Below, piece after piece: positions 1 to 64,000 of a stretch of DNA of 64,000 nt. The notes below the pieces were generated by a model. It saw only the letters and a program-made list of their open reading frames with translations, had not been told where the DNA came from and ran no database searches. Within the stretch, counting starts at the first letter, position 1. Each line of letters starts with the position of its first letter. The translations under genes were made by a program, and so were the position numbers. Location: contig CM057129.1 in assembly GCA_029964075.1 (NCBI GenBank), positions 11,399,430 through 11,463,429 on the forward strand, given 5' to 3'. The DNA comes from Patiria pectinifera (Eukaryota > Echinodermata > Asteroidea > Valvatida > Asterinidae).

Positions 1-1240
1 TGGTAGGTTTGTGTGCTTTGTCTATGGGAAAGTGTTATATTACAGGGACAAAGGAAAACACAAAGCATTGTCCTAGGGAGTAAAGTAAAATAAGAGTGTG
101 TGCGCTGATAGTGCACGGATCGGTGTGTGCATCGCTGCGGTTCCACGCATGGATCCACGCATGGTCACAATGTCAGCATTTGTCCTGTGAAACATGTCCT
201 CAGACTCAATACTGATTTCCCAATCAAATGTCTCTCGTCCAAACTTCTATTAATTGAAAAAAAAGGTGTGTTTCCGGAAAAGGGGTTGAAGGCAATTCAT
301 AAGATGGGCGGAGACACCCCCAAATACCAATTAATATTATTTATTTTTTCAAAGTGTGCATTTTGAATTGCCAACATGACCCAGAATATTCCAAATTTCA
401 TAATTCAATCAATTCTTTCCTTATTTTTTTTACTTGGCATATTTTAAGTAGATCTTTTGTATAGTTCATTTGAGGTTATTTCCTATAAAACCATAGTTGT
501 TTATAATTTAATACAATTTTTATGGGCAAAGCCCATTACAAGTCCACTCAAGTCCATTCGAGGTGCTCAAGGTGCGAGCTACAAAGGAAAGTATAGAGAA
601 AAAAAAGTTACAAAGAGAGAAGAGATATACTCACACTTAGTGGTTCCAAACACTTTCATAACACACTATTTTTGAAGACAATTTTCCAATACTTATACTT
701 GAATCGTTTGATGATGTCATGAAACGATACCATCCAAAATCTGCTGTAGTTAACAACTTTCTTACAAGTACTTATGTTTAATCTTTGTTAGATTTATCGT
801 TATAGCTGCGTTAGTAAACAATTTATTGCAAACAGAGTTAAAGTTTGTGCGTTTGGATATTTGTTTCTATTTCTTGCAGGTCAGGAGAAAAAAAATTGAA
901 TTTTGAGGCTAGGGTTAAGGTCTGGCGGAGATTGGTTTGATGGTGGATGGGGTTTGAGGATGTGTGGGACTGAAGGTGGATGGGTTATTAAGGGTGGGTG
1001 GGGGACGAGGTGGGTCGGGTTGAGTGGGTGAACAAATAAAGGGTTGGCGTGGGTTGCAGGTGGTAGGCAGGACTATGGTTTAGGGTATAGATATGGGTAG
1101 AGGGGTTGGGATTGAGCGTGGGTGGGATTGAGTTTGATTTAGGGCGGGGACGTTCATAGGGATTATCGTGGGGTGGTTGACAATGGGTACAAAAGTGCAA
1201 CCCTTTATTTCAAGCTCGGCTAAGCTCAGCTTACAGACCT
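1..1240 (+). repeat. 3'-flank block of a C1q array unit whose gene lies left of the window (unit 0)
   Basis: No coding region is recognised. The stretch at about 130-360 (GGATCCACGC, AAAGGTGTGTTTCCGG, then a GACACCCCC/AAATACC segment) matches the sequence downstream of gene B at 23285-23460 and, more loosely, that downstream of genes C and D. The purine-rich GGGTGGG/GGGTTGAG block at about 905-1170 matches blocks at 11125-11225, 24335-24525, 33690-33790 and 44165-44275. In the other units this order of blocks always lies 3' of a C1q gene, so I infer another copy to the left. Small ORFs here are proline-rich or AT-rich shadows. Confidence 0.6.
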
Positions 1241-1323
1241 GTCTGACCAACTAGCTCTCAGGGGCAGGGGTTTCGCTTCAATGGGGGATGGGAGAGGGGT
1301 GAGACACCTAGCTTGTTTAATTC

Positions 1324-1677
1324 GGGTAATTCACAATGCAGTTCGCCACCAAGAGTTTGCCATGGAGAGTCAATTGTTCACGTTTACGGTCGACAAAACA
1401 CGGCCCATTTGAATGAGTGTCAATAGACAACTTGAGGTAATATGTTATAGATTGGGGGATAGCGTTCTGTCGCCTTACAAAAACACCACACTTATAAAAA
1501 CAAAAGAAAAGGGCAAACAGATCCTCGAATCGTACGCCCACGAAAGTACTGACCTGAAAAACTAACAATTTCAAATGTCCCGCGCTTAGATTTTGTCGAC
1601 AATCTCCCACAATGCAATAGGAAAAAAATAACTCTCCGTGGCGAACTCTTGGTGGCGTACTACATTGTGAATCGCCC
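1324..1677. mobile_element. MITE with about 45-bp terminal inverted repeats (same family as 10135-10498)
   Basis: The left end reads GGGTAATTCACAATGCAGTT and continues GCCACCAAGAGTTTG. The right end is its near reverse complement (CTCTTGGTGGCG ... TTGTGAATCGCCC). The internal sequence is non-coding and matches the reverse complement of the element at 10135-10498, including a CGGTCGACAAAACA segment. Length is about 354 bp, with no transposase. A target duplication is not clear. Minus-strand ORFs over it are not genes. Confidence 0.8.
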
Positions 1678-4518
1678 GAGTGGCAAAGTGGTCTTGTTGG
1701 CAATCCGTCGATATAAACAGCTGGACAATTACTGTCATAGTCGGCGGAAGTGGGGTGGGAGAGGGTTTATTTCCCAACCCGCGTTTTGATGGTTTTTTTT
1801 CCCCACCCACTTTTGGATACCTCGCTAAAGAGACGCTTGAACGCACAGTCCAGTAACGTCCCGCTACGACTGAAACTACTCCGCAGTCAATGCCGATGTG
1901 ACTGCTGTGCGCCTCCCCCCTTCTCCCTTCCCTCCCATTTATCTCTCTTTCCTTCCATTCTGCCGACACCATTTGTTTTTGAAGAACAAGTGAAAAATAT
2001 AAGTCCGCAGATTTGAAAGACTGAATCAAACCTGCGCACGAGTCGTAATATTATGTACAACTCAGTTCGAGTACTCCAGCACAGTACTTCCATTTGTTTT
2101 AGTTCACTGTTAGACTCCGGCCTTGACTGTGACCCTGAACACCTTACGGGACATTCCATAGTCCCAATCGTCCTTCATCATTACATTATATCCCATGCCG
2201 CCGATCTCATCCGCGGACTAAGCTACACACCCGTTGCCCCCATCGACCGGGCCTTAACTCTGGGAGTGGGGTGGGGATATCACCCGCCCACACGCCTTTT
2301 TGACCGGGAGGAGGGGAGGCCGAAGGGCCATCGGATCAAACCGTTCCCCCCCCCCCCCCCCACACACATACACCTTTGTAAACATCGGCAATTGATGACC
2401 CCGTAGATATTGTCTCCAATCCTCATTTCTTTGTTTGTACTTAACTTTTCAGCAACAGCTCTCATGGGTTTTGTACACGAATTCTAATCGTTTGAATGTG
2501 AAAATTACGAAGGAAAAAACCCACTCTTCCGACTGGCACTAGGAACAAAGTTACATTAACATTGTTGTTTTGTATCTATACGCCAATTTTTACTAAGTAG
2601 AAATATAACAATTTGGGTTATCGCTTTCAATCATGCAATTCAATTTAAAATTCTGACCATACAGCATCTTAAAGTCTCATCATTGAGTGATCACTTAAGA
2701 CAAACTAGTATCTGGTAAGAGTAACATAAAAGCACAGAAAAATCTAAAATTTAAGTGATCACCTATAATTTAATTGCTCTTGAACGAGTGTGTGTGCCTT
2801 AAATAATGACGAGAATTAGCCGCCTGGACCACTCATACAAGTGTGTATTTGCTTGCAATAACTGTGTGTTTACATCGCGAATGGCCAGAAGTCGGCGCGC
2901 GTTGAGCAGTGTTTATGCAGCACGCCCTCTTTTGGAAGCAATTGATGATAATAAGACGGAGTGTCCGAGGCTTACGCTGCAACTCCTTAAATTATAACAA
3001 ATTCTTCTTTCACGGTTTCTATCAATGTGAGTAGTGTTTATATTACTGACACATTGCAGCAAAAAAAGTGGTCCTCTAATCATTCTACACAAAAGCCCAA
3101 GCTCTGCGGTTTGTAATTGTGCACAATCCTTGTCAGACGGCCTATCACACTCAATTGACTACGGCTACGGCATTACTAACCTAAAATGGCACTATTTCCC
3201 CATGTTGTAGAGGGACCAGTTTTCAAAATTCCCTACTTTTTTGCTTTGGGGATAATAGAGTCATCTTTTTTGGATGAAAATCTCTCAAAAGGCAATGGTC
3301 AACCCACTAAAAATGAAAAAAAAAAAAAAAATGAAAGATGACATGTTGATCTTTATTTTTCTGTGCAGCTGAAATACCTGTGAAAGAGTGGGTTTTTTTT
3401 TTAAAGAATTTTGATATATGGGCATTTGACACTTGTGTCTATGGGCAATTTAATAGAGAAGTGTCATGTTGCGCCCTCTGTCGTTGTCCGGACGTTCATT
3501 TCCCTGTACTGCTGGACAAGAATCAAATTGAGCTGCGAAAAATATGAACCAATTATGGTTTTGATTTTAACATATTAGCTGGTAAGTCATGGTGGTCAAT
3601 AAATCCAGAATATAACAGGCTGGTGTAATTTATCAAACCAATCCCCGGTGGATTGTTATGCGGAAGTTGGTAAATATATTGTACAGACCTATTCCGGAAA
3701 TGCTGACATGTCAAACTTCCTACACAAACCCAATGCAATTCGCACTTTGCTGTAAACTGTGTCATTGTAGTAGTTCAGTTGCGCCATTGATGGGTACTCA
3801 TCAAGTTACATTCAAGCATTGCTGAATGCAAAACTTTAGTATCAGAAGTCGTAATTGACACTTTACATAGTTCCACCGTTAAGCTGGTGATCTCACGGGC
3901 GTCGATAGAGGGGTGTGGGGGCGTGACACCATAGTTGTGGTCAGCTAAATCGTTGTCCTGCAAGCAAAATTGTGTGTCCAATCGTGTGTCCTCCCTTACC
4001 CCTTCCAGTCTCCCTCCCACCCCCACCCCTGCTGTTTGGAAATGCAAAGGGATTCGTTCGTGAAGAAAAATAAATCTTTTAGCACAACTATTGACAAACT
4101 TGTTGTCCCCCCTCCCACCAATTCAAAGAGGGTTGGCGAAATTGGCGAAATACATGAGACATAGTGACAATTGTTCCGTATTAATGCTTGCTTGTGATTT
4201 TTTCCTCCCAAAATCAGATCTTATAACTGCGGTACGATTATACCAAAATGTTCAAATGTATAGACTCATCCGGGCACTATCACTTCAATCACAACGGCCC
4301 CCCTCAATGGCGAAAGCATTATGCCAGCTATTGTTCAGCTATTCCATCACGGGGCAGTTGCTTTGTACAAAATTGTGCATATTTCTTTTTCCATTGAAGG
4401 GGCCTCGCGAGCGTATGTGATCACGTTCACGGGTTCGTCTATATGCATGCAATTCAACAGCACCAAGTGCAACGAACATCCGCATAAATCACGGCCGGTG
4501 TAGGCCTACGTCATGTTT
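1678..4518. other. Intergenic stretch upstream of gene A, no gene recognised
   Basis: Contents that can be seen are a poly-C tract at about 2346-2360, a poly-A tract at about 3318-3333, and a block at 2560-2995 that is repeated at the right end of the window. No ORF resembles a known protein, and the C-rich ORFs around 1750-2400 look like composition artefacts. The region separates the unit-0 flank from promoter A. Confidence 0.5.
2560..2995 (+). repeat. Array-unit block also present at 63490-63835
   Basis: Ordered shared segments include TATCTATA.GCCAAT, GGGTTATCGCTTT/GGGTTATTGCTTT, CAATCA.GCAA, TACAGCAT, GCATCTTAAAGTCT, AACGAGTGTGTGTGCCTTAA and later GCGCGTTG / GCCGGC segments. Similarity is patchy but collinear over about 350 bp. 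It places the right-hand end of the window in the same position of an array unit, about 1.5-2 kb upstream of a C1q promoter. Confidence 0.6.
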
Positions 4519-4867
4519 CAATCCACCAATCAGAGTTAGTCACCCAACAAATCGGTGATCACAAGCAAGTGGTCTGTGATTGACATGTTATGTGTGTCAA
4601 TCACATATCACGTGTTTTGGATGTGTCACGACATAGCGCTCTATCCACCAATAAGATGCGGCTATTTTAGTGTCGGTGGTCCACGTTTTGATCGTGAGTG
4701 AGTATAGCCTCTACGGCAACAGCATTAGCTTCAGTCTCATTAATACGAAGCAATTCAGCGATTTGAGATATACAGCGCGCAGGGGCCAATCACAAACCGG
4801 GCCAAGCCATTAAGTCACTGCTCAGGAAATCAATGGTAATATTTAAGACAGCAGTGGCCACTTCACT
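4519..4867 (+). promoter_or_regulatory. Promoter of C1q-like gene A
   Basis: This block recurs before all four genes. In order it has a CCAATCAGA box (4526), a pair of inverted TGATTGACA / TGTCAATCA sites (4577-4585 and 4595-4603), a CACGTG E-box (4609-4614), a second CCAAT (4648-4652), CCAATCACAAACCGGGCC (from 4796) and a TATA-like TATTTAAG (4840-4847). TGATTGACAG is the known consensus of PBX-MEIS/PREP homeodomain complexes; copy A has a T at the last base. Transcription probably starts about 25-30 bp after the TATA-like box, near the TTCACTCCTCACAAC motif shared by copies A, C and D. Confidence 0.75.
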
Positions 4868-4952
4868 CCTCACAACGACCGAAACTCATCTTCACCTTCA
4901 GACGAAAACCCGAGAGAGAACTGATTGCAATAACAAGAACGGGATTTACTCG
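4868..4952 (+). other. Noncoding exon 1 (5' UTR) of gene A
   Basis: The segment after the TATA-like box is conserved in all four units. It ends with a consensus donor, CG|GTGAGT (GT at 4953). It has no conserved reading frame, so I read it as untranslated. The 5' end is approximate, set by the distance from TATTTAAG. Confidence 0.65.
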
Positions 4953-5114
4953 GTGAGTCTTTGAAACAATAATCTATCTCTGCGCAAACAAATAACTGTT
5001 GCCTTTTTGCACATAGCGTTTGAATCAGCGTCGGGTCTTGATTCTGATAATTGTTGCTGACACAATTATTTTCCGAACAACGAGCGTTCTATCTATATTC
5101 CAAAGAGTTAAATT

Positions 5115-5184
5115 AGGGACTAGACGTTTTAGAGTGAAAATCCCTTACGATTAAAGAGATTTCACTCTAAAACGTCTAGTCCCT
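5115..5184. repeat. Perfect 25-bp hairpin in intron 1 of gene A
   Basis: Arm 5115-5139 (AGGGACTAGACGTTTTAGAG and on) is an exact reverse complement of 5160-5184, with a 20-nt loop. It is a short foldback of MITE type. Just downstream, GAGTGAATTTTCACTCT ... GGAATTTAGAGAGT (about 5202-5235) recurs as a variant at about 6115-6150, so the intron probably holds pieces of one MITE family. The hairpin is absent from units B-D. Confidence 0.8.
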
Positions 5185-6149
5185 ATAGTTTCCGACTGTG
5201 GGAGTGAATTTTCACTCTTCGGAATTTAGAGAGTTGCATTCGGTTTGATGTTGCCATTTTGTCAAATGCCCGGCAGTTGGGCATGTGACCGTTGTAACGC
5301 TGAATGGATTATTAATACTTTTAAGAAAATTGCGTTGAAACTTTCCCCATGCGTACTATCCATTATCTGTCAGGCATAATTATTCTAAATAATATGAATT
5401 TTAAATTTGTCACACGCATGAATCATACCTTTTGAAGCAACTTGTGTTTCCTCTGAAAAGTTTCAAATTTCATTAAAACGAAGGAAGTTTTCTGCTTTAC
5501 GCCCTTTTGATGGACAGATTTTGGTGATACGCCATTCGCGCCTACGCCCCTCTGCCAGGCACACAACGCCTTCTCTGCAAGCGTGTAAAATGTAGTTGCT
5601 TGAGGACCAAAAAAGCACACCAAGATTTTTAGGAACAAAACTTCAATTAAAACTAATCTTGCGTGACTACGATACTGAATCACGCTTGCGTACAGCCAAA
5701 CCAGCTCGCTAATATTCCGATCCGCGCCATTAATTTTGGTTCCATCATTTCCTAGTTACATTGACACATTGTTGATAAATGTGTGGCTAGTCGGAATGAA
5801 CATTCTTCTGTTTCACTGTTAGATGGCGCAAATATAAAGGGACAGGATAATCATGCACACAGATTCATTCAAGTCCAAATTGCTTTATCTGGCAGGATTC
5901 ACTTGTAGAAATCATGTGTAGAGTTGATGTTGGTAAAATTATTCGGTCCTCCTGATATGTTTGAAGCACAAGCTCTCGCACGAATTCAGTCATGTTTGCA
6001 TGAACGGTCCCACTCAGCATGCCACTTAGATTCTTATGAATTGTTTTGTATAACAGTTTGAGCTTTTTTGGCTGCAGTTGGTGCATGTTGGTGGGATGGA
6101 ATCTTCACTCGAATGGAGTGAATTTCACTCTTTGGAAATTAGAGAGTAT

Positions 6150-6325
6150 AGTCATAAAATTTCTTGGTGGGAATGTTCATGATGAGTTGCTCTATGCATG
6201 TAGCGAGTTTCAATATTTTTCGTCTCTCGATGGCCGAGATCTTAGGGGGGCGGAATCTACCCCCCCCCCCCCCCGGCTGAGAGATGGTCAAAATAACCCG
6301 GCCCTTTTAGGATTAAACAAGTCCA
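6150..6325. mobile_element. Half copy of the MITE that is complete at 17151-17568
   Basis: Shares TCTCGATGGCCGAGATC, a TAGGGGGGCGGAATC segment, a poly-C tract, the CGGCTGAGA.GATGGTC segment and AATAACCCGGCC with the right half of the intron-1 MITE of gene B. The left half cannot be found here. It sits at the corresponding place, upstream of exon 2. Confidence 0.6.
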
Positions 6326-6482
6326 GGCAGGGCCGTTAGAGAACGCATTCCGATTGGTATAGTCAATCCAAATCACACTTTGCGAGACAGAGTGTGTTTT
6401 ATTTGTGAAATTCAAATATTACAGCAGTTATCTCCGATCGGATTTAACTTGGACTTAATTTGTTGGTATATTTGTTATTCAG

Positions 6483-6540
6483 CAATCTGCTCGAGTGTTG
6501 GGGATTTCTTTCGTGATAGATTCAAGACCGTTTTTTCCAG
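6483..6540 (+). other. Noncoding exon 2 (5' UTR) of gene A
   Basis: It is bounded by an acceptor TTATTCAG (ending 6482) and a donor GTGAGT (from 6541). The exon body CAATCTGCTCGAGTGTTG is conserved in the other three units (17804, 29824 and 40550 starts) while surrounding intron sequence is much less conserved. It is 58 bp long with no conserved ATG-led frame. Confidence 0.75.
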
Positions 6541-7071
6541 GTGAGTGTCTGTTCAAACTGTGGCATTTACCCAATCAAGCATCAGCAAAGAGCAATGATT
6601 CGTTAAAAGACTAGTTTCTATGCATTTATTTTGGTAAAATTATGACAGAAACCTTCACTCCATGAAAAAATAAAAGAGAGACATTTACATAATTTTTGGA
6701 TCCCCTCCCCTACACCTATCATATAACTTTGCCTGAGTTTTACGATATTCTTTATAAATCATATTTTTTGAAGGTGAGCACAGCTCTTTATTTCAATTAC
6801 AAAACATTAGGTATTTCCGGCCGAGTTTTTCAAATTGACATTCAAAGTGACTATTCATCAGCATGGAAATGAATCTCGCTATGTCGTATACAGGGTAAGT
6901 CAAAAAAAGCGAAACCCAAATGTTGGGACTATTGTTTAACTGAAGTTTGGCATGTAGCACTTTCAAAATAAAGGATATAATCATGAAATCCCAATTCATA
7001 AGCCATCTGTTTGTACAAGAATAATTCAAATCACTTATGTACTTTGCAAGCTACGGAATTTTAAACACAAT

Positions 7072-7227
7072 TACCGTTTTAAAGTTCTGTCCTCGGATCA
7101 CAAAAAAAGGTGTGCGTTCTTTCAGCAAAACGAAAACAATTCACACATTTCTGTATGTGATATGTTTTTGTCTTGCTGAAAGAACACTACACTTCTTGTG
7201 ATCCGTGGACAGAACTTTAAAACGGTA
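7072..7227. mobile_element. Foldback MITE, 32-bp arms, in intron 2 of gene A
   Basis: The left arm starts TACCGTTTTAAAGTTCTGTC and includes GGATCACAA. The right arm (7196-7227) is its near-perfect reverse complement. A second internal inverted pair, GTTCTTTCAGCAA / TTGCTGAAAGAAC, extends the hairpin. Total about 156 bp, non-coding, and not seen in the other units. Confidence 0.8.
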
Positions 7228-7982
7228 CTTAAAAATAAGTACGTATATGTGATTTGAATGATTCCCCCACTAAAATAAACCTTATTAATGAGGCTTTCAT
7301 ATCCAAGACTCTGGAGGCACTACATACACAACTTCACTACAACAATGGTCCTGACATTTGGGTTTCGCTCCTTATGACTCCCACCCTGTATTAATTGATA
7401 ATACAATTTTATTGATTCCTTACTAAAGTGTACACGTAACCGGTCTTCGTTGGTATGTTTTTTTTTTAGCCTACACTGAACTCCTTGTGATCTCTTCTTG
7501 GACCTGATCTTCAAGAACGAACCTTAGAGGTGGGTGTGGTGATGTTTAATTTATGGTTGATATTGAAACCACCCACACTCCCCCCCCCCCCAAAAAAAAG
7601 CTCCTGAAAGCTTCGCTTGATCGGCATGGACTTTGGTGACCTTTCTAACTTTCATCGGCAGGCAAAATAATAACAAAATATATTCAACGGGTTACCCTTG
7701 GCAACCGATTCAAACTACGCATGTTCAAGGTTTAATTCCGTGTCCACTGAATCGCCACTTATATATCACGGCGAACACATTATCTGAATAATGATTTCTC
7801 AAATCTCAATAGCTGTGCACGGTTTTTCATATTACCGCAAAAATTCATTACTTTTTGACTTATTCAGTAATTTAAAAGAAAAGATTACTGAACATTTTTC
7901 TTTACTTTTACCTATTTCTGAACTCTTTTTACCCCGTTCTCTTTCATCTTTTTTTATTTCATTTTTTTTTCTTCTGTGCAGC

Positions 7983-8819
7983 ATGAAGAGTTTGTGGTTA
8001 AACATTATTTCAGTCGCCCTTCTTCTTGGTAACTCTGTCAAGCTCCAAACTTCCGTTACTGGGCCGGTTCCCTCGGACGGTGATGGTCCTGCGTCTCAGG
8101 TGTGTCAGCAGTGCTGCCAGGGACCTGCTGCAATACCCGGCATACCAGGTCTGCCTGGGCCAGCAGGACCGATGGGGCCGTATGGTCAGCCGGGGTCAAA
8201 GGGCGATGCAGGTCAGCAAGGTGAGATTGGCCCTATTGGGCCTATGGGTGAGCGGGGAGCACCTGGGGACACTGGGTCTAAAGGTGATGATGGGATTGGT
8301 CTGCCTGGCAAGATAGGTCCGAGAGGACTACCTGGTTTTGTTGGAGGAACTGGGGAAACTGGTGTCAAAGGTCAGAAAGGTGAGCCAGGGGAGACTCCAG
8401 ACAACTCCAACCCGCGGGTAGCATTCACCGTGACGAGGACGAGCCACTCGGATACCTCTACGAGTCACGACACCCGTCTGCCCTTCCAGAAGACCGAAAC
8501 GCTTCTGCCGGGTACCAACTTCGACTTAGAGACTGGTACATTTACGTGTAATATGCCGGGCACCTACGTGTTCATATTTTCCGCGCGTAGATATTCTTCC
8601 GGCCGTTACCTGAACATACATCTCAGAAATAACGACGCGTGGGTTGTGTCTGGCGGTAGCGGTAATTCCGGTACATATGAGCAGGTGTCTGGTAGCGCGG
8701 TGCTGGCTTTACAGCGAGGAGACACGGTGTATATTACATTTTTCGGAACTGTGCAGGGTCACCAACGCGAGCATTTCACGTCATTCAGTGGCTTCCTCCT
8801 TTACGCCGGTACCGAATAA
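7983..8819 (+). CDS. Secreted collagen-like C1q-domain protein, gene A
   Basis: 278 aa. The start is the first ATG after a splice acceptor (poly-T then TGTGCAG ending 7981); upstream in-frame Met codons lie in intron sequence. Residues 1-26 form a signal peptide (hydrophobic IISVALLLG core). A cysteine cluster, VCQQCC, follows and may disulphide-link chains. Next come about 30 Gly-X-Y triplets with one break ([10 protein letters not shown]), and then a C1q domain of about 130 residues with the family signature [16 protein letters not shown] and the C-terminal SFSGFLLY. Proteins of this build are secreted trimers that bind microbial or other surfaces and can feed complement-like or lectin defence; this is known of the family, not shown here. 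An AATAAA overlaps the stop codon, with further AATAAA motifs near 9030. Confidence 0.9.
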   Translation: MKSLWLNIISVALLLGNSVKLQTSVTGPVPSDGDGPASQVCQQCCQGPAAIPGIPGLPGPAGPMGPYGQPGSKGDAGQQGEIGPIGPMGERGAPGDTGSKGDDGIGLPGKIGPRGLPGFVGGTGETGVKGQKGEPGETPDNSNPRVAFTVTRTSHSDTSTSHDTRLPFQKTETLLPGTNFDLETGTFTCNMPGTYVFIFSARRYSSGRYLNIHLRNNDAWVVSGGSGNSGTYEQVSGSAVLALQRGDTVYITFFGTVQGHQREHFTSFSGFLLYAGTE

Positions 8820-9088
8820 AGCGCGAAAAAAAAATACGCGGATGATGTCGAACGGGTGTTGCCGAGTGTTTTTTTCTCCATTACACCACCCGTATTTTGC
8901 TTAAATTACCAAACAACTAATTAATATCTTTTATATTTCGATTTGGCATAGGCCTACATCACATACAGAGGTCTATGCCAATCAATTTTGTATAGATCCG
9001 AAATCTAACAAGGTGGCCGACGATCATTTAAATAAATAGATTTAATAAATGAACAAATCAACATCAATATATTAGCCTACGTACGTCT
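8820..9088 (+). other. Probable 3' UTR of gene A
   Basis: AATAAA overlaps the stop codon (8815-8820). A second cluster, AAATAAATAGATTTAATAAA, lies at about 9029-9049 and resembles the cluster downstream of gene C (32525-32544). The true cleavage site cannot be chosen from sequence alone. Confidence 0.5.
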
Positions 9089-9090
9089 CT

Positions 9091-9467
9091 TAGGCCAAAA
9101 AAAGTCTCCGGTTTCTGGTTGGAGCTTGCCCAAAAAGTGGTGCGGCGACGCGGCTTTTTTTTTTGTTACCTGTCTTTTTTTTTGCTTCAAATGTCGGCGG
9201 ATGACTGCAAAATGGTGCCCGACTAAACTTAGTGCAAATATATGGGAGTCCAAAGAGGCCACATAAAGCTTATTCTAGATCATAACCCCATCTAAAAACA
9301 CGTTAAAATTGTGCAGCAGCAGGATTCCAGTCAAACCGGTGAGTTTGGTGGTTTTGAGACATCATCTTTCATTGGAAAAAAAAAAAACTTTTTTCATTTT
9401 GCCGACGCGCATGGCTACGGCGACGCGCGCGTATACTAGAAGCCGGAGACTTATTTCTTTTTGGCCT
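9091..9467. mobile_element. Foldback element with inverted ends
   Basis: The left end, TTAGGCCAAAAAAAGTCTCC followed by GGTTTCT, and the right end, AGCCGGAGACTTATTTCTTT then TTGGCCTTATA, are inverted copies with a small indel. Internal poly-T/poly-A tracts and GCCGACGCG-type motifs also pair. It is about 377 bp, non-coding, and present only in unit A. I read it as a MITE; the target duplication is not resolved. Confidence 0.55.
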
Positions 9468-9654
9468 TATACTAAGTTTTGTTTTGGGATCATGCCCGCT
9501 GCATTTCTGCAGGCTTTTTAAGTTATTGGCCGTATTGCACATGCGTGAAACACATTACGTGAATGAATAAATATGCGTGTCACATGATTTGAAATACGTT
9601 CTTAAGGTTTGCAACGGCCAGCGTGCTTTGGTGAAGCGTGCCACTGTAAATTAT

Positions 9655-9905
9655 CACCAGGGGCCAATTTCATGGAGCTGCTAAACACACAAATTTGCTT
9701 AGCACAAAGAAAGTCTGGGTTATAAAAGCAGGTTACCAGCCGAAACTGCATGTGATTTTCATGCTAAGCAAACAACAGCTGAATAACGATCACGAGCAAT
9801 ATACATCACGTGGAGTTTTGGCTGGTAAGCTGATTTCATAAACCGGATTTGCTTTGTGCTGCGCAATTTTTTTGTGTTGAACAGCTGTTTGTGTTGAACA
9901 GCTGT
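9655..9905. mobile_element. Short interspersed repeat (SINE- or MITE-like)
   Basis: Begins AGGGGCCAATTTCATGGAGC and holds internal AATTTGCTTAGCACAAAG. A partly inverted counterpart, ATTTGCTTTGTGCTGCGCAA, lies near its end. Opening sequences of this kind are, from memory, common interspersed repeats in echinoderm and hemichordate genomes. No ORF. The class is uncertain. Confidence 0.45.
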
Positions 9906-10134
9906 TGGTCGCGGGTTTGAGCTAGCCTCAGTAAAATTTCACATTACATTTACATTACATGTATACATTTGAAGTGCACCACATGACTAAGAACATTCTG
10001 AAATTACATAACTTCACTTTAATATTTTCTCACATGCTAATGAAAATATCTAGGGGGCCTACGTACATGTATTTTTTTTTTTGTTAGTAATTGCAGCTAA
10101 TTCACTTGGGGAGTTTTCTTTGCATAAATAATTT

Positions 10135-10498
10135 GGGCGATTCACAATGCCATGCGCCACCAAGAGTTTAAAAAGGAGAGTTCCTTTTTCCCAGTGCATT
10201 GTGGGAGATGGTCGACAAATTTGCAGGGCGGGACATTTGAAATTGTTCGTTTTTTTCCGGTTTGTAGTTTTGTAAGCGTATGATTCGAGTATCTGTTTGC
10301 CCTTTTTTCTTTTTATCAATATGGTGTTTTTTTTTGTAAGGCGGCAGAACGCTATGCCCTGCAGTCTATAGATAAAAATAAGCATAAGTTGTCAACTGAC
10401 ACTCATTCAAATGGGCCATGTTTTGTCGACCGTAAACTTGAAGAAAAAAGGATTATCCATGGCAAACTCTTGGTGGCGCACTGCAGTGTGAATCGCCC
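10135..10498. mobile_element. MITE with terminal inverted repeats, second copy
   Basis: Ends GGGCGATTCACAATGCCATG ... and ... GCAGTGTGAATCGCCC are inverted repeats that extend through GCCACCAAGAGTTT. The interior is the reverse complement of the element at 1324-1677, so the two copies lie in opposite orientation. About 364 bp. The flanks (TAATT on both sides, with one extra T on the left) may be a target duplication. Overlapping minus-strand ORFs are not genes. Confidence 0.85.
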
Positions 10499-11240
10499 TA
10501 ATTGTTTATGATTTAATACAATGTTGGTTGTTAAATGTGACACTATCACGGGGAAAAATACATTTTCCCCATCGCTTGTCAGGTATAGAATACAGTAGTA
10601 GTTTATAAATGTTTTAAGATAAGAGTTGCTTAATTTCAAGTACACCTGATTATATCGCTCTGATTAACGGCTTCAATAGTTGACAACACGAAGTAATCAT
10701 AGTAGCTGATAAGTGTGGAATATAACTACTAAGAAAATGTACGAAAACTATGACGAAAAAATCTCGATCAAAAATTAAACCCCGCTTTTTAAAAATCTTT
10801 GGTTGTACTTTAGTTGTAAAATCGTGTCAAACACTTTTGAAATGCACTCCGTGTTTGGGAGACGTCAATCGAATTCATGGAAAGAAGAAGCCAATATTTT
10901 TTTTTGGTAGTTTGCTTGATTTTGGAATCGTTTGTCGTTTGTGACTCATAAAACTCATTTCTTACAAAGTGTTTGTATTGAATGTCTAAACTGAATAAAA
11001 TAAAAATTGCCTATCATTACAATTAGTGTATGTCAATCATATAGGAATGTTGTTGATCATATAGGAATGTTGTTGCGTGTTTTGATTTCTTGAAAGCCAG
11101 GATGGGTTGGAATTAATGTCAGGAAGATACTTGATATGTTACAGATGGGTGGGGTTTGAGGGCCGGTTAAATAAAGGCTGATAGGGTTGAGGATAAGAAG
11201 TTGGGGTTGAGACTTGAGAACCTCCCCCACCCCAACAAAC
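10499..11240 (+). repeat. Conserved 3'-flank block of unit A
   Basis: The segment from about 10500 to 10930 (GACACTATCACGG, CACGAAGTAATCAT, ATATAACTACT.AGAAAATGTA, CACTTTTGAAATGCACTCC, GTCAATCGAATTCATGGAAA) is collinear with 23830-24160, 33130-33500 and 43590-43980. It is followed at 11125-11225 by the GGGTGGGG block found in every unit. No coding potential is conserved between copies; the ORF at 10750-10944 is interrupted in the others. Confidence 0.65.
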
Positions 11241-13000
11241 CATGTTAATTACTTTCAATAAATAAGAGAACAAGTTCAACCCACTACATGTACAGCATAT
11301 CAAAAACGATGTTGTCTACTCGTCTAGTTTCCCTCCACTGATTCTCGAAATCCACCAATTCTTTAGAAAGCCCGCGACCCCACGCCTTTCCAGCTTGGAT
11401 GTCCAATTTAATTAAAAATTTCCCCTCCTCCTCAACCCCAAAATAGTTATATAATAGATCCACCGGTGAAAGGCAGGGAGGGGGAATGTGCGTCCGGCTT
11501 CGTTTGGTAATAGTTTGGGTTTGATAGTACGGCAGATAAGTGGGGTCCCTTTGAAGATATAAAGAAGTATAGATAATTCGTTATAATGGCGATCGCATAT
11601 TTGTCCTTTGAAAACAAATTGGTAGAATAACAAGAAAAGACCGCCATTTTATAAAGTTATGAAAAAATCTTGTATTTTAGCTATATTTTTTTTTCAAAGG
11701 ACAAATGCAATTCTCATGACAAGAGCGAGGACATCATAATCAGAATTTTGATTTTTCAAATCAACGCAAAAACGGGCACTCTACCGTGACAGTTGCGATG
11801 CAGACCACCTCTATTTATGGTTGAATTACGTAATCGTCTGTTATTTAAATTGGCCAGCGCCCTCTTAGTTTTGTAAACCAGTTCGTGCGCTTTCCGCTTC
11901 ATAATGTTTCGGTCGAAGAGCAAGAAACACGCTGTCTTCATTCCTCATCAGGTAACGATCTTTTTTTGTTTTTTTTATCTCATTCTTTCCAATAATTAAA
12001 ACATATTAATTCACAGTTAGCAAGTACTTTCCTTTGGTCTCATGTGTTTTCCTCGATCTTTGGTCATTATTTTGTCGATTTTGGAATATTGATTGACTTG
12101 AGATCCTTTATTTATTGCAAATTTATTTTGTTTTTTGAAGATTGATTTTGTTTTCGGTCGAAGATCAAGTAACAACGGTCTTTGTTCTTCAACAGAGTCA
12201 ATGTACAAAATACAGAATAACGAATAAAAAAAAATACTTTACAAAATCATCAAAATACAAAATACAAAACGAATGCATCAACAATTAAACAATAATTACC
12301 CGCGGTTCGCGCCTAAATTCGTACATCTTCCGTACCCATGGAAGTCTGGGGGCAACAAAGATATGCCAAAAAAGCGTGTTATCGGCAATTTACAAAAAAA
12401 ATAAACAAGACCGTCCCGTGCTAATATTAAAAATATCTCTCGGGATCAAATATCAACTTTACCTGCCATTTTCGGTGTGCACGTTTTCTTTTTATTTAAT
12501 TTAATTATCAGAACATTTACTTTATTAAAATCAGTTCATTTACTTATGTTATGTTCTATTATAATACTTTTATTGGATATTGATATTAGACTTTTGCAAT
12601 GTAAAACAATATGATTACCTTTTAAAATTTGATTTTTAATTAAAAAACAGCTTAGTTACTTATATTTATTATATTTTTTTTTATTTTGGTATTACTGTGT
12701 AACTTTTAAAAAATAAATATGGAGCAGTCAATCCACAAGTATTAAAAATACTAGCCCTCTTTTTTGGTGTGTAAACTTACCTATGGGGTTTGAAGGTATA
12801 GGTAATACTTGACTACACAATGATCTTCATCCCATCTCATTTGAGCACCCCAATCCAGATATGCAGCTTATTGAACGAAAGGACTTGAATTCAAGTTGTG
12901 TACTTTTTCAGATTATCTGGTGACTAATGAAAGACATCATTTTGATACACCAAGAAGGTATGTAGGTTCACTTCAAAGGAAGGTGTGTTGGATTACGTAA
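11241..13000. other. Unit-A-specific intergenic DNA, largely AT-rich
   Basis: No known gene is recognised. One short stretch could be a first coding exon: ATG at 11904 opens 16 codons (MFRSKSKKHAVFIPHQ) followed by a donor-like GTAACG at 11952. A related string, TTTTCGGTCGAAGATCAAG, recurs at about 12151-12169 without that frame, so it may simply be a repeat. From about 12200 to 12740 the DNA is strongly AT-rich with poly-T and poly-A runs. Confidence 0.35.
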
Positions 13001-13006
13001 ACAAAA

Positions 13007-13845
13007 ATGCAAGCTAATCCATGCCAATTAGACCAAACAATGATAGGTACTTCACAATTAAATTCAATTCCAGGTGTTAGGCCTATGCAGTATATCAATG
13101 CTTCTGCTACCAAAGATGGCTGGCCGAATTTGCGGCACAGGTTTCAGCGGATAAAGGGGTTCTTATGGAAGTTTGTTACTATAAAACTTAAAATATTGCA
13201 GAGACCTTCCGACAGTTTACATTGCAATTCCCTCATTCTAGAGTACCAAGCAGAACAACGAATAGAGTTATGTCGATAAATACTCAGGGATATGGTACAA
13301 GTCTCAATATAGAACCCATGGAAACAGCGGCAGACGAAGAAGTGCAAGGACACAAGTTTGGTTCGTTGCGTCGAGCCCTTCAACTTGAAGCTGCTCCGCT
13401 CCAGTGGTGCGAGTGCGAGGCGTAAATACGCTGCCTAACATCAGCCCAGTAACCTTTACCGGATCACATGACTGGAATTGGCACCCCGACGTCATGCAGA
13501 GGAGGAGTGCTATCGACGAAGAGGAATCTTGTAATTAACCCACGGGGCCTAAGTTATTGCACAAAAAGATTCCTTCAGGACATCATGGGCAAGAAGCTAC
13601 ATTCCAATAGATGGAAACGTAAACACACACAATGTAAGGAGATTATGTTCAAATGAACAACCCACCAAGGGACTTCACATTATGACATTCCCCACAACCA
13701 AAGGAAACACTTGTTGTTTGGGCAGGTATCCTGGGCAATGGATCCATCATCGGCTCAATTTTCATTTATAGTTACACGTATGCTGGCGAGAACCTGGAGC
13801 TCATCAATGTAAATGACGCAATCGTTCCAAGATTTTGACAGTCAT
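13007..13845 (+). pseudogene. Decayed Tc1/mariner-type (IS630-like DDE) transposase relic
   Basis: Conceptual translations in several frames show pieces in the order of an insect/marine mariner-like transposase. They are an N-terminal segment with FPHSRVPSRTTNRV (about 13220-13265), a middle segment with RRSAIDEEE (about 13500), and a catalytic-core segment VWAGILGNGSIIGSIFIY (about 13718-13771), which matches the family's VWAGI.GN.IIGP motif. Stops and frame changes separate them, so it is dead. The assignment rests on remembered motifs and is moderate. No terminal inverted repeats were identified. It is found only in unit A. Confidence 0.5.
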
Positions 13846-13899
13846 TACGGGCTTTGCATACGTAATTTTTAAACAAAAGGTCCAAATCACATAACAAAA

Positions 13900-15625
13900 A
13901 TATTGTTTTGGTTAAAGAACCTGTATCATCACATGTTGTTTAAAAATATATATATAGTTTCCTCAGAAACAAACATGTTGTTTGTCTACTACATCTTGTT
14001 AAGACGCGCTGTACATGTAAAAGAAAATCAGCTCAATTACTTATATTCATTATTTTTCGATTAATTTTCGTCATTGAATAGTAACATGATTTTCTGCACA
14101 TATCACATTCAGATTATTATTATTTTTTTTGCCGATATGATTTATTCACTGACCGGATTTCAAATAAGACAGCCATAAACATGTTTATTGTTTTGTTTTT
14201 GTTTGCATTACATTCTTTATCTCAAGCATTAACATTATATACGTACGCGTATGTACTTGCATTCTACAACAGTGCCCTCAATAGTCAGGTATTGTCCATC
14301 CCCATCAAACACTCTCCCAACCCCCAGGTTTTCTCATTTTCCAAGTTGGCGGTTCCTCAAATAATAACAAGGAAGTTGCTCTGCTGGTCAAAATTAATTG
14401 CCTGACTGTAGTCTTTTCACAAGGTCATCCTGACTCGCTCCGGTATTTGACCGAGTGGCGAAACAGCCAAGCGTTTTTAACGGGACTATATAAACGCCGA
14501 GAGAGTGACTTTTTCAAATCCCGGCTTCATTTCATATCCATATCCAGCTCCATTGCAAAACCTCATACCCGAAACCGGAAACGGAACGTAGCTGGAGTTT
14601 AGAAAACACCATTTTGGGTCTTGTGACTTCGAGTGTTTTGTAAACCAAGGCTTCGTCCCCGGCTTGGGAACATGGCCATTAATTTAGCCCCTAATTAGAT
14701 CAGTAGCTTCGTCATTATCTTTGTTCCCACCGGGTTGGGGAGCGAGGCGTGTGGTCGTTCAACTACCCCACCCGACCCCCATCGTCGCAATGCTTTGCTT
14801 AAGAGATTGTTATAATTTGATAATGTTGGATATACAGAATTGCACAGTTCTAGTGTGATTTATTTGTTCGGATATCACCAAACCTAGTTCAGAATAAATC
14901 GTTATGCGGAAGTCATACAATAACAAACACCGGAAATCTGGTCAAACCATACATGCCTTTTTTTTGTTTATATCAAGAGAGGGGGTATTTATCTTGAAAT
15001 ATTGTACATGCTATTGTTGAACTGTGTCATTATTTTAGCTCGTGAATGGGTGGTTTTAAGGTTCATCATCAACGGTTATACATTCTTACATTTCTGGGGC
15101 TGATTATTCGGACTTAGAAATACACAAGCTCAAAAACGCACTTCCACCGTAAAAGGGCCGCAGTGATACGCGGACCGGATATGATGCGTACAGTTTATCG
15201 AAGTTCATGTAACTTTCTTCCAACTCGTATTTATTTTATTTCCTTAAAGTCTCGATTAAATAGCAAAGCCTTACCCAGGCGCACAACTATGGGGGACACG
15301 GGGGACATGTTCTTCCCCTCCTCCTCCAGTGGAAGCTTGTGCCCGCCGCCCCATCCCCACCCCCACACATTTTAAAATCCTTATGTGGAAATGCACTGTT
15401 GTAATAATACGTTTCATTTGAAGGTATTAAATGCACCATTTGAAGAACAAAAACATCCCGGGTTCTCACTAGCCCCCCCCCCCACGCGAACTTAAACCCC
15501 AGTTTTACCCCTGCCTTTCCTTAGAATTAATTTCTCAAAAAATCCCAAATATTTTTCCTCCCCAGTTAAAAGACTGAAGTGCCGACTGCACATGAAATCA
15601 ATCACCGCCGCGGTACCTCACTTTT
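13900..15625 (+). repeat. Upstream block of unit B (shared with units C and D)
   Basis: Collinear with 25790-27450 and 36470-38170: AGACAGCCATAAACA, CAATAGTCAGGTA/CAATAGCTACGTA, GTTCCTCAAATAATAACAAGGAA, a CCGGCTTCAT...CCATTGCAAAACC segment, GTGACTTCGAG/TTGACTTCGGG...GTTTTGTAA, and TCCGGATATCACCAA/TTCGGATATCACCAA. C-rich tracts at about 15330-15370 and 15470-15485 generate proline-rich ORFs that I do not regard as genes. No conserved protein frame. Confidence 0.6.
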
Positions 15626-15627
15626 CT

Positions 15628-15974
15628 ATCCACCAATCAGAGTTAGTCACCCTACTAGTCGATGATCAAAAGCGAGTGGTCTGTGATTGACAGGTTATGA
15701 GTGTCAATCACAAAACACGTGTTTTAGATGTGTCACCGACATCCATACGATATCTGCCAATAAGATGCGACTATTTCAGTGTCGGTGATCTAAGTTTTTA
15801 TAGTGACTATATAGCCTGGACCACATCAACTTATAACATCCGTCTCATTAATATGAAGCGAGTCAGTGGTACGTGATTGACAGTGCGCAGGGACCAATCA
15901 CAAACCGGGCCATTTTCCTCAGTCACTGCTCAGGAAATCGATGGTAATATTTAAGGCACGAGCGCCCGCTTTTC
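15628..15974 (+). promoter_or_regulatory. Promoter of C1q-like gene B
   Basis: Same block as at gene A: CCAATCAGA, TGATTGACAG (15684-15693) facing TGTCAATCA (15702-15710), CACGTG (15716-15721), a second CCAAT followed by AAGATGCG, a further exact TGATTGACAG (15874-15883), CCAATCACAAACCGGGCC and TATTTAAG (15948-15955). Copy B is the only one with three intact PBX-MEIS-like sites. Confidence 0.75.
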
Positions 15975-16068
15975 CCCTCACAGGCGACCACTGCTCTTCT
16001 TCAGCCTCAGAAGACAAGTCGAGAGAGAGAGCCCTGACTGTGAGAACAACAAGAACGAGATTTGCTAG
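15975..16068 (+). other. Noncoding exon 1 (5' UTR) of gene B
   Basis: Conserved with the other exon 1 copies (GACAAGTCGAGAGAGA, AACAAGAACGAGATTTGCTA) and ending in the donor AG|GTGAGT (GT at 16069). The start is approximate. Confidence 0.65.
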
Positions 16069-17150
16069 GTGAGTTTTACAAACCATTAGTTATACTTGTA
16101 TGGTTCCCGCGTGAATTCATTTGTAGAAATCAGTGTATGCAGTTGATGTTTGTACATATTTTTTTTTATGCCGGGCTTCTGCTTTACTGACTCCCTAAAA
16201 AAATTGAAACACAAGCTCTGGCATGAATTCAGTCATCATGTTTGCATGTAGGGTTCCACTCAGCATGCCACTGAGATTCTGTTGATTTTTTTTTTTTTAC
16301 GAACAACGATAGTGGTATTTTGATTAACATTTGGAATGTTGAGTGGTTGTACAGATGTTCACAATTCCTGAAGATTTTAATACACATTCGGTTGACAGAC
16401 AGATGGTGGCTGACGGTAATAGTCAAACCAGTACCCTGAGTTCTCATACCCAAATATTCATTGTTTTAACGACTTTCACTTGATTGCGGTACTCCACCTG
16501 TAATATTACCGCCACTACTTCCAAGTTGAGATCGATCCCTTATCAATGTAGAAAATGTAAGCTCATTGTGATTCATACAACTACAAATTCAAGCAATTTT
16601 TAGAGGAATATAGGATTATTTTCCTTCAGTGCTATTTTGTAAGATCCAACCAAATTCCATAGAATCTGAAGTAGGCTGTATAAGAACTAACCTGTTGAAG
16701 TTTTAGCCCAGTGGATAATATATATGTTGAAAGAATGTATGCACAATGTATTGGTCTGAAATTCAGTCTGGGACAAGGATTCAGTTGCAAACGCACTTAA
16801 AACAGTGTGCCCGTAGGGAAATTATTTAAAAAAAAAACATTCCATGTTACGGTTTTCTATACAATTTTCACAGGGTATTTGATTCCAGTCCTATCTTCCT
16901 TTTGAGCATTGAGCTTCTGCCATAGACCTTTATCATGCTGCCACCATTTAAGTCATGTTCCCCCTGTATCGCATAACTGTAGTGAATGATAATTATTGTG
17001 TGCAAAAAGGAACCAGATTTTTTTTCCTCCAACCTCGCTTTGTTTACGTTGATTTAAAAGGGGAAAAAACTCAAGATGGCCGCAACATGATAATGGTTTA
17101 TTAAACCGGTAGTTACTTTTCCGGGCATTTGCGAATAAACGTGCATGTCT

Positions 17151-17568
17151 TAACCCTAAAAGGGCCGGGCCAGAATCCGCCCCCCCCCCCTAAACTTTAT
17201 CCGCGATAGCTTTGAAAAATAAATCGCAACCTGAGCTGTTATGACTTTTTAGCCTCGAGCCTTGCGCATCTTTTGATACTAAAAACATTTTTTTTTTTAA
17301 ATCCGGCGCTACGCGCCGTGAAAACTGAATTTCCCTATATTATACGTCGTATACACAGAGCAGAATTACCATTCGTATATGTTATGAATAGTTAATTAGC
17401 CATAATTCCATAACCCTTTGACCTATAGTCACGAAATTTCTTAGGTATGTTCATGACTCGATGTCATCACTCGATGGCCGAGATCCTAGGGGGCGGAATC
17501 CGCCACCTTCCCCCCCCCCCCCCCTTCGGCTGAGATGGTCTAAATAACCCGGCCTTATTACGGTTAAA
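17151..17568. mobile_element. MITE in intron 1 of gene B
   Basis: The left end, TTAACCCTAAAAGGGCCGGG, and the right end, CCCGGCCTTATTACGGTTAA, are imperfect inverted repeats. Inside them, poly-C tracts follow CCAGAATCCG on the left and GGGCGGAATCCGCC on the right. About 418 bp, non-coding. A half copy lies in intron 1 of gene A (6150-6325); units C and D lack it. Confidence 0.65.
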
Positions 17569-17803
17569 CTTGTTTGTTTTTTTCCTAAAGATAAAAAAGA
17601 ATAGAATCCTATTGGTGAGAAATTATTTTTATTCGAAATTGTAAACCTTTGCGTCAGTCCATTCAGGCCATTGTATAGTTCACTGGAAATAATCAATCCC
17701 GACAGAGAGTGTTTTACTTGTAAAATGTAGCTATGCCTCCTCCTCCGGAGTTATCTCCGAGCGGATTTTTAGTAAATCATTGTTGTTGCTTTTTTTTAGC
17801 CAG

Positions 17804-17862
17804 CAATCTGCTCGAGTGTTGAGGGTTCCTTTCGTGACAGGATTCAAGAACGTTACTTTAAG
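17804..17862 (+). other. Noncoding exon 2 (5' UTR) of gene B
   Basis: Body CAATCTGCTCGAGTGTTGAG matches the other exon-2 copies. Acceptor TTTTTTTAG/CCAG (two AG options, at 17799 or 17803), donor AAG|GTTAGT. Its length agrees with the 58-63 bp of its paralogues. Confidence 0.7.
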
Positions 17863-19594
17863 GTTAGTGTCTGTTACTTGACATTTACTGCAATCAAGCA
17901 TCATAATAGAGATTTGATAAGGTGGGAGTCTTCATCGTTTTGTTTATGTTCATTTATATGCCTTTTTAGTTGAATGATAACATAAAACGTCTATCGTAAA
18001 TTCTTTAAAAGAAACTTGCTTGATATCTCGTTGCAATAATAGCGCAATACAGATTCACAGTCACGGTACTTTTCATTGACAAAACATGGCTATAAAGGTT
18101 TGACTGCATTTCTTTAACATTTTCTGCTAATTTACGAATAGTTTAAAATTTATTATGGTTCGTGGTGATTCAAATTTGCGCACTGTCATTCTTTTACATG
18201 TAATACATTGTTTTGGGATAAGCTCGACCCTGTATATTCCGACCCGTCAAATCAAGTATCACTGTATATTCTACCCCTTTTTTTCTGTTGATTCAAACCA
18301 CACTGTACCTGTTTTCCTTAGGAATCTTCGGCAATTGCTTTTCTCAGACAACTGATTTTATTATCCTCATTAGTTTATTCATATACTTGTATCCGGACCC
18401 CTACCACATGGCTGACTTATTGGTGTTATGAATGAGTCGGATTGCAATACCTTTTGCACTTTTGAACTTTGTCAGTTTGCTAGTTCACAGTTAGTCTTGG
18501 TTCCAAGACCTTCGTGGAATATTTTTTTTCTCCGCGCAAAAATTATATTGAACTATAGGCCCGCAATACAAATCTGTTATCGATTCTGCAATGTATTCGA
18601 TCATATTCAATGTGTTTATTCAACATATTTATTCAACGAGTATCGATTCTAGCGCGATCGATCCTGTACTTCCACTTCTGTAATGAATTGAAGTGCGCCC
18701 TCTGTTGATTGAAAAGAATTGTTTTCCAAAAGTGTTCATTAGTAGTATGATTACACATGTACACAAACGCAGATAGTAACGTCTTGGAACTAAGACTAGT
18801 TCACAATGAGCAATTCCGGCTTTATTATTAGGCTACTTGTATAAGCAATGTATAATAAGAGAGTCACCGGTTAGGAAATAGAATAAACGGGACCTTGATG
18901 ATTTGATGATGATGTTCAACGTTTAATTCCAGTTCAAATTGCTTTATCTATCTGGAATCATATATAGAAATCATAAATAGAGATGATGTTTGAAGAAATT
19001 ATTTGGCCCTTCTGCTCCGCTGTCCGCTTTAAACGTTTCAAGCGCAAGCTTTTGGGTGACTATTTGCATGTAGGGCACAATATCTGGGATGAATTTATTT
19101 TTGTATGTAAGTTTTCACCCAGCATGCCCCCTAGATTCGAAACAACCATGGCTTGATATTTTGATATTCATGTTTTCTTTTACAGTAGGAACAGATATTC
19201 ACAAATCCTACAGATTTTCTGAGACTCGATCTGTTATGAAACAGATGGCAGCTGCTGCTAATAGCAAAACTGATCAGCGCTGATTTCTGATTTCACTTTT
19301 GGATGAGACATTAAACAAAATAAACCACCTGCATTTAGGAAAATGAATTTCGTTCAGTGAGATCGTCAAATAGAAGCTTTTCAAACTAGATTAGTTTTGA
19401 CTAAGCATACAAAATGTTAACATCCATAAATATTCATTTCTTTTTTAAACGACGGCAACTTTTCATAAGTATTACTTGGGCCAAGATGTGATTCCCCAGT
19501 TTGTCTGCATGACTTCAATATTTTTTTCTCTCATAGATCATTTTCCCGGCATTTAATTTGCTCTCATGTTCACGTATTTTTTTTTTCTTAACAG
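17863..19594 (+). other. Intron 2 of gene B, with a duplicated intron-1 segment
   Basis: No gene. Sequence at about 18930-19145 (TTCAAATTGCTTTATCTATC, GAAATCATAAATAGAGATGA, AGCATGCCCCCTAGATTC) resembles segments of intron 1 in the other units (for example 5870-6040 and 28290-28480), so an intron-1 segment was copied into intron 2. The intron ends in a poly-T tract and AACAG immediately before the ATG at 19595. Confidence 0.5.
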
Positions 19595-20410
19595 ATGAAG
19601 ATGTGTGTGGCAATTTTATCAATCGCCCTACTTCTAGGTAACTCTGTCAAGCTCCGAGCTTCCGTTACTGGGCCGGTTCCCTCGGACGGTGATGGTCCTG
19701 CGTCTCAGGTGTGTCAGCAGTGCTGCCAGGGACCTGCCGCTATACCCGGCATACCAGGTCTGCCTGGGCCTGTTGGGCCGATGGGGCCATGCGGTCAGCC
19801 GGGGTCAAAGGGCGAGCCAGGTCATGAAGGTGAGATTGGGCCAATTGGCCCTATGGGTGAGCGGGGAACACCTGGGAACCCTGGGGACGACGGGATAGGG
19901 TTGCCCGGCAAGGTAGGTCCGAGGGGTACACCAGGGTTAGTAGGAGCAACCGGTCAGACTGGCGTCAAAGGTCAAAAGGGTGAGCCAGGGGAGACACCAG
20001 ACGACTCCAATCGGCCGGTAGCTTTCACCGTGACGAGGTCGAGTGTTTCAGATGTGTCTACGGACACTAACACCCGTTTGCCCTTCCAGCAGACCGCAAC
20101 GCTATTGCCGAGTACCAGCTTTGATCTCGAGACTGGCACATTCACGTGTAGTGTGTCGGGCACCTACGTGTTCATGTTTTCTATGAGCAAATCTTCTCCC
20201 AGCAGCTCACTGTGGGTTCAGCTCCGGAAGAACGACGACTTGGTTGTCTCTGGCTTTAGCACTGCTTCAAATGACTATGAGTCGCTGTCTAGGAGCGCGG
20301 TGCTGGTTCTGCAGCAAGGAGACGCGGTGTATCTTACCGTGCGCGGCAGGGTAGGTGGTGTTTCCAATCACGGCACCTCGTTCAGTGGTTTCCTCATTTA
20401 CCCCGAATAA
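19595..20410 (+). CDS. Secreted collagen-like C1q-domain protein, gene B
   Basis: 271 aa, in one coding exon whose first base is the A of the ATG (acceptor ...CTTAACAG). Signal peptide ([12 protein letters not shown]), VCQQCC cluster, and a collagen region one triplet shorter than in gene A ([12 protein letters not shown]), with the same break at GIGLPGK. The C1q domain follows, with [15 protein letters not shown] and [10 protein letters not shown]. This is the most divergent of the four in the C1q domain, chiefly in [31 protein letters not shown] and [13 protein letters not shown] 79-bp stretch (19659-19737) is identical to genes A and C. AATAAA overlaps the stop. Likely a secreted pattern-recognition protein; ligand unknown. 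Confidence 0.9.
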
Positions 20411-20895
20411 ATAGAATATCACCACACATAAATACATAAGAGCATCGTGTTGCTGAATACCTAAAAATTGCATTCCATTTTGCGGAAACAATTACCACTG
20501 AATTAAAAGAAATGGTTGTTGAATGTCTCAAAAATCATTATTTGTTTTGGGTTACCCACACGCACATCTTGTATACAATAGATATATGATTGATAGACAT
20601 TACAAATAATACTTACACTTGTTGACAACGGTTTTGTATACACTGTGGAATAAAAAAAAAATCTGATTTATAATTTATACTATCTTAGTACAATTACGAA
20701 CAAGCCTAATAATAATAACGACTGTCAAACGGACATTGATCATGATACTGGCGGTTACAGATAATTTCAATCGATTTTTTTCGTCCTTTTGTCCATGAAT
20801 ATATTTCTTTGCAAATTTGCTTCTTAACTGTACGCAACATTAACGCGAAACTTAGAACAAACCTCAAACCTGATCCCAGGCGTGTAATATTACTC

Positions 20896-21984
20896 TGACG
20901 TCATGATGTCGTCATTGGCTATCAAATTACAAGCATTTTTGGTTCAAAATACATGTATTATTATTTTCTATCATTTTATAACTCGTGAACAAAATGAACA
21001 GCACTTTGTGATCATATTTGATTCACATTTTGATTACCAAATGCAAAGTCGGGGGAAATGGAAGGTAAAAGTCATCTGAATATAAAATGCACAGAGAAGC
21101 CTATACAAAACCCGACTAATTTCTACGTAACGGATCAATGGAGAAGGATGAATCCTGGTACAAATTTGAACCTTAGTCAACTGTGTAAAAGATATGGACG
21201 TTTTTGTGACGTCATCATAATGTCATTCACTCACTCACTCACTCACTTGTCCGCATAGACAGCATAGGTCCGTCGCGCCGATCTCCTGTGCCCGCGTCCT
21301 ACAGCCTCATTCCACATGCAGTCAATCTGGCTAGGCCGTCCGAGTTGCTCCAACCACGATGATCTTGGCCGGCCACGGGGTCTCTTCCAGCCTGGAGTTG
21401 GTCGTTGACCTCTTCTGGAATTGATGGAGTTTACAAGCTTTTGTGACGTCATCACGATGTCCTTGCACATCAAATGATATGTTTAAAATTTGACAAAATA
21501 GTTTGAACTATATCGTTTGAACTGCACTGACATGCTAAATAGCACCTTGTTCATTTCACTGTGGATGTACATGATGCCTTGGGAAACATGTCTCATTCCC
21601 GAACACATTCAATCGCTTGGTATTTACTTCCGGTGTTACTGAAAGTGCATTGAGAATTAAATGTAATTTGAAAACGGAAGCGTTTTACTAAAATCAAATG
21701 ATGGAAATGTTTAGTGAGGGATGCTAAACACACAAAAAAAAAGCCACGCTGACGTCATCCTCACAAAGGACGCCCTCTAGAGGCACGTAAAAGACTTTTT
21801 TTTAATCACTTGTTTCAAGGTTTCAAAATCCGACGGGAAGTTGTTGTAGAAAGAATTTGAAGTAATCTAGTTTCAGCTTGTTTATGCCAATCAATTATTT
21901 GATCAGTATCCATGACTGTGTTTGTACCACAATAACGATTTGCGGTACAAATTTGGGCTTCGGCTGCCAAATGCTGTGACGTCA
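20896..21984. promoter_or_regulatory. Cluster of five TGACGTCA (CRE/ATF-type) palindromes
   Basis: Perfect TGACGTCA at 20896, 21207, 21444, 21750 and 21977. Those at 21207 and 21444 are the two halves of a target-site duplication, so there were four before the LINE insertion. This 8-mer is the known full site for CREB/ATF bZIP factors. Whether this is an enhancer or a decayed repeat is not known. Confidence 0.35.
21225..21438 (-). mobile_element. 5'-truncated LINE 3' end with 23-bp target-site duplication
   Basis: The minus-strand translation contains PGWKRPRGRPRSSWLEQL, typical of the C-terminal tail of LINE reverse-transcriptase proteins. A (GTGA)n tail follows; on the plus strand it appears as CACTCACTCACTCACT at the left edge. 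It is flanked by TTTTGTGACGTCATCATAAT plus GTC (21202-21224) and by the same 23 bp with two differences at 21439-21461. Insert length 214 bp. Confidence 0.75.
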
Positions 21985-22197
21985 TTTAACCAGAAGTCAC
22001 ATGTTATTAATACATACACTTCTTCATTCATTGTCATGTTTTGTATTTTAGAAGTTCTCCTCACGTCTTGAATCCATAGGTATCGTCCCTGAAACAAATC
22101 AATATTCAGCTTGCACTTTTTAACTGTGGACATCATCAAACCGGAAGTAATGTGTGCATATAAATACATGTAATTTGATTTCGTCAGCGTTTTTACG

Positions 22198-22830
22198 AAG
22201 AGCCACATATGTCAAAAATGACAATTTTTTGATGTCGAGTTTTTTCACTACTTTGCTTTAAAATATTGTACCGTAAACCATTTTGACATGCTTCTGTAAG
22301 TAAAATATCATTAAATTCTTGATTACATTAATGATGCAAAGCACAGGCATCTCAATTAGTGCATTATGTGTTATCACGTAGAAATACGGACGTAGGTGCC
22401 CCTTGAACGCGTACAAAACGTATCAGTTGGACGGAAATGCGTAAAATCAGGTCAAGTGAGATGTTTGTTTTGACGAAGAGCCACACATCTTTATTACATC
22501 ATCAGTTGCGCGTGTAATACGCGCGCCTCTTGCCTGTGGAAAATTACGTTGAGCAGAAAGGGCCTAAATGTAGGACACGTGGATATTCGTTTTTACAAAG
22601 GGACACGCACCTTTACTAATTGGTGTTGGCTAATTAACTATTGTGTTGAATCTAATTAATGGTTTTACATAAACGTTTACCGTTCAATGAAACACGTGAA
22701 TGTTTTCATACAGCATAAAGGTGTTACATTCAAAGTAGTAGTTGTTGTTGCAGTTGTAAAACTGAGGAACTTCTTTTACGATTATCTCAAAAATGTTTTT
22801 TTTTTTCAAAATCCACATGTGTGGCTCTTC
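22198..22830. repeat. Inverted GAAGAGCCACA repeats
   Basis: GAAGAGCCACA at 22198 and (as CGAAGAGCCACACA) at 22474 face TGTGGCTCTTC at 22820-22830. The interior is non-coding and includes poly-T. It could be a non-autonomous element with short inverted ends, but no target duplication was found. Confidence 0.3.
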
Positions 22831-23230
22831 GCGACATCGATGACGATTTGACAGGCCAAAATGTGCATTTTCTTAAAAAAAATTATACAAATGGTTCTTC
22901 TGAAAAAAAGCTAAATTTCGTGATTCTTGTTCTGTTTCTATAGAAATCTATTCACAACTAAACTGGGCAATATCCAATGACATGCTTGTCTACCAATTAC
23001 TCCGCGTTTATAACTCAACACACGTGTATTATGTGATTTTGATATAAATAAAATCAACATCACCCCTCGGATTGATCAAGACAGACGAGTTAAAGAACGT
23101 CAAATAAATGTAATCATTACAATGTATTTTTTGAACATTTATTCGTCAACATACAACCACAATGATTACACTTAATAATGTCACGAAGCATAATGCGACA
23201 AATACGCATATAACAGTGCAGACGGTGCGG

Positions 23231-24530
23231 GAGCGGTGGGATTGCCTATTCTTTTGGTTAAAAAGTTATAGGATCACGGCCTCTGGATCCACCCGTGCTT
23301 ACAATGCCGGCATATTGTCATCAGAAGCTTGTCTTTAGACACATAAACATTGATTTTCCAAAAATATTTCCAAAAACACTTGAAAAGGTGTGTTTCCGGG
23401 GGAAAAAACTTAGTTGACACGCCCCCAAATCATTTATTAATCTTCAAAATGTTCTTTTTAAAACGAGGTTGCATTTGAATTGCACCAAAAGGGTCTCATT
23501 ACAATTCTAAAATGTCCTAAAAGTCAAACCTCAAAGGAACAGGAACAAAATTTGACTTCGGCAGAGTTTTGAGTTAAACAACTATGTATATTATTGTTAT
23601 ACTACTGAAGGGAATGGATTCTTTGCTTGACTTGACAGTTGTTTCGAGTAATCAGAGTTTGACTTATCGAGATTTCACTGTACACTTTATGTTTTACCTC
23701 AAACATTTTAATTGGAATTCAGACGTTTTAGTATGTGGTTTTAGAATTAAAGTTAGACCAAATTGACTTTGAGAGTTTAATTCTTATCAAATACCCGTTT
23801 CTGATTTCACGCCAATATTTGTTGGAAAAATACGACACTATCACGTAATAAAATGTAGCGCTTGTCAGTTACAATACACAAACTGGTTGTAAGAAAAGTG
23901 TTTACACCACGAAGTAATCTTGATGTCATATGTATCGAATATAACTACTTAGAAAAAGTAACTTAATATTATTCAAAACTCTAGCTTTTGATGATTTAAT
24001 AAACTACCTGCCGTATTTTAAACTCTGATCCTACTGTTTCACTTTATTTCAAGTGTTTCAAACACTTTGGCAAACAAAACCCTTTGTTTGGAAGAAGTCA
24101 ATCGATTTCACAGGCAAGTAAAAACACAAAATCGTTTTGATTTATACTCCAATAGGAATCATATTTTGTCGTTTATGGCACACAACCTGTCTGACTCTCG
24201 TCAGCAATTTCTTCCAAATTCTGATGTTAAAACTGTAATTAACTGTAATCATAATTGCTTTGATATTAAATTTATTGCAGACTGAAGTAATTTACTTTGG
24301 AATGTTTCGTATGTTTTGATTTTTTTTTTATTTCGTTTGAATTTGGGTTGGTGATGGGTGGGATTTGAGGGTCGGGTGAGGGTCGAGGGTGGATGGGGGT
24401 TTAAGATGAAGGAAGATGTTGGAGATTGATGGTTGTTCAGTTTTGGGACAGCAGTTTCGGGAAATTGGGGGTATGGTAAGGGCTAAGGGTAGGTTGGTGT
24501 TGAAGAAGGGAGAGGGGGGCGAGCTCACGT
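23231..24530 (+). repeat. Conserved 3'-flank block of unit B
   Basis: Matches the unit-0 flank (GGTGTGTTTCCGG, GACACGCCCCCAAAT), then the segments shared with the other units (GACACTATCACG, ACACCACGAAGTAATC, AACTACTTAGAAAA, GAAGTCAATCGATTTCA). It ends in the G-rich GGGTTGGTGATGGGTGGG block at 24335-24525. The minus-strand proline-rich ORF at 24328-24528 is a composition artefact. Confidence 0.6.
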
Positions 24531-25144
24531 CCCCTATAAAAACAAACGGTTTTGGTTGTCTATAGTCAGTTTTAGTTTCCCTCCACTGAGATTCCCTCCA
24601 GAGAATCCCCCCTCAAACGAATTAAATTTCCCAAACTGGAAGAGTAGCCATTTAAAAAAAAAAAAAAAGAATCCATCCGCAACATGGCTAAATAGCGCCA
24701 CTTTTGGACCCAATTGCATCCACAATGCTCAGAATTGGAAGCCCCAAGTGCAAACCAGAGGTACAATGTCGTAATCTTCAATCCACTAATTCCATGGCTC
24801 TCAAATATAGAATAATTTGAATGTGTAACTTTTATTCATAAGCTCAGGGGATGGATCTTTGGCCTATTTACTGGGATACCCTAAGAAGGTTATTTGCTAA
24901 ATATTTCCAGGAGAACACTCACAATTTGCGACAGGGTAGCACAGCAGGTTAGCAATCGTGATTAGTGCACAACGCCGCAGATGAAAGAGGTGAGAAAATG
25001 GATCTCAGAGCTACAAAATAATGGGATCTAAATGTCTTAGGATGATCGGGGCGGTGAGGAGGATTGAGCCACTCCTCTTCCATGAAATGTCCCATATGAT
25101 CAACGTCTCAAATAGCCTCTCCTAATTCAAACTCCTACTGCCTG
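24531..25144. other. Intergenic stretch between unit B and unit C
   Basis: Contains TAGTTTCCCTCCACTGA (also at about 11327) and a poly-A tract at about 24653-24668. No gene or clear repeat was recognised. Confidence 0.4.
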
Positions 25145-25565
25145 GCTCGAGGTCTGAAGGCGGGTTTCTTGCGCCTTAATACCAGTTTGCTCCGGGCAGG
25201 TGGAGACAACAACTCCGATTTCAAACACTTATCGAGCAGCCATCGATCAGTGCTACTGTGTGGATGCGAAACATGGACTCTAACTCCTACGAGTCGGAGA
25301 CAAAATCGCAGCCGGTCGGATGCAGTTAGCAGGCCACTGTTACCAGCACTCGCAGCTGGAGACACACAAAGTCATTCTCTGGAAACCAACCCACGGATAC
25401 AGCAGGCGAGGAAGACCGAAAATATCTTACACCGGGGTGCTGCAAAAGGACACCGGTGTAGAATCGACAGACAAACTGGCCCCCTCGTGCGGGACAGAAT
25501 TAAGTGGAAAAGCCATAGGCCTACTCGAGCCAGCCTGTGGAAAAACGAGTTTTGACTTTTGAACC
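25145..25565 (+). pseudogene. 3' fragment of a LINE, at the left edge of the C/D duplication
   Basis: The plus frame 25320-25562 reads HCYQHSQLETHKVILWKPTH, then GYSRRGRPKISYTGVLQKDTG, the C-terminal tail typical of LINE pol proteins (LW.P.HG...RGRP..SY...L..DTG). From about 25244 it is collinear with the 3' end of the longer LINE at 34190-36290. It is frame-broken and truncated. The left breakpoint of the large C/D duplication falls inside this fragment. Confidence 0.75.
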
Positions 25566-25629
25566 GAAAAGTTTTCATTGTTTTGACCGAAAGGTTATTT
25601 ATGAATGGGAATAAATATGTGCTAGGTCG

Positions 25630-25751
25630 GTATTTAACACGATGTTTAAGACTGGTTGGAGTCTGGAATGCTGATAATTGCCCTCTGCTTCGCCTTGGGT
25701 AAATATCAGCATTCCAGACTCCAATCAGTCTTAAACATAGTGTTTAACACC
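25630..25751. repeat. Foldback repeat, arms of about 47 bp (unit C)
   Basis: Arm 1 contains TTTAAGACTGGTTGGAGTCT then GGAATGCTGATA. Arm 2 reads TATCAGCATTCCAGACTCCA then ATCAGTCTTAAA and TGTTTAACACC. The loop holds GCCCTCTGCTTCGCCTTGGG. It could form a long RNA hairpin and is of MITE type. The same structure is present in unit D (36326-36448). Confidence 0.8.
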
Positions 25752-27454
25752 TCTAAAGCACACATGTATTTCCTTATTATTCTATATTTTCGTCATTGAC
25801 TATTAACATTTAATTATCTGCACCTCTCATATTCACATTTAGTATTGCTAATACATTACCGTATTTATTGACTGTTTCTCTTATCTGACAGCCATAAACA
25901 AATTGTTTTGTTTATGTTTGCATTACAAGAGTTTTAGTTTCAATTTGTTTGTGTATTTCATCAACATTTTTTTTTTTTAAGTATTAACAATCAACGCACG
26001 CGTGTATGCTACAACATGTACATATATTCTAGACCAATGCCCTCAATAGCTACGTAGCGTCCATTTCCACTCGACATCCTCTCCATCCCCGGATCTTCAC
26101 CAGTTCCAAGTTGACGGTTCCCCAAATAATAACAAGGAATTAACTCTGCTGGTCAAAATAATGGCCTAACTGAAGCCTTTTCACAAGTTCAACCTGACTC
26201 TCACCGGTATATGACCGAGAGGCGAAACAGCAAGGCGTTTTGATCGGAGACTATAATGCACACGCCGAGAAAGTGACTTGCGGGGTTTTCCAAGTCCCGG
26301 CTTCATTCCATATATACAACTGCAGCTCCATTGCAAAACCGCATGCCCAAAGCCGAACACGGAACGAAGCCGCAGTTTGGGAAACACCTTACTACAGTAG
26401 GCCTTAATTTGACTTCGGGCGTTTTGTAAGTTTAGGCTTTGTCTCTGGCTTCGGAACATGGCCATCAATGTTAAGCCCCTAAACACATCAGTGGCTTTTT
26501 TCACCGGGTTTGGGAGGAGGGGGAGGGTCTCGTGATCGTTCAACGACCGCACCCCACACTTATATCGGCGCTACGCCATTGCTTAAGAGATTATTAAATG
26601 TCGAGATGATTAAACAAAAAGAATGACACCTTCTGGTGTGATTAATTTGTCCGGATATCACCAAGGCTAAAGTTCAGGATGACTCGTTATGCGGAAGTCA
26701 ATAAATAACAAACACAGTAAATCTGGTCATGCAATACATGCCTATCTTGTTTATATGGGGGGATATTTATCTTAATTCATTTTACGTTCTATTGTTGAAT
26801 TGTGTCATTAGTTTAGCTAACTAATTGTGCTTTGTAAGTCCATCATAGAACAACATATATTCCTGCATTTCTGGGAAGGTTCATTCGGACTGGGGTTTAC
26901 ACAATTCTAAAAACGCACGTCCAACAATACAAGGCTGCCGAAATATGATACAAGGCTGACAGCAAAGTTCATCGAAGTTCACTTAACTTTCTTCCAACTT
27001 GTATGTAATGTATCTTAGTCTTTAAAATCCCCAATAATAAATAACAATGCCTTACCCATGGCACGACTATAGACACGGCGTACATGAGCCCCCCTTCCCC
27101 TTCCCCCTCCCCCTTTCATCCCCCTCCCATCTCACTGCTTCCCTCTCCCCTTCTTCCCCTTCCCCTCACTGCCCCCCGCCAGGGGAAGACATTAGTCCCT
27201 CTCCTCTTCCCTTGTGCTCCAATTTGAGAGGCTGACTTGAACAAAATGCACTGTTGTATAACAGTACGTTTCATCTGAGTTAAGTGCATTCATATAATGC
27301 ATCAAGGCGCTCCCAGATTTAAGTTAAATCTACTTTGGCTGCCATCTTGACTACGATTTGATTCCTCGTGCAATCCTAAATAAATCGAAACAATTCAATG
27401 GACTGAAGTGCCAACTGCACATTTAATGAATCACGGCCAGTGTACGTCAATTTT
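25752..27454 (+). repeat. Upstream block of unit C
   Basis: Non-coding block shared with unit B (13900-15625) and unit D (36449-38170). C-rich tract at about 27085-27220 (CCCCTTCCCC repeats), whose proline-rich ORF is not credible. The minus-strand ORF 26181-26552 overlaps a well-conserved segment but its frame is broken in units B and D. Confidence 0.6.
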
Positions 27455-27792
27455 CAATCCACCAATCAAAGTAAATCACCCAACAAGTCGGTGATCACCA
27501 GTGAGTGGTTTCTGATTGACAGGTTGTATGTGTCAATCACAAATCGTGTGTTTTTAGATGTACGTGTCACCGACATCCATATCCACCAATAAGATGCGGC
27601 TATTTGAGTGTCTGTGACACAAGTTTTGATTCTGACTGTATAGCATCAACCACATTGACATCACTTCCGTCGCATTAACATGAAGCGAGTCGGTGATGTC
27701 TGAGTGACAGCGACCAGGGACCAATCACAAACCGGGCCAGTCACTGCTTTTGAAATCTAAGGCAATATTTAAGCCACGAGCAATCTCTTCAC
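27455..27792 (+). promoter_or_regulatory. Promoter of C1q-like gene C
   Basis: CCAATCAAAG, TGATTGACAG (27513-27522) facing TGTCAATCA (27531-27539), CCACCAATAAGATGCGGCTA, CCAATCACAAACCGGGCC and TATTTAAG (27766-27773). The CACGTG of copies A and B has decayed here to TCGTGTG, and the third PBX-MEIS-like site to TGAGTGACAG. Confidence 0.75.
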
Positions 27793-27873
27793 TCCTCACA
27801 ACGACGCAGCTCCTCTTCATCCTCACGTACACGACAACCCGATAGAACTGATTGCAAGAACGAGATTTGCTTG
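27793..27873 (+). other. Noncoding exon 1 (5' UTR) of gene C
   Basis: TTCACTCCTCACAACGACG through GCAAGAACGAGATTTGCTTG, then donor GTGAGT at 27874. Conserved with the other units; no conserved frame. The start is approximate. Confidence 0.65.
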
Positions 27874-29823
27874 GTGAGTGTTTCAAACAATTAATTGTTG
27901 TTTTTTCCTTTTCTTTTTCAGAAACAAAAAAAGTTGCCTTTTTTGCACATAGTGCTGTTTCAATAAGCGTGGGACTATTCTTAAGATTATTGCTGAGCGC
28001 GGTAGCCGTCTTGAAATTTCCCCTTTCTCTAACTGTACTTGCTTGAGGACTAAAACATCACGATTTTTCTGAACAAAACTTCAAGTGAAACTGGTATTGC
28101 GTGACTACTGATACACGATTGTTAACAGCCAAACAAGCACGCCAAAATTCGATCCGCAACATTTTGTGTACATGATTTTTGAGTTACCTTCAAACTTTGT
28201 TAACAACAGTGTGGCTAGTTGAAAACAAACGCTCTATGGTTTCACTATTAGAAGGCGCAAATATGAACGGACCGGATGATCATGCAAACAGTTTTATTCT
28301 AGTTCAAATTGCTTTAACTAACTGGATTCATTTCGGATCATGTTTAGAGTTGATATTTGTAGACATTATTCGGCCCTGCTGCATGCTCTGCTCTCAGCCT
28401 TAAAAATTCGAAACACATGAATTTGAATTGAGTGACGTTTGCATGTAAAGGTTTCCACTCAACATGCCACTACATGTATTAAGATTCTGTTGAATATTTT
28501 TTGAAACACCGATAGTGGTATTCACGAGTCGGCCATATTGTATTGAGAATGAATTGAAATCTTGATTTCTGGAACTTGTGTAGAGAAATGACGGCAAGTT
28601 AATTACTAATTGAGTCCATTATGCTTAATCAGTGAATAATTTCAAACTTGTAATTTAACGTTCCCTAAGGTGTAAAGCCAGATAAAAAAAAAAAAACTGA
28701 CAGTAAAATAAGGCTGCATTATGCCTGCATAAAAAGTCTGGCGCCATCCCATTCAACAGTTAACAATTAATGAAATACATTTAGGGAACTCGACAAAAAT
28801 GGCAAAGTCGTGAATAAGGCCCATTTGGCTTCATGCATGTATATGAACACTAAATTATTGTGCAGTAAATCCGACATATTTTCTGGGACATACTTTGTTG
28901 AGAAACAGATGGTGGCTGATGCTAATAGCCAATCCGGTGTTCTAATTTCCCACCCGGTTAAATATAGTTATTTTTGTAACGACTGTTAACTTGAATGCCA
29001 CCTGTAATATTTTCGCCACTATTTCCTTGGTATGAGATCATTTTCCGTTATTAATGCAGAAATTGTAAGCTCACTGTGATTCTCACAACCACAAATTCAA
29101 GCACATTTTGAGCCAATGAATTAAAGAAACATAGGATCATTTACCTTTGGTGCATTTCGTTTGTTACAAGCAACATAATTTCTTAATATCTTTAGTAAGG
29201 CCCTCAACATCTATTTAACCTGTTGAAGTTTAAACTCAGTAAATACGTACATTTTGAGGAACCTGTTGAAGATTCAGCTCAGATAGAAGATAGGTACATT
29301 TTGAGGAAAATGTATGTGCAATGTTTTGATTCTTGTAATGGAATTCCGTCTCCAACAACGTACAACAGCGTGACGTGAACGTGGGGTCACTTTTTAAACC
29401 GAATCCATACAAGGGTTTTCCGAACGATTTAAGGGAATTAGAAACCGGTCATATCTTCACTTATGACATTGCAAAGTTTCTGTCATGATATAGGTACTTG
29501 TTCTGACATTGCGATATGATCTCACGGGACTTAAACTTGATTTTGGTGACATATTTCGACAAAATTCTCATTTTGTGATTAATTCGTTCGATTCCAAACT
29601 AGTAAATCCTCAAAAAAAGATGATTGTTGATCAAACGTAAGTCCAGTCAGAGCCGTTGGTGAACACAATTCACCAAAAAAAAAAGAAAAAAAAAGAACTG
29701 AATCCGGAATCACAGAGATTTGTTGCGGTGTTTTCGTGTGAAATTAAGCTATGCCTTCCCTACAAGTCCCCAAGTCATCTCCGAGCGAATTTTGAATGAC
29801 TATTTTTTTTGTATTATTTTCAG
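27874..29823 (+). other. Intron 1 of gene C
   Basis: No gene. Poly-A tracts near 28684-28696 and 29677-29696. Its sequence is nearly the same as intron 1 of gene D (38593-40549) and only patchily like that of genes A and B. Confidence 0.6.
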
Positions 29824-29886
29824 CTAGCAATCTGCTCGAGTGTCGAGGATTCCTGTCCTGATAGAATTCCAAAACGTTACTTCAAG
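29824..29886 (+). other. Noncoding exon 2 (5' UTR) of gene C
   Basis: Acceptor TTATTTTCAG, body GCAATCTGCTCGAGTGTCGA, donor AAG|GTAAGT. 63 bp, the same length and layout as exon 2 of gene D. Confidence 0.75.
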
Positions 29887-31229
29887 GTAAGTGAATATTA
29901 CTTAATAATTACCTCAATCAAGCATCTCAATAAAGACATGATTTGGTAGAAGAATTATGTTTTCATATGCATTGATACATTTTGAGTCAAAACTATAACA
30001 GATTGTGTTCAGTGTGTCATATTGAATCAGTTGGAGAGCCCCTCGACAGAAACCATGTTTCTTTACGGTAATCCAGCGGGAGCTGGTTAAATATTATACT
30101 GTGTATGTTTTGTCTAAAATGTTTATGTATGTTTCTAAGTATATAATTTTGTTGTTTGTTGTAACGAAATCTTTCCCGGAAAATGAAATAAATGTAAATG
30201 TAAAAATGTAGAGAACTGACCACCATCCTAAAGTCCTTTTGAATTTAAGAAATATCGATCATCACGTAAAATAAGTCGGAGGAACCATGGGCGGATTCAG
30301 GATTTTTGGCCATCAGCAAATCAACGCTGAAATGTAGACAGGTTTTATTTTGTCCAGACACTTGACTCCATAAAATCAAGGGGGGGGGGGGGGGCTCGTA
30401 CCTTACTTCAATTGTGTGCGCCTTCAAATCCGACGATTATTAACATTATATTACAGAATAGTGTACAAATACCCCCTAACAACTGGCTCAGAAGCTGGCT
30501 CTGTACGTATTTTGTGCACAGGCGGAGTTTTATTACCAGCATATGTTCGGGTGTCAAAGCTGGGAGACCGGTTTTTGCATTGATTTAAAGGAATTTCTGT
30601 AAAAAGAAAAAAACAAAACAGACCTGCGGGAGGGTGGGTGTTTGACCCCCCCCCCCCTCCCGATCCCGGCGACTGGGAACACAATGTTCAGCCAGTGCAG
30701 TGCTGAGAAGACCAAAATACCTCCTTATATGGACTGACAGGTTTAATTTTCGGCCGAATTCGTCCAAGTGATATTCATAAATCATGTTCCTCATAATTCA
30801 TGATCAGAATAAAAGAAGTTTTGTTAATTATAGTCTCCCCAGCGGTCCGTTTTCAGATTAGTCAGATTTAGACTTCAATTTAGACAAAGAGCAGATTTTC
30901 GTCTTAAATAATTCGGCGATGCTCGCCAAACTGTTACCTTCATTTTCGTCTCCGGGAAATGAATTCCCTTTAATGAGAATGTTTAAAGAGAAGCTTTGAT
31001 CAGTGATGTTTGAGAAAATCTTCACATTTTTCACATGTTAATAATGTATGAACTTATTTTTAATTTAAACGACGCAAAGTTTCAAAAGTCTAACTCTTAT
31101 TCAATTTCTCCAGTTTTCTCTGACCTCAATTTTGTTTATCTCGTCTTTCCCTATTATTTTCGATATTTGTTTGTATTTACTTTTTATTGGTTTTTGTTTT
31201 TTTGTTTTTGTTTTGTTTGTTTTTAACAG
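29887..31229 (+). other. Intron 2 of gene C
   Basis: No gene. Poly-G tract at about 30379-30393 and poly-C at about 30648-30657. It contains the segment of about 350 bp missing from gene D. It ends in a long T-rich tract and TTTTAACAG before the ATG. Confidence 0.6.
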
Positions 31230-32057
31230 ATGAACAAGTGCATGGCAACCATTATTTCAATCGCCCTCCTTCTGGGTAACTCTGTCAAGCTCCGAGCTTC
31301 CGTTACTGGGCCGGTTCCCTCGGACGGTGATGGTCCTGCGTCTCAGGTGTGTCAGCAGTGCTGCCAGGGACCTGCTGCAATACCCGGCATACCAGGTCTG
31401 CCTGGGCCAGTAGGACCGATGGGGCCGTACGGTCAGCCGGGGTCAAAGGGCGATGCAGGTCAGCAAGGTGAGATTGGCTCCATTGGACCTATGGGTGAGC
31501 GGGGAGCACATGGGAACACTGGGCCTAAAGGTGATGATGGGATTGGTCTGCCCGGCAAGATAGGTCCGAGAGGGCTACCTGGTTTTGTTGGAGGAACTGG
31601 GGAAACTGGTGTCAAAGGTCAGAAGGGTGAGCCAGGGGAGACACCAGACGACTCCAACCAGCGGATGGCATTCACCGTGGTGAGGACGAGCCAATCGGGT
31701 ACCTCTACGAGTCACGACACCCGCTTGCCATTCCAGGAGACCGAAACGCTTTTGTTGGGTACCAGCTTCGATCTCGAGACTGGCACATTTACCTGTACAG
31801 TGCCGGGCACCTACGTGTTTACATTTTCTGTGCTTCAATATACTTCAAGCACTATCCTCACCATACATCTGAAGAAAAACAACGAATGGGTTGTCACTGG
31901 ATTTAGCGGGAAGTCGTCTTATCAAGAGCAGGTGTCTGGGAGCGCGGTGCTGGTGCTGCACCGTGAAGACACGGTGTATCTTACCATACACGGTCGGGCG
32001 GGTAGTAGTTCATTTCACTACACCTCATTCAGTGGCTTCCTCCTTTACCCCGAATAG
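31230..32057 (+). CDS. Secreted collagen-like C1q-domain protein, gene C
   Basis: 275 aa. The ATG starts the coding exon directly after acceptor TTTTAACAG. Signal peptide ([14 protein letters not shown]), VCQQCC, about 30 Gly-X-Y triplets with the GIGLPGK break and one Gly-Ala-His triplet (GERGAHGN), then a C1q domain ([28 protein letters not shown]). It differs from its close paralogue D mainly in the C1q loops (for example TGFSGKSSYQ against TGYSSDTRSQ) and by lacking one GQK triplet. No AATAAA at the stop, unlike genes A and B; AATAAA motifs lie at 32525 and 32539. Probable role: soluble multimeric recognition protein of innate defence. Confidence 0.9.
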   Translation: MNKCMATIISIALLLGNSVKLRASVTGPVPSDGDGPASQVCQQCCQGPAAIPGIPGLPGPVGPMGPYGQPGSKGDAGQQGEIGSIGPMGERGAHGNTGPKGDDGIGLPGKIGPRGLPGFVGGTGETGVKGQKGEPGETPDDSNQRMAFTVVRTSQSGTSTSHDTRLPFQETETLLLGTSFDLETGTFTCTVPGTYVFTFSVLQYTSSTILTIHLKKNNEWVVTGFSGKSSYQEQVSGSAVLVLHREDTVYLTIHGRAGSSSFHYTSFSGFLLYPE

Positions 32058-32779
32058 TCAAACACAATAACCACGCCTAGTATATACACGATCACGCGCG
32101 TCGCCGAATTTTCAAGCGCTCCACCGTATATCCGAAAAAAAACATCTAATTAATGAGTAAGTGTAAAATTAAAATTCTTTCAATTTTATCAAAATAATTC
32201 AGTTGAATACTGTGTTACATGTACTTTAATAAGTGCATACGCAGAACGGTTTTACGGCATTGGATTAAAATATGGTTTGGAGTGCTTAATAGTAGCACCG
32301 TGTGGTATCGTTTAAGTATCATTTAAAACAAATCTTACAGCCAACTCAACCTTTTTTTTCGAATAAGGTAAACATTACATTTACTGTCAAGCATACATTG
32401 TAATTTGAGAGATACTCCTGTATATTCAAATGCATTTTTGGTCATGGATTCGTTTTCTTTGTATGAACTGAATATAAAATCTGAATAGGCAGCCGACGAT
32501 TAGTTTACCAAAGTTCAAATTCAAAATAAATACAAATCAATAAATCTGTCACTTGTAATTACCATTCACCTGAAAACAAACGTTTCGGTTGCCCTTTTGT
32601 CACTGGATGCCCTGAGAGATTTCGAATGTTCTCTCAGGTTTCTGAGTTTTGTTGATTGATCATGCATGCCACAGACATCAGCAAAAACTGATTTCCCCCA
32701 AAACGTCTATCTATTCTTTCAAACTTTAATTACTTGAAAGTCGCAGATAAGGAGTTCGAGGCTCTTCCTTGGGCGGGCG

Positions 32780-32909
32780 CACTGCAAAAACTGTAGTGTT
32801 AAATTTACACCATTGGTATCTATATAGGACCATCTGGTGTTAAATTTTACTGGTGTTGTCCTATATAGATACCGAATGGTGTTTAATTAATACCACAGTT
32901 TTTGCAGTG
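32780..32909. mobile_element. 130-bp foldback MITE with CACTGCAAAAACTG ends (unit C)
   Basis: Ends CACTGCAAAAACTGTAGTGT and ... CACAGTTTTTGCAGTG are inverted. A second inner pair, GGTATCTATATAGGAC / GTCCTATATAGATACC, makes the element almost fully palindromic. It interrupts a GGGCGG..ACACGCCCC stretch that is continuous in unit 0 (about 305-320). Also in unit D at 43236-43365, but not in 0 or B, so it arrived before the C/D duplication. Confidence 0.85.
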
Positions 32910-34185
32910 TGGGGACACGCCCCGTTATCATTTATTAAACTTCACAAGTTCTGGTGTATAAGCTTGCAGTTGAATTTCACAATAATGACCCATAACATTC
33001 TCAAGTTTCATACTTTATTTTATTATTTTCCTCCCGTGATTTGTTTACTTGCAGCTATAGTATTGACGGTGAAAATTCATATCAAAAAATTGTTTATGAT
33101 TTATTGCAATGTTTGTTTTTACACTATCACAGAATAAAATCAACCCAATTGTTGTCTAACGCGTATCAGGAAGGGCCTATAACACAGCAACAGTTTATAA
33201 TTGGTCCTCAAAAAAGTGTTTCTTAATTTGTTTAGTACATTCTGATTATTATAGCTCTGTTTGGCAGTTTCAATAAATTACAACACAAAGTAATTATAAT
33301 AATGCGATACGTATCGAATACAACTACTCAGAAAATGCAAATAATTAATAAAACTCCAGCTTTTGATAATGTGGACAACTACATGCCGCGTTTTTAAAGC
33401 TCCTTCGGCTGGACTTCATTAGTACCAAAAACCACGCTTGTTTTACACTCCATGTTTTGAAGAATTCAATCGAATTGATGGAAAAGTACAAAGACTTTTC
33501 ATACATTGCACTTGGATTGAAACGATTGTTACAGTAATAAATGATGAGATACCAATCTGACTCTCGCGTACACATTTTTTTGAAGTAATGTTTAATCGGT
33601 TTTGCTTCATCAATATAGCTTTGCTATTAAAAGTATTGCAGACAAAGTCCAGTTGTTTATTGTGTATGATTTAAAGTTTGAACTTTTTGCTAGTCAGGAT
33701 GATTCAATTTGGGGCTGGGGTTAAAAATCAGATGCAGATTGGGCTGAGGGTGGGTGGGGTTACAGTTAGGGTCGGTGGGCAGAGGCATAAATCCGCATAA
33801 GCGAGGGGGGGGGGTTGGTGATAACACACCGCCTATGTACTTGCCAGCAAACTGTGGAAATTCGAAAAAAAAGGTGGGGGATGGACAGCAGGAGACACTA
33901 GGGGCACTGTTGACCATAAAAATGTGCTTACGTCCATTAACACATAAGGCGTGTGTGTTGTTTGTTCTTTTTTGTATTTACCTAAACTTATTTGTTTGAT
34001 TATTTTTGTTATTCTTATCACAACACTCGGGGGTGTGATCCAATGGCCAAGCATCCCCCTTATTAAAATAAAGTGTGGGGATAAATCCTTCCTAACACCA
34101 CTCCCTGATTTACGCCCATATTGGTGGGAGTGTATGGGTTGCTAGCTCTATTGTTGGTGGGGGTATAATGTGGGCAGTGGCGTAT
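32910..34185 (+). repeat. Conserved 3'-flank block of unit C
   Basis: Shares the ordered segments of the other unit flanks (AACACAAAGTAATTATAAT, GAATTCAATCGAATTGATGG) and the G-rich block at 33690-33790. No gene. Homology with unit D stops at about 34185, where the LINE begins. Confidence 0.65.
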
Positions 34186-34189
34186 CCAG

Positions 34190-36290
34190 AAGGGTCCACG
34201 CGCCCACCAACGCTGCACCTCAAGAACAGGTTGAGAATATTTACGAGACCCTTACAGAAGCAGTAATGGGAGTGCCGGCTCACAATTTCTTGATGATACT
34301 GGGCGACCTCAACGCTAGAATGGGCCCTGAAGATGCACCGTTCACTTATCATGATGCTACCAACAAAAAAAGAGCACTGCCAGCCGACCTTCCAAGACAG
34401 AGGCTTGGGGATGAGGCGTCCTAAATGCGGAGCAAGTGGAGGAACATCATTCTGAATTCTGAATCGTGCTCGTCATTCAACTCCGTTGTCTCACGCGTGA
34501 GGGTGCGTCTAAGTCTCAGAGTACCAAAGCCGAGCAGTATAGGACTAGGTATCGCGGGAAGGAGTTCTCATCCCGCCCTGATATTCAAAAACGCTACTCG
34601 GTGGTGATGCGCAACTACTACCAGTTGATAGAGGAGCAAGAGGACCCTTCTGAGAGGTGCGGAAGGTTCATCAAAGCAAACGAGATAGTAGAGTGGTACC
34701 TAAGAAGGAGAGGGTAAAAGAAATTTCTTCAGTCGAAGCACCCAGACATCGCAGGCTGCGAGAGAGGCTGTCATAGGCCTATAGGGACGCCTGTCCTTCG
34801 ACAGAGGCCACAATGAAGAGAACAAGCAAGCTCATAGGGTGGAAAACAGCATTTGTTCTACACCTATGATAGACTAAAACAAAGAGGTCCTCAATGAAAA
34901 TACTCAAATAATTGAGGCGTAGCACGGTGGAGCACGCTACGGCGAGGGCTGGAAGGTCATCAACGAAATAACTGGACACAGGACAGCAAAGGAAGAGCAG
35001 GTAGCAGGAGCTTCCCCTCAGGAAAAAGTGGAAACACAGTTTTGCAGCAGGGCCGGATGACATTCCACCAGAGGTGCTCAAGAACTGTGACCTTGACGCC
35101 ATAGTGTTGGAGATGTGTTGCATGGCCCTAATGGATAATCAGTAGCCATTACAGTGGTCGCTCAACAAGATCATACCAGTGCCCAAGGCTGGTAACCTCT
35201 CATACACTGACAACTACGCAGGTATCAGTTTCTCATGCATCATTGCAAATCTCACCATCCAGAGTAACCACCTTAGCCAGTGTGTTGGCGTACATGACTC
35301 TATGGCACGGAGTAACAGGGGTGGAACTCCGTATAGGCCTTTAAGATTCTTAACGTTATTCCCCGATGTATGGAATCAAGTGCTTTCTTGAAATCGATAA
35401 ATGTGAATACTGCTGCTAGGTTGTTTAATTTCACTTTCTCGATAATGCGTCTTAGAGCTAGGATTTGGGCAATGGTTTTGCGCTTCAAACGGAAGCCGTT
35501 TTGGTTGTTTCTGAACAGTGGATCAATGACGCCTCTGACTGGTTTGACACCACAGCAGGAGTGTTTCAAGGCGACACCCTAGCACCCTTCCTCTTTATCA
35601 TTGTTCTCGACTATGCCTTGGGTAAAGCCATCAATGGAAGGGAGACCGACCTCAGATTCACTGTCACTCCGAGAACTGGCAACCAGCGATCACAGAAACG
35701 GATCTCGACTTTGCTGATGACATCGCGTTGATGTCTGATCTAGTCGAGCAGGCGCAAGTACTCCTACATCTTGTAGAAGCAGAGTGCTTGAAGGTAGGGC
35801 TCAGGCTCAACACAAAGAAAACTGAGTGTTCCATCTACAACACGCCCGAACATATCCCACTGAAGACGCCGATGAAGGGTAGAGAGAAGAAAGTGTGGAG
35901 TTCCACCATTAGCCGCAACGTAGAAATCTATTTCTTCTTGGTAACCATCGATCAGTGCTACTATATGGATGTGAAACATGGACTCTATAACTCCTACGAT
36001 GGAGTCGGAGACAAAATCGCAGCCCGTCAGATGCACTTAACAGGCCACTGTTACCAGCACTCGCAGCTGGAGACACACAAAGTCATTCTCTGGAAACCAA
36101 CCCACGGATACAGGAGGCGAGGAAGACCGAACATATCTTACACCGGGGTGTTGCAAAAGGACACCGGTGTAGAATCGACAGACGAACTGGCCACCCTCGT
36201 GCGGGACAGAATTAAGTGAAAAAGCCATAGGCCTACTCGAGCCCGCCTGTGGAAAAACGAGTTTTCACTTTTCATTGTTTTGACCGAAAG
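34190..36290 (+). pseudogene. Decayed LINE (endonuclease plus reverse transcriptase), between units C and D
   Basis: Plus-strand frames give, in order, an endonuclease piece (NFLMILGDLNARMG, about 34290), a linker (STKAEQYRTRYRGKEFSSRP), early RT (IIPVPKAGNLSYTDNYAGIS, about 35172), mid RT (GVFQGDTLAPFLFIIVLDYA, about 35558), post-catalytic (VGLRLNTKKTE) and the tail with RRGRPNISYTGVLQKDTG (about 36115). Many frameshifts and stops; truncated at the 5' side. The palm segment between early and mid RT lies on the opposite strand (see the inversion). Clade not determined. Confidence 0.85.
35300..35535 (-). pseudogene. Inverted RT palm segment inside the LINE
   Basis: The minus-strand translation reads GVIDPLFRNNQNGFRLKRKT then IAQILALRRIIEKV and FTFIDFKKALDSIHR. 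This is exactly the RT stretch missing from the plus strand between TDNYAGIS and GVFQGDTLAP. A local inversion of about 230 bp is the simplest reading. Confidence 0.8.
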
Positions 36291-36325
36291 GTTATTTATG
36301 AATGAGAATAAATATGTGGTTGGTC

Positions 36326-36448
36326 GGTATTAAACACCATGTTTAAGACTGGTTGGAGTCTGGAATGCTGATAATTGCCCTCTGCTTCGCCTTGGGTAAT
36401 TATTAGCATTCCAGACTCCGATCAGTCTTAAACATAGTGTTTAACACC
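36326..36448. repeat. Foldback repeat, unit D copy
   Basis: Same long inverted repeat as 25630-25751 (TTTAAGACTGGTTGGAGTCT facing AGACTCCGATCAGTCTTAAA), with the same loop, GCCCTCTGCTTCGCCTTGGG. One arm change (CTGATA / TATTAG) weakens the stem at its loop end. Confidence 0.8.
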
Positions 36449-38175
36449 TCTCAAGCACACATTTATTCCCTTATTATTCTATATTTTCGTCATTGACTAT
36501 TAACATTTAATTATCTGCACCACTCATATTCACATTTAGTATTGCTATTTAATACATTACCGTATTTATTGACTGTTTCTCTTATCTGACAGCCATAAAC
36601 ATATTGTTCTGTTTATTTTCCCATCACAAGAGTTTTAGTTTCAATTGTGTGTGTATTTCATCAACTTTTTTTTCAAGTATTAACAATCAACGCACGCGTA
36701 TATGCTACAACATGTACATATATTCTAGAGCAATGCCCTCAATAGCTACGTAACGTCCATTTCCACTCGACATCCTCTCCATCCCCAGATCTTCACCAGT
36801 TCCAAGTTGACGGTTCCCCAAATAATAACAAGGAATTAACTTTGCTGGTCAAATAATGGCCTAACTGTAGCCATTTCAAAAGGTCAACCTGACTCTCACC
36901 GGTATATGACCGAGTGGCTAAAGAGCAAGGCGTTTTGATCGGAGACAATATAATACACGAGCCAAAGTGACTTGCGAGGTTTTCCAAGTCCCGGCTTCAT
37001 AATATATATTCAGCTGCAGCTCCATTGCAAAACGGCATGCCCGAAACCCAAAATGGAACGAAGCCGCAGTTTAAGAAACACCTTACTACAGTAGGCCTTA
37101 ATTTGACTTCGGGCGTTTTGTAAGTTTAGGCTCTGTCTCCGGCTTCGGAACAACGCCATTATTGTTAAGCCCCTAAACACATCAGTGGCTTTATTCACCG
37201 GGGTTTGGGAGGAGGGGGGGGGGGGGGCTTGCGGTCGTTCAACGACTGCACCCCACACTTATATCGGCGCTACGCCATTGCTTAAGAGATTATTAATTGT
37301 CGAGATGATTAAACATAAAGAAGACACCTTCTGGTGTGATTAATTTGTCCGGATATCACGAAGGCTAAAGTTCAGGATGAATCGTTATGCGGAAGTCATT
37401 AAATAACAAACACGGGAAATCTGGTCATGCAAAACATGCCTATCTTGTTTATATGGGGAGATTTTTTTCTTAATTTATTTACGTTCTATTGTTGAACTGT
37501 GTCATTATTTTAGCTAACTAATTGTGCTTTGTAGGTCGATCATAGCACATCATATATTCTTGCATTTCTGGGAAGGTTCATTCGGACTGGGGTTTACACA
37601 ATTCTAAAAACGCACGTCCAACAATACAAGGCTGATTAAGTATTATACAAGGCTGACAGCAAAGTTCATTGAAGTTCACTTAACTTTCTCCTAACTTGTA
37701 TGTAATGTATCTTAGTCTTTAAAATCCCCAATAATAAATAACAATGCCTTACCCATGGCACGACTATAGACACGAAGTACATGAGTCCCCCTTCCCCTTC
37801 CCCTTCCCCTCCCCCTTTCATCCCCCTTCCCCCTTCTCTCCCTCCCACCTCACTGCTTCCCCCTCCCCCTTCTTTCCCCTTCCCCCTCACTGCCTCCCCC
37901 GCCAGTGGAAGACCTTAGCCCCTCTCCTCTTCCTTTGTGCTCTAATTTGAGATCCTGACTTGAACAAAATGCACTGTTGTATAACAGTACGTTTCATTTG
38001 AGTTAAGTGCATCCAAATAATGCACCCATGCACTCCCAGATTTAATTTAAATCTACTTTGGCCGCAATCCTGACTACGATTTGATTCCTCATGCAATCCT
38101 AAATAAAGCGAAACAATTCAATGGACTGAAGTGCCAACTGCACATTTAATGAATCACGGCCAGTGTACGTCAATT
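36449..38175 (+). repeat. Upstream block of unit D
   Basis: Non-coding; near-copy of 25752-27454. Poly-G at about 37208-37227 and a CCCCTTCCCC tract at about 37787-37900 produce spurious proline- or glycine-rich ORFs. No gene. Confidence 0.6.
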
Positions 38176-38510
38176 TTCAATCCACCAATCAAAGTAAATC
38201 ACCCAAAAAGTCGGTGATCACCAGTGAGTGGTTTGTGATTGACAGGTTGTACGTGTCAATCACAAATCGTGTGTTTTTAGATGTACGTGTCACCGACATC
38301 CATATCCACCAATAAGATGCGGCTATTTCAGTGTCGGTGACACAAGTTTTGATTCTGACTGTATAACATCAACCACATTGACATCACTTCCGTCTCATTA
38401 ACATGAAGCGAGTCGGTGATGTCTGAGTGACAGCGAGCAGGGGCCAATCACAAACCGGTCCAGTCACTGCTCGGGAAATCTAAGGCAGTATTTAAGCCAC
38501 GAGCGGCCTC
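38176..38510 (+). promoter_or_regulatory. Promoter of C1q-like gene D
   Basis: CCAATCAAAG, TGATTGACAG (38236-38245) facing TGTCAATCA (38254-38262), CCACCAATAAGATGCGGCTA, CCAATCACAAACCGG and TATTTAAG (38489-38496). As in copy C the E-box is lost (TCGTGTG). Confidence 0.75.
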
Positions 38511-38592
38511 TTCACTCCTCACAAGACCGCAGCTCCTCTTCACCCTTAGACGACAACCCGAGCGAACTGATTGCAAGAACGAGATTTGCTTG
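38511..38592 (+). other. Noncoding exon 1 (5' UTR) of gene D
   Basis: TTCACTCCTCACAAGACC through GCAAGAACGAGATTTGCTTG, donor GTGAGT at 38593. The start is approximate. Confidence 0.65.
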
Positions 38593-40549
38593 GTGAGTGT
38601 TTGAAACAATTGATAATTGTTCTTTTTCTTTTCTTTTTCAGAAACAAAAAAAAGTTGGCTTTTTTGCACATAGTGTTGTTTCAATCAGCGTTGGACTATT
38701 TTTAAGATTATTGCTGAGCGCGGTAGGCGTCTTGAAATTTCCCCTTTCTCTAACTATACTTGCTTGAGGACTCAAACAACACGATTTATCTGAACAAAAC
38801 TTCAATTGAAACTCATATTGCGTGACTTCTGATACACGAATGTTAACAGCCAAACAAGCGCGCCAATATTCGATCCGCGCCATTTTGTGTACATGATTTT
38901 TGAGTTACCTTCAAAATTTGTTAACAACAGTGTGGCTAGTCGGAAACAAACGCTCTATGGTTTCACTATTAGAAGGCGCAAATATGAACGGACCGGATGA
39001 TCATGCAAACAGTTTTATTCAAGTTCAAATTGCTTTAAATAACTGGATTCATTTCGGATCATGTTTAGAGTTGATATTTGTAGACATTATTCGGCCCTGC
39101 TGCATGCTCTGCTCTCAGCCTTAAAATTTCGAAACACATGAATTTGAATTTAGTGATGTTTGCATGAAAGGGTTCCACTCAACATGCCACTACATGTATT
39201 AAGATTCTGTTGAACATTTTTTGAAACACCGATAGTGGTATTCACGACTCGGCCATATTGTATTGAGAGTGAGGTAAAATCTTGATTTCTGGAACTTGTG
39301 TAGAGAAATGAAAGCAAGTTACTTACTAATGAAGTCCATTCTGCTTCAGTGAATAATTTCAAACTTGTAATTTAACGTTCCCTAATGTGTAAAGCCGGAT
39401 AATAAAAGACAAAAAACTGACAGTAAAGTAAGGCTGCATTATGCCTGCATAAAAAGTCTGGCGCCATCCCATTCAACAGTTAACAAGTAATATAATACAT
39501 TCAGGGATCTCGACAAATATGGCCAACTCGTGAATAAGGCCCATTTGGCTTCATGCATGTATATGAACACTAAATTATTGTGCAGTAAATCTGACATATT
39601 TTTCTGGGACATACTTTGTTGAGAAACAGATGGTGGCTGATGCTAATAGCCAATCCGGTGTTCTAATTTCCCACCCGGTTAAATAGTTATTTTTGTAACG
39701 ACTGTTAACTTGAATGCCACCTGTAATATATTCGCCACTACTTCCTTGGTATGAGATCATTTTCAGTTATTAATGCAGAAATTGTAAGCTCACTGTAATT
39801 CTCACAACCACAAATTCAAGCACATTTTGAGCCAATGAATTAAAGAAACATAGGATCATCTACTTTTGGTGCATTTTGTTTGTTAGAAGCAACATAATTT
39901 CTTAATATCTTTAGTAAGGTCCTCAACATCTATTTAACCTGTTGAAGTTTCAGCTCAGTAGATATGTACATTTTGAGGAACCTGTTGAAGATTCAGCTCA
40001 GAAAGAAGATGTGTACATTTTGAGGAAAATGTAAGCGAAATGTTTTGATTCTCGAAATGGAATTCCGTCTCCAACAACGTACAACAGCGTGACGTGAACG
40101 TGGGGTCACTTTTTAAACCAAATCTATACAAGGGTTTTCCGAACGATTTAAGGGAATTAGAAACCGGTCATATCTTCACTTATGACATTGCATAGTTTCT
40201 GTCATGATATAGGTACTTATCCAGACATTGCCATATGATCTCACGTGACTTTAACTTGATTTTGCTGACATATTTCGACAAAACTCTCATTTTGTGATTA
40301 ATTCGTTCGATTCCAAACTAGTAAATCCTCAAACAAAGATGATTGTTGCTCAAACGTAAGTCCAGTCAGAGCCGTTGGAGAACACAATTCGCTTGAAATA
40401 AAAAGAAAAAGAAAAAAGAACTCAATCTGCAATCACAGAGATTTGTTGCCGTGTTTTCGTGTGAAATTAGGCTATGCCTCCACTACCAGTCCCCAAGTCA
40501 TCTCCGAGTGAGTTTTGAATGACTATTTTTGTGTGTGTATTATTTTCAG
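38593..40549 (+). other. Intron 1 of gene D
   Basis: No gene; near-copy of intron 1 of gene C. Ends in GTGTGTGTATTATTTTCAG. Confidence 0.6.
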
Positions 40550-40612
40550 CTAGTAATCTGCTTGAGTGTCGAGGATTCCTGTCCTGATAGAATTCCAAAA
40601 CGTTACTTCAAG
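40550..40612 (+). other. Noncoding exon 2 (5' UTR) of gene D
   Basis: Acceptor TTATTTTCAG, body CTAGTAATCTGCTTGAGTGT, donor AAG|GTAAGT. 63 bp, as in gene C. Confidence 0.75.
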
Positions 40613-41593
40613 GTAAGTGAATATTATTTAATAATTACCTCAATCAAGCATCTCAATAGAGAGATGATTTAATGAATAATTATCTTTTCATATGCATTGA
40701 TACATTTTGAGTCAAAACTATTACAGATTGTGTTTATTATGTCATATTTAATCAGTTGGAGAGCCCCTCGACAGAAACCATGTTTCTTTACGGTAATCCA
40801 GCGGGAGCTGGTTAAATATTATACTGTGTATGTTTTGTCTCAAATGTTTATGTGTGTTTCTGAGTATTTAATTTTGTTGTCTATTGTAACGAAATGTATC
40901 CCGAAAAATAAAATAAATGTAAATGTTAAAATATAGAGAACTGGCCATCATCCTAAAGTCCTTTTAAATTTAAGAAATATCGGTCATTACGTAAAATAAG
41001 TAGGAGGAACCATGGGCAGATTCAGGATTTTTGGCCGGGAGGGGGTTCCATCAGCAAATCAACGCTGATATGTAGACAGGTTTTAGTTTGTCCAGACACT
41101 TGACTCCATAAAATCAAGAGGGGGGGGGTCGTAAATTACTTCAATTGTTGGTGCCTTCAAACCCGACGATTATTAAAATTATATTACAGAATAGTGTACA
41201 AATACCCCCTAACAACTGGTTCAGAAGCTGGCTCTGTACGTATTTCGTGCACAGGCGGAGTTTTTTTTTTTTATTTCCATGCAGCATAGATAGATTTTCG
41301 TCTTAAATAATTCGGCGATGTTCGCCAAACTGTTACCTTCATTTTCGTCTCCGGGAAATGAATTCCCTTTAATGAGAATGTTTAAAGAGAAGCTTTTCGA
41401 ACTTGATCAGTGATATGTTTGAGAAAATCTTCACATTTTTCACATGTTAATAATGTATGAATTTATTTTTAATTTAAACGACGCAAAGTTTCAACAATCT
41501 AACTCTTATTCAATTTCTCCAGTTTTCTCTGACCTCAATTTTGTTTATCTCATCTTTCCCTATTATTTTCCATATTTTTTTTGTTTTTTACAG
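40613..41593 (+). other. Intron 2 of gene D
   Basis: No gene. Shorter than intron 2 of gene C because about 350 bp are missing near 41270, where a poly-T run now stands. Ends in TTTTTTACAG. The ORF that runs through the intron end into the coding exon from 41444 is an artefact. Confidence 0.6.
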
Positions 41594-42430
41594 ATGAACA
41601 ATTGCATGCCAACCATTATTTCAATCGCCCTTCTTCTGGGTAACTCTGTCAAGCTCCGAGCTTCCGTTACTGGGCCATTTCCCTCGGACGGTGATGGTCC
41701 TGCGTCTCATGTGTGTCAGCAGTGCTGCCAGGGACCTGCTGCAATACCCGGCATACCAGGTCTGCCTGGGCCAGTAGGACCGATGGGGCCGTACGGTCAG
41801 CCGGGGTCAAAGGGCGATGCGGGTCAGCAAGGTCAGAAAGGTGAGATTGGACAGATTGGACCTATGGGTGAGCGGGGAGCACCTGGGAACACTGGGTCTA
41901 AAGGTGATGATGGGATTGGCCTGCCTGGCAAGATAGGTCCCAGAGGTATACCAGGTATCGTTGGAAGAATCGGAGAAACTGGTGTCAAAGGTCAGAAGGG
42001 TGAGCCAGGACAAACACCAGACGGCTCCAACCAGCGGGTAGCATTTACCGTGGTGAGGACGAGCGGCTCGGATTTTTCCACGAGTCGCGACACCCGTTTG
42101 CCGTTCCAGGAGACCGAGACGCTTTTGCCGGGTACCAGCTTCGATCTCGAGACTGGCACATTTACCTGTAGAGTGCCGGGCACCTACGTGTTTACATTTT
42201 CTGTGCTTGAATATGCTTCAAGCACTACCCTGTACATACATCTAAAGAAAAACAACGACTGGGTTGTCACTGGATATAGCAGTGACACCCGTAGTCAAGA
42301 GCAGGTGTCTGGGAGCGCGGTGCTGGTGCTACATCGTGAAGACACGGTGTATCTTACCATACACGGTCAGGCGGGTAGTAATTCATATCACTACACCTCA
42401 TTCAGTGGCTTCCTCCTTTACCCCGAATAG
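41594..42430 (+). CDS. Secreted collagen-like C1q-domain protein, gene D
   Basis: 278 aa. ATG at 41594 follows acceptor TTTTTTACAG directly. Signal peptide ([14 protein letters not shown]), then HVCQQCC (His replaces Gln), and a collagen region with one extra GQK triplet relative to genes A-C (GDAGQQGQKGEIGQIG) and the conserved GIGLPGK break. The C1q domain has [18 protein letters not shown] and SFSGFLLYPE. It is the closest paralogue of gene C. No AATAAA at the stop. The family makes secreted trimers assembled through the collagen stem; defence function is inferred from the family. Confidence 0.9.
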   Translation: MNNCMPTIISIALLLGNSVKLRASVTGPFPSDGDGPASHVCQQCCQGPAAIPGIPGLPGPVGPMGPYGQPGSKGDAGQQGQKGEIGQIGPMGERGAPGNTGSKGDDGIGLPGKIGPRGIPGIVGRIGETGVKGQKGEPGQTPDGSNQRVAFTVVRTSGSDFSTSRDTRLPFQETETLLPGTSFDLETGTFTCRVPGTYVFTFSVLEYASSTTLYIHLKKNNDWVVTGYSSDTRSQEQVSGSAVLVLHREDTVYLTIHGQAGSNSYHYTSFSGFLLYPE

Positions 42431-43235
42431 TCAAACACAATAACCACGCCTAGTATATACACGATCACGCGCATCGCCGAATTTTCAATCGCTCCACCGT
42501 CTATCTGAAACAATATCTAATTAATGAGTAAGTGTAGAATTAAAATTCTTTCAATTTCATCAAAATAATTCAGTTGAATACTGTGTTACATTAACTTTAA
42601 TAAGTGCATATACACAGAACGGTTTTACGGCATTGGATTAACACATGGTTTTGAGTGCTTAATAGTAGCACCGTATGGTATCGTTTAAGTATCATTTAAA
42701 ACAAATCTTACAGCCTACTTAAAAGTACTGAAATTATATTATCCTGATTGAAACGTTTGTATATGCATCTAATAATGTAGATTTAGATGTGTCATTAAAG
42801 AAAGTCGTATCGCATATTTTGCCTTTTTGTTCGAATAAGGTAAACATTACATTCACTGTCAAGCATACATTGTTATTTGAGAGATACTCCTGTATATTCA
42901 AATGCATTTTTGGCCATGGATTCGTTTTCTTTGTATGAAATGAATTTAAAATCTGACTAGTTTACCAAAGTTCAATTTCAAAATAAATACAAATCAATAA
43001 ATCTGTAATTTGTAATCGCCATTCACTTGAGAACAAACATATCGGTTGCCCTTTTGTCAAGATGCGCTGAGAGATTGCGAACGTTCTCTCAGGTTTCTGA
43101 GTTTTGTTGATTGATCATGCATGCCTCAGACATCAGCACAAAACTGATTTCCCCAAAAACGTCTATCTAATCATCCAAACTTCAATTACTTGAAAGTCGC
43201 AAATATGGAGTTCGAGGCTCTTCCTTGGGCGGGCG
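42431..43235 (+). other. 3' flank of gene D
   Basis: Near-copy of the region after gene C with AATAAA motifs at about 42982-43000. About 100 bp (about 42722-42830) are present here but absent in unit C. No gene. Confidence 0.5.
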
Positions 43236-43365
43236 CACTGCAAAAACTGTAGTGTTAAATTTACACCATTAGTATCTATATAGGACCACCTGGAGTTAAA
43301 TTTCACTGGTGTTGTCCTATATAGATACCGAATGGTGTTTAATTAACACCACAGTTTTTGCAGTG
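43236..43365. mobile_element. 130-bp foldback MITE (unit D copy)
   Basis: Same element as 32780-32909, same length, ends CACTGCAAAAACTG / CAGTTTTTGCAGTG, in the same position relative to the gene. Confidence 0.85.
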
Positions 43366-44680
43366 TGGGGACACGCCCCATTATCATTTATTAAACTTCA
43401 CAAGTTTTGGTGTTTTTAATAAGCTGGCATTTGAATTGCACAATAATGACCCATAACATTTTCAAGTTACATACTTTATTTTCTTATTTTCCTCCCGTGA
43501 TTTGTTTAATTGCAGCTATAGTACTGACTGTGGGAATTCGTATCAAATAATTGTTTTTGATTTATTGCAATGTTTGTTTTTAAATGTAACACTATTACAG
43601 AAAAAAAACAATTGGTGTCTAACGCTTATTATCAGGAAGGGCCTGTAACACAGCAACAGTTTATAATTGGTCCTCAGAAAAATGTTTCTTAATTTGTTTA
43701 GTACATTTTGATTATTATAGCTCCGTTTGGCAGTTTCAATAAATTACAACACAAAGTAATTATAATAATGATATACGTATCGAATACAACTACTCAGAAA
43801 ATGTAAATAATTAATAAAACCCTAGCTTTTGATCATGTGGAAAACTACATGCCGCGTTTTTAAAGCTCCTTCGGCTGGACTTCACTTGTACCAAAAACCA
43901 CGCTTGTTTTACACTCCATGTTTTGAAGAATTCAATCGAATTGATGGAAAAGTACAAAGACTTTTCAAACATTGCACTTGGATTGAAATCGATTGTTACA
44001 GTAATGAATGATGAGATACTAATCTGACTCTCGCGAACTCATTTTTTAGAAGTAATGTTTAATCGGTTTTGCTTCATCAATATGGCTTTGCTATTAAAAG
44101 TATTGCAGACAAAGTCCAGTTGTTTATTGTGTATCTTTTTGAGGTTTGAACTTTTTGCCAGTCAGGATGATTACATTTGGGGCTGGGGTTAAAGATCTGA
44201 TGCAGAGGTTGGGTTGAGGGTGGGTGGGGGTACAGTTAGGGTAGGTGGGCAGAGGCATAAATCCGTAAAAGCGAGTGGGGAGCCTAATGCTATTGCCAGC
44301 AAACCTTAGAAATTCGAAAATCGGTGGAGGATGGACAGCAGGGGACACTAGGGGGCGCTGTTGAGGATAAAAATGCACGCGCAGTGCACACAATACGCGC
44401 TTACGCCCATTAACATAATGGTGTGTGTGTTGTTTGTTCTTTTTTGTATTTACCTAAACTTATTTGTTTGATTATTTTTTATTCTCATCACAACACTTGG
44501 GGCGGGGGGGGGGGGATCCAATGGCCAATCATCTCCCTTATTAAAAGAAGGTGTGGGGTAAATCCTTCCTAACGCCACTCCTGATTTACACCCATATTGG
44601 TGGGAGTGTAATGGGTTGCTACTAGCTCTATGGTTGGTGGGGTACATGTATATAAATGTTGGCAGTGGCGTATCGGGGGG
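43366..44680 (+). repeat. Conserved 3'-flank block of unit D
   Basis: Collinear with 32910-34185, including the G-rich block at 44165-44275 and a poly-G tract near 44502-44514. No gene. Confidence 0.65.
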
Positions 44681-45154
44681 GGGGGAGACGGGGTGTCCTT
44701 TCAGTAACTATTTCCATCAATGGTTAGAGAGTTCTGTTATGAAAAAAGCAAGCTCCAACACCACTACAATGCGCCCTGAAGATGGGCATACATTTTCCAG
44801 TATGCATATAGGCTTGACCAAGCAGCGGCGGCGGAACGGGTTTGAAACGGGGGGGGGGGGGGGCATCACCAAAAAGGGGCACTTGCTCAGCATTTTTGCT
44901 GAAAGGTCGACACGTTTTTTTCACCGGACACTTGGCCTCTGAAATATCAATCCCCCCCCCCCCGGTTCCGCCGCCCCTGTGACCAAGTCTGTCAAGTCAA
45001 GCTATTCCGGCAGCCGTTTTACCCTACTCCCCCTACCCGTCAGGGCGCACATACGCCGGGCAATTTGCTGCATTCAGTGACCACAGACTCTGAGGCAGTT
45101 ATAACAGATCTGAACAGCGCATTGGCTCTTCGTAATGTAGACATCGTTCGCCAT
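44681..45154. other. Junction sequence after unit D
   Basis: Three homopolymer tracts (G at about 44676-44686 and 44850-44862, C at about 44952-44963). No recognisable gene or repeat family; ORFs here are homopolymer artefacts. Confidence 0.4.
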
Positions 45155-45870
45155 AATAATAATTTATTAATTTATAGTGCGCACATTCCATTTAAAATAT
45201 GTTCAAATGCGCATTACACTCAAATTACAGTCATAAAAAAAATAAAAATAAACAGACGTTAATTCAACAATACAATGAACACTGATACAGGGTACAAAAA
45301 ATCAATAAAAAGCTCTCATAAAAAGATGAGTTTTAAGTAATTGTTTAAAAACATTCAGGCTACTTGCTTCTCGGATATTTAATGGCAGTGCATTCCATAA
45401 CTTAGGTGCAGCACACTCAAATGCACGATCACCCAGGGTGACCTTGGTTCGACTTGCTGAGTAGCTGAGGAGTGTTTTGTCATTGGAAGATCTGAGATTG
45501 TAATTGGATGAAGATCGTTTTTGGATTAGATGGCATAAATATAAGGGAGCTAGACCATAAAGAATTTTATAAGTTATTAACAGAATTTTAAACTCAATCC
45601 TGAATCTCACCGGAAGCCAATGTCAATCAAAAAACAGTGGGGTGATATGACAGTACTTGTAAGCGTTACAGACTAGTCTGGCACGGGAATTTGCACACGT
45701 TGAAGCTGTGATATTTGAACGTCAGGCAATCCATAGAGGAGGCTATTGCAATAATCCAACCGACTAGAAATAATAGAGTGAATTAACGTTTCAGTACATT
45801 CCCTGGTCAGATACTTTCTAATACGTCTAATATTATGTAAATAATAAAAAGCCGTTCCACACGTTTTTGT
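45155..45870 (-). pseudogene. CR1/L2-like LINE, C-terminal part and 3' end (left of the large insertion)
   Basis: Minus-strand frames give TAFYYLHNIRRIRKYLTREC, SSRLDYCNSLLYGLP, then after a frame change and a stop HWLPVRFRIEFKILLITYK, GLAPLYL, GDRAFECAAPKLWNALP and LKTHLFMRAFY. This is the usual end of CR1/L2-type pol proteins. The 3' end has an ATT-rich tail at the left edge. The preceding part (RT) is at 62311-63356, so the LINE was split by the element at 45871-62310. Confidence 0.85.
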
Positions 45871-45904
45871 ATGGAAGTGTAGATAGGACATGGTTAAAAA
45901 AAAA

Positions 45905-46378
45905 ACTAATTCATACGTACGAATTACTAAACCGTACGTACGAAATACTAATTCGTACGTACGAATTACTAAACCGTACGTACGAAATACTAATTCGTAC
46001 GTACGAATTACTAATTCGTACGTACGAATTACTAAACCGTACGTACGAATTACTAATTCGTACGTACGAATTACTAAACCGTACGTACGAAATACTAATT
46101 CGTACGTACGAATTACTAATTCGTACGTACGAATTACTAAACCGTACGTACGAATTACTAATTCGTACGTACGAATTACTAAACCGTACGTACGAATTAC
46201 TAAACCGTACGTACGAATTACTAAACCGTACGTACGAAATACTAATTCGTACGTACGAATTAACAAACCGTACGTACGAATTAATAAATCGTACGTACGA
46301 ATTACTAATTCGTACGTACGAAATACTAATTCGTATGTACGGATTACTAAACCGTACGAATTAATAAACCGTACGCAT
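45905..46378 (+). repeat. Left subterminal tandem array, 21-bp unit, about 22 copies
   Basis: Unit CCGTACGTACGAATTACTAA plus A, alternating with a variant in which CCG becomes TCG and a variant GAAATACTAAT. Each unit carries the palindrome CGTACGTACG. Because 21 is a multiple of 3, all frames stay open and give artefactual 7-residue repeat ORFs on both strands. Confidence 0.95.
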
Positions 46379-46949
46379 AGTGACCGTTTTAGCCGATTTT
46401 CGGCTAACTTTGACAGTTTTTTGGGTTAAAAAAACGAGTTTGACGGAAAATTTGACAGAATGGATTTTTTTGTCCGATTTCTGGCAGAATTCTGCAAAAA
46501 AAAAACAATCAAATTTGCAAAAAAAGGTACATTCATTAAAAAAAGCTTCAATCTTTTCAAGCAAACCCTTGCAAAATAGGACAGGTTGCCTGGTCTAGGT
46601 GCTAAAGTTCACTGGGAACTGGATTTCGTCCAGTGATGCAACATACCCCGTTTTGCCTGAAATTCATGCAATTCCATATTATCTTTATATGGCTATAGGT
46701 GGTTTATAATATGATTTGAACATTTATTACGCAATATTACAACATCTGCATGTGATTTAAAGTGTTTATAGTGTATTTCGAGTAATTCTGGGGAATTTGG
46801 CAGATTTTTGATAAATCTGACAGATTTTTTGAAGTGCATTTAGCAGAATTAGTCATAACCTTACGGTCACCCTGACCGTACGTACAGTATCTCGCAACAC
46901 GTGCACACACGCTTGCAAAGGACCGCACTTGCACAAGCATCGTATAGTC
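46379..46949. other. Region between the left array and the HECT gene
   Basis: Imperfect repeats of TTTGACAG / TCTGACAG / TTTGGCAG and poly-A tracts (about 46430-46540 and 46790-46850). No TATA box is evident. It probably contains the promoter and 5' UTR of the HECT gene, but no element can be named. Confidence 0.4.
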
Positions 46950-49646
46950 ATGGCATCAAATGCTGATGTAGCTACTAAAAAAATGTACGAGTTTTTGAGG
47001 GGAAGAGGCGTAGAAGAAACTACTTTGTCAAAGATGAAAGCCGAAAAGGTAAGAATTCAGGGTTGCGTTTTGGGAGTGTTTGTGGTCCGTTACGTTGACA
47101 TTGTCTCTCAGTCTCACACTTATAGGTGCAAAGCCCAGGTCAGGTCAAGCATTGGCGTTGTCGGCGCCTGCCAGTTGGGGAAGCGGGTGGTATCATCAAA
47201 TTCGAAAATCGGGGGGGGGGGGTGGATGGGGTTGGTGCTGGACACCACATGACAAGGTCGGGCGCTGTTCATTGTACAAAAAAATGATTACTTGTGTGTG
47301 CCCGTCCCCTTTATGAAGAATTAACTTTCGATGCACGAAGAAGTCCATATGAAATTCTGGTTATATACAAACACAAAGCGTTGGTCCCGATTGTGTGATA
47401 TAATTATGTACACGCTGAATGACTGGCGCTGTGTTATTATAATAAAACACACACTTTGCCCAGGTCCGGTTGAGTTTATATCAACAAGAGTGAACTGCAT
47501 CATTTGCTAAATTTGTAATGTATAAGAGAAATACGTGTACCGGAACTAGAGCAAGAATTGTGTATGTTGTCTCTTGCAGATCGACGTTGATGTTGTGCAG
47601 AATCTCAGCCAAGATGATAAAACTCTCGAAAGTTTTCTCTGTATCGGCGACCGAATGGCACTCATGCAACACTGTCGTAAGGCCAAAAATTCCAAGAGAG
47701 AATCTGCCAAGAATGCACAGAAACGCAGCTGTTATGAAAGGATCCGCAAGAAACTCAAACTTGCATCGGGCAACTTGTCAGACAGTGAAACAGATGAGGA
47801 GGATGAAGTGTCAAAAGCCAAAAAACTACGTGGAAACCAAAATGCGTCCAAATCTACACGTAAAATAGAGTTTGGCTGGGTTCACAACGGCACTGGAGTC
47901 CGCAAAATAAGTGGTGGGGGCACAAGGAAAACTTGTGTATCCAAAACGGCAAATACAAGTGCCTTGTTGGAGGAGGGAAAGACCCTCTTTTTCCCAAAAG
48001 GTATCTCACGCAAAGGCGTGAAAGCTTCAGCATGCAGGTTTGACATTCGTGATTTCAGCCACTCCCCCCTCTCGGATGATGATACTGTCGGTTCTCTGTA
48101 TGAGGCTGTGCGGATGTCAGGAATCTTGAGGTTTTTTCTGTATACAACCGGGCCAAGCGTAAACAAAGACGAGACCTACACCCCTGAGGAGGACACTGAA
48201 ATCCCATGCTGTTCCTCAAGCTTGCCACCACAGGACCATTCGGCAGATCCTCCTGCAGAAAATGACTGTAACACGTTGGCCAAGCGTCTACGCCGCAAAA
48301 ACAAAACAGCTGGTGGTGGTCCAAAACCTTGCACAGCATCACGGCCTGATCACGATGAGTCTCAGTTGGCGGAACCTGTCACATTTGTCAGTGTCGATGA
48401 AGATCTTTTGCAACCATCATCAGAGGTCACTGTTGAAGTTGCAAGTTACGATTTCTCAGATGAGGATATCATGTTTGGACCACGACCCAGCACTGGCAGT
48501 AATTGGTCGGATACTTTGCCGCTTGTAGAAGAGGATGGTATGGACATCCTATCAGTGTCCATTGCAGACCTCGAGAGAGACGGCACCTTCGAGGCTTCCT
48601 CACCAATTCGTTCGCCCCGTTCACCCACACCACCCGCGGCATCCCCGGGACATTTGACTATAACTTTGAATCGAGTGAAAGCGCAACAAGAAATGGTTTC
48701 AAGATTTATGGATCCAAACATTGTGCACACACCAGTACGATTTGGTTTTATTGACGAATCTGGAGTGGATCGCGATGGTGTTTCACGCGAAGCGTATTCC
48801 TGCTTCTGGAAGGAGATGTGTTTATCATCAATGAGTGGGGAAAATGAAAGGATTCCGTCACTATTAAACAAGTACGGAGAGGAGGAGTGGTCTGCTGTAG
48901 GGCGTATTCTTGCTAAAGGATACATCGATCAAGGATTCTTCCCTACACAGCTAGCCGGCGCCTTTGCAGTGGCATTAATCAATGGGTTGGAAGCAGTCAC
49001 ACCAGAAATACTGATGGACTCCTTTTTGGCTTTCATTCCAGAGTCAGAAAGTGTTGTGGTGAAGAAGGCATTAGCAGGAGATCTCACCGACGAGGATGAC
49101 AAGGAAGATTTGCTAGATCTTTTATCCAGGGTTGACTGCAATTCCATTCCATCAAGAGAGGAGCTGAAACCGGTATTGATGAAGGCAGCTCACAGAAAAA
49201 TCGTACAAGATAGTAAGTTTGCTTTGGATGGCATGGCTGCAACTGCACGCGAGTTATTGCAGTTGTATCTGCCAGATACATCTGCCACAGTCACTATGTT
49301 GAACGTCATGAAGCCAACCACCCGAAAAGTACTGAAACTGTTGCACTGTACACCAATGACCAATGACGAGGCCAACTCGCTGGCCTATCTGAAGCAGTAT
49401 ATCAAGAGTCTTGACCCTTCCTGTCTGAGGAAGTTCCTCCGTTATGTAACCGCATCAGAGGTCATGTGCGTAGACAAAATCTCTGTTCAGTTCAATAAAG
49501 TACGCAAAGGGTTAAGCAGAGCACCCATCGCCCACACATGTGGACCGCTACTAGAGCTCCCATCGACTTACTGCTCATACAATGAGCTACGAGAAGAGTT
49601 CCCCAATCTTCTAGAGAGCGGTTTTCTCAAGATAGATATTTTGTAG
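46950..49646 (+). CDS. SAM-like plus HECT-domain E3 ubiquitin ligase-like protein (two exons)
   Basis: Exon 1 is 46950-47048 (33 codons, donor GTAAGA). The intron is 47049-47579, ending CTCTTGCAG, and exon 2 is 47580-49646; both junctions are phase 0, giving 721 aa. Residues 1-80 read as a SAM-like helical module continuous across the junction (YEFLRGRGVEETTLSKMKAEK | IDVDVV...GDRMALMQ). A middle part has the DDTVGSLYEAVRMSGILRFF segment and an acidic/Ser-Pro-rich linker. The last ~330 residues are a HECT domain (FGFIDESGVDRDGVSREAY ... AHTCGPLLELPSTY), with the catalytic Cys codon at 49539-49541, about 35 residues from the end as usual. HECT ligases pass ubiquitin from their own Cys to a substrate. 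As part of a transposon its role is unknown; the frame is intact. Confidence 0.85.
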
Positions 49647-50033
49647 GAAGCATTTATGTAAGGCAAGCCATTGCTCAAGGAGGCAGGAAATAGTTATCTT
49701 TTTTCAAGCATTTGTCTCAAAGCCAGCCCACTGCCAAAAAGCAGAAACTGCATCAGCGGCTCCTAGTGTATGAGGAGAATCATGTGAAAGTAGTCTTACA
49801 GAAATTAGCCAACCTTTTGGACAATTTTTTGTCACTGTACGTGCGTTTACAACACGATACGTGTGAGATTTCCCACGGTCATTTGTTTAGACCAAAGATT
49901 GACTGAAAGCTAGACCAAATGTTCGATGTTACTTATTAACTTATGTTCGCTTTCATCGTTTGTAAGACTTATTGTGTTCCTTTTACTATTATTCCCTTGC
50001 TATTCCCTTTTGTAGTTATATTCCATATCGTTA
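49647..50033 (+). other. 3' region of the HECT gene, interrupted by the gypsy
   Basis: No clear AATAAA. The last ~200 bp (from about 49837) begin a ~350-bp unit that is duplicated at 59021-59370, with the gypsy inserted inside the first copy. A 64-codon ORF at 49712-49906 is not supported. Confidence 0.5.
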
Positions 50034-50037
50034 AGTA

Positions 50038-50743
50038 TGTGGCGGTTTCGTCTCTTGTCCCTGCAACCCGGTCGGGCCAGCCCACGTCAGCGAGCGGTCT
50101 AGCGTTAGAAGGCCGGCGACGCCGATCCGTTTTGGCGGCAGTTTACCGCCTGGCCCGCAGCACACCACTAAGTTCAATCAACCACACCCAAGCCTAATCT
50201 CTTCACACCTCGTTGGACGGGGGACGACAACAATAATGGGGGGACAGACACAATAGATACAGGGCAAGGCTTCTTCTTTATTCTAAAACACGTGCGCCTT
50301 TACTAAGGCGCTTCACCTATCGTGCATCTCTACGCCTCGCACAATTAACGTTGAATTACATATGGTGTGAATTACTGATTCTTTGAGGATTTATTAGTTG
50401 TCGATCACTTAATTAACCAATTCACAGTGTGGTCCTAAAGTGAATTACCTATACTGGTTTGGGTCTCGGCTGCAAATACAACTCACACTTACTCCACGTA
50501 AGGCTCTTTCCCCGGAGTTTACGGGACCCAATTGCTCAGCTTGATTGACACGTCTGCTCAGGACGGCTGCCACGCGGGAAGAGAACGAGTCACGCCTGCT
50601 TCCTGCTTTTATACATAAATGCCACGCCTGGCTGGTACCCTCAAACATCGTGCTAAACACATATAACGGTTGGACACCAACTAGGGTATAATTAACCAAC
50701 TACAATTCGAGTCTCGCATTAATCGATTCTGCATTACGTTACA
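50038..50743 (-). repeat. 3' LTR of the gypsy element
   Basis: 706 bp, ends TG...CA. Identical by eye to the 5' LTR except A at 50688 where the other has G at 58785. On the plus strand it starts TGTGGCGGTTTCG and ends ATTACGTTACA. Confidence 0.95.
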
Positions 50744-51094
50744 TTGGCGCCTTCTAAGTTTGGTCAGTCTCTGACCTATAAAACTGATACAAAAATAAAC
50801 GTAATGCCCTTCACTTATGTAACTTTTAAACAAATGTACTTCATCAAAATAAACTCTTGTATTAAGTAAAGTACAATGTAGCAATACAAACTTCATATAA
50901 ACAGCAACTGTAAACTTCCAACTTCTTCAAACTAGAACATCTTAGAAACAGCACCTCAAACTTTAAACTTCCTCAAACAACAAACTTCTTAGAAACCCCT
51001 TAAAGAAACATATTACTCTAGTCATGGCGGACTAAAAGCTTAATGACAAGTGTCTTGCGATCTAGAGTCCAACAAGCGGATCACCCTTCCTCTT
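50744..51094 (-). other. Gypsy sequence between ORF3 and the 3' LTR
   Basis: Non-coding. Next to the LTR the minus strand reads CTTAGAAGGCGCCAA, the place of the polypurine tract, though it is only partly purine. A similar GGCGCCTTCTA string occurs on the plus strand near the 5' LTR at about 58045. Confidence 0.5.
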
Positions 51095-52492
51095 CTAGCG
51101 GATCCCAGCTACGAAGTTAGTGTCGAAGACTCTCTGTGTGTGGTCCTTTGTGATCAACATTCCCTCTCGGAATACGCTACGCGTCACCACCTCGGTGACC
51201 TTCGTCACGTTCGCGATTTTCTCCAACTCTGAATGGGTTATCCCGGGTCCAATGCTCACAACGCCATCCTCCTCGCGCACCAACCTGCAGATTCGAGTGG
51301 ACTGTTCGGGCACCGTGTCCTCCGTGGTAGGCGGGGCCTTCAGGTAGACTACATCGTAATGACGTGCTCGATGCTCATGTATGGTCTGAGTTGCACCATT
51401 GACGACCGTTGTGTGACCTTCTTCTGTGATCCTCACGGCAGCACCAGAAAGCAAGTAATGAATTCGGAGCTCAGGAGGTGAAGGCTCCTTTCTCTCTTCG
51501 TTTCGCGGGAGGGACTCGTCCGCCGAACTTGTCTCCTGCTGCTCAGCTCTTTGTTGTTGACTCGGCTGTGTCATCATACTGGGGGGTTTCCACTCAGGCA
51601 CTGGACTAGGCTCCTCCTCTCTCTCCCACTGAGATGTCGACATAGGCGACAAAACGATCTCTGCTACTTCCTCCTGTGGTTTCTCATCAATCTTCCCAGA
51701 AGATTCGATACCCACTGTTGCGATGCCATCCCGCTGGTTATCTTTTGGCTCCATAGGCCTGTTAGGCGTCTCTGTCGCCTTCCTCACCTCACCTGGCAGA
51801 GGTACTCCTATACCTGGCCGCTGAGGTGAACCAGCTGGTTCCTTATAGCTCATCCTCGCCACCGCTCTCGAAGGTAAAACAGCTTCCTCAGGGGCCTTCG
51901 ATACGGTACAAGAGGCCGTATCACTCCTCTTCTCTGGTTTTTCAGATCGCTTATGCCTAGCTTCTCCGCCTCCTTGCCTGGTTCCATCATCACCCTCAAA
52001 GATGTAACTTCCGGAGTCATCAACCCGCCTCCGCTTCCTTTCTGGAGAGACCGTCAGTTTCTTCACTCCCTTTTCATTGCCTCTAGGTGTCTGCTTACGC
52101 CTTAAGTCGCCCCCTTCTTGGCGCTTAGGCGCCTCTTCTCGCCTGCCGCTACCCTCCACACTGCTGTGCTTAGGCGTCTTGGATCGCCCTCGCTCACCAT
52201 CCGTGCTGTGACTCTCACGTTCCTGGCCATCGAAGGTTGAGGCCTGGATTGACTCGACCTCGTCAACCCGCTCAGGGTGGCAGTCACGGTAATGGGCGCG
52301 CAGGTTATCTCGTCTGCTGTTTTTATGTGAGCATCTTCCGCAGAGGTACTGGACTTTGGGGCCGTGTTCGCTGATCAGGTGTCGTTCGAGGCTCCTCTTG
52401 TGCAATTTCAACTCGCACTTTGGACATTGACTCTTATCTCCTCCTACATCCCGGGATGGCTCTTTCTCCTTTCGTTCCTTCCCCATTCTCAC
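51095..52492 (-). CDS. Third ORF of the gypsy element, two C2H2-type zinc fingers
   Basis: 465 aa, starting about 120 bp after the pol stop, in the position where some elements have env. Residues about 22-72 hold two fingers (CPKCELKLHKRSLERHLISEH and YLCGRCSHKNSRRDNLRAHY.DCH). The middle is low-complexity, rich in Glu, Arg, Pro and Ser. The C-terminal ~110 residues look folded (YDVVYLKAPP, GVVSIGPGITHSELEKIANV). There is no signal peptide, no membrane segment and no fusion-type motif, so it is not an envelope protein. The long open frame in a young element suggests it is used, perhaps for nucleic-acid binding or regulation; function unknown. Confidence 0.75.
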   Translation of the reverse strand: MRMGKERKEKEPSRDVGGDKSQCPKCELKLHKRSLERHLISEHGPKVQYLCGRCSHKNSRRDNLRAHYRDCHPERVDEVESIQASTFDGQERESHSTDGERGRSKTPKHSSVEGSGRREEAPKRQEGGDLRRKQTPRGNEKGVKKLTVSPERKRRRVDDSGSYIFEGDDGTRQGGGEARHKRSEKPEKRSDTASCTVSKAPEEAVLPSRAVARMSYKEPAGSPQRPGIGVPLPGEVRKATETPNRPMEPKDNQRDGIATVGIESSGKIDEKPQEEVAEIVLSPMSTSQWEREEEPSPVPEWKPPSMMTQPSQQQRAEQQETSSADESLPRNEERKEPSPPELRIHYLLSGAAVRITEEGHTTVVNGATQTIHEHRARHYDVVYLKAPPTTEDTVPEQSTRICRLVREEDGVVSIGPGITHSELEKIANVTKVTEVVTRSVFREGMLITKDHTQRVFDTNFVAGIR

Positions 52493-52614
52493 CTACAACT
52501 GTTACTCCTGCAAAACACACAAAGAGAAGAACTCTTTACTCCTACCAATCGGTTTTAGGGATAATTTGAGGGGTGTGCTTCTGAACCAAGTAGTATTGCT
52601 TTCATTTCCCGTTT

Positions 52615-55600
52615 TTACAAATATCTACTGGGCCTCCTATGCTGCCTCGGTGGGTTGCGCCTTGGGGGTGGTGCTGCGGGCCTTCTTCTAAACTGTCCCG
52701 TTACTACAGTCCTTTGAGAACCTGCGTCCCCTCTCTCTTGTACATCATGCGCATTATTTGTCCTTGGGCTCCGTGTTGGCACTGAGGGTTGTACCGATGC
52801 GTTCGGAGAGGTTTCCTCTGGCATACTATTCGCTTCCAATTCACTTGGTTCAGGTACTTGCTCATCGTCCTCGGTAGGCGAACGTGTACCCTGCGGTACT
52901 GGCTGTGTACCGGCTGCTCCACTTCTGTCGCTTGACGGCTCTTCCGTTGCATGTTCCGTCCATGCTCTGAGTGGCTCTCCTTCATAGATCTTCAATCGAT
53001 CGCAGTGAACTACTTTTTTCTTCCCTCGTGGGTTCTTCTGAATCCGATAGATGACATCGGAAAGCTTGTGTGTTATCAGGTATGGGCCCTCCCATCTGCA
53101 TTGTAGCTTAGGCGACAAGCCCTTTCGTTTTGCAGGGTTATGCAGCCATGCAAAGTTACCTGCCTGCAGTTTTTCCTGCTCCGCTCGACGATCGTAGTGC
53201 GCCTTTTGTCGTCTAGCACTCTGCTTTAGGCATACTTGCGCCCTCGCATGAGCTTCCCTCAACCTCTTCCGCAGATCGTACGCGTAGTCTGACTCCGCAG
53301 CAACAACTTCCTGCTCCCCGTCGCCAGGTACCTCCGTGGTCAGGTCAACGGGTAGGCGAAGTTCGCGTCCCAACATTAACATATTGGGAGATTCGCCTGT
53401 CGACTCCTGAGGTGTGGCTCGGTAGGCGAATGTAGCCAAGGGTATCTTTTCGTCCCAATCGCGCTGTCGTTTAATTGGTTCGATCATCATTGCCACCATT
53501 GTGATGAGGGTGCGATTAAATCGCTCTATCATACCGTCGGATTTGGGGTTGTAGGGACAGGTACGCGTTTTTTCTATTCCGAGGATGCCACACATTTCTG
53601 CGAAAACTCTAGCTTCAAAGTTTCTCCCCTGGTCAGAATGCAGCACCTCAGGTATGCCGAAACGACACACGTACTCATTTACAAATTTCGCAGCAACTGT
53701 CTCCGCGGTCTGGTCGGGTATGGGGTACGCCTCCATCCATTTAGTTAGGTAGTCACCTACCACTAGTATGTATTTATTCCCCTTCTCGGTCTCTGGTAGG
53801 GGACCCACGACATCCAAGGCGACCCGTTCCATGGGCGCACCCACTATGTGTTGTTGTAGTGGCGCCCTCTTGGTCCTAGCGGGAGACTTCTTTTTGGCAC
53901 ACACGTTACATCGTCGAATTATCGACCTCACGTCTGCAGACATACGAGCCCAGTAGAACCTTACACGGACTTTGGCCATTGTTTTCTTCACACCTAGGTG
54001 TCCCCCTGACACGCCACCATGTAGTTCCTTGACCAAGTCGGCTCGAAATCTCTCCGGCAGTACGGTGCGCCACTGCACCAGGCTTCCGTCGTCTGACTCC
54101 CATCGCCTCGAAAGGACATTGTCCCTTACATCCAGTTGATCCCATAGTCGCCAATATGTCTTCGCTGTTGGTGATTCAGACGAGATCGCCTCGCGGTCTG
54201 GCCTGCCCGAGCCTTCAGTCTTCGCCTGTAGCACCCACCGGATGGACATATCCTCCCTCTGTGCTTTTCTCATCTCATCACAGGTGATTATTGGCCCATA
54301 AGTTACAGATCTCAAGTTTGTGCCGTCTTCTTCCTTACTCTGTTCTGCTACCAGATCGACTTCGCCATTCAGTGCGCCTGTGGGTTGCTCATCACGCCCA
54401 CACTGAGAACACTGCTTGCGTGACAAGCCGTCCGCGTTTCCGTGTGATCGACCAGCTCGGTGCACTATGGTAAAGTTGTATTCGCCTAACACCTGCAACC
54501 AACGTGCCATCTGACCCTGGGGCTCACGAAAATTGACTAGCCAACGCAAAGCGCCGTGATCGGTCCTAATGGTGACTTTATTTCCATACAAGTATTGCCT
54601 GAACTGTTTCAGAAACACAACAACGGCCAGGAGCTCTCTGCGTGTTACACAATAGTTGCGCTCCGCTTTGCTGAGTGCTCTACTGGCATAGGAGACAACT
54701 TTCTCCTGTCCGCCTGTCACCTGCGAAAGGACTGCACCTATCCCCACACTGCTCGCGTCCGTATCCAAGATGTAATCCGCCTCAGGATCAGGGTACTGCA
54801 ACACTGGTGCATTCTGAAGGCAGTTCTTCAAATCGTTGAAGGCTCTCTCACAGTCGTCGTCCCACTGAAACTTCCGTGCCTTTTCCGTAAGGCGGTGCAA
54901 TGGACGTGCTCTATCGGCGAAACTCCTAATAAATCTCCTATAATAAGAAGCCAGGCCCAAGAAACTTTGTACCTCTCGGACTGTCGTAGGCGCAGGCCAG
55001 TCTCGCACGGCTGTGATCTTTGCGGGATCAGTAGCGATGCCCTCTCCGGAGACTATGTGTCCAAGGTACAGCACACTCTGCCTAAACAAATGGCATTTCC
55101 TAGGCTTCAGTTTTAGGCCTGCCTCACGTAGGCGCTGGAAAACTCTCTCGAGGCGAGCCAGCTCTTCCTCAACTGTCTTGGCAAACACAATGATGTCGTC
55201 GAGGTAAACCAACAGTATCTCCCAATGCAGTCCGGAGAGAACGCGCTCCATGAGCCTTTCAAAAGTGGATGGGGCGTTACAAAGCCCGAAAGGCATAACT
55301 CGCCAGCTGTAGAGACCCCCACGGACCACAAACGAAGACTTCTGTCTGGCCTCCTCGTCGAGTTCCACCTGCCAGTAGCCCGACGACAAATCTAGGGTAG
55401 AGAACCATTTAGAACCTGCCAGTGTATCTAGTGATTCGTCTATTCGCGGTATCGGGTAGGCGTCCTTTATCGTTACCGCATTAAGCCGACGGTAGTCCAC
55501 GCAGAATCGTTTACTCCCATCTTTTTTCTTTACAAGAACAACGTTGGACGCCCATGGGCTATCTGATGGCGCAATTGTTTCATTCCGCACCATTTCCTGG

Positions 55601-55791
55601 ACTTGGCGGTTAATCTCCTCCTGTTCCTTGGGAGGGTATCGCCTTGGCCTCTCCTTTATTGGTCGGGCATCCCCGGTACTTATCCGATGTCGCACCCAGT
55701 CCGTACGACCAATATCTGCATCGCCAGTGGAAAATATGTCGTGGTATTCGCAAAGCAGTCGGGCTAAGCTGTTGTGATGCCTATGATCCAC
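52615..55791 (-). CDS. pol: Gypsy pol: reverse transcriptase, RNase H, integrase
   Basis: 1058 codons from the first start-like codon, which is GTG at 55791. The frame stays open upstream past 55850, overlapping the protease frame, so it is probably entered by frameshift. RT: VDYRRLNAVT, LDLSSGYWQ, catalytic YLDD (about residues 196-199). RNase H: DTDASSVGIG, RTDHGALRWL. Integrase: HHCC zinc module (HGGVSGGHLG ... CNVCAKK), then catalytic D (LDVVGPLP), D (HSDQGRNFE) and E (SDGMIERFNRTL). Near the C-terminus a GPY/F-type module (WEGPYLITHKLSDVIYRI) follows. All key residues are present, so the protein looks functional. Confidence 0.95.
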   Translation of the reverse strand: MDHRHHNSLARLLCEYHDIFSTGDADIGRTDWVRHRISTGDARPIKERPRRYPPKEQEEINRQVQEMVRNETIAPSDSPWASNVVLVKKKDGSKRFCVDYRRLNAVTIKDAYPIPRIDESLDTLAGSKWFSTLDLSSGYWQVELDEEARQKSSFVVRGGLYSWRVMPFGLCNAPSTFERLMERVLSGLHWEILLVYLDDIIVFAKTVEEELARLERVFQRLREAGLKLKPRKCHLFRQSVLYLGHIVSGEGIATDPAKITAVRDWPAPTTVREVQSFLGLASYYRRFIRSFADRARPLHRLTEKARKFQWDDDCERAFNDLKNCLQNAPVLQYPDPEADYILDTDASSVGIGAVLSQVTGGQEKVVSYASRALSKAERNYCVTRRELLAVVVFLKQFRQYLYGNKVTIRTDHGALRWLVNFREPQGQMARWLQVLGEYNFTIVHRAGRSHGNADGLSRKQCSQCGRDEQPTGALNGEVDLVAEQSKEEDGTNLRSVTYGPIITCDEMRKAQREDMSIRWVLQAKTEGSGRPDREAISSESPTAKTYWRLWDQLDVRDNVLSRRWESDDGSLVQWRTVLPERFRADLVKELHGGVSGGHLGVKKTMAKVRVRFYWARMSADVRSIIRRCNVCAKKKSPARTKRAPLQQHIVGAPMERVALDVVGPLPETEKGNKYILVVGDYLTKWMEAYPIPDQTAETVAAKFVNEYVCRFGIPEVLHSDQGRNFEARVFAEMCGILGIEKTRTCPYNPKSDGMIERFNRTLITMVAMMIEPIKRQRDWDEKIPLATFAYRATPQESTGESPNMLMLGRELRLPVDLTTEVPGDGEQEVVAAESDYAYDLRKRLREAHARAQVCLKQSARRQKAHYDRRAEQEKLQAGNFAWLHNPAKRKGLSPKLQCRWEGPYLITHKLSDVIYRIQKNPRGKKKVVHCDRLKIYEGEPLRAWTEHATEEPSSDRSGAAGTQPVPQGTRSPTEDDEQVPEPSELEANSMPEETSPNASVQPSVPTRSPRTNNAHDVQERGDAGSQRTVVTGQFRRRPAAPPPRRNPPRQHRRPSRYL

Positions 55792-55846
55792 TCCATCTCT
55801 GCTTCTTTCAAAAAGGTCAGCGAGGTGATCGGGAACCTGCAGGTGA

Positions 55847-56572
55847 CTATCGAGGCCAGGCGGCTCTAGTGTTATCTACATCGCCTTCACTCACAGGCGT
55901 CAACAAACCAGCCATGGTTCCTCTCTTCACTACACATTCCCTTTTCCCGGGGTTGAAAACTCGGATAGGCAACGTCTCCTCGTTGGCCTTCACAAGTACT
56001 CGCGCAACCACCATGCCCTTGTCCGCTATCTCATTCCTCTCCGCTGGTTCAATAACTGCTAACCCACCATATGCCTTTCCACCGGTCATATATCCTGGCA
56101 CCAATGCCTCGTGGCCGGCGGGAACTCTCGTTGTCTCGCTGACGACCACTCTCGCACAGATTCCTCTTCCCTCTGTGTCATTGCACCTAATTCTTTCTCC
56201 GTTTACCTGTAGTTCTAATGTTTGGAAGTCTAGGATGCCCTTGGTTCTGAGCAAAAAATCCATCCCCAAAATCCCGTTGATCTTGCCGGTGTTCCCGAAC
56301 ACAGCATTTACCTGACAGGTAGTCCTGCCAACCTGAATTTCTACCCAGGAACTGCCGATCGTCTCCATCGTACTGCCATCAGCATTGCGCACTCTAGCAC
56401 CTTCCATTGTTAACATTGGCCTGCTCTCCTTTGGTATTAGGTAGTAGAGTTCTGATGAAAGCACGGTGTCCGTTGCCCCTGTGTCAACCAACAAATTAAT
56501 CCTGACTCCTCTTACCTCTGCACGCACAAACAGGCCCGTGCGTGCTTTGTCATATCGAAATGACTGATGCAC
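55847..56572 (-). CDS. Gypsy aspartic protease segment of pol
   Basis: 241 aa reading frame with the retropepsin active site LLVDTGATDTVLS near residue 30 and a second conserved ILGMDFLL segment near residue 135-145. It is in the same frame as gag's end plus 14 nt: the gag stop (56587-56589) lies just upstream, so it is expressed by readthrough, reinitiation or frameshift rather than as a separate transcript. Its 3' end overlaps the upstream-open part of the RT frame. Confidence 0.85.
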   Translation of the reverse strand: MHQSFRYDKARTGLFVRAEVRGVRINLLVDTGATDTVLSSELYYLIPKESRPMLTMEGARVRNADGSTMETIGSSWVEIQVGRTTCQVNAVFGNTGKINGILGMDFLLRTKGILDFQTLELQVNGERIRCNDTEGRGICARVVVSETTRVPAGHEALVPGYMTGGKAYGGLAVIEPAERNEIADKGMVVARVLVKANEETLPIRVFNPGKRECVVKRGTMAGLLTPVSEGDVDNTRAAWPR

Positions 56573-56586
56573 ACCATCTCCCTCAC

Positions 56587-58017
56587 CTAAACTCTCTCGT
56601 GCGCTGTTTCCAACGGCGCCTCCTGGCCCCGATTTACATCCAGCTTTCCCTGGGGCCGTCGAGTCAGCTGGTCGTCGTTTCCCGAGTTCTTTCTGTTATT
56701 GGGAATGTGTCGTGGACAATTGCGGGCGAAGTGTCCTTTCTCCTTGCATTTATAACAAGAATCATTTCGCCTTCGGTTGGCGCCAGTCAAGGTCTCCATC
56801 TTCTCCATCCACACCTTCATCTCGCGGTGGTTGTCTATGATGGACTCCTTTAAAAGGCGCTGATCCTCTATCACGTCTCTCAGGGAATTTAAGTCTTCGT
56901 TCTCCACTACTCTAGCAAGCTTGGAACGTCTTCCGCCTCTATGTTCCTCTATCTTGAGGAAACCTTCAGTGTGGAGCGCTGCTTGCACAGCCTCGTCCAG
57001 TGACGATGGCCTTGCTCTAAAAATCCCCTCCCTGATGGCTTGCTCCTCCACCGCGTCCGAGAAATGGCCTCGGGACAGGCGATCCCTGCCCTCTTCAGTT
57101 AACTCCGGGTAGGCGAGCGCAGTAAGATCACGAATGGCCTGACCAAGTTCCTGTAAAGATTCCCTAGGCCCTTGTCGCCTATGGCGTAGCTCCGTGAGAT
57201 GATTCTCGGCGAGCTGTCCAGGGCCGAATCTCCTCTCTAATAGTCTAACCAATTCAGAATAGGTGACGTGGCTTCCACCTCCCAGGTTCCCTAACACCTT
57301 TACTGCGGACCCTTGCAAGCTCGCCGCCAGAAAAACCTTGGCCTGGCTGTCCGTCCAGTTATTCGCCAATCTGCAGGCTTCAAAGTGTTGTTTGTAGTCG
57401 CGCCATGGGGTCTTACCATTGAACCTGTCTGGCACTATATTCGGACGTTTCGTCACCTCTGTGTAATCAGTACTCGTCACCAGCTCATTCGCCTTCCTTT
57501 CTACCACCTGGCGTAGGGATGAATTACCCTCGCGTGCCGTTGAGCCTCTTGCCGACTGCGATGACTCACTAAACGGTGAAGTCTTCTGCCGGCATACAGT
57601 GGATCGTCCCCGTGGCTCCCACGATGGTAAACTGTCATTCACCAGGTCATCTATCAATGATGCATTCGAATATGTCGATTGTGATGCGACCGGGGTAGGC
57701 GCAGGCGCTTGTGGACATCGCACATTGGTTCGCGGCCTAGGCGTAGGCGCTAGAGTATGACGTGCCATGGTTCGCGGCCTTGGCGTAGGCGCTAGTATAC
57801 TGTCTCCGGCATTACTACCAAACTGAGCAATCATCGACGCACCTTCCGGGTGGAACCCCGAGTCCTTTACCAATGCCTCCTGAAGCTGCAGTTTGATTCG
57901 ACGATTCTCTGCCCGGAGCTGCACAATCTCCTCAACGCTGGTCTCTCCATCTCTTCCTCCCATCTGCATCACGTCAACTGCTACTTCATCGTCGAAGTCA
58001 ATCAAACTCATCGTCAC
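56587..58017 (-). CDS. gag: Gypsy gag (capsid and nucleocapsid)
   Basis: 476 aa. A short heptad-like stretch lies near residue 30-45 (IVQLRAENRRIKLQLQEAL), then a linker rich in Pro/Arg/Ser, then a retrotransposon capsid-like region (about residues 185-350, with RFNGKTPWRDYKQHFEAC, ERRFGPGQLAENHLTEL and RRQGPRESLQELGQAIRDL). A CCHC zinc knuckle (CYKCKEKGHFARNC) lies near residue 435. It forms the particle and binds the element RNA. The start ATG at 58017 follows a leader of about 100 bp after the primer site. Confidence 0.9.
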   Translation of the reverse strand: MTMSLIDFDDEVAVDVMQMGGRDGETSVEEIVQLRAENRRIKLQLQEALVKDSGFHPEGASMIAQFGSNAGDSILAPTPRPRTMARHTLAPTPRPRTNVRCPQAPAPTPVASQSTYSNASLIDDLVNDSLPSWEPRGRSTVCRQKTSPFSESSQSARGSTAREGNSSLRQVVERKANELVTSTDYTEVTKRPNIVPDRFNGKTPWRDYKQHFEACRLANNWTDSQAKVFLAASLQGSAVKVLGNLGGGSHVTYSELVRLLERRFGPGQLAENHLTELRHRRQGPRESLQELGQAIRDLTALAYPELTEEGRDRLSRGHFSDAVEEQAIREGIFRARPSSLDEAVQAALHTEGFLKIEEHRGGRRSKLARVVENEDLNSLRDVIEDQRLLKESIIDNHREMKVWMEKMETLTGANRRRNDSCYKCKEKGHFARNCPRHIPNNRKNSGNDDQLTRRPQGKLDVNRGQEAPLETAHERV

Positions 58018-58114
58018 CTTGTTGTGGCCAATATTCCGTTATTGGCGCCTTCTAGGTGTAGGTTGTAACTTTTGTATTTCCTCTATACTTGCTTGTGGTG
58101 ACGCTACGGTGCCA

Positions 58115-58132
58115 ATCCCACTTCTGACACCA
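58115..58132 (-). promoter_or_regulatory. Primer-binding site for tRNA-Leu
   Basis: Two bases inside the 5' LTR. The plus strand reads ATCCCACTTCTGACACCA, the 3' end expected of a leucine tRNA of the CAG/CAA type (acceptor TTCTGACA plus CCA), so the element RNA would pair with it over 18 bases. Confidence 0.8.
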
Positions 58133-58134
58133 TT

Positions 58135-58840
58135 TGTGGCGGTTTCGTCTCTTGTCCCTGCAACCCGGTCGGGCCAGCCCACGTCAGCGAGCGGTCTAGC
58201 GTTAGAAGGCCGGCGACGCCGATCCGTTTTGGCGGCAGTTTACCGCCTGGCCCGCAGCACACCACTAAGTTCAATCAACCACACCCAAGCCTAATCTCTT
58301 CACACCTCGTTGGACGGGGGACGACAACAATAATGGGGGGACAGACACAATAGATACAGGGCAAGGCTTCTTCTTTATTCTAAAACACGTGCGCCTTTAC
58401 TAAGGCGCTTCACCTATCGTGCATCTCTACGCCTCGCACAATTAACGTTGAATTACATATGGTGTGAATTACTGATTCTTTGAGGATTTATTAGTTGTCG
58501 ATCACTTAATTAACCAATTCACAGTGTGGTCCTAAAGTGAATTACCTATACTGGTTTGGGTCTCGGCTGCAAATACAACTCACACTTACTCCACGTAAGG
58601 CTCTTTCCCCGGAGTTTACGGGACCCAATTGCTCAGCTTGATTGACACGTCTGCTCAGGACGGCTGCCACGCGGGAAGAGAACGAGTCACGCCTGCTTCC
58701 TGCTTTTATACATAAATGCCACGCCTGGCTGGTACCCTCAAACATCGTGCTAAACACATATAACGGTTGGACACCAACTAGGGTGTAATTAACCAACTAC
58801 AATTCGAGTCTCGCATTAATCGATTCTGCATTACGTTACA
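58135..58840 (-). repeat. 5' LTR of the gypsy element
   Basis: 706 bp, same ends as the 3' LTR. In minus orientation it holds the promoter and the start of the RNA; TATA-like TATAAAAGCAGG lies on the minus strand near 58700. Confidence 0.95.
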
Positions 58841-58844
58841 AGTA

Positions 58845-60270
58845 TATCCATTTTGTGATTATGGTCATATACATGTATTTATCCTGTTTTGCGACCTATA
58901 TAACAGATTCACAAAGTTGTTTGCTTATGCATCTTGTATATCTTGCCTCGAAACAATTGAAATACGAAATCAAAGGCAATAGGCAGAAGTATGAATGATG
59001 TACCATGGTGGTTGTTTAACTGTATGTACACGTACCATTTCAGATTCTCACGGCCATTTCTTTAAAAGGCCAACATTTAAACTAACGGAAAGACCAAATG
59101 TCGTTGTTATATGTAACTTACTTTGGCTCTCACCTTTGTAAGACTTAGTGTTTTATATATCCTTTTGTAGTTATATTCCATATCGTTTATAAGTATACCC
59201 ATTTTCTGATTATGATCATGTTCACGTGTTATCTTTGTTGCAACCTATATAACAGATTCATAATGTTTTCTTGCTCATGCATCTTTTAATATATTGCCTC
59301 GAAAAAAGGTGAAATGACAAATTCATAAGAAATAGGCAGAAGAATAAGTGATGTACCATGGTGGTTCTTTGGTTGGGTCGGCTGAAAATATGCTGCTTAA
59401 AATTTGTAAATTCTTTTTGTTTTTATTTTGTACTTTTACAGAGATCTATACTTTTTATTTAAAGGGGTTACTTAAGGTGATCATCAGTATCATTTATGTC
59501 TGACAACGCTCTGTATACTTGTTTACAAGCAAAAAGGTTATGTTTTTCTAGCTTTCATTAAAAGAGCTTGTTAAAGTTGACATCCTTTTGTCATTAAAAG
59601 TTTATAAAGCCTAAATTAGTTATTAAAGCTTAACAAAAGGGCAGATATTCAATCATTTGTTAGCTGTTGATAAACCGGTATATCACGCTGAGATTGGTCT
59701 AACTGATCATTAATAATTGGGGGTACTACCTATTTCTTCCAGAACAGAAGTCATATCATGCTACCATTTATTGCATGCTTATAAATTCTTAAAATTTGTG
59801 ACATTGTGTTAACACATCAATGCTGGATGATACTACACATTAACCAGGTTGTTTTGGATTACAGTACAACATACATGTGGTAACTGCCTATTGATTTCGT
59901 CGGAAATATTGTAATGGTAATTTTTTTTTTCTTACAGTGACCCCAAACAAATCAGTTTATCTCGGTCAAACACGATTCATATCCGACTTGGAAATAATAT
60001 CTTTGTGATTTCAAGTCAGCGGTTTTTCATTATTAAAGGCAACGGAAGAGTAGTACCACGAAACTAAATCTGAGGCGTTTTTGTTCGAATGTGTGATTCA
60101 TAATCTAAACTGTAAACGGGTATACAGCCAAACTAGTTGTTGACACCTTAACCTGGTCTCTTTTCTGTCTACTTTATGGCGAACGTCAACTGGTTATACT
60201 CATTCAGCGTTTTTATAGCTCAATGTTATACTCAAGCGACATTGGGCTGGTTAATTAAGTCAACCCAAGA
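58845..60270. other. Non-coding middle of the large transposon
   Basis: Besides the ~350-bp duplication, AT-rich DNA without a supported gene. The plus ORFs that start at 60176 and 60273 are shadows of integrase exon 2. Confidence 0.5.
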
Positions 60271-61933
60271 TCATGGTAGAAGTTCTCTGCGTAGGCGAAT
60301 GTACAGGGAAGCAGCTTCGTATCCATTACCGGGAGCGTTCCAGTCATTGTCCTCCATCAGAATACACGCAACATCAAAAATGTCCCGGTCGCATGGAATG
60401 GAACGTTTTGGCCTGGTCTCCGTCATGCAGACTTCAACTTCATGCATGTCCACTTCCACTAGTTTATCTTCATTACCCTGGAGCTCCGGTAAGGTATACT
60501 TAAGAATTGGACGCCCCCCGTTACTGTTGATCTTGTGATCCGGTCTCATTCTATGATTGTTCCATGATGCCAAGACCTGGTCCACATCATCCTACAAACA
60601 GAAATAGAACAGTCAGCAATTTATATTTGGTCTGGAAAATTCAATTAACAGGTTACCGGGATGGTGGGGCTGCCATCATTGCAGGGCATGTGGCGCCCGT
60701 CGTTTGTTTTAATCCATAATGATCTACATGTCCACACCGCCCATTCTAAAGTTTTTCTTTAAAGGTGTCTATATTCTTGCCCGTGCGCTCAATTGTCAAA
60801 TTTGGGAATTTAAATACGGAAAGACTTCTCACGGACATCACTTGACACCTTGCTCACAAATCATATGTGTGGACTGAACAAAATTATTTTCTGAGTAAAT
60901 GCTCCTACCTTTTTCCAGCTAAATGTCACTTTTTTGGACATTGTTATCACTTCCTGATGGGTGATGTTCCAATTTAGGGACAAGATCTGTGATGTCTGAG
61001 TACTTGTATGGTACACGTGAAACACATTGTTTATTTTGATTTTTTGAGAACTATATAACCGAGAGAAATAGGCCATACCTGTACTATTCTCAGGAAGCAA
61101 AGCTGTATCAAGTTCTTACCTAACACGTCACCGTTGAACAGCCCGTCCTCTTTGAGAGTGTGGAAGATATCCATCCAATATTGAGTGCAGTGCTTTCTGA
61201 AAAAGCTCCACCAGGCCTCCATCTTTTGGTTAGTTGTGCTCTTTCCATACAGAAAGCTTTTAGCACCAGCCATGTTGTCTTCGTCGTTTCTTCTGAGAAA
61301 CGTCTGTACTTGCTCAACATGGCCATTTTCGGTCCCCATATCTGCCCGCACTGCGCGTGGACATCCGTGCCTAGAAGAAACTGTTGCCAGATAGTAGCCT
61401 AGTATTATTTTGGGATCGTTATTGGTGGTGTATGCCTCTAACCAAATCAAGTGTCTAGAATAACCATCTATGCATCCGCTTATCGCAATGCCAAACGGCT
61501 TCAACTTATCATTCCCATCCATGTGCCACGTCTGGTTGGGTCCAGCACTTGTGTAGATCCTGCGTGTCAAACGATGTCTCCTCCTTGCTGCAACACCTTC
61601 AGGGTCTAGCAAATGTTGTATCATACGAATAGTGTTCTTTGAAACAACAAACCCCTCCTCAATGCACCTAGCGTGCATCCAGCGATATCCATAGTACTGA
61701 GCAGATGTTTGCAATTGTTCTTCAACAAATGATGCAATCTTAAGGATATCTGAATACCCTCTCCTCCTATACAGTCCTCCTTTCCTTAAAAGTCGGCGTA
61801 GATGTCTCTGACTGATAACTATTCCATGGTTCAGAGCAAGGCAAGACAATATCTCCTTCTGACTAAAACCGAGCTGAAAATACAGCTTAATAATCTCTTG
61901 GCGGTCCATTTTAAAACGTTTGTTTTTTGGCAA
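60271..61933 (-). CDS. Integrase-core DDE transposase of the large transposon (two exons)
   Basis: Exon 1 is 61933-61079 (285 codons, ending FLRIVQ, donor GTATGG). The intron runs from 61078 to 60592 and ends TTTGTAG. Exon 2 is 60591-60271, starting DDVDQVLASWNNHRMRP; both junctions are phase 0, giving 391 aa. Residues about 8-55 form a helix-turn-helix-like part (GFSQKEILSCL). An RNase-H-fold integrase core follows with candidate D139 (WHMDGNDKLKPFG), D198 (RADMGTENG) and E239 (NQKMEAWW). The spliced WNNHR.RP segment is typical of this family. Such proteins occur in many copies in fish, coral and lancelet genomes as integrase core domain-containing proteins. It is probably the enzyme that moves the element. 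The frame looks intact. Confidence 0.85.
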
Positions 61934-62042
61934 GTAAAAGGACTAACTTTCATATCGGTCTAATTAGTCAGAAGCACAGTTACTAATCTGGAGTAACTAC
62001 ATGACGACAGCGTCAGCACTACTGAAAGTGCTGTATCGAATT
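61934..62042 (-). other. Upstream region of the integrase gene
   Basis: About 110 bp between the start codon and the right array. It must hold the 5' UTR and part of the promoter if transcription does not start within the array. No TATA box recognised. Confidence 0.35.
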
Positions 62043-62277
62043 GGTAATTCGTACGTACGATTTAGTAATTCGTACGTACGGTTTAGTAATTCGTACGTAC
62101 GAATTAGTAATTCGTACGTACGGTTTAGTAATTCGTACGTACGAATTAGTAATTCGTACGTACGAATTAGTAATTCGTACGTACGGTTTAGTAATTCGTA
62201 CGTACGAATTAGTAATTCGTACGTACGAATTAGTATTTCGTACGTACGGTTTAGTAATTCGTACGTACGAATTAGTT
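62043..62277 (-). repeat. Right subterminal tandem array, 21-bp unit, about 11 copies
   Basis: Inverted counterpart of the left array: units of TTAGTAATTCGTACGTACGG with a variant ending TACGAA. Half as many copies as on the left. ORFs of 7-residue period on both strands are artefacts. Confidence 0.95.
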
Positions 62278-62310
62278 TTTTTTTAACCATGTCCTATCTA
62301 CACTTCCGTA

Positions 62311-63356
62311 TTTTTGTGATATGAGTAGACATTGTCAAGTTTGCATCGAACCAGGCACCCAGACTCTTCACAATGGAGACAGGGGAAAGTCTGGACTCCC
62401 CAACATTGATGCTGTCAATATTCACCTTAGCCAATTGTTGGCGAGTACCCATGATAATAAATTCAGTTTTATCATCGTTTATTAAACATCAACCCATTAC
62501 TGAGCATCCATTTACGCACAACATGTATACAACCCTCCATTGCAGAAAGAGCAGACGCCTGGCTCGATGCATCATCTGGGCAAAAGGAAAGATAAAGTTG
62601 CGTATCGTCAGCATAACAATGCACATCTGGAAGTTGAGTCTCAATAATTTCGAACAAACTACTGGTATATAAAATAAACAACAAAGGACCTAAACAGGAT
62701 CCTTGGGGTACACCCCACTCAAGGTCAAATTTCTGAGAAAGTTGACCACGAACAGAGACCCGTTGAGATCTGTCAGACAAATAAGATTTAAACCAGAGGA
62801 GAACAGTCCCATCAATACCAAACTTGGACTGGAGCCTGTTCAACAAAACCGTATGATCTAAAGTATCGAAAGCAGAACTTAAATCAAGTAAGACTAATAA
62901 AGAAACATGTTGTTTGTCCATAGCCATTAGTTTATCGTTTTTAACTTTCAATAAGGCCGTCTCAGTACTATGGCGACTACGGTAGGCCGACTGAGTAATT
63001 GGATATAAACTGTTCAATGATAAATGAGATTGTAGTTGGAATGCGACTGCCTTTTCCACCAACTTAGATATGAATTGAAGATTACTAACAGGCCTAAAAT
63101 TTTCCATCTTTAAGTCTAGACTAGGCTTTTTAAGCAATGGTAAAACCACTGCTGATTTCCAGGCTGCTGGGAAATGACCAGTACATAAAGAGGAATTGAT
63201 CATTCTGGTTATAACAGGCAATAACAGATCTAAAGAACTCATGAGTAACTTCATTGGAATAGGGTCAAGGATACAACACTTCTTACTAGAACCTAAAATG
63301 AGCTTACGAACACCATCTTCAGAACGTTGCACAAAATCGGTCAATGTTCCCCAGAC
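62311..63356 (-). pseudogene. CR1/L2-like LINE, reverse-transcriptase part (right of the large insertion)
   Basis: Minus-strand frame 63344-62472 contains FRPVSNLQFISKLVEKAVAF, YRSRHSTETALLKV, LLDLSSAFDTLDH, GVPQGSCLGPLLFILY and the catalytic YADDTQLYL. After a one-base frame change (INDDKTEFIIMGTRQ) it runs to the insertion site (LTMSTHITK). The 5' part (endonuclease) is missing; it is truncated near 63356. It continues at 45863 on the other side of the large element. Confidence 0.9.
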
Positions 63357-64000
63357 CTAGGTGATGAGGGTGTATATACAAATACATCAGAATTTAATTG
63401 TCATATTTACCCGTTTTACTAAACTTCTTTATTTAAAAATTGTAAAAAGCGACATGTTAAAAAAGGGTACTCTTACTTTAATAAGGTACCTCTTGTTCTA
63501 ATGTATCTATATGCCAATGTTTGATACATGTAGACTATATTTATATAGGGTTATTGCTTTTCAATCACGCAAACGTAACATTATGGTTATACAGCATAAT
63601 ATAAGTCTCATGTTTGAATGATATATCATCCGGCAACAGTAACGTAATACAAAGAGCATCTTAAAGTCTGAACTTTATTCACTCAATTTGCCCTTAAACG
63701 AGAGTGTATGCCTTAACTTGCCGCGTGTTGCCGGCTTTGCGGGCGATTGTGCGCTTTGCACAAGATCACCTCATGAGCTACATTGTTCTCGTGAAGACAC
63801 GCAAAGTCCCATGTACAGAACCTTTGAGCTCTATAGTACAGTGGTTATGTTAACATTGTATCAACTAAACTATAAAGGAAAACATTTATGAAGCTGAACA
63901 AAGAATTTATTTGAGCTGAATTTGATCCTGCAACCTCTGAAAAACACAAATAAGGCTGAATATTTCATTTGCTAAAACACCAATGCATTTAATGATCTAC
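63357..64000 (+). repeat. Return to array-unit sequence (start of a further unit, E)
   Basis: 63490-63835 is collinear with 2560-2995, which in the left unit lies about 1.5-2 kb upstream of a C1q promoter. No gene within the window. The ORF at 63688-63891 covers the matching segment but shows no known domain. Confidence 0.55.

Follow-up and report, generated by a model that had tools for sequence, protein, structure and literature searches.

Why should a gene for a HECT ubiquitin ligase face a gene for a transposase, with both enclosed by the same pair of inverted repeats? The question is raised by a window of 64,000 nucleotides from Patiria pectinifera (GCA_029964075.1, contig CM057129.1, positions 11,399,430 to 11,463,429 of the forward strand), in which an earlier note had described a large transposon carrying both genes. 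I consider it quite probable that the element in the window is a DNA transposon, autonomous and belonging to the IS3EU/GingerRoot superfamily, and that the ligase gene, convergent with the transposase gene, is the transposon's own.

The borders of the transposon lie at 45870 and 62310 (window coordinates), enclosing 16.4 kb; the left border had been placed one nucleotide further in, at 45871. The terminal inverted repeats, 45870..45911 on the plus strand (first letters TATGGAAGTGTAGATAGGACATGG) and 62270..62310 on the minus strand (last letters ...CCATGTCCTATCTACACTTCCGTA), are of the type TAYGG...CCRTA, with TAT... on the left and ...GTA on the right. TAT/TACGGAAGTG is found at both ends of the window element and of other copies. 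Each end has its subterminal array. The left array (45905..46358, plus strand) repeats a unit of 21 bp in 21.6 copies, each built on a palindromic core, CGTACGTACG, that is perfect 19 times, and the right array (62037..62276, minus strand) consists of 11.4 copies of the same unit inverted, with 11 perfect cores. The whole window contains 30 perfect cores, all of them in these arrays. The matched ends and inverted 21-bp arrays are therefore as first described. The target duplication is not: it is TTTTTG, 6 bp long (45864..45869 and 62311..62316), rather than the 7-bp TTTTTGT that had been claimed, because the seventh T is a terminal letter of the element on its left side and a letter of the flanking DNA on its right side.

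Then there is the LINE into which the transposon was inserted. It had been said to rejoin when the element is taken out, and it does: removal of the element and one duplication gives a reverse-transcriptase frame on the minus strand that is open for 122 amino acids across the junction. From this reconstruction of the empty site, the C-terminal part of the interrupted open reading frame is placed in the left flank (45304..45869, minus strand) and the upstream part of the LINE in the right flank (62317..63356, minus strand), with the frame continuing across the site. The remainder of this LINE copy is old and broken into several frames.

The interval is as long as 16.4 kb because a Ty3/gypsy element, absent from the earlier note, has inserted between the HECT gene and the transposase gene (50038..58784, minus strand; 8,747 bp). 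This later insertion, which is no part of the transposon, is identified by its two LTRs (50038-50687 and 58135-58784, 650 bp each and identical) and by its gag zinc knuckle, aspartic protease, reverse transcriptase, RNase H and integrase domains. It is young. A clear target duplication was looked for around it and not found, the best candidate being the 3 bp GTA. Without the insertion the window element measures 7,694 bp; the large size at first attributed to it was inflated, and at 7.7 kb the transposon itself is not unusually large.

The two genes are convergent, spliced (one intron each) and open in frame, as had been reported, and their products match PF00632 (HECT) and PF24764 (rva_4), respectively. 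The HECT gene, on the plus strand, has a predicted first exon (46950..47048) with a canonical GT donor and a second exon (47580..49646, stop included) that encodes an N-terminal module, a low-confidence linker and the HECT domain, the last recognized by PF00632, by predicted structure and by alignment of the active site. Its product, of 721 amino acids, is of the HECT type with Cys687 as the catalytic cysteine, and is predicted to have E3 ubiquitin ligase activity. The modelled fold resembles that of HECT ligases, in structural alignments (VIA-align) that cover residues 337-682. Cys687, in the C-lobe, aligns with the HTC of TOM1 and HUWE1, and among 16 aligned homologues P0019 alone lacks the active-site cysteine. 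The N-terminal module appears to be made of SAM-like helices and a GW...GGGTR domain, with G99, W100, G112-G114 and F138 invariant in 13 aligned sequences; compared with PDB sequences it gave no match at E <= 1.

The transposase gene lies on the minus strand. Exon 1 (61079..61909) encodes the helical N-terminus and the DDE core, D131-58-D190-40-E231, which is kept in 27 aligned sequences, and exon 2 (60271..60591, stop included) encodes the C-terminal part, which begins at a canonical AG acceptor and continues the alignment with homologues. With canonical splice sites the protein has 383 amino acids rather than the 391 first given, and the Pfam search that had been recommended for it returns an integrase-type match (PF24764 rva_4, E 2.4e-27). 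The 383-aa model replaced one of 369 amino acids that had a non-canonical donor; the homologue search used the 369-aa version as its query, and the structure was modelled for residues 1-263. That model suggests an all-helical N-terminus and has its best fold matches, at low TM-scores, in TnsB, IstA and integrases; the alignment of the transposase, searched against PDB sequences, gave no match at E <= 0.01. Pfam detects no zinc-binding domain on the transposase, giving a weak Clr5/HTH_21 instead.

The termini, the target duplication and the type of transposase support the assignment to IS3EU that had been made by inference. IS481EU would be expected to duplicate about 4, 15 or 25 bp of target, and Ginger1 to duplicate 4 bp and to possess an HHCC domain; the window element duplicates 6 bp and no zinc domain was found on its transposase. 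Both candidates were set aside.

If the element is a transposon, its ends and its genes should be found together elsewhere in the genome. The window's own assembly (613.5 Mb, 1020 contigs) contains at least 176 matches to the left end. An exact 6-bp duplication was found at 11 of 19 places examined, window included, and no exact pair at the other 8. Among these 11 is a pair on C2 with common flanks, which look like a single insertion that was duplicated. Six copies are full length (the window, C15, C17, two on C21 and C864), and every one has both genes; these six alone contain sequences more than 90% identical to the HECT protein or the transposase. The search that the earlier note called for has thus yielded further copies with the same ends and the same gene pair, and duplications of 6 bp instead of 7. 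In the full-length copies the duplication is exact in the window, on C17, in one C21 copy and on C864 (the last read by eye across two loci); it matches at 5 of 6 bases in the second C21 copy, and none was seen for the copy on C15. The five aligned full-length copies, all except that on C864, are 97.6-98.8% identical to one another. Three of the others measure 7,480, 7,484 and 7,510 bp, near the length of the window element without its insertion, and the C17 copy measures 6,813 bp. Four of the six have suffered damage to one gene or both: the transposase has stops on C15, the HECT gene has a deletion on C17 and a stop on C864, and both genes have frame breaks in one of the C21 copies.

Tandem arrays can mislead assemblers, and one might suppose that the element is an assembly error, or that two repeats lie by chance around a host gene. 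Nothing in this analysis was found to favor such a view. It would have to contend with five further full-length copies of the same content, with target duplications on separate copies, and with a LINE frame that runs through the reconstructed empty site. The particular error that had been named as a possible refutation, a false joining of the two arrays, is unlikely because copies with the same paired ends sit at other places in the genome. I give this explanation practically no chance.

Six short copies of 806-980 bp, chosen among those fetched, have the ends and arrays of the autonomous element, and in all six an unlimited match search against the interior alone found nothing of it at E <= 1e-3. 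Such copies may well be mobilised in trans. As for the genes, the HECT gene of the window compared with three other copies gives dN/dS of 0.64-0.69, on 19-29 changes per comparison, and the ratio is below 1 in all six HECT comparisons; that of the transposase exceeds 1 in one of ten (1.06). Recent constraint on the genes appears to be weak. Homologues occur in genomes of fish, sea cucumber and bivalves; no relatives of either protein were found among viral contigs.

Is the ligase a standing partner of the transposase, as the earlier note had it? The Pfam HECT profile, which is blind to transposons, finds 92 matches at 48 loci in the genome, and a transposase relative lies within 25 kb of 23 of them, convergent in every case, compared with a mean of 0.17 and a maximum of 3 in 1000 rounds of shuffling. 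The window HECT protein as query finds 58 matches at 40 loci and the window transposase 131 matches at 95 loci. A transposase relative lies within 25 kb at 25 of the 40, convergent in 24, against an average of 0.93 and at most 5 over 2000 shuffles with any orientation counted (both shuffles assume 20 Mb, a guess, for contigs with no entered length). The N-terminal module of one relative finds 36 matches at 32 loci, and at 24 of these a transposase lies no more than 25 kb away, in convergent orientation at 22, on the same strand at 1 and divergent at 1. Counted from the transposase side, 37 of the 95 loci, many of which are short fragments, have a convergent accessory locus, as do 18 of the 26 transposase matches of at least 750 bp. 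No convergent accessory gene was found within 25 kb of the remaining 8 long matches, and therefore some relatives of the transposase may do without the ligase gene or have lost it. All of these counts are lower bounds for large families. Together with its presence in six of six full-length copies, the convergent pairing at 23 of 48 Pfam HECT loci strongly supports the partnership. Judged from sequence, the transposons of this group in the genome have long had the ligase as a standing second gene, and since the two genes have been kept facing each other in many diverged relatives, the ligase looks like a working part rather than accidental cargo.

The diverged relatives comprise 11 pairs of HECT and transposase genes, whose 49 usable comparisons resolve into seven families. 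By query-anchored identities, taken from alignments that are partial and in some cases confined to the N-terminal part, the families differ from one another at 20-49% identity for HECT and 42-72% for the transposase. HECT is less conserved than the transposase in 31 of 36 between-family comparisons, which leave out the near-duplicate C6 (means 0.35 vs 0.50); the exceptions all involve C7:2.06M. The identities of the two proteins correlate with r 0.90 overall, a value that might be offered, in the manner of a mirror tree, as evidence of co-evolution. It was rejected as such: between families r drops to 0.26. The high value is driven by near-identical members of one family, and thus speaks for common transmission within families, not for close co-evolution between them.

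The families also differ in their ends. In the C13 family the termini are TACGGAAACGTATTACC, both ends starting TACGG, and the arrays are of 22-bp units with the core ACGTACGTACGT. TTTCCG on both sides of the C13 element is a 6-bp duplication, less certain than that of the window family because this element lies inside the end of a further copy, the sequence of which repeats TTTCCGTA. The C10 element has one end, TACGGAAGCGTAGAAGG (TACGG), adjoining an array of 21-bp palindromic units, and its other end was not found; the C3 element has one end, TACGGAAGC (TACGG), adjoining an array of 31-bp units. Both ends of one element were seen together in no family besides C13 and that of the window. Palindromic subterminal arrays recur, then, across families with their sequence changed, and may be binding sites that change with the protein that binds them.

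The accessory enzyme itself may vary. Two ways of reading the exons of the HECT gene in the C1 family fell below the Pfam HECT model, and the profile search of the genome places a HECT C-lobe nearby, at C1:5762763-5763011. In the C3 element a RING exon (PF13920, 1.2e-12) lies at C3:6118653-6118811, past the N-terminal module on the way to the transposase and on the strand of the accessory gene, so that the gene of this family perhaps consists of the module followed by a RING finger; the exon is absent from the stretch fetched of a sister copy on C7. The window HECT protein, a query itself biased toward HECT, matched 22 database proteins, of which 11 have a precomputed HECT domain and one, P0018, a protein kinase (PF00069, 1.3e-47). 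A kinase variant within this genome was considered and rejected. The Ig/kinase part of P0018 has 54 matches, and in a comparison by eye the only ones closer than about 15 kb to any transposase relative were members of a tandem kinase array on C14, judged to be host genes.

What might the ligase do? I propose that the transposase would bind the inverted 21-bp palindromic arrays and the ends, excise the element and join it to a target cut with a 6-bp stagger, and that the ligase would be expressed from the transposase's own copy, capture a nuclear protein by means of the conserved N-terminal module and ubiquitinate it. The likeliest target would be a host factor that restrains transposition, with the effect of a permissive state for the element and for those short copies that have the same ends. 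I put a host restraint factor first and the element's own transposase second, because between families the ligase has mostly diverged further than the transposase, without keeping close step with it, a thin comparative basis, given query-anchored partial alignments. More generally, and tentatively, at somewhat less than even chances, the IS3EU elements of animals may be composed of two genes, with a conserved N-terminal module that directs a protein-modifying enzyme, itself exchangeable (usually a HECT ligase, possibly a RING in one family, a protein kinase in one database protein, an alpha-kinase in fungi), at one conserved target, as the element's own device against a host restraint factor, with about half of the Pfam-detected HECT loci of this genome being transposon genes.

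The ligase might instead act on its own transposase or on the strand-transfer complex, limiting the dose of transposase or dismantling the complex after integration to permit repair. There are parallels: RAG1 has RING E3 activity, and the MuA complex is unfolded by ClpX. The persistent linkage of the pair, almost always convergent (24 of 25; 23 of 23), is what one would expect of genes that act in cis. A tight pair of ligase and substrate should co-diverge, however, and between families their identities are weakly correlated (r 0.26). This second reading is possible, if somewhat unlikely. It is rather improbable that the ligase alters the host's cell cycle or DNA repair in favor of gap repair after excision or integration: besides the presence of a HECT ligase nothing speaks for it, and Pfam finds no repair-related domain on the protein. 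Finally, the HECT gene could be a captured host gene carried as a neutral passenger. HECT domains are common in host genes (at 25 of the 48 Pfam HECT loci no transposase relative lies as near as 25 kb), and the weak recent constraint on the window copy agrees with a passenger's role. It is too much to suppose, though, that a passenger, which would decay, should have kept HECT dN/dS below 1 in six of six comparisons, its active-site cysteine in 15 of 16 aligned homologues, and its nearly invariable convergent orientation through seven families that differ as widely as these do. The linkage test refutes the idea in the main, leaving it very improbable.

An element that disarms a host silencer, or tunes its own transposase, by way of the ubiquitin system would be the case that this locus may represent. 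That several transposon families have kept a ligase through divergence to 20-49% identity suggests that control of ubiquitination is important in the life of such elements. There is also a caution for counts of HECT genes in animal genomes, since many of the genes so counted may belong to transposons; here nearly half of the Pfam HECT loci adjoin an IS3EU-type transposase.

Elements of the IS3EU type are already known, as are transposons that encode deubiquitinases. IS3EU elements form one lineage with GingerRoot and have TA..TA termini, mostly 6-bp duplications and an integrase-type DDE transposase with no HHCC zinc domain N-terminal to its core (PMC10045372), all of which the window element shares; in the portion of that paper covered here no ubiquitin ligase is described, and neither HECT nor ubiquitin occurs as a word. 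PMC11645255 and a paper on methylation in water buffalo mention both IS3EU and ubiquitin, the former, in the portion covered, at unrelated places. No paper searched brought together HECT, transposon, IS3EU and transposase, and among the matches listed none describes a DNA transposon with a HECT gene, Repbase and most subscription journals lying outside the search; an entry in Repbase may already list a HECT open reading frame. The ligase shares the HECT fold and catalytic cysteine of UBR5, HUWE1 and TOM1 but differs from them in its N-terminal part, in its place on a mobile element and in its sequence, 11-19% identical in the structural alignments listed. The VTD and OTU deubiquitinases of Helitrons, as far as PMC9741609 was covered, are likewise ubiquitin-system enzymes belonging to a DNA transposon; they remove ubiquitin, however, and reside as a domain inside the Helitron open reading frame, with no DDE transposase. 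The TET-bearing IS3EU elements of fungi (PMC12730594, in the portion covered) have the same TAYGG..CCRTA termini, inverted repeats longer than 30 bp, 6-bp duplications and a second enzyme gene opposite in orientation to the transposase. The words HECT and ubiquitin are absent from that paper, and the fungal accessory enzyme is an alpha-kinase, with TET/JBP between, where the window element has a HECT ligase. Set beside the HECT ligases, the kinase of P0018 and the possible RING finger of the C3 family, the fungal alpha-kinase suggests that IS3EU elements have repeatedly had, as a second gene oriented against the transposase, one for an enzyme that modifies proteins.

The HECT-type ubiquitin ligase carried by the main transposon was used as a query against its own genome, and 19 of the 40 HECT-protein loci found there lie on contig C7 (44.85 Mb of 613.5 Mb). 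This chromosome seems to be a gathering place of HECT-bearing transposons. At loci L046 and L053 and on contig C13 (locus L059, 220-260), copies sit within or abutting the TIRs of same-family copies: the sequence flanking them is TIR of their own family. This is a hint that such elements may insert into their own ends.

The main transposon is itself host to a Ty3/gypsy element (window 50038-58784), which is young and whose 650-bp LTRs are identical to each other. Downstream of pol it carries an extra minus-strand ORF (51095-52492; 465 aa) that found no match in a Pfam search. By eye, a C2H2-like zinc finger pattern can be discerned in it. Elsewhere in the window, two tandem pairs (29217-29308 and 39936-40027), 10.7 kb apart, are built of related 43-47-bp units (AACCTGTTGAAGATT...ACATTTTGAGG).

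In another transposon family, on contig C3, a RING-finger exon (C3:6118653-6118811; locus L064, 5654-5812) lies between the conserved N-terminal module of the accessory gene and the transposase, and it is possible that HECT was here swapped for RING. In P0018, a database homologue, the same module is fused to a protein kinase domain.
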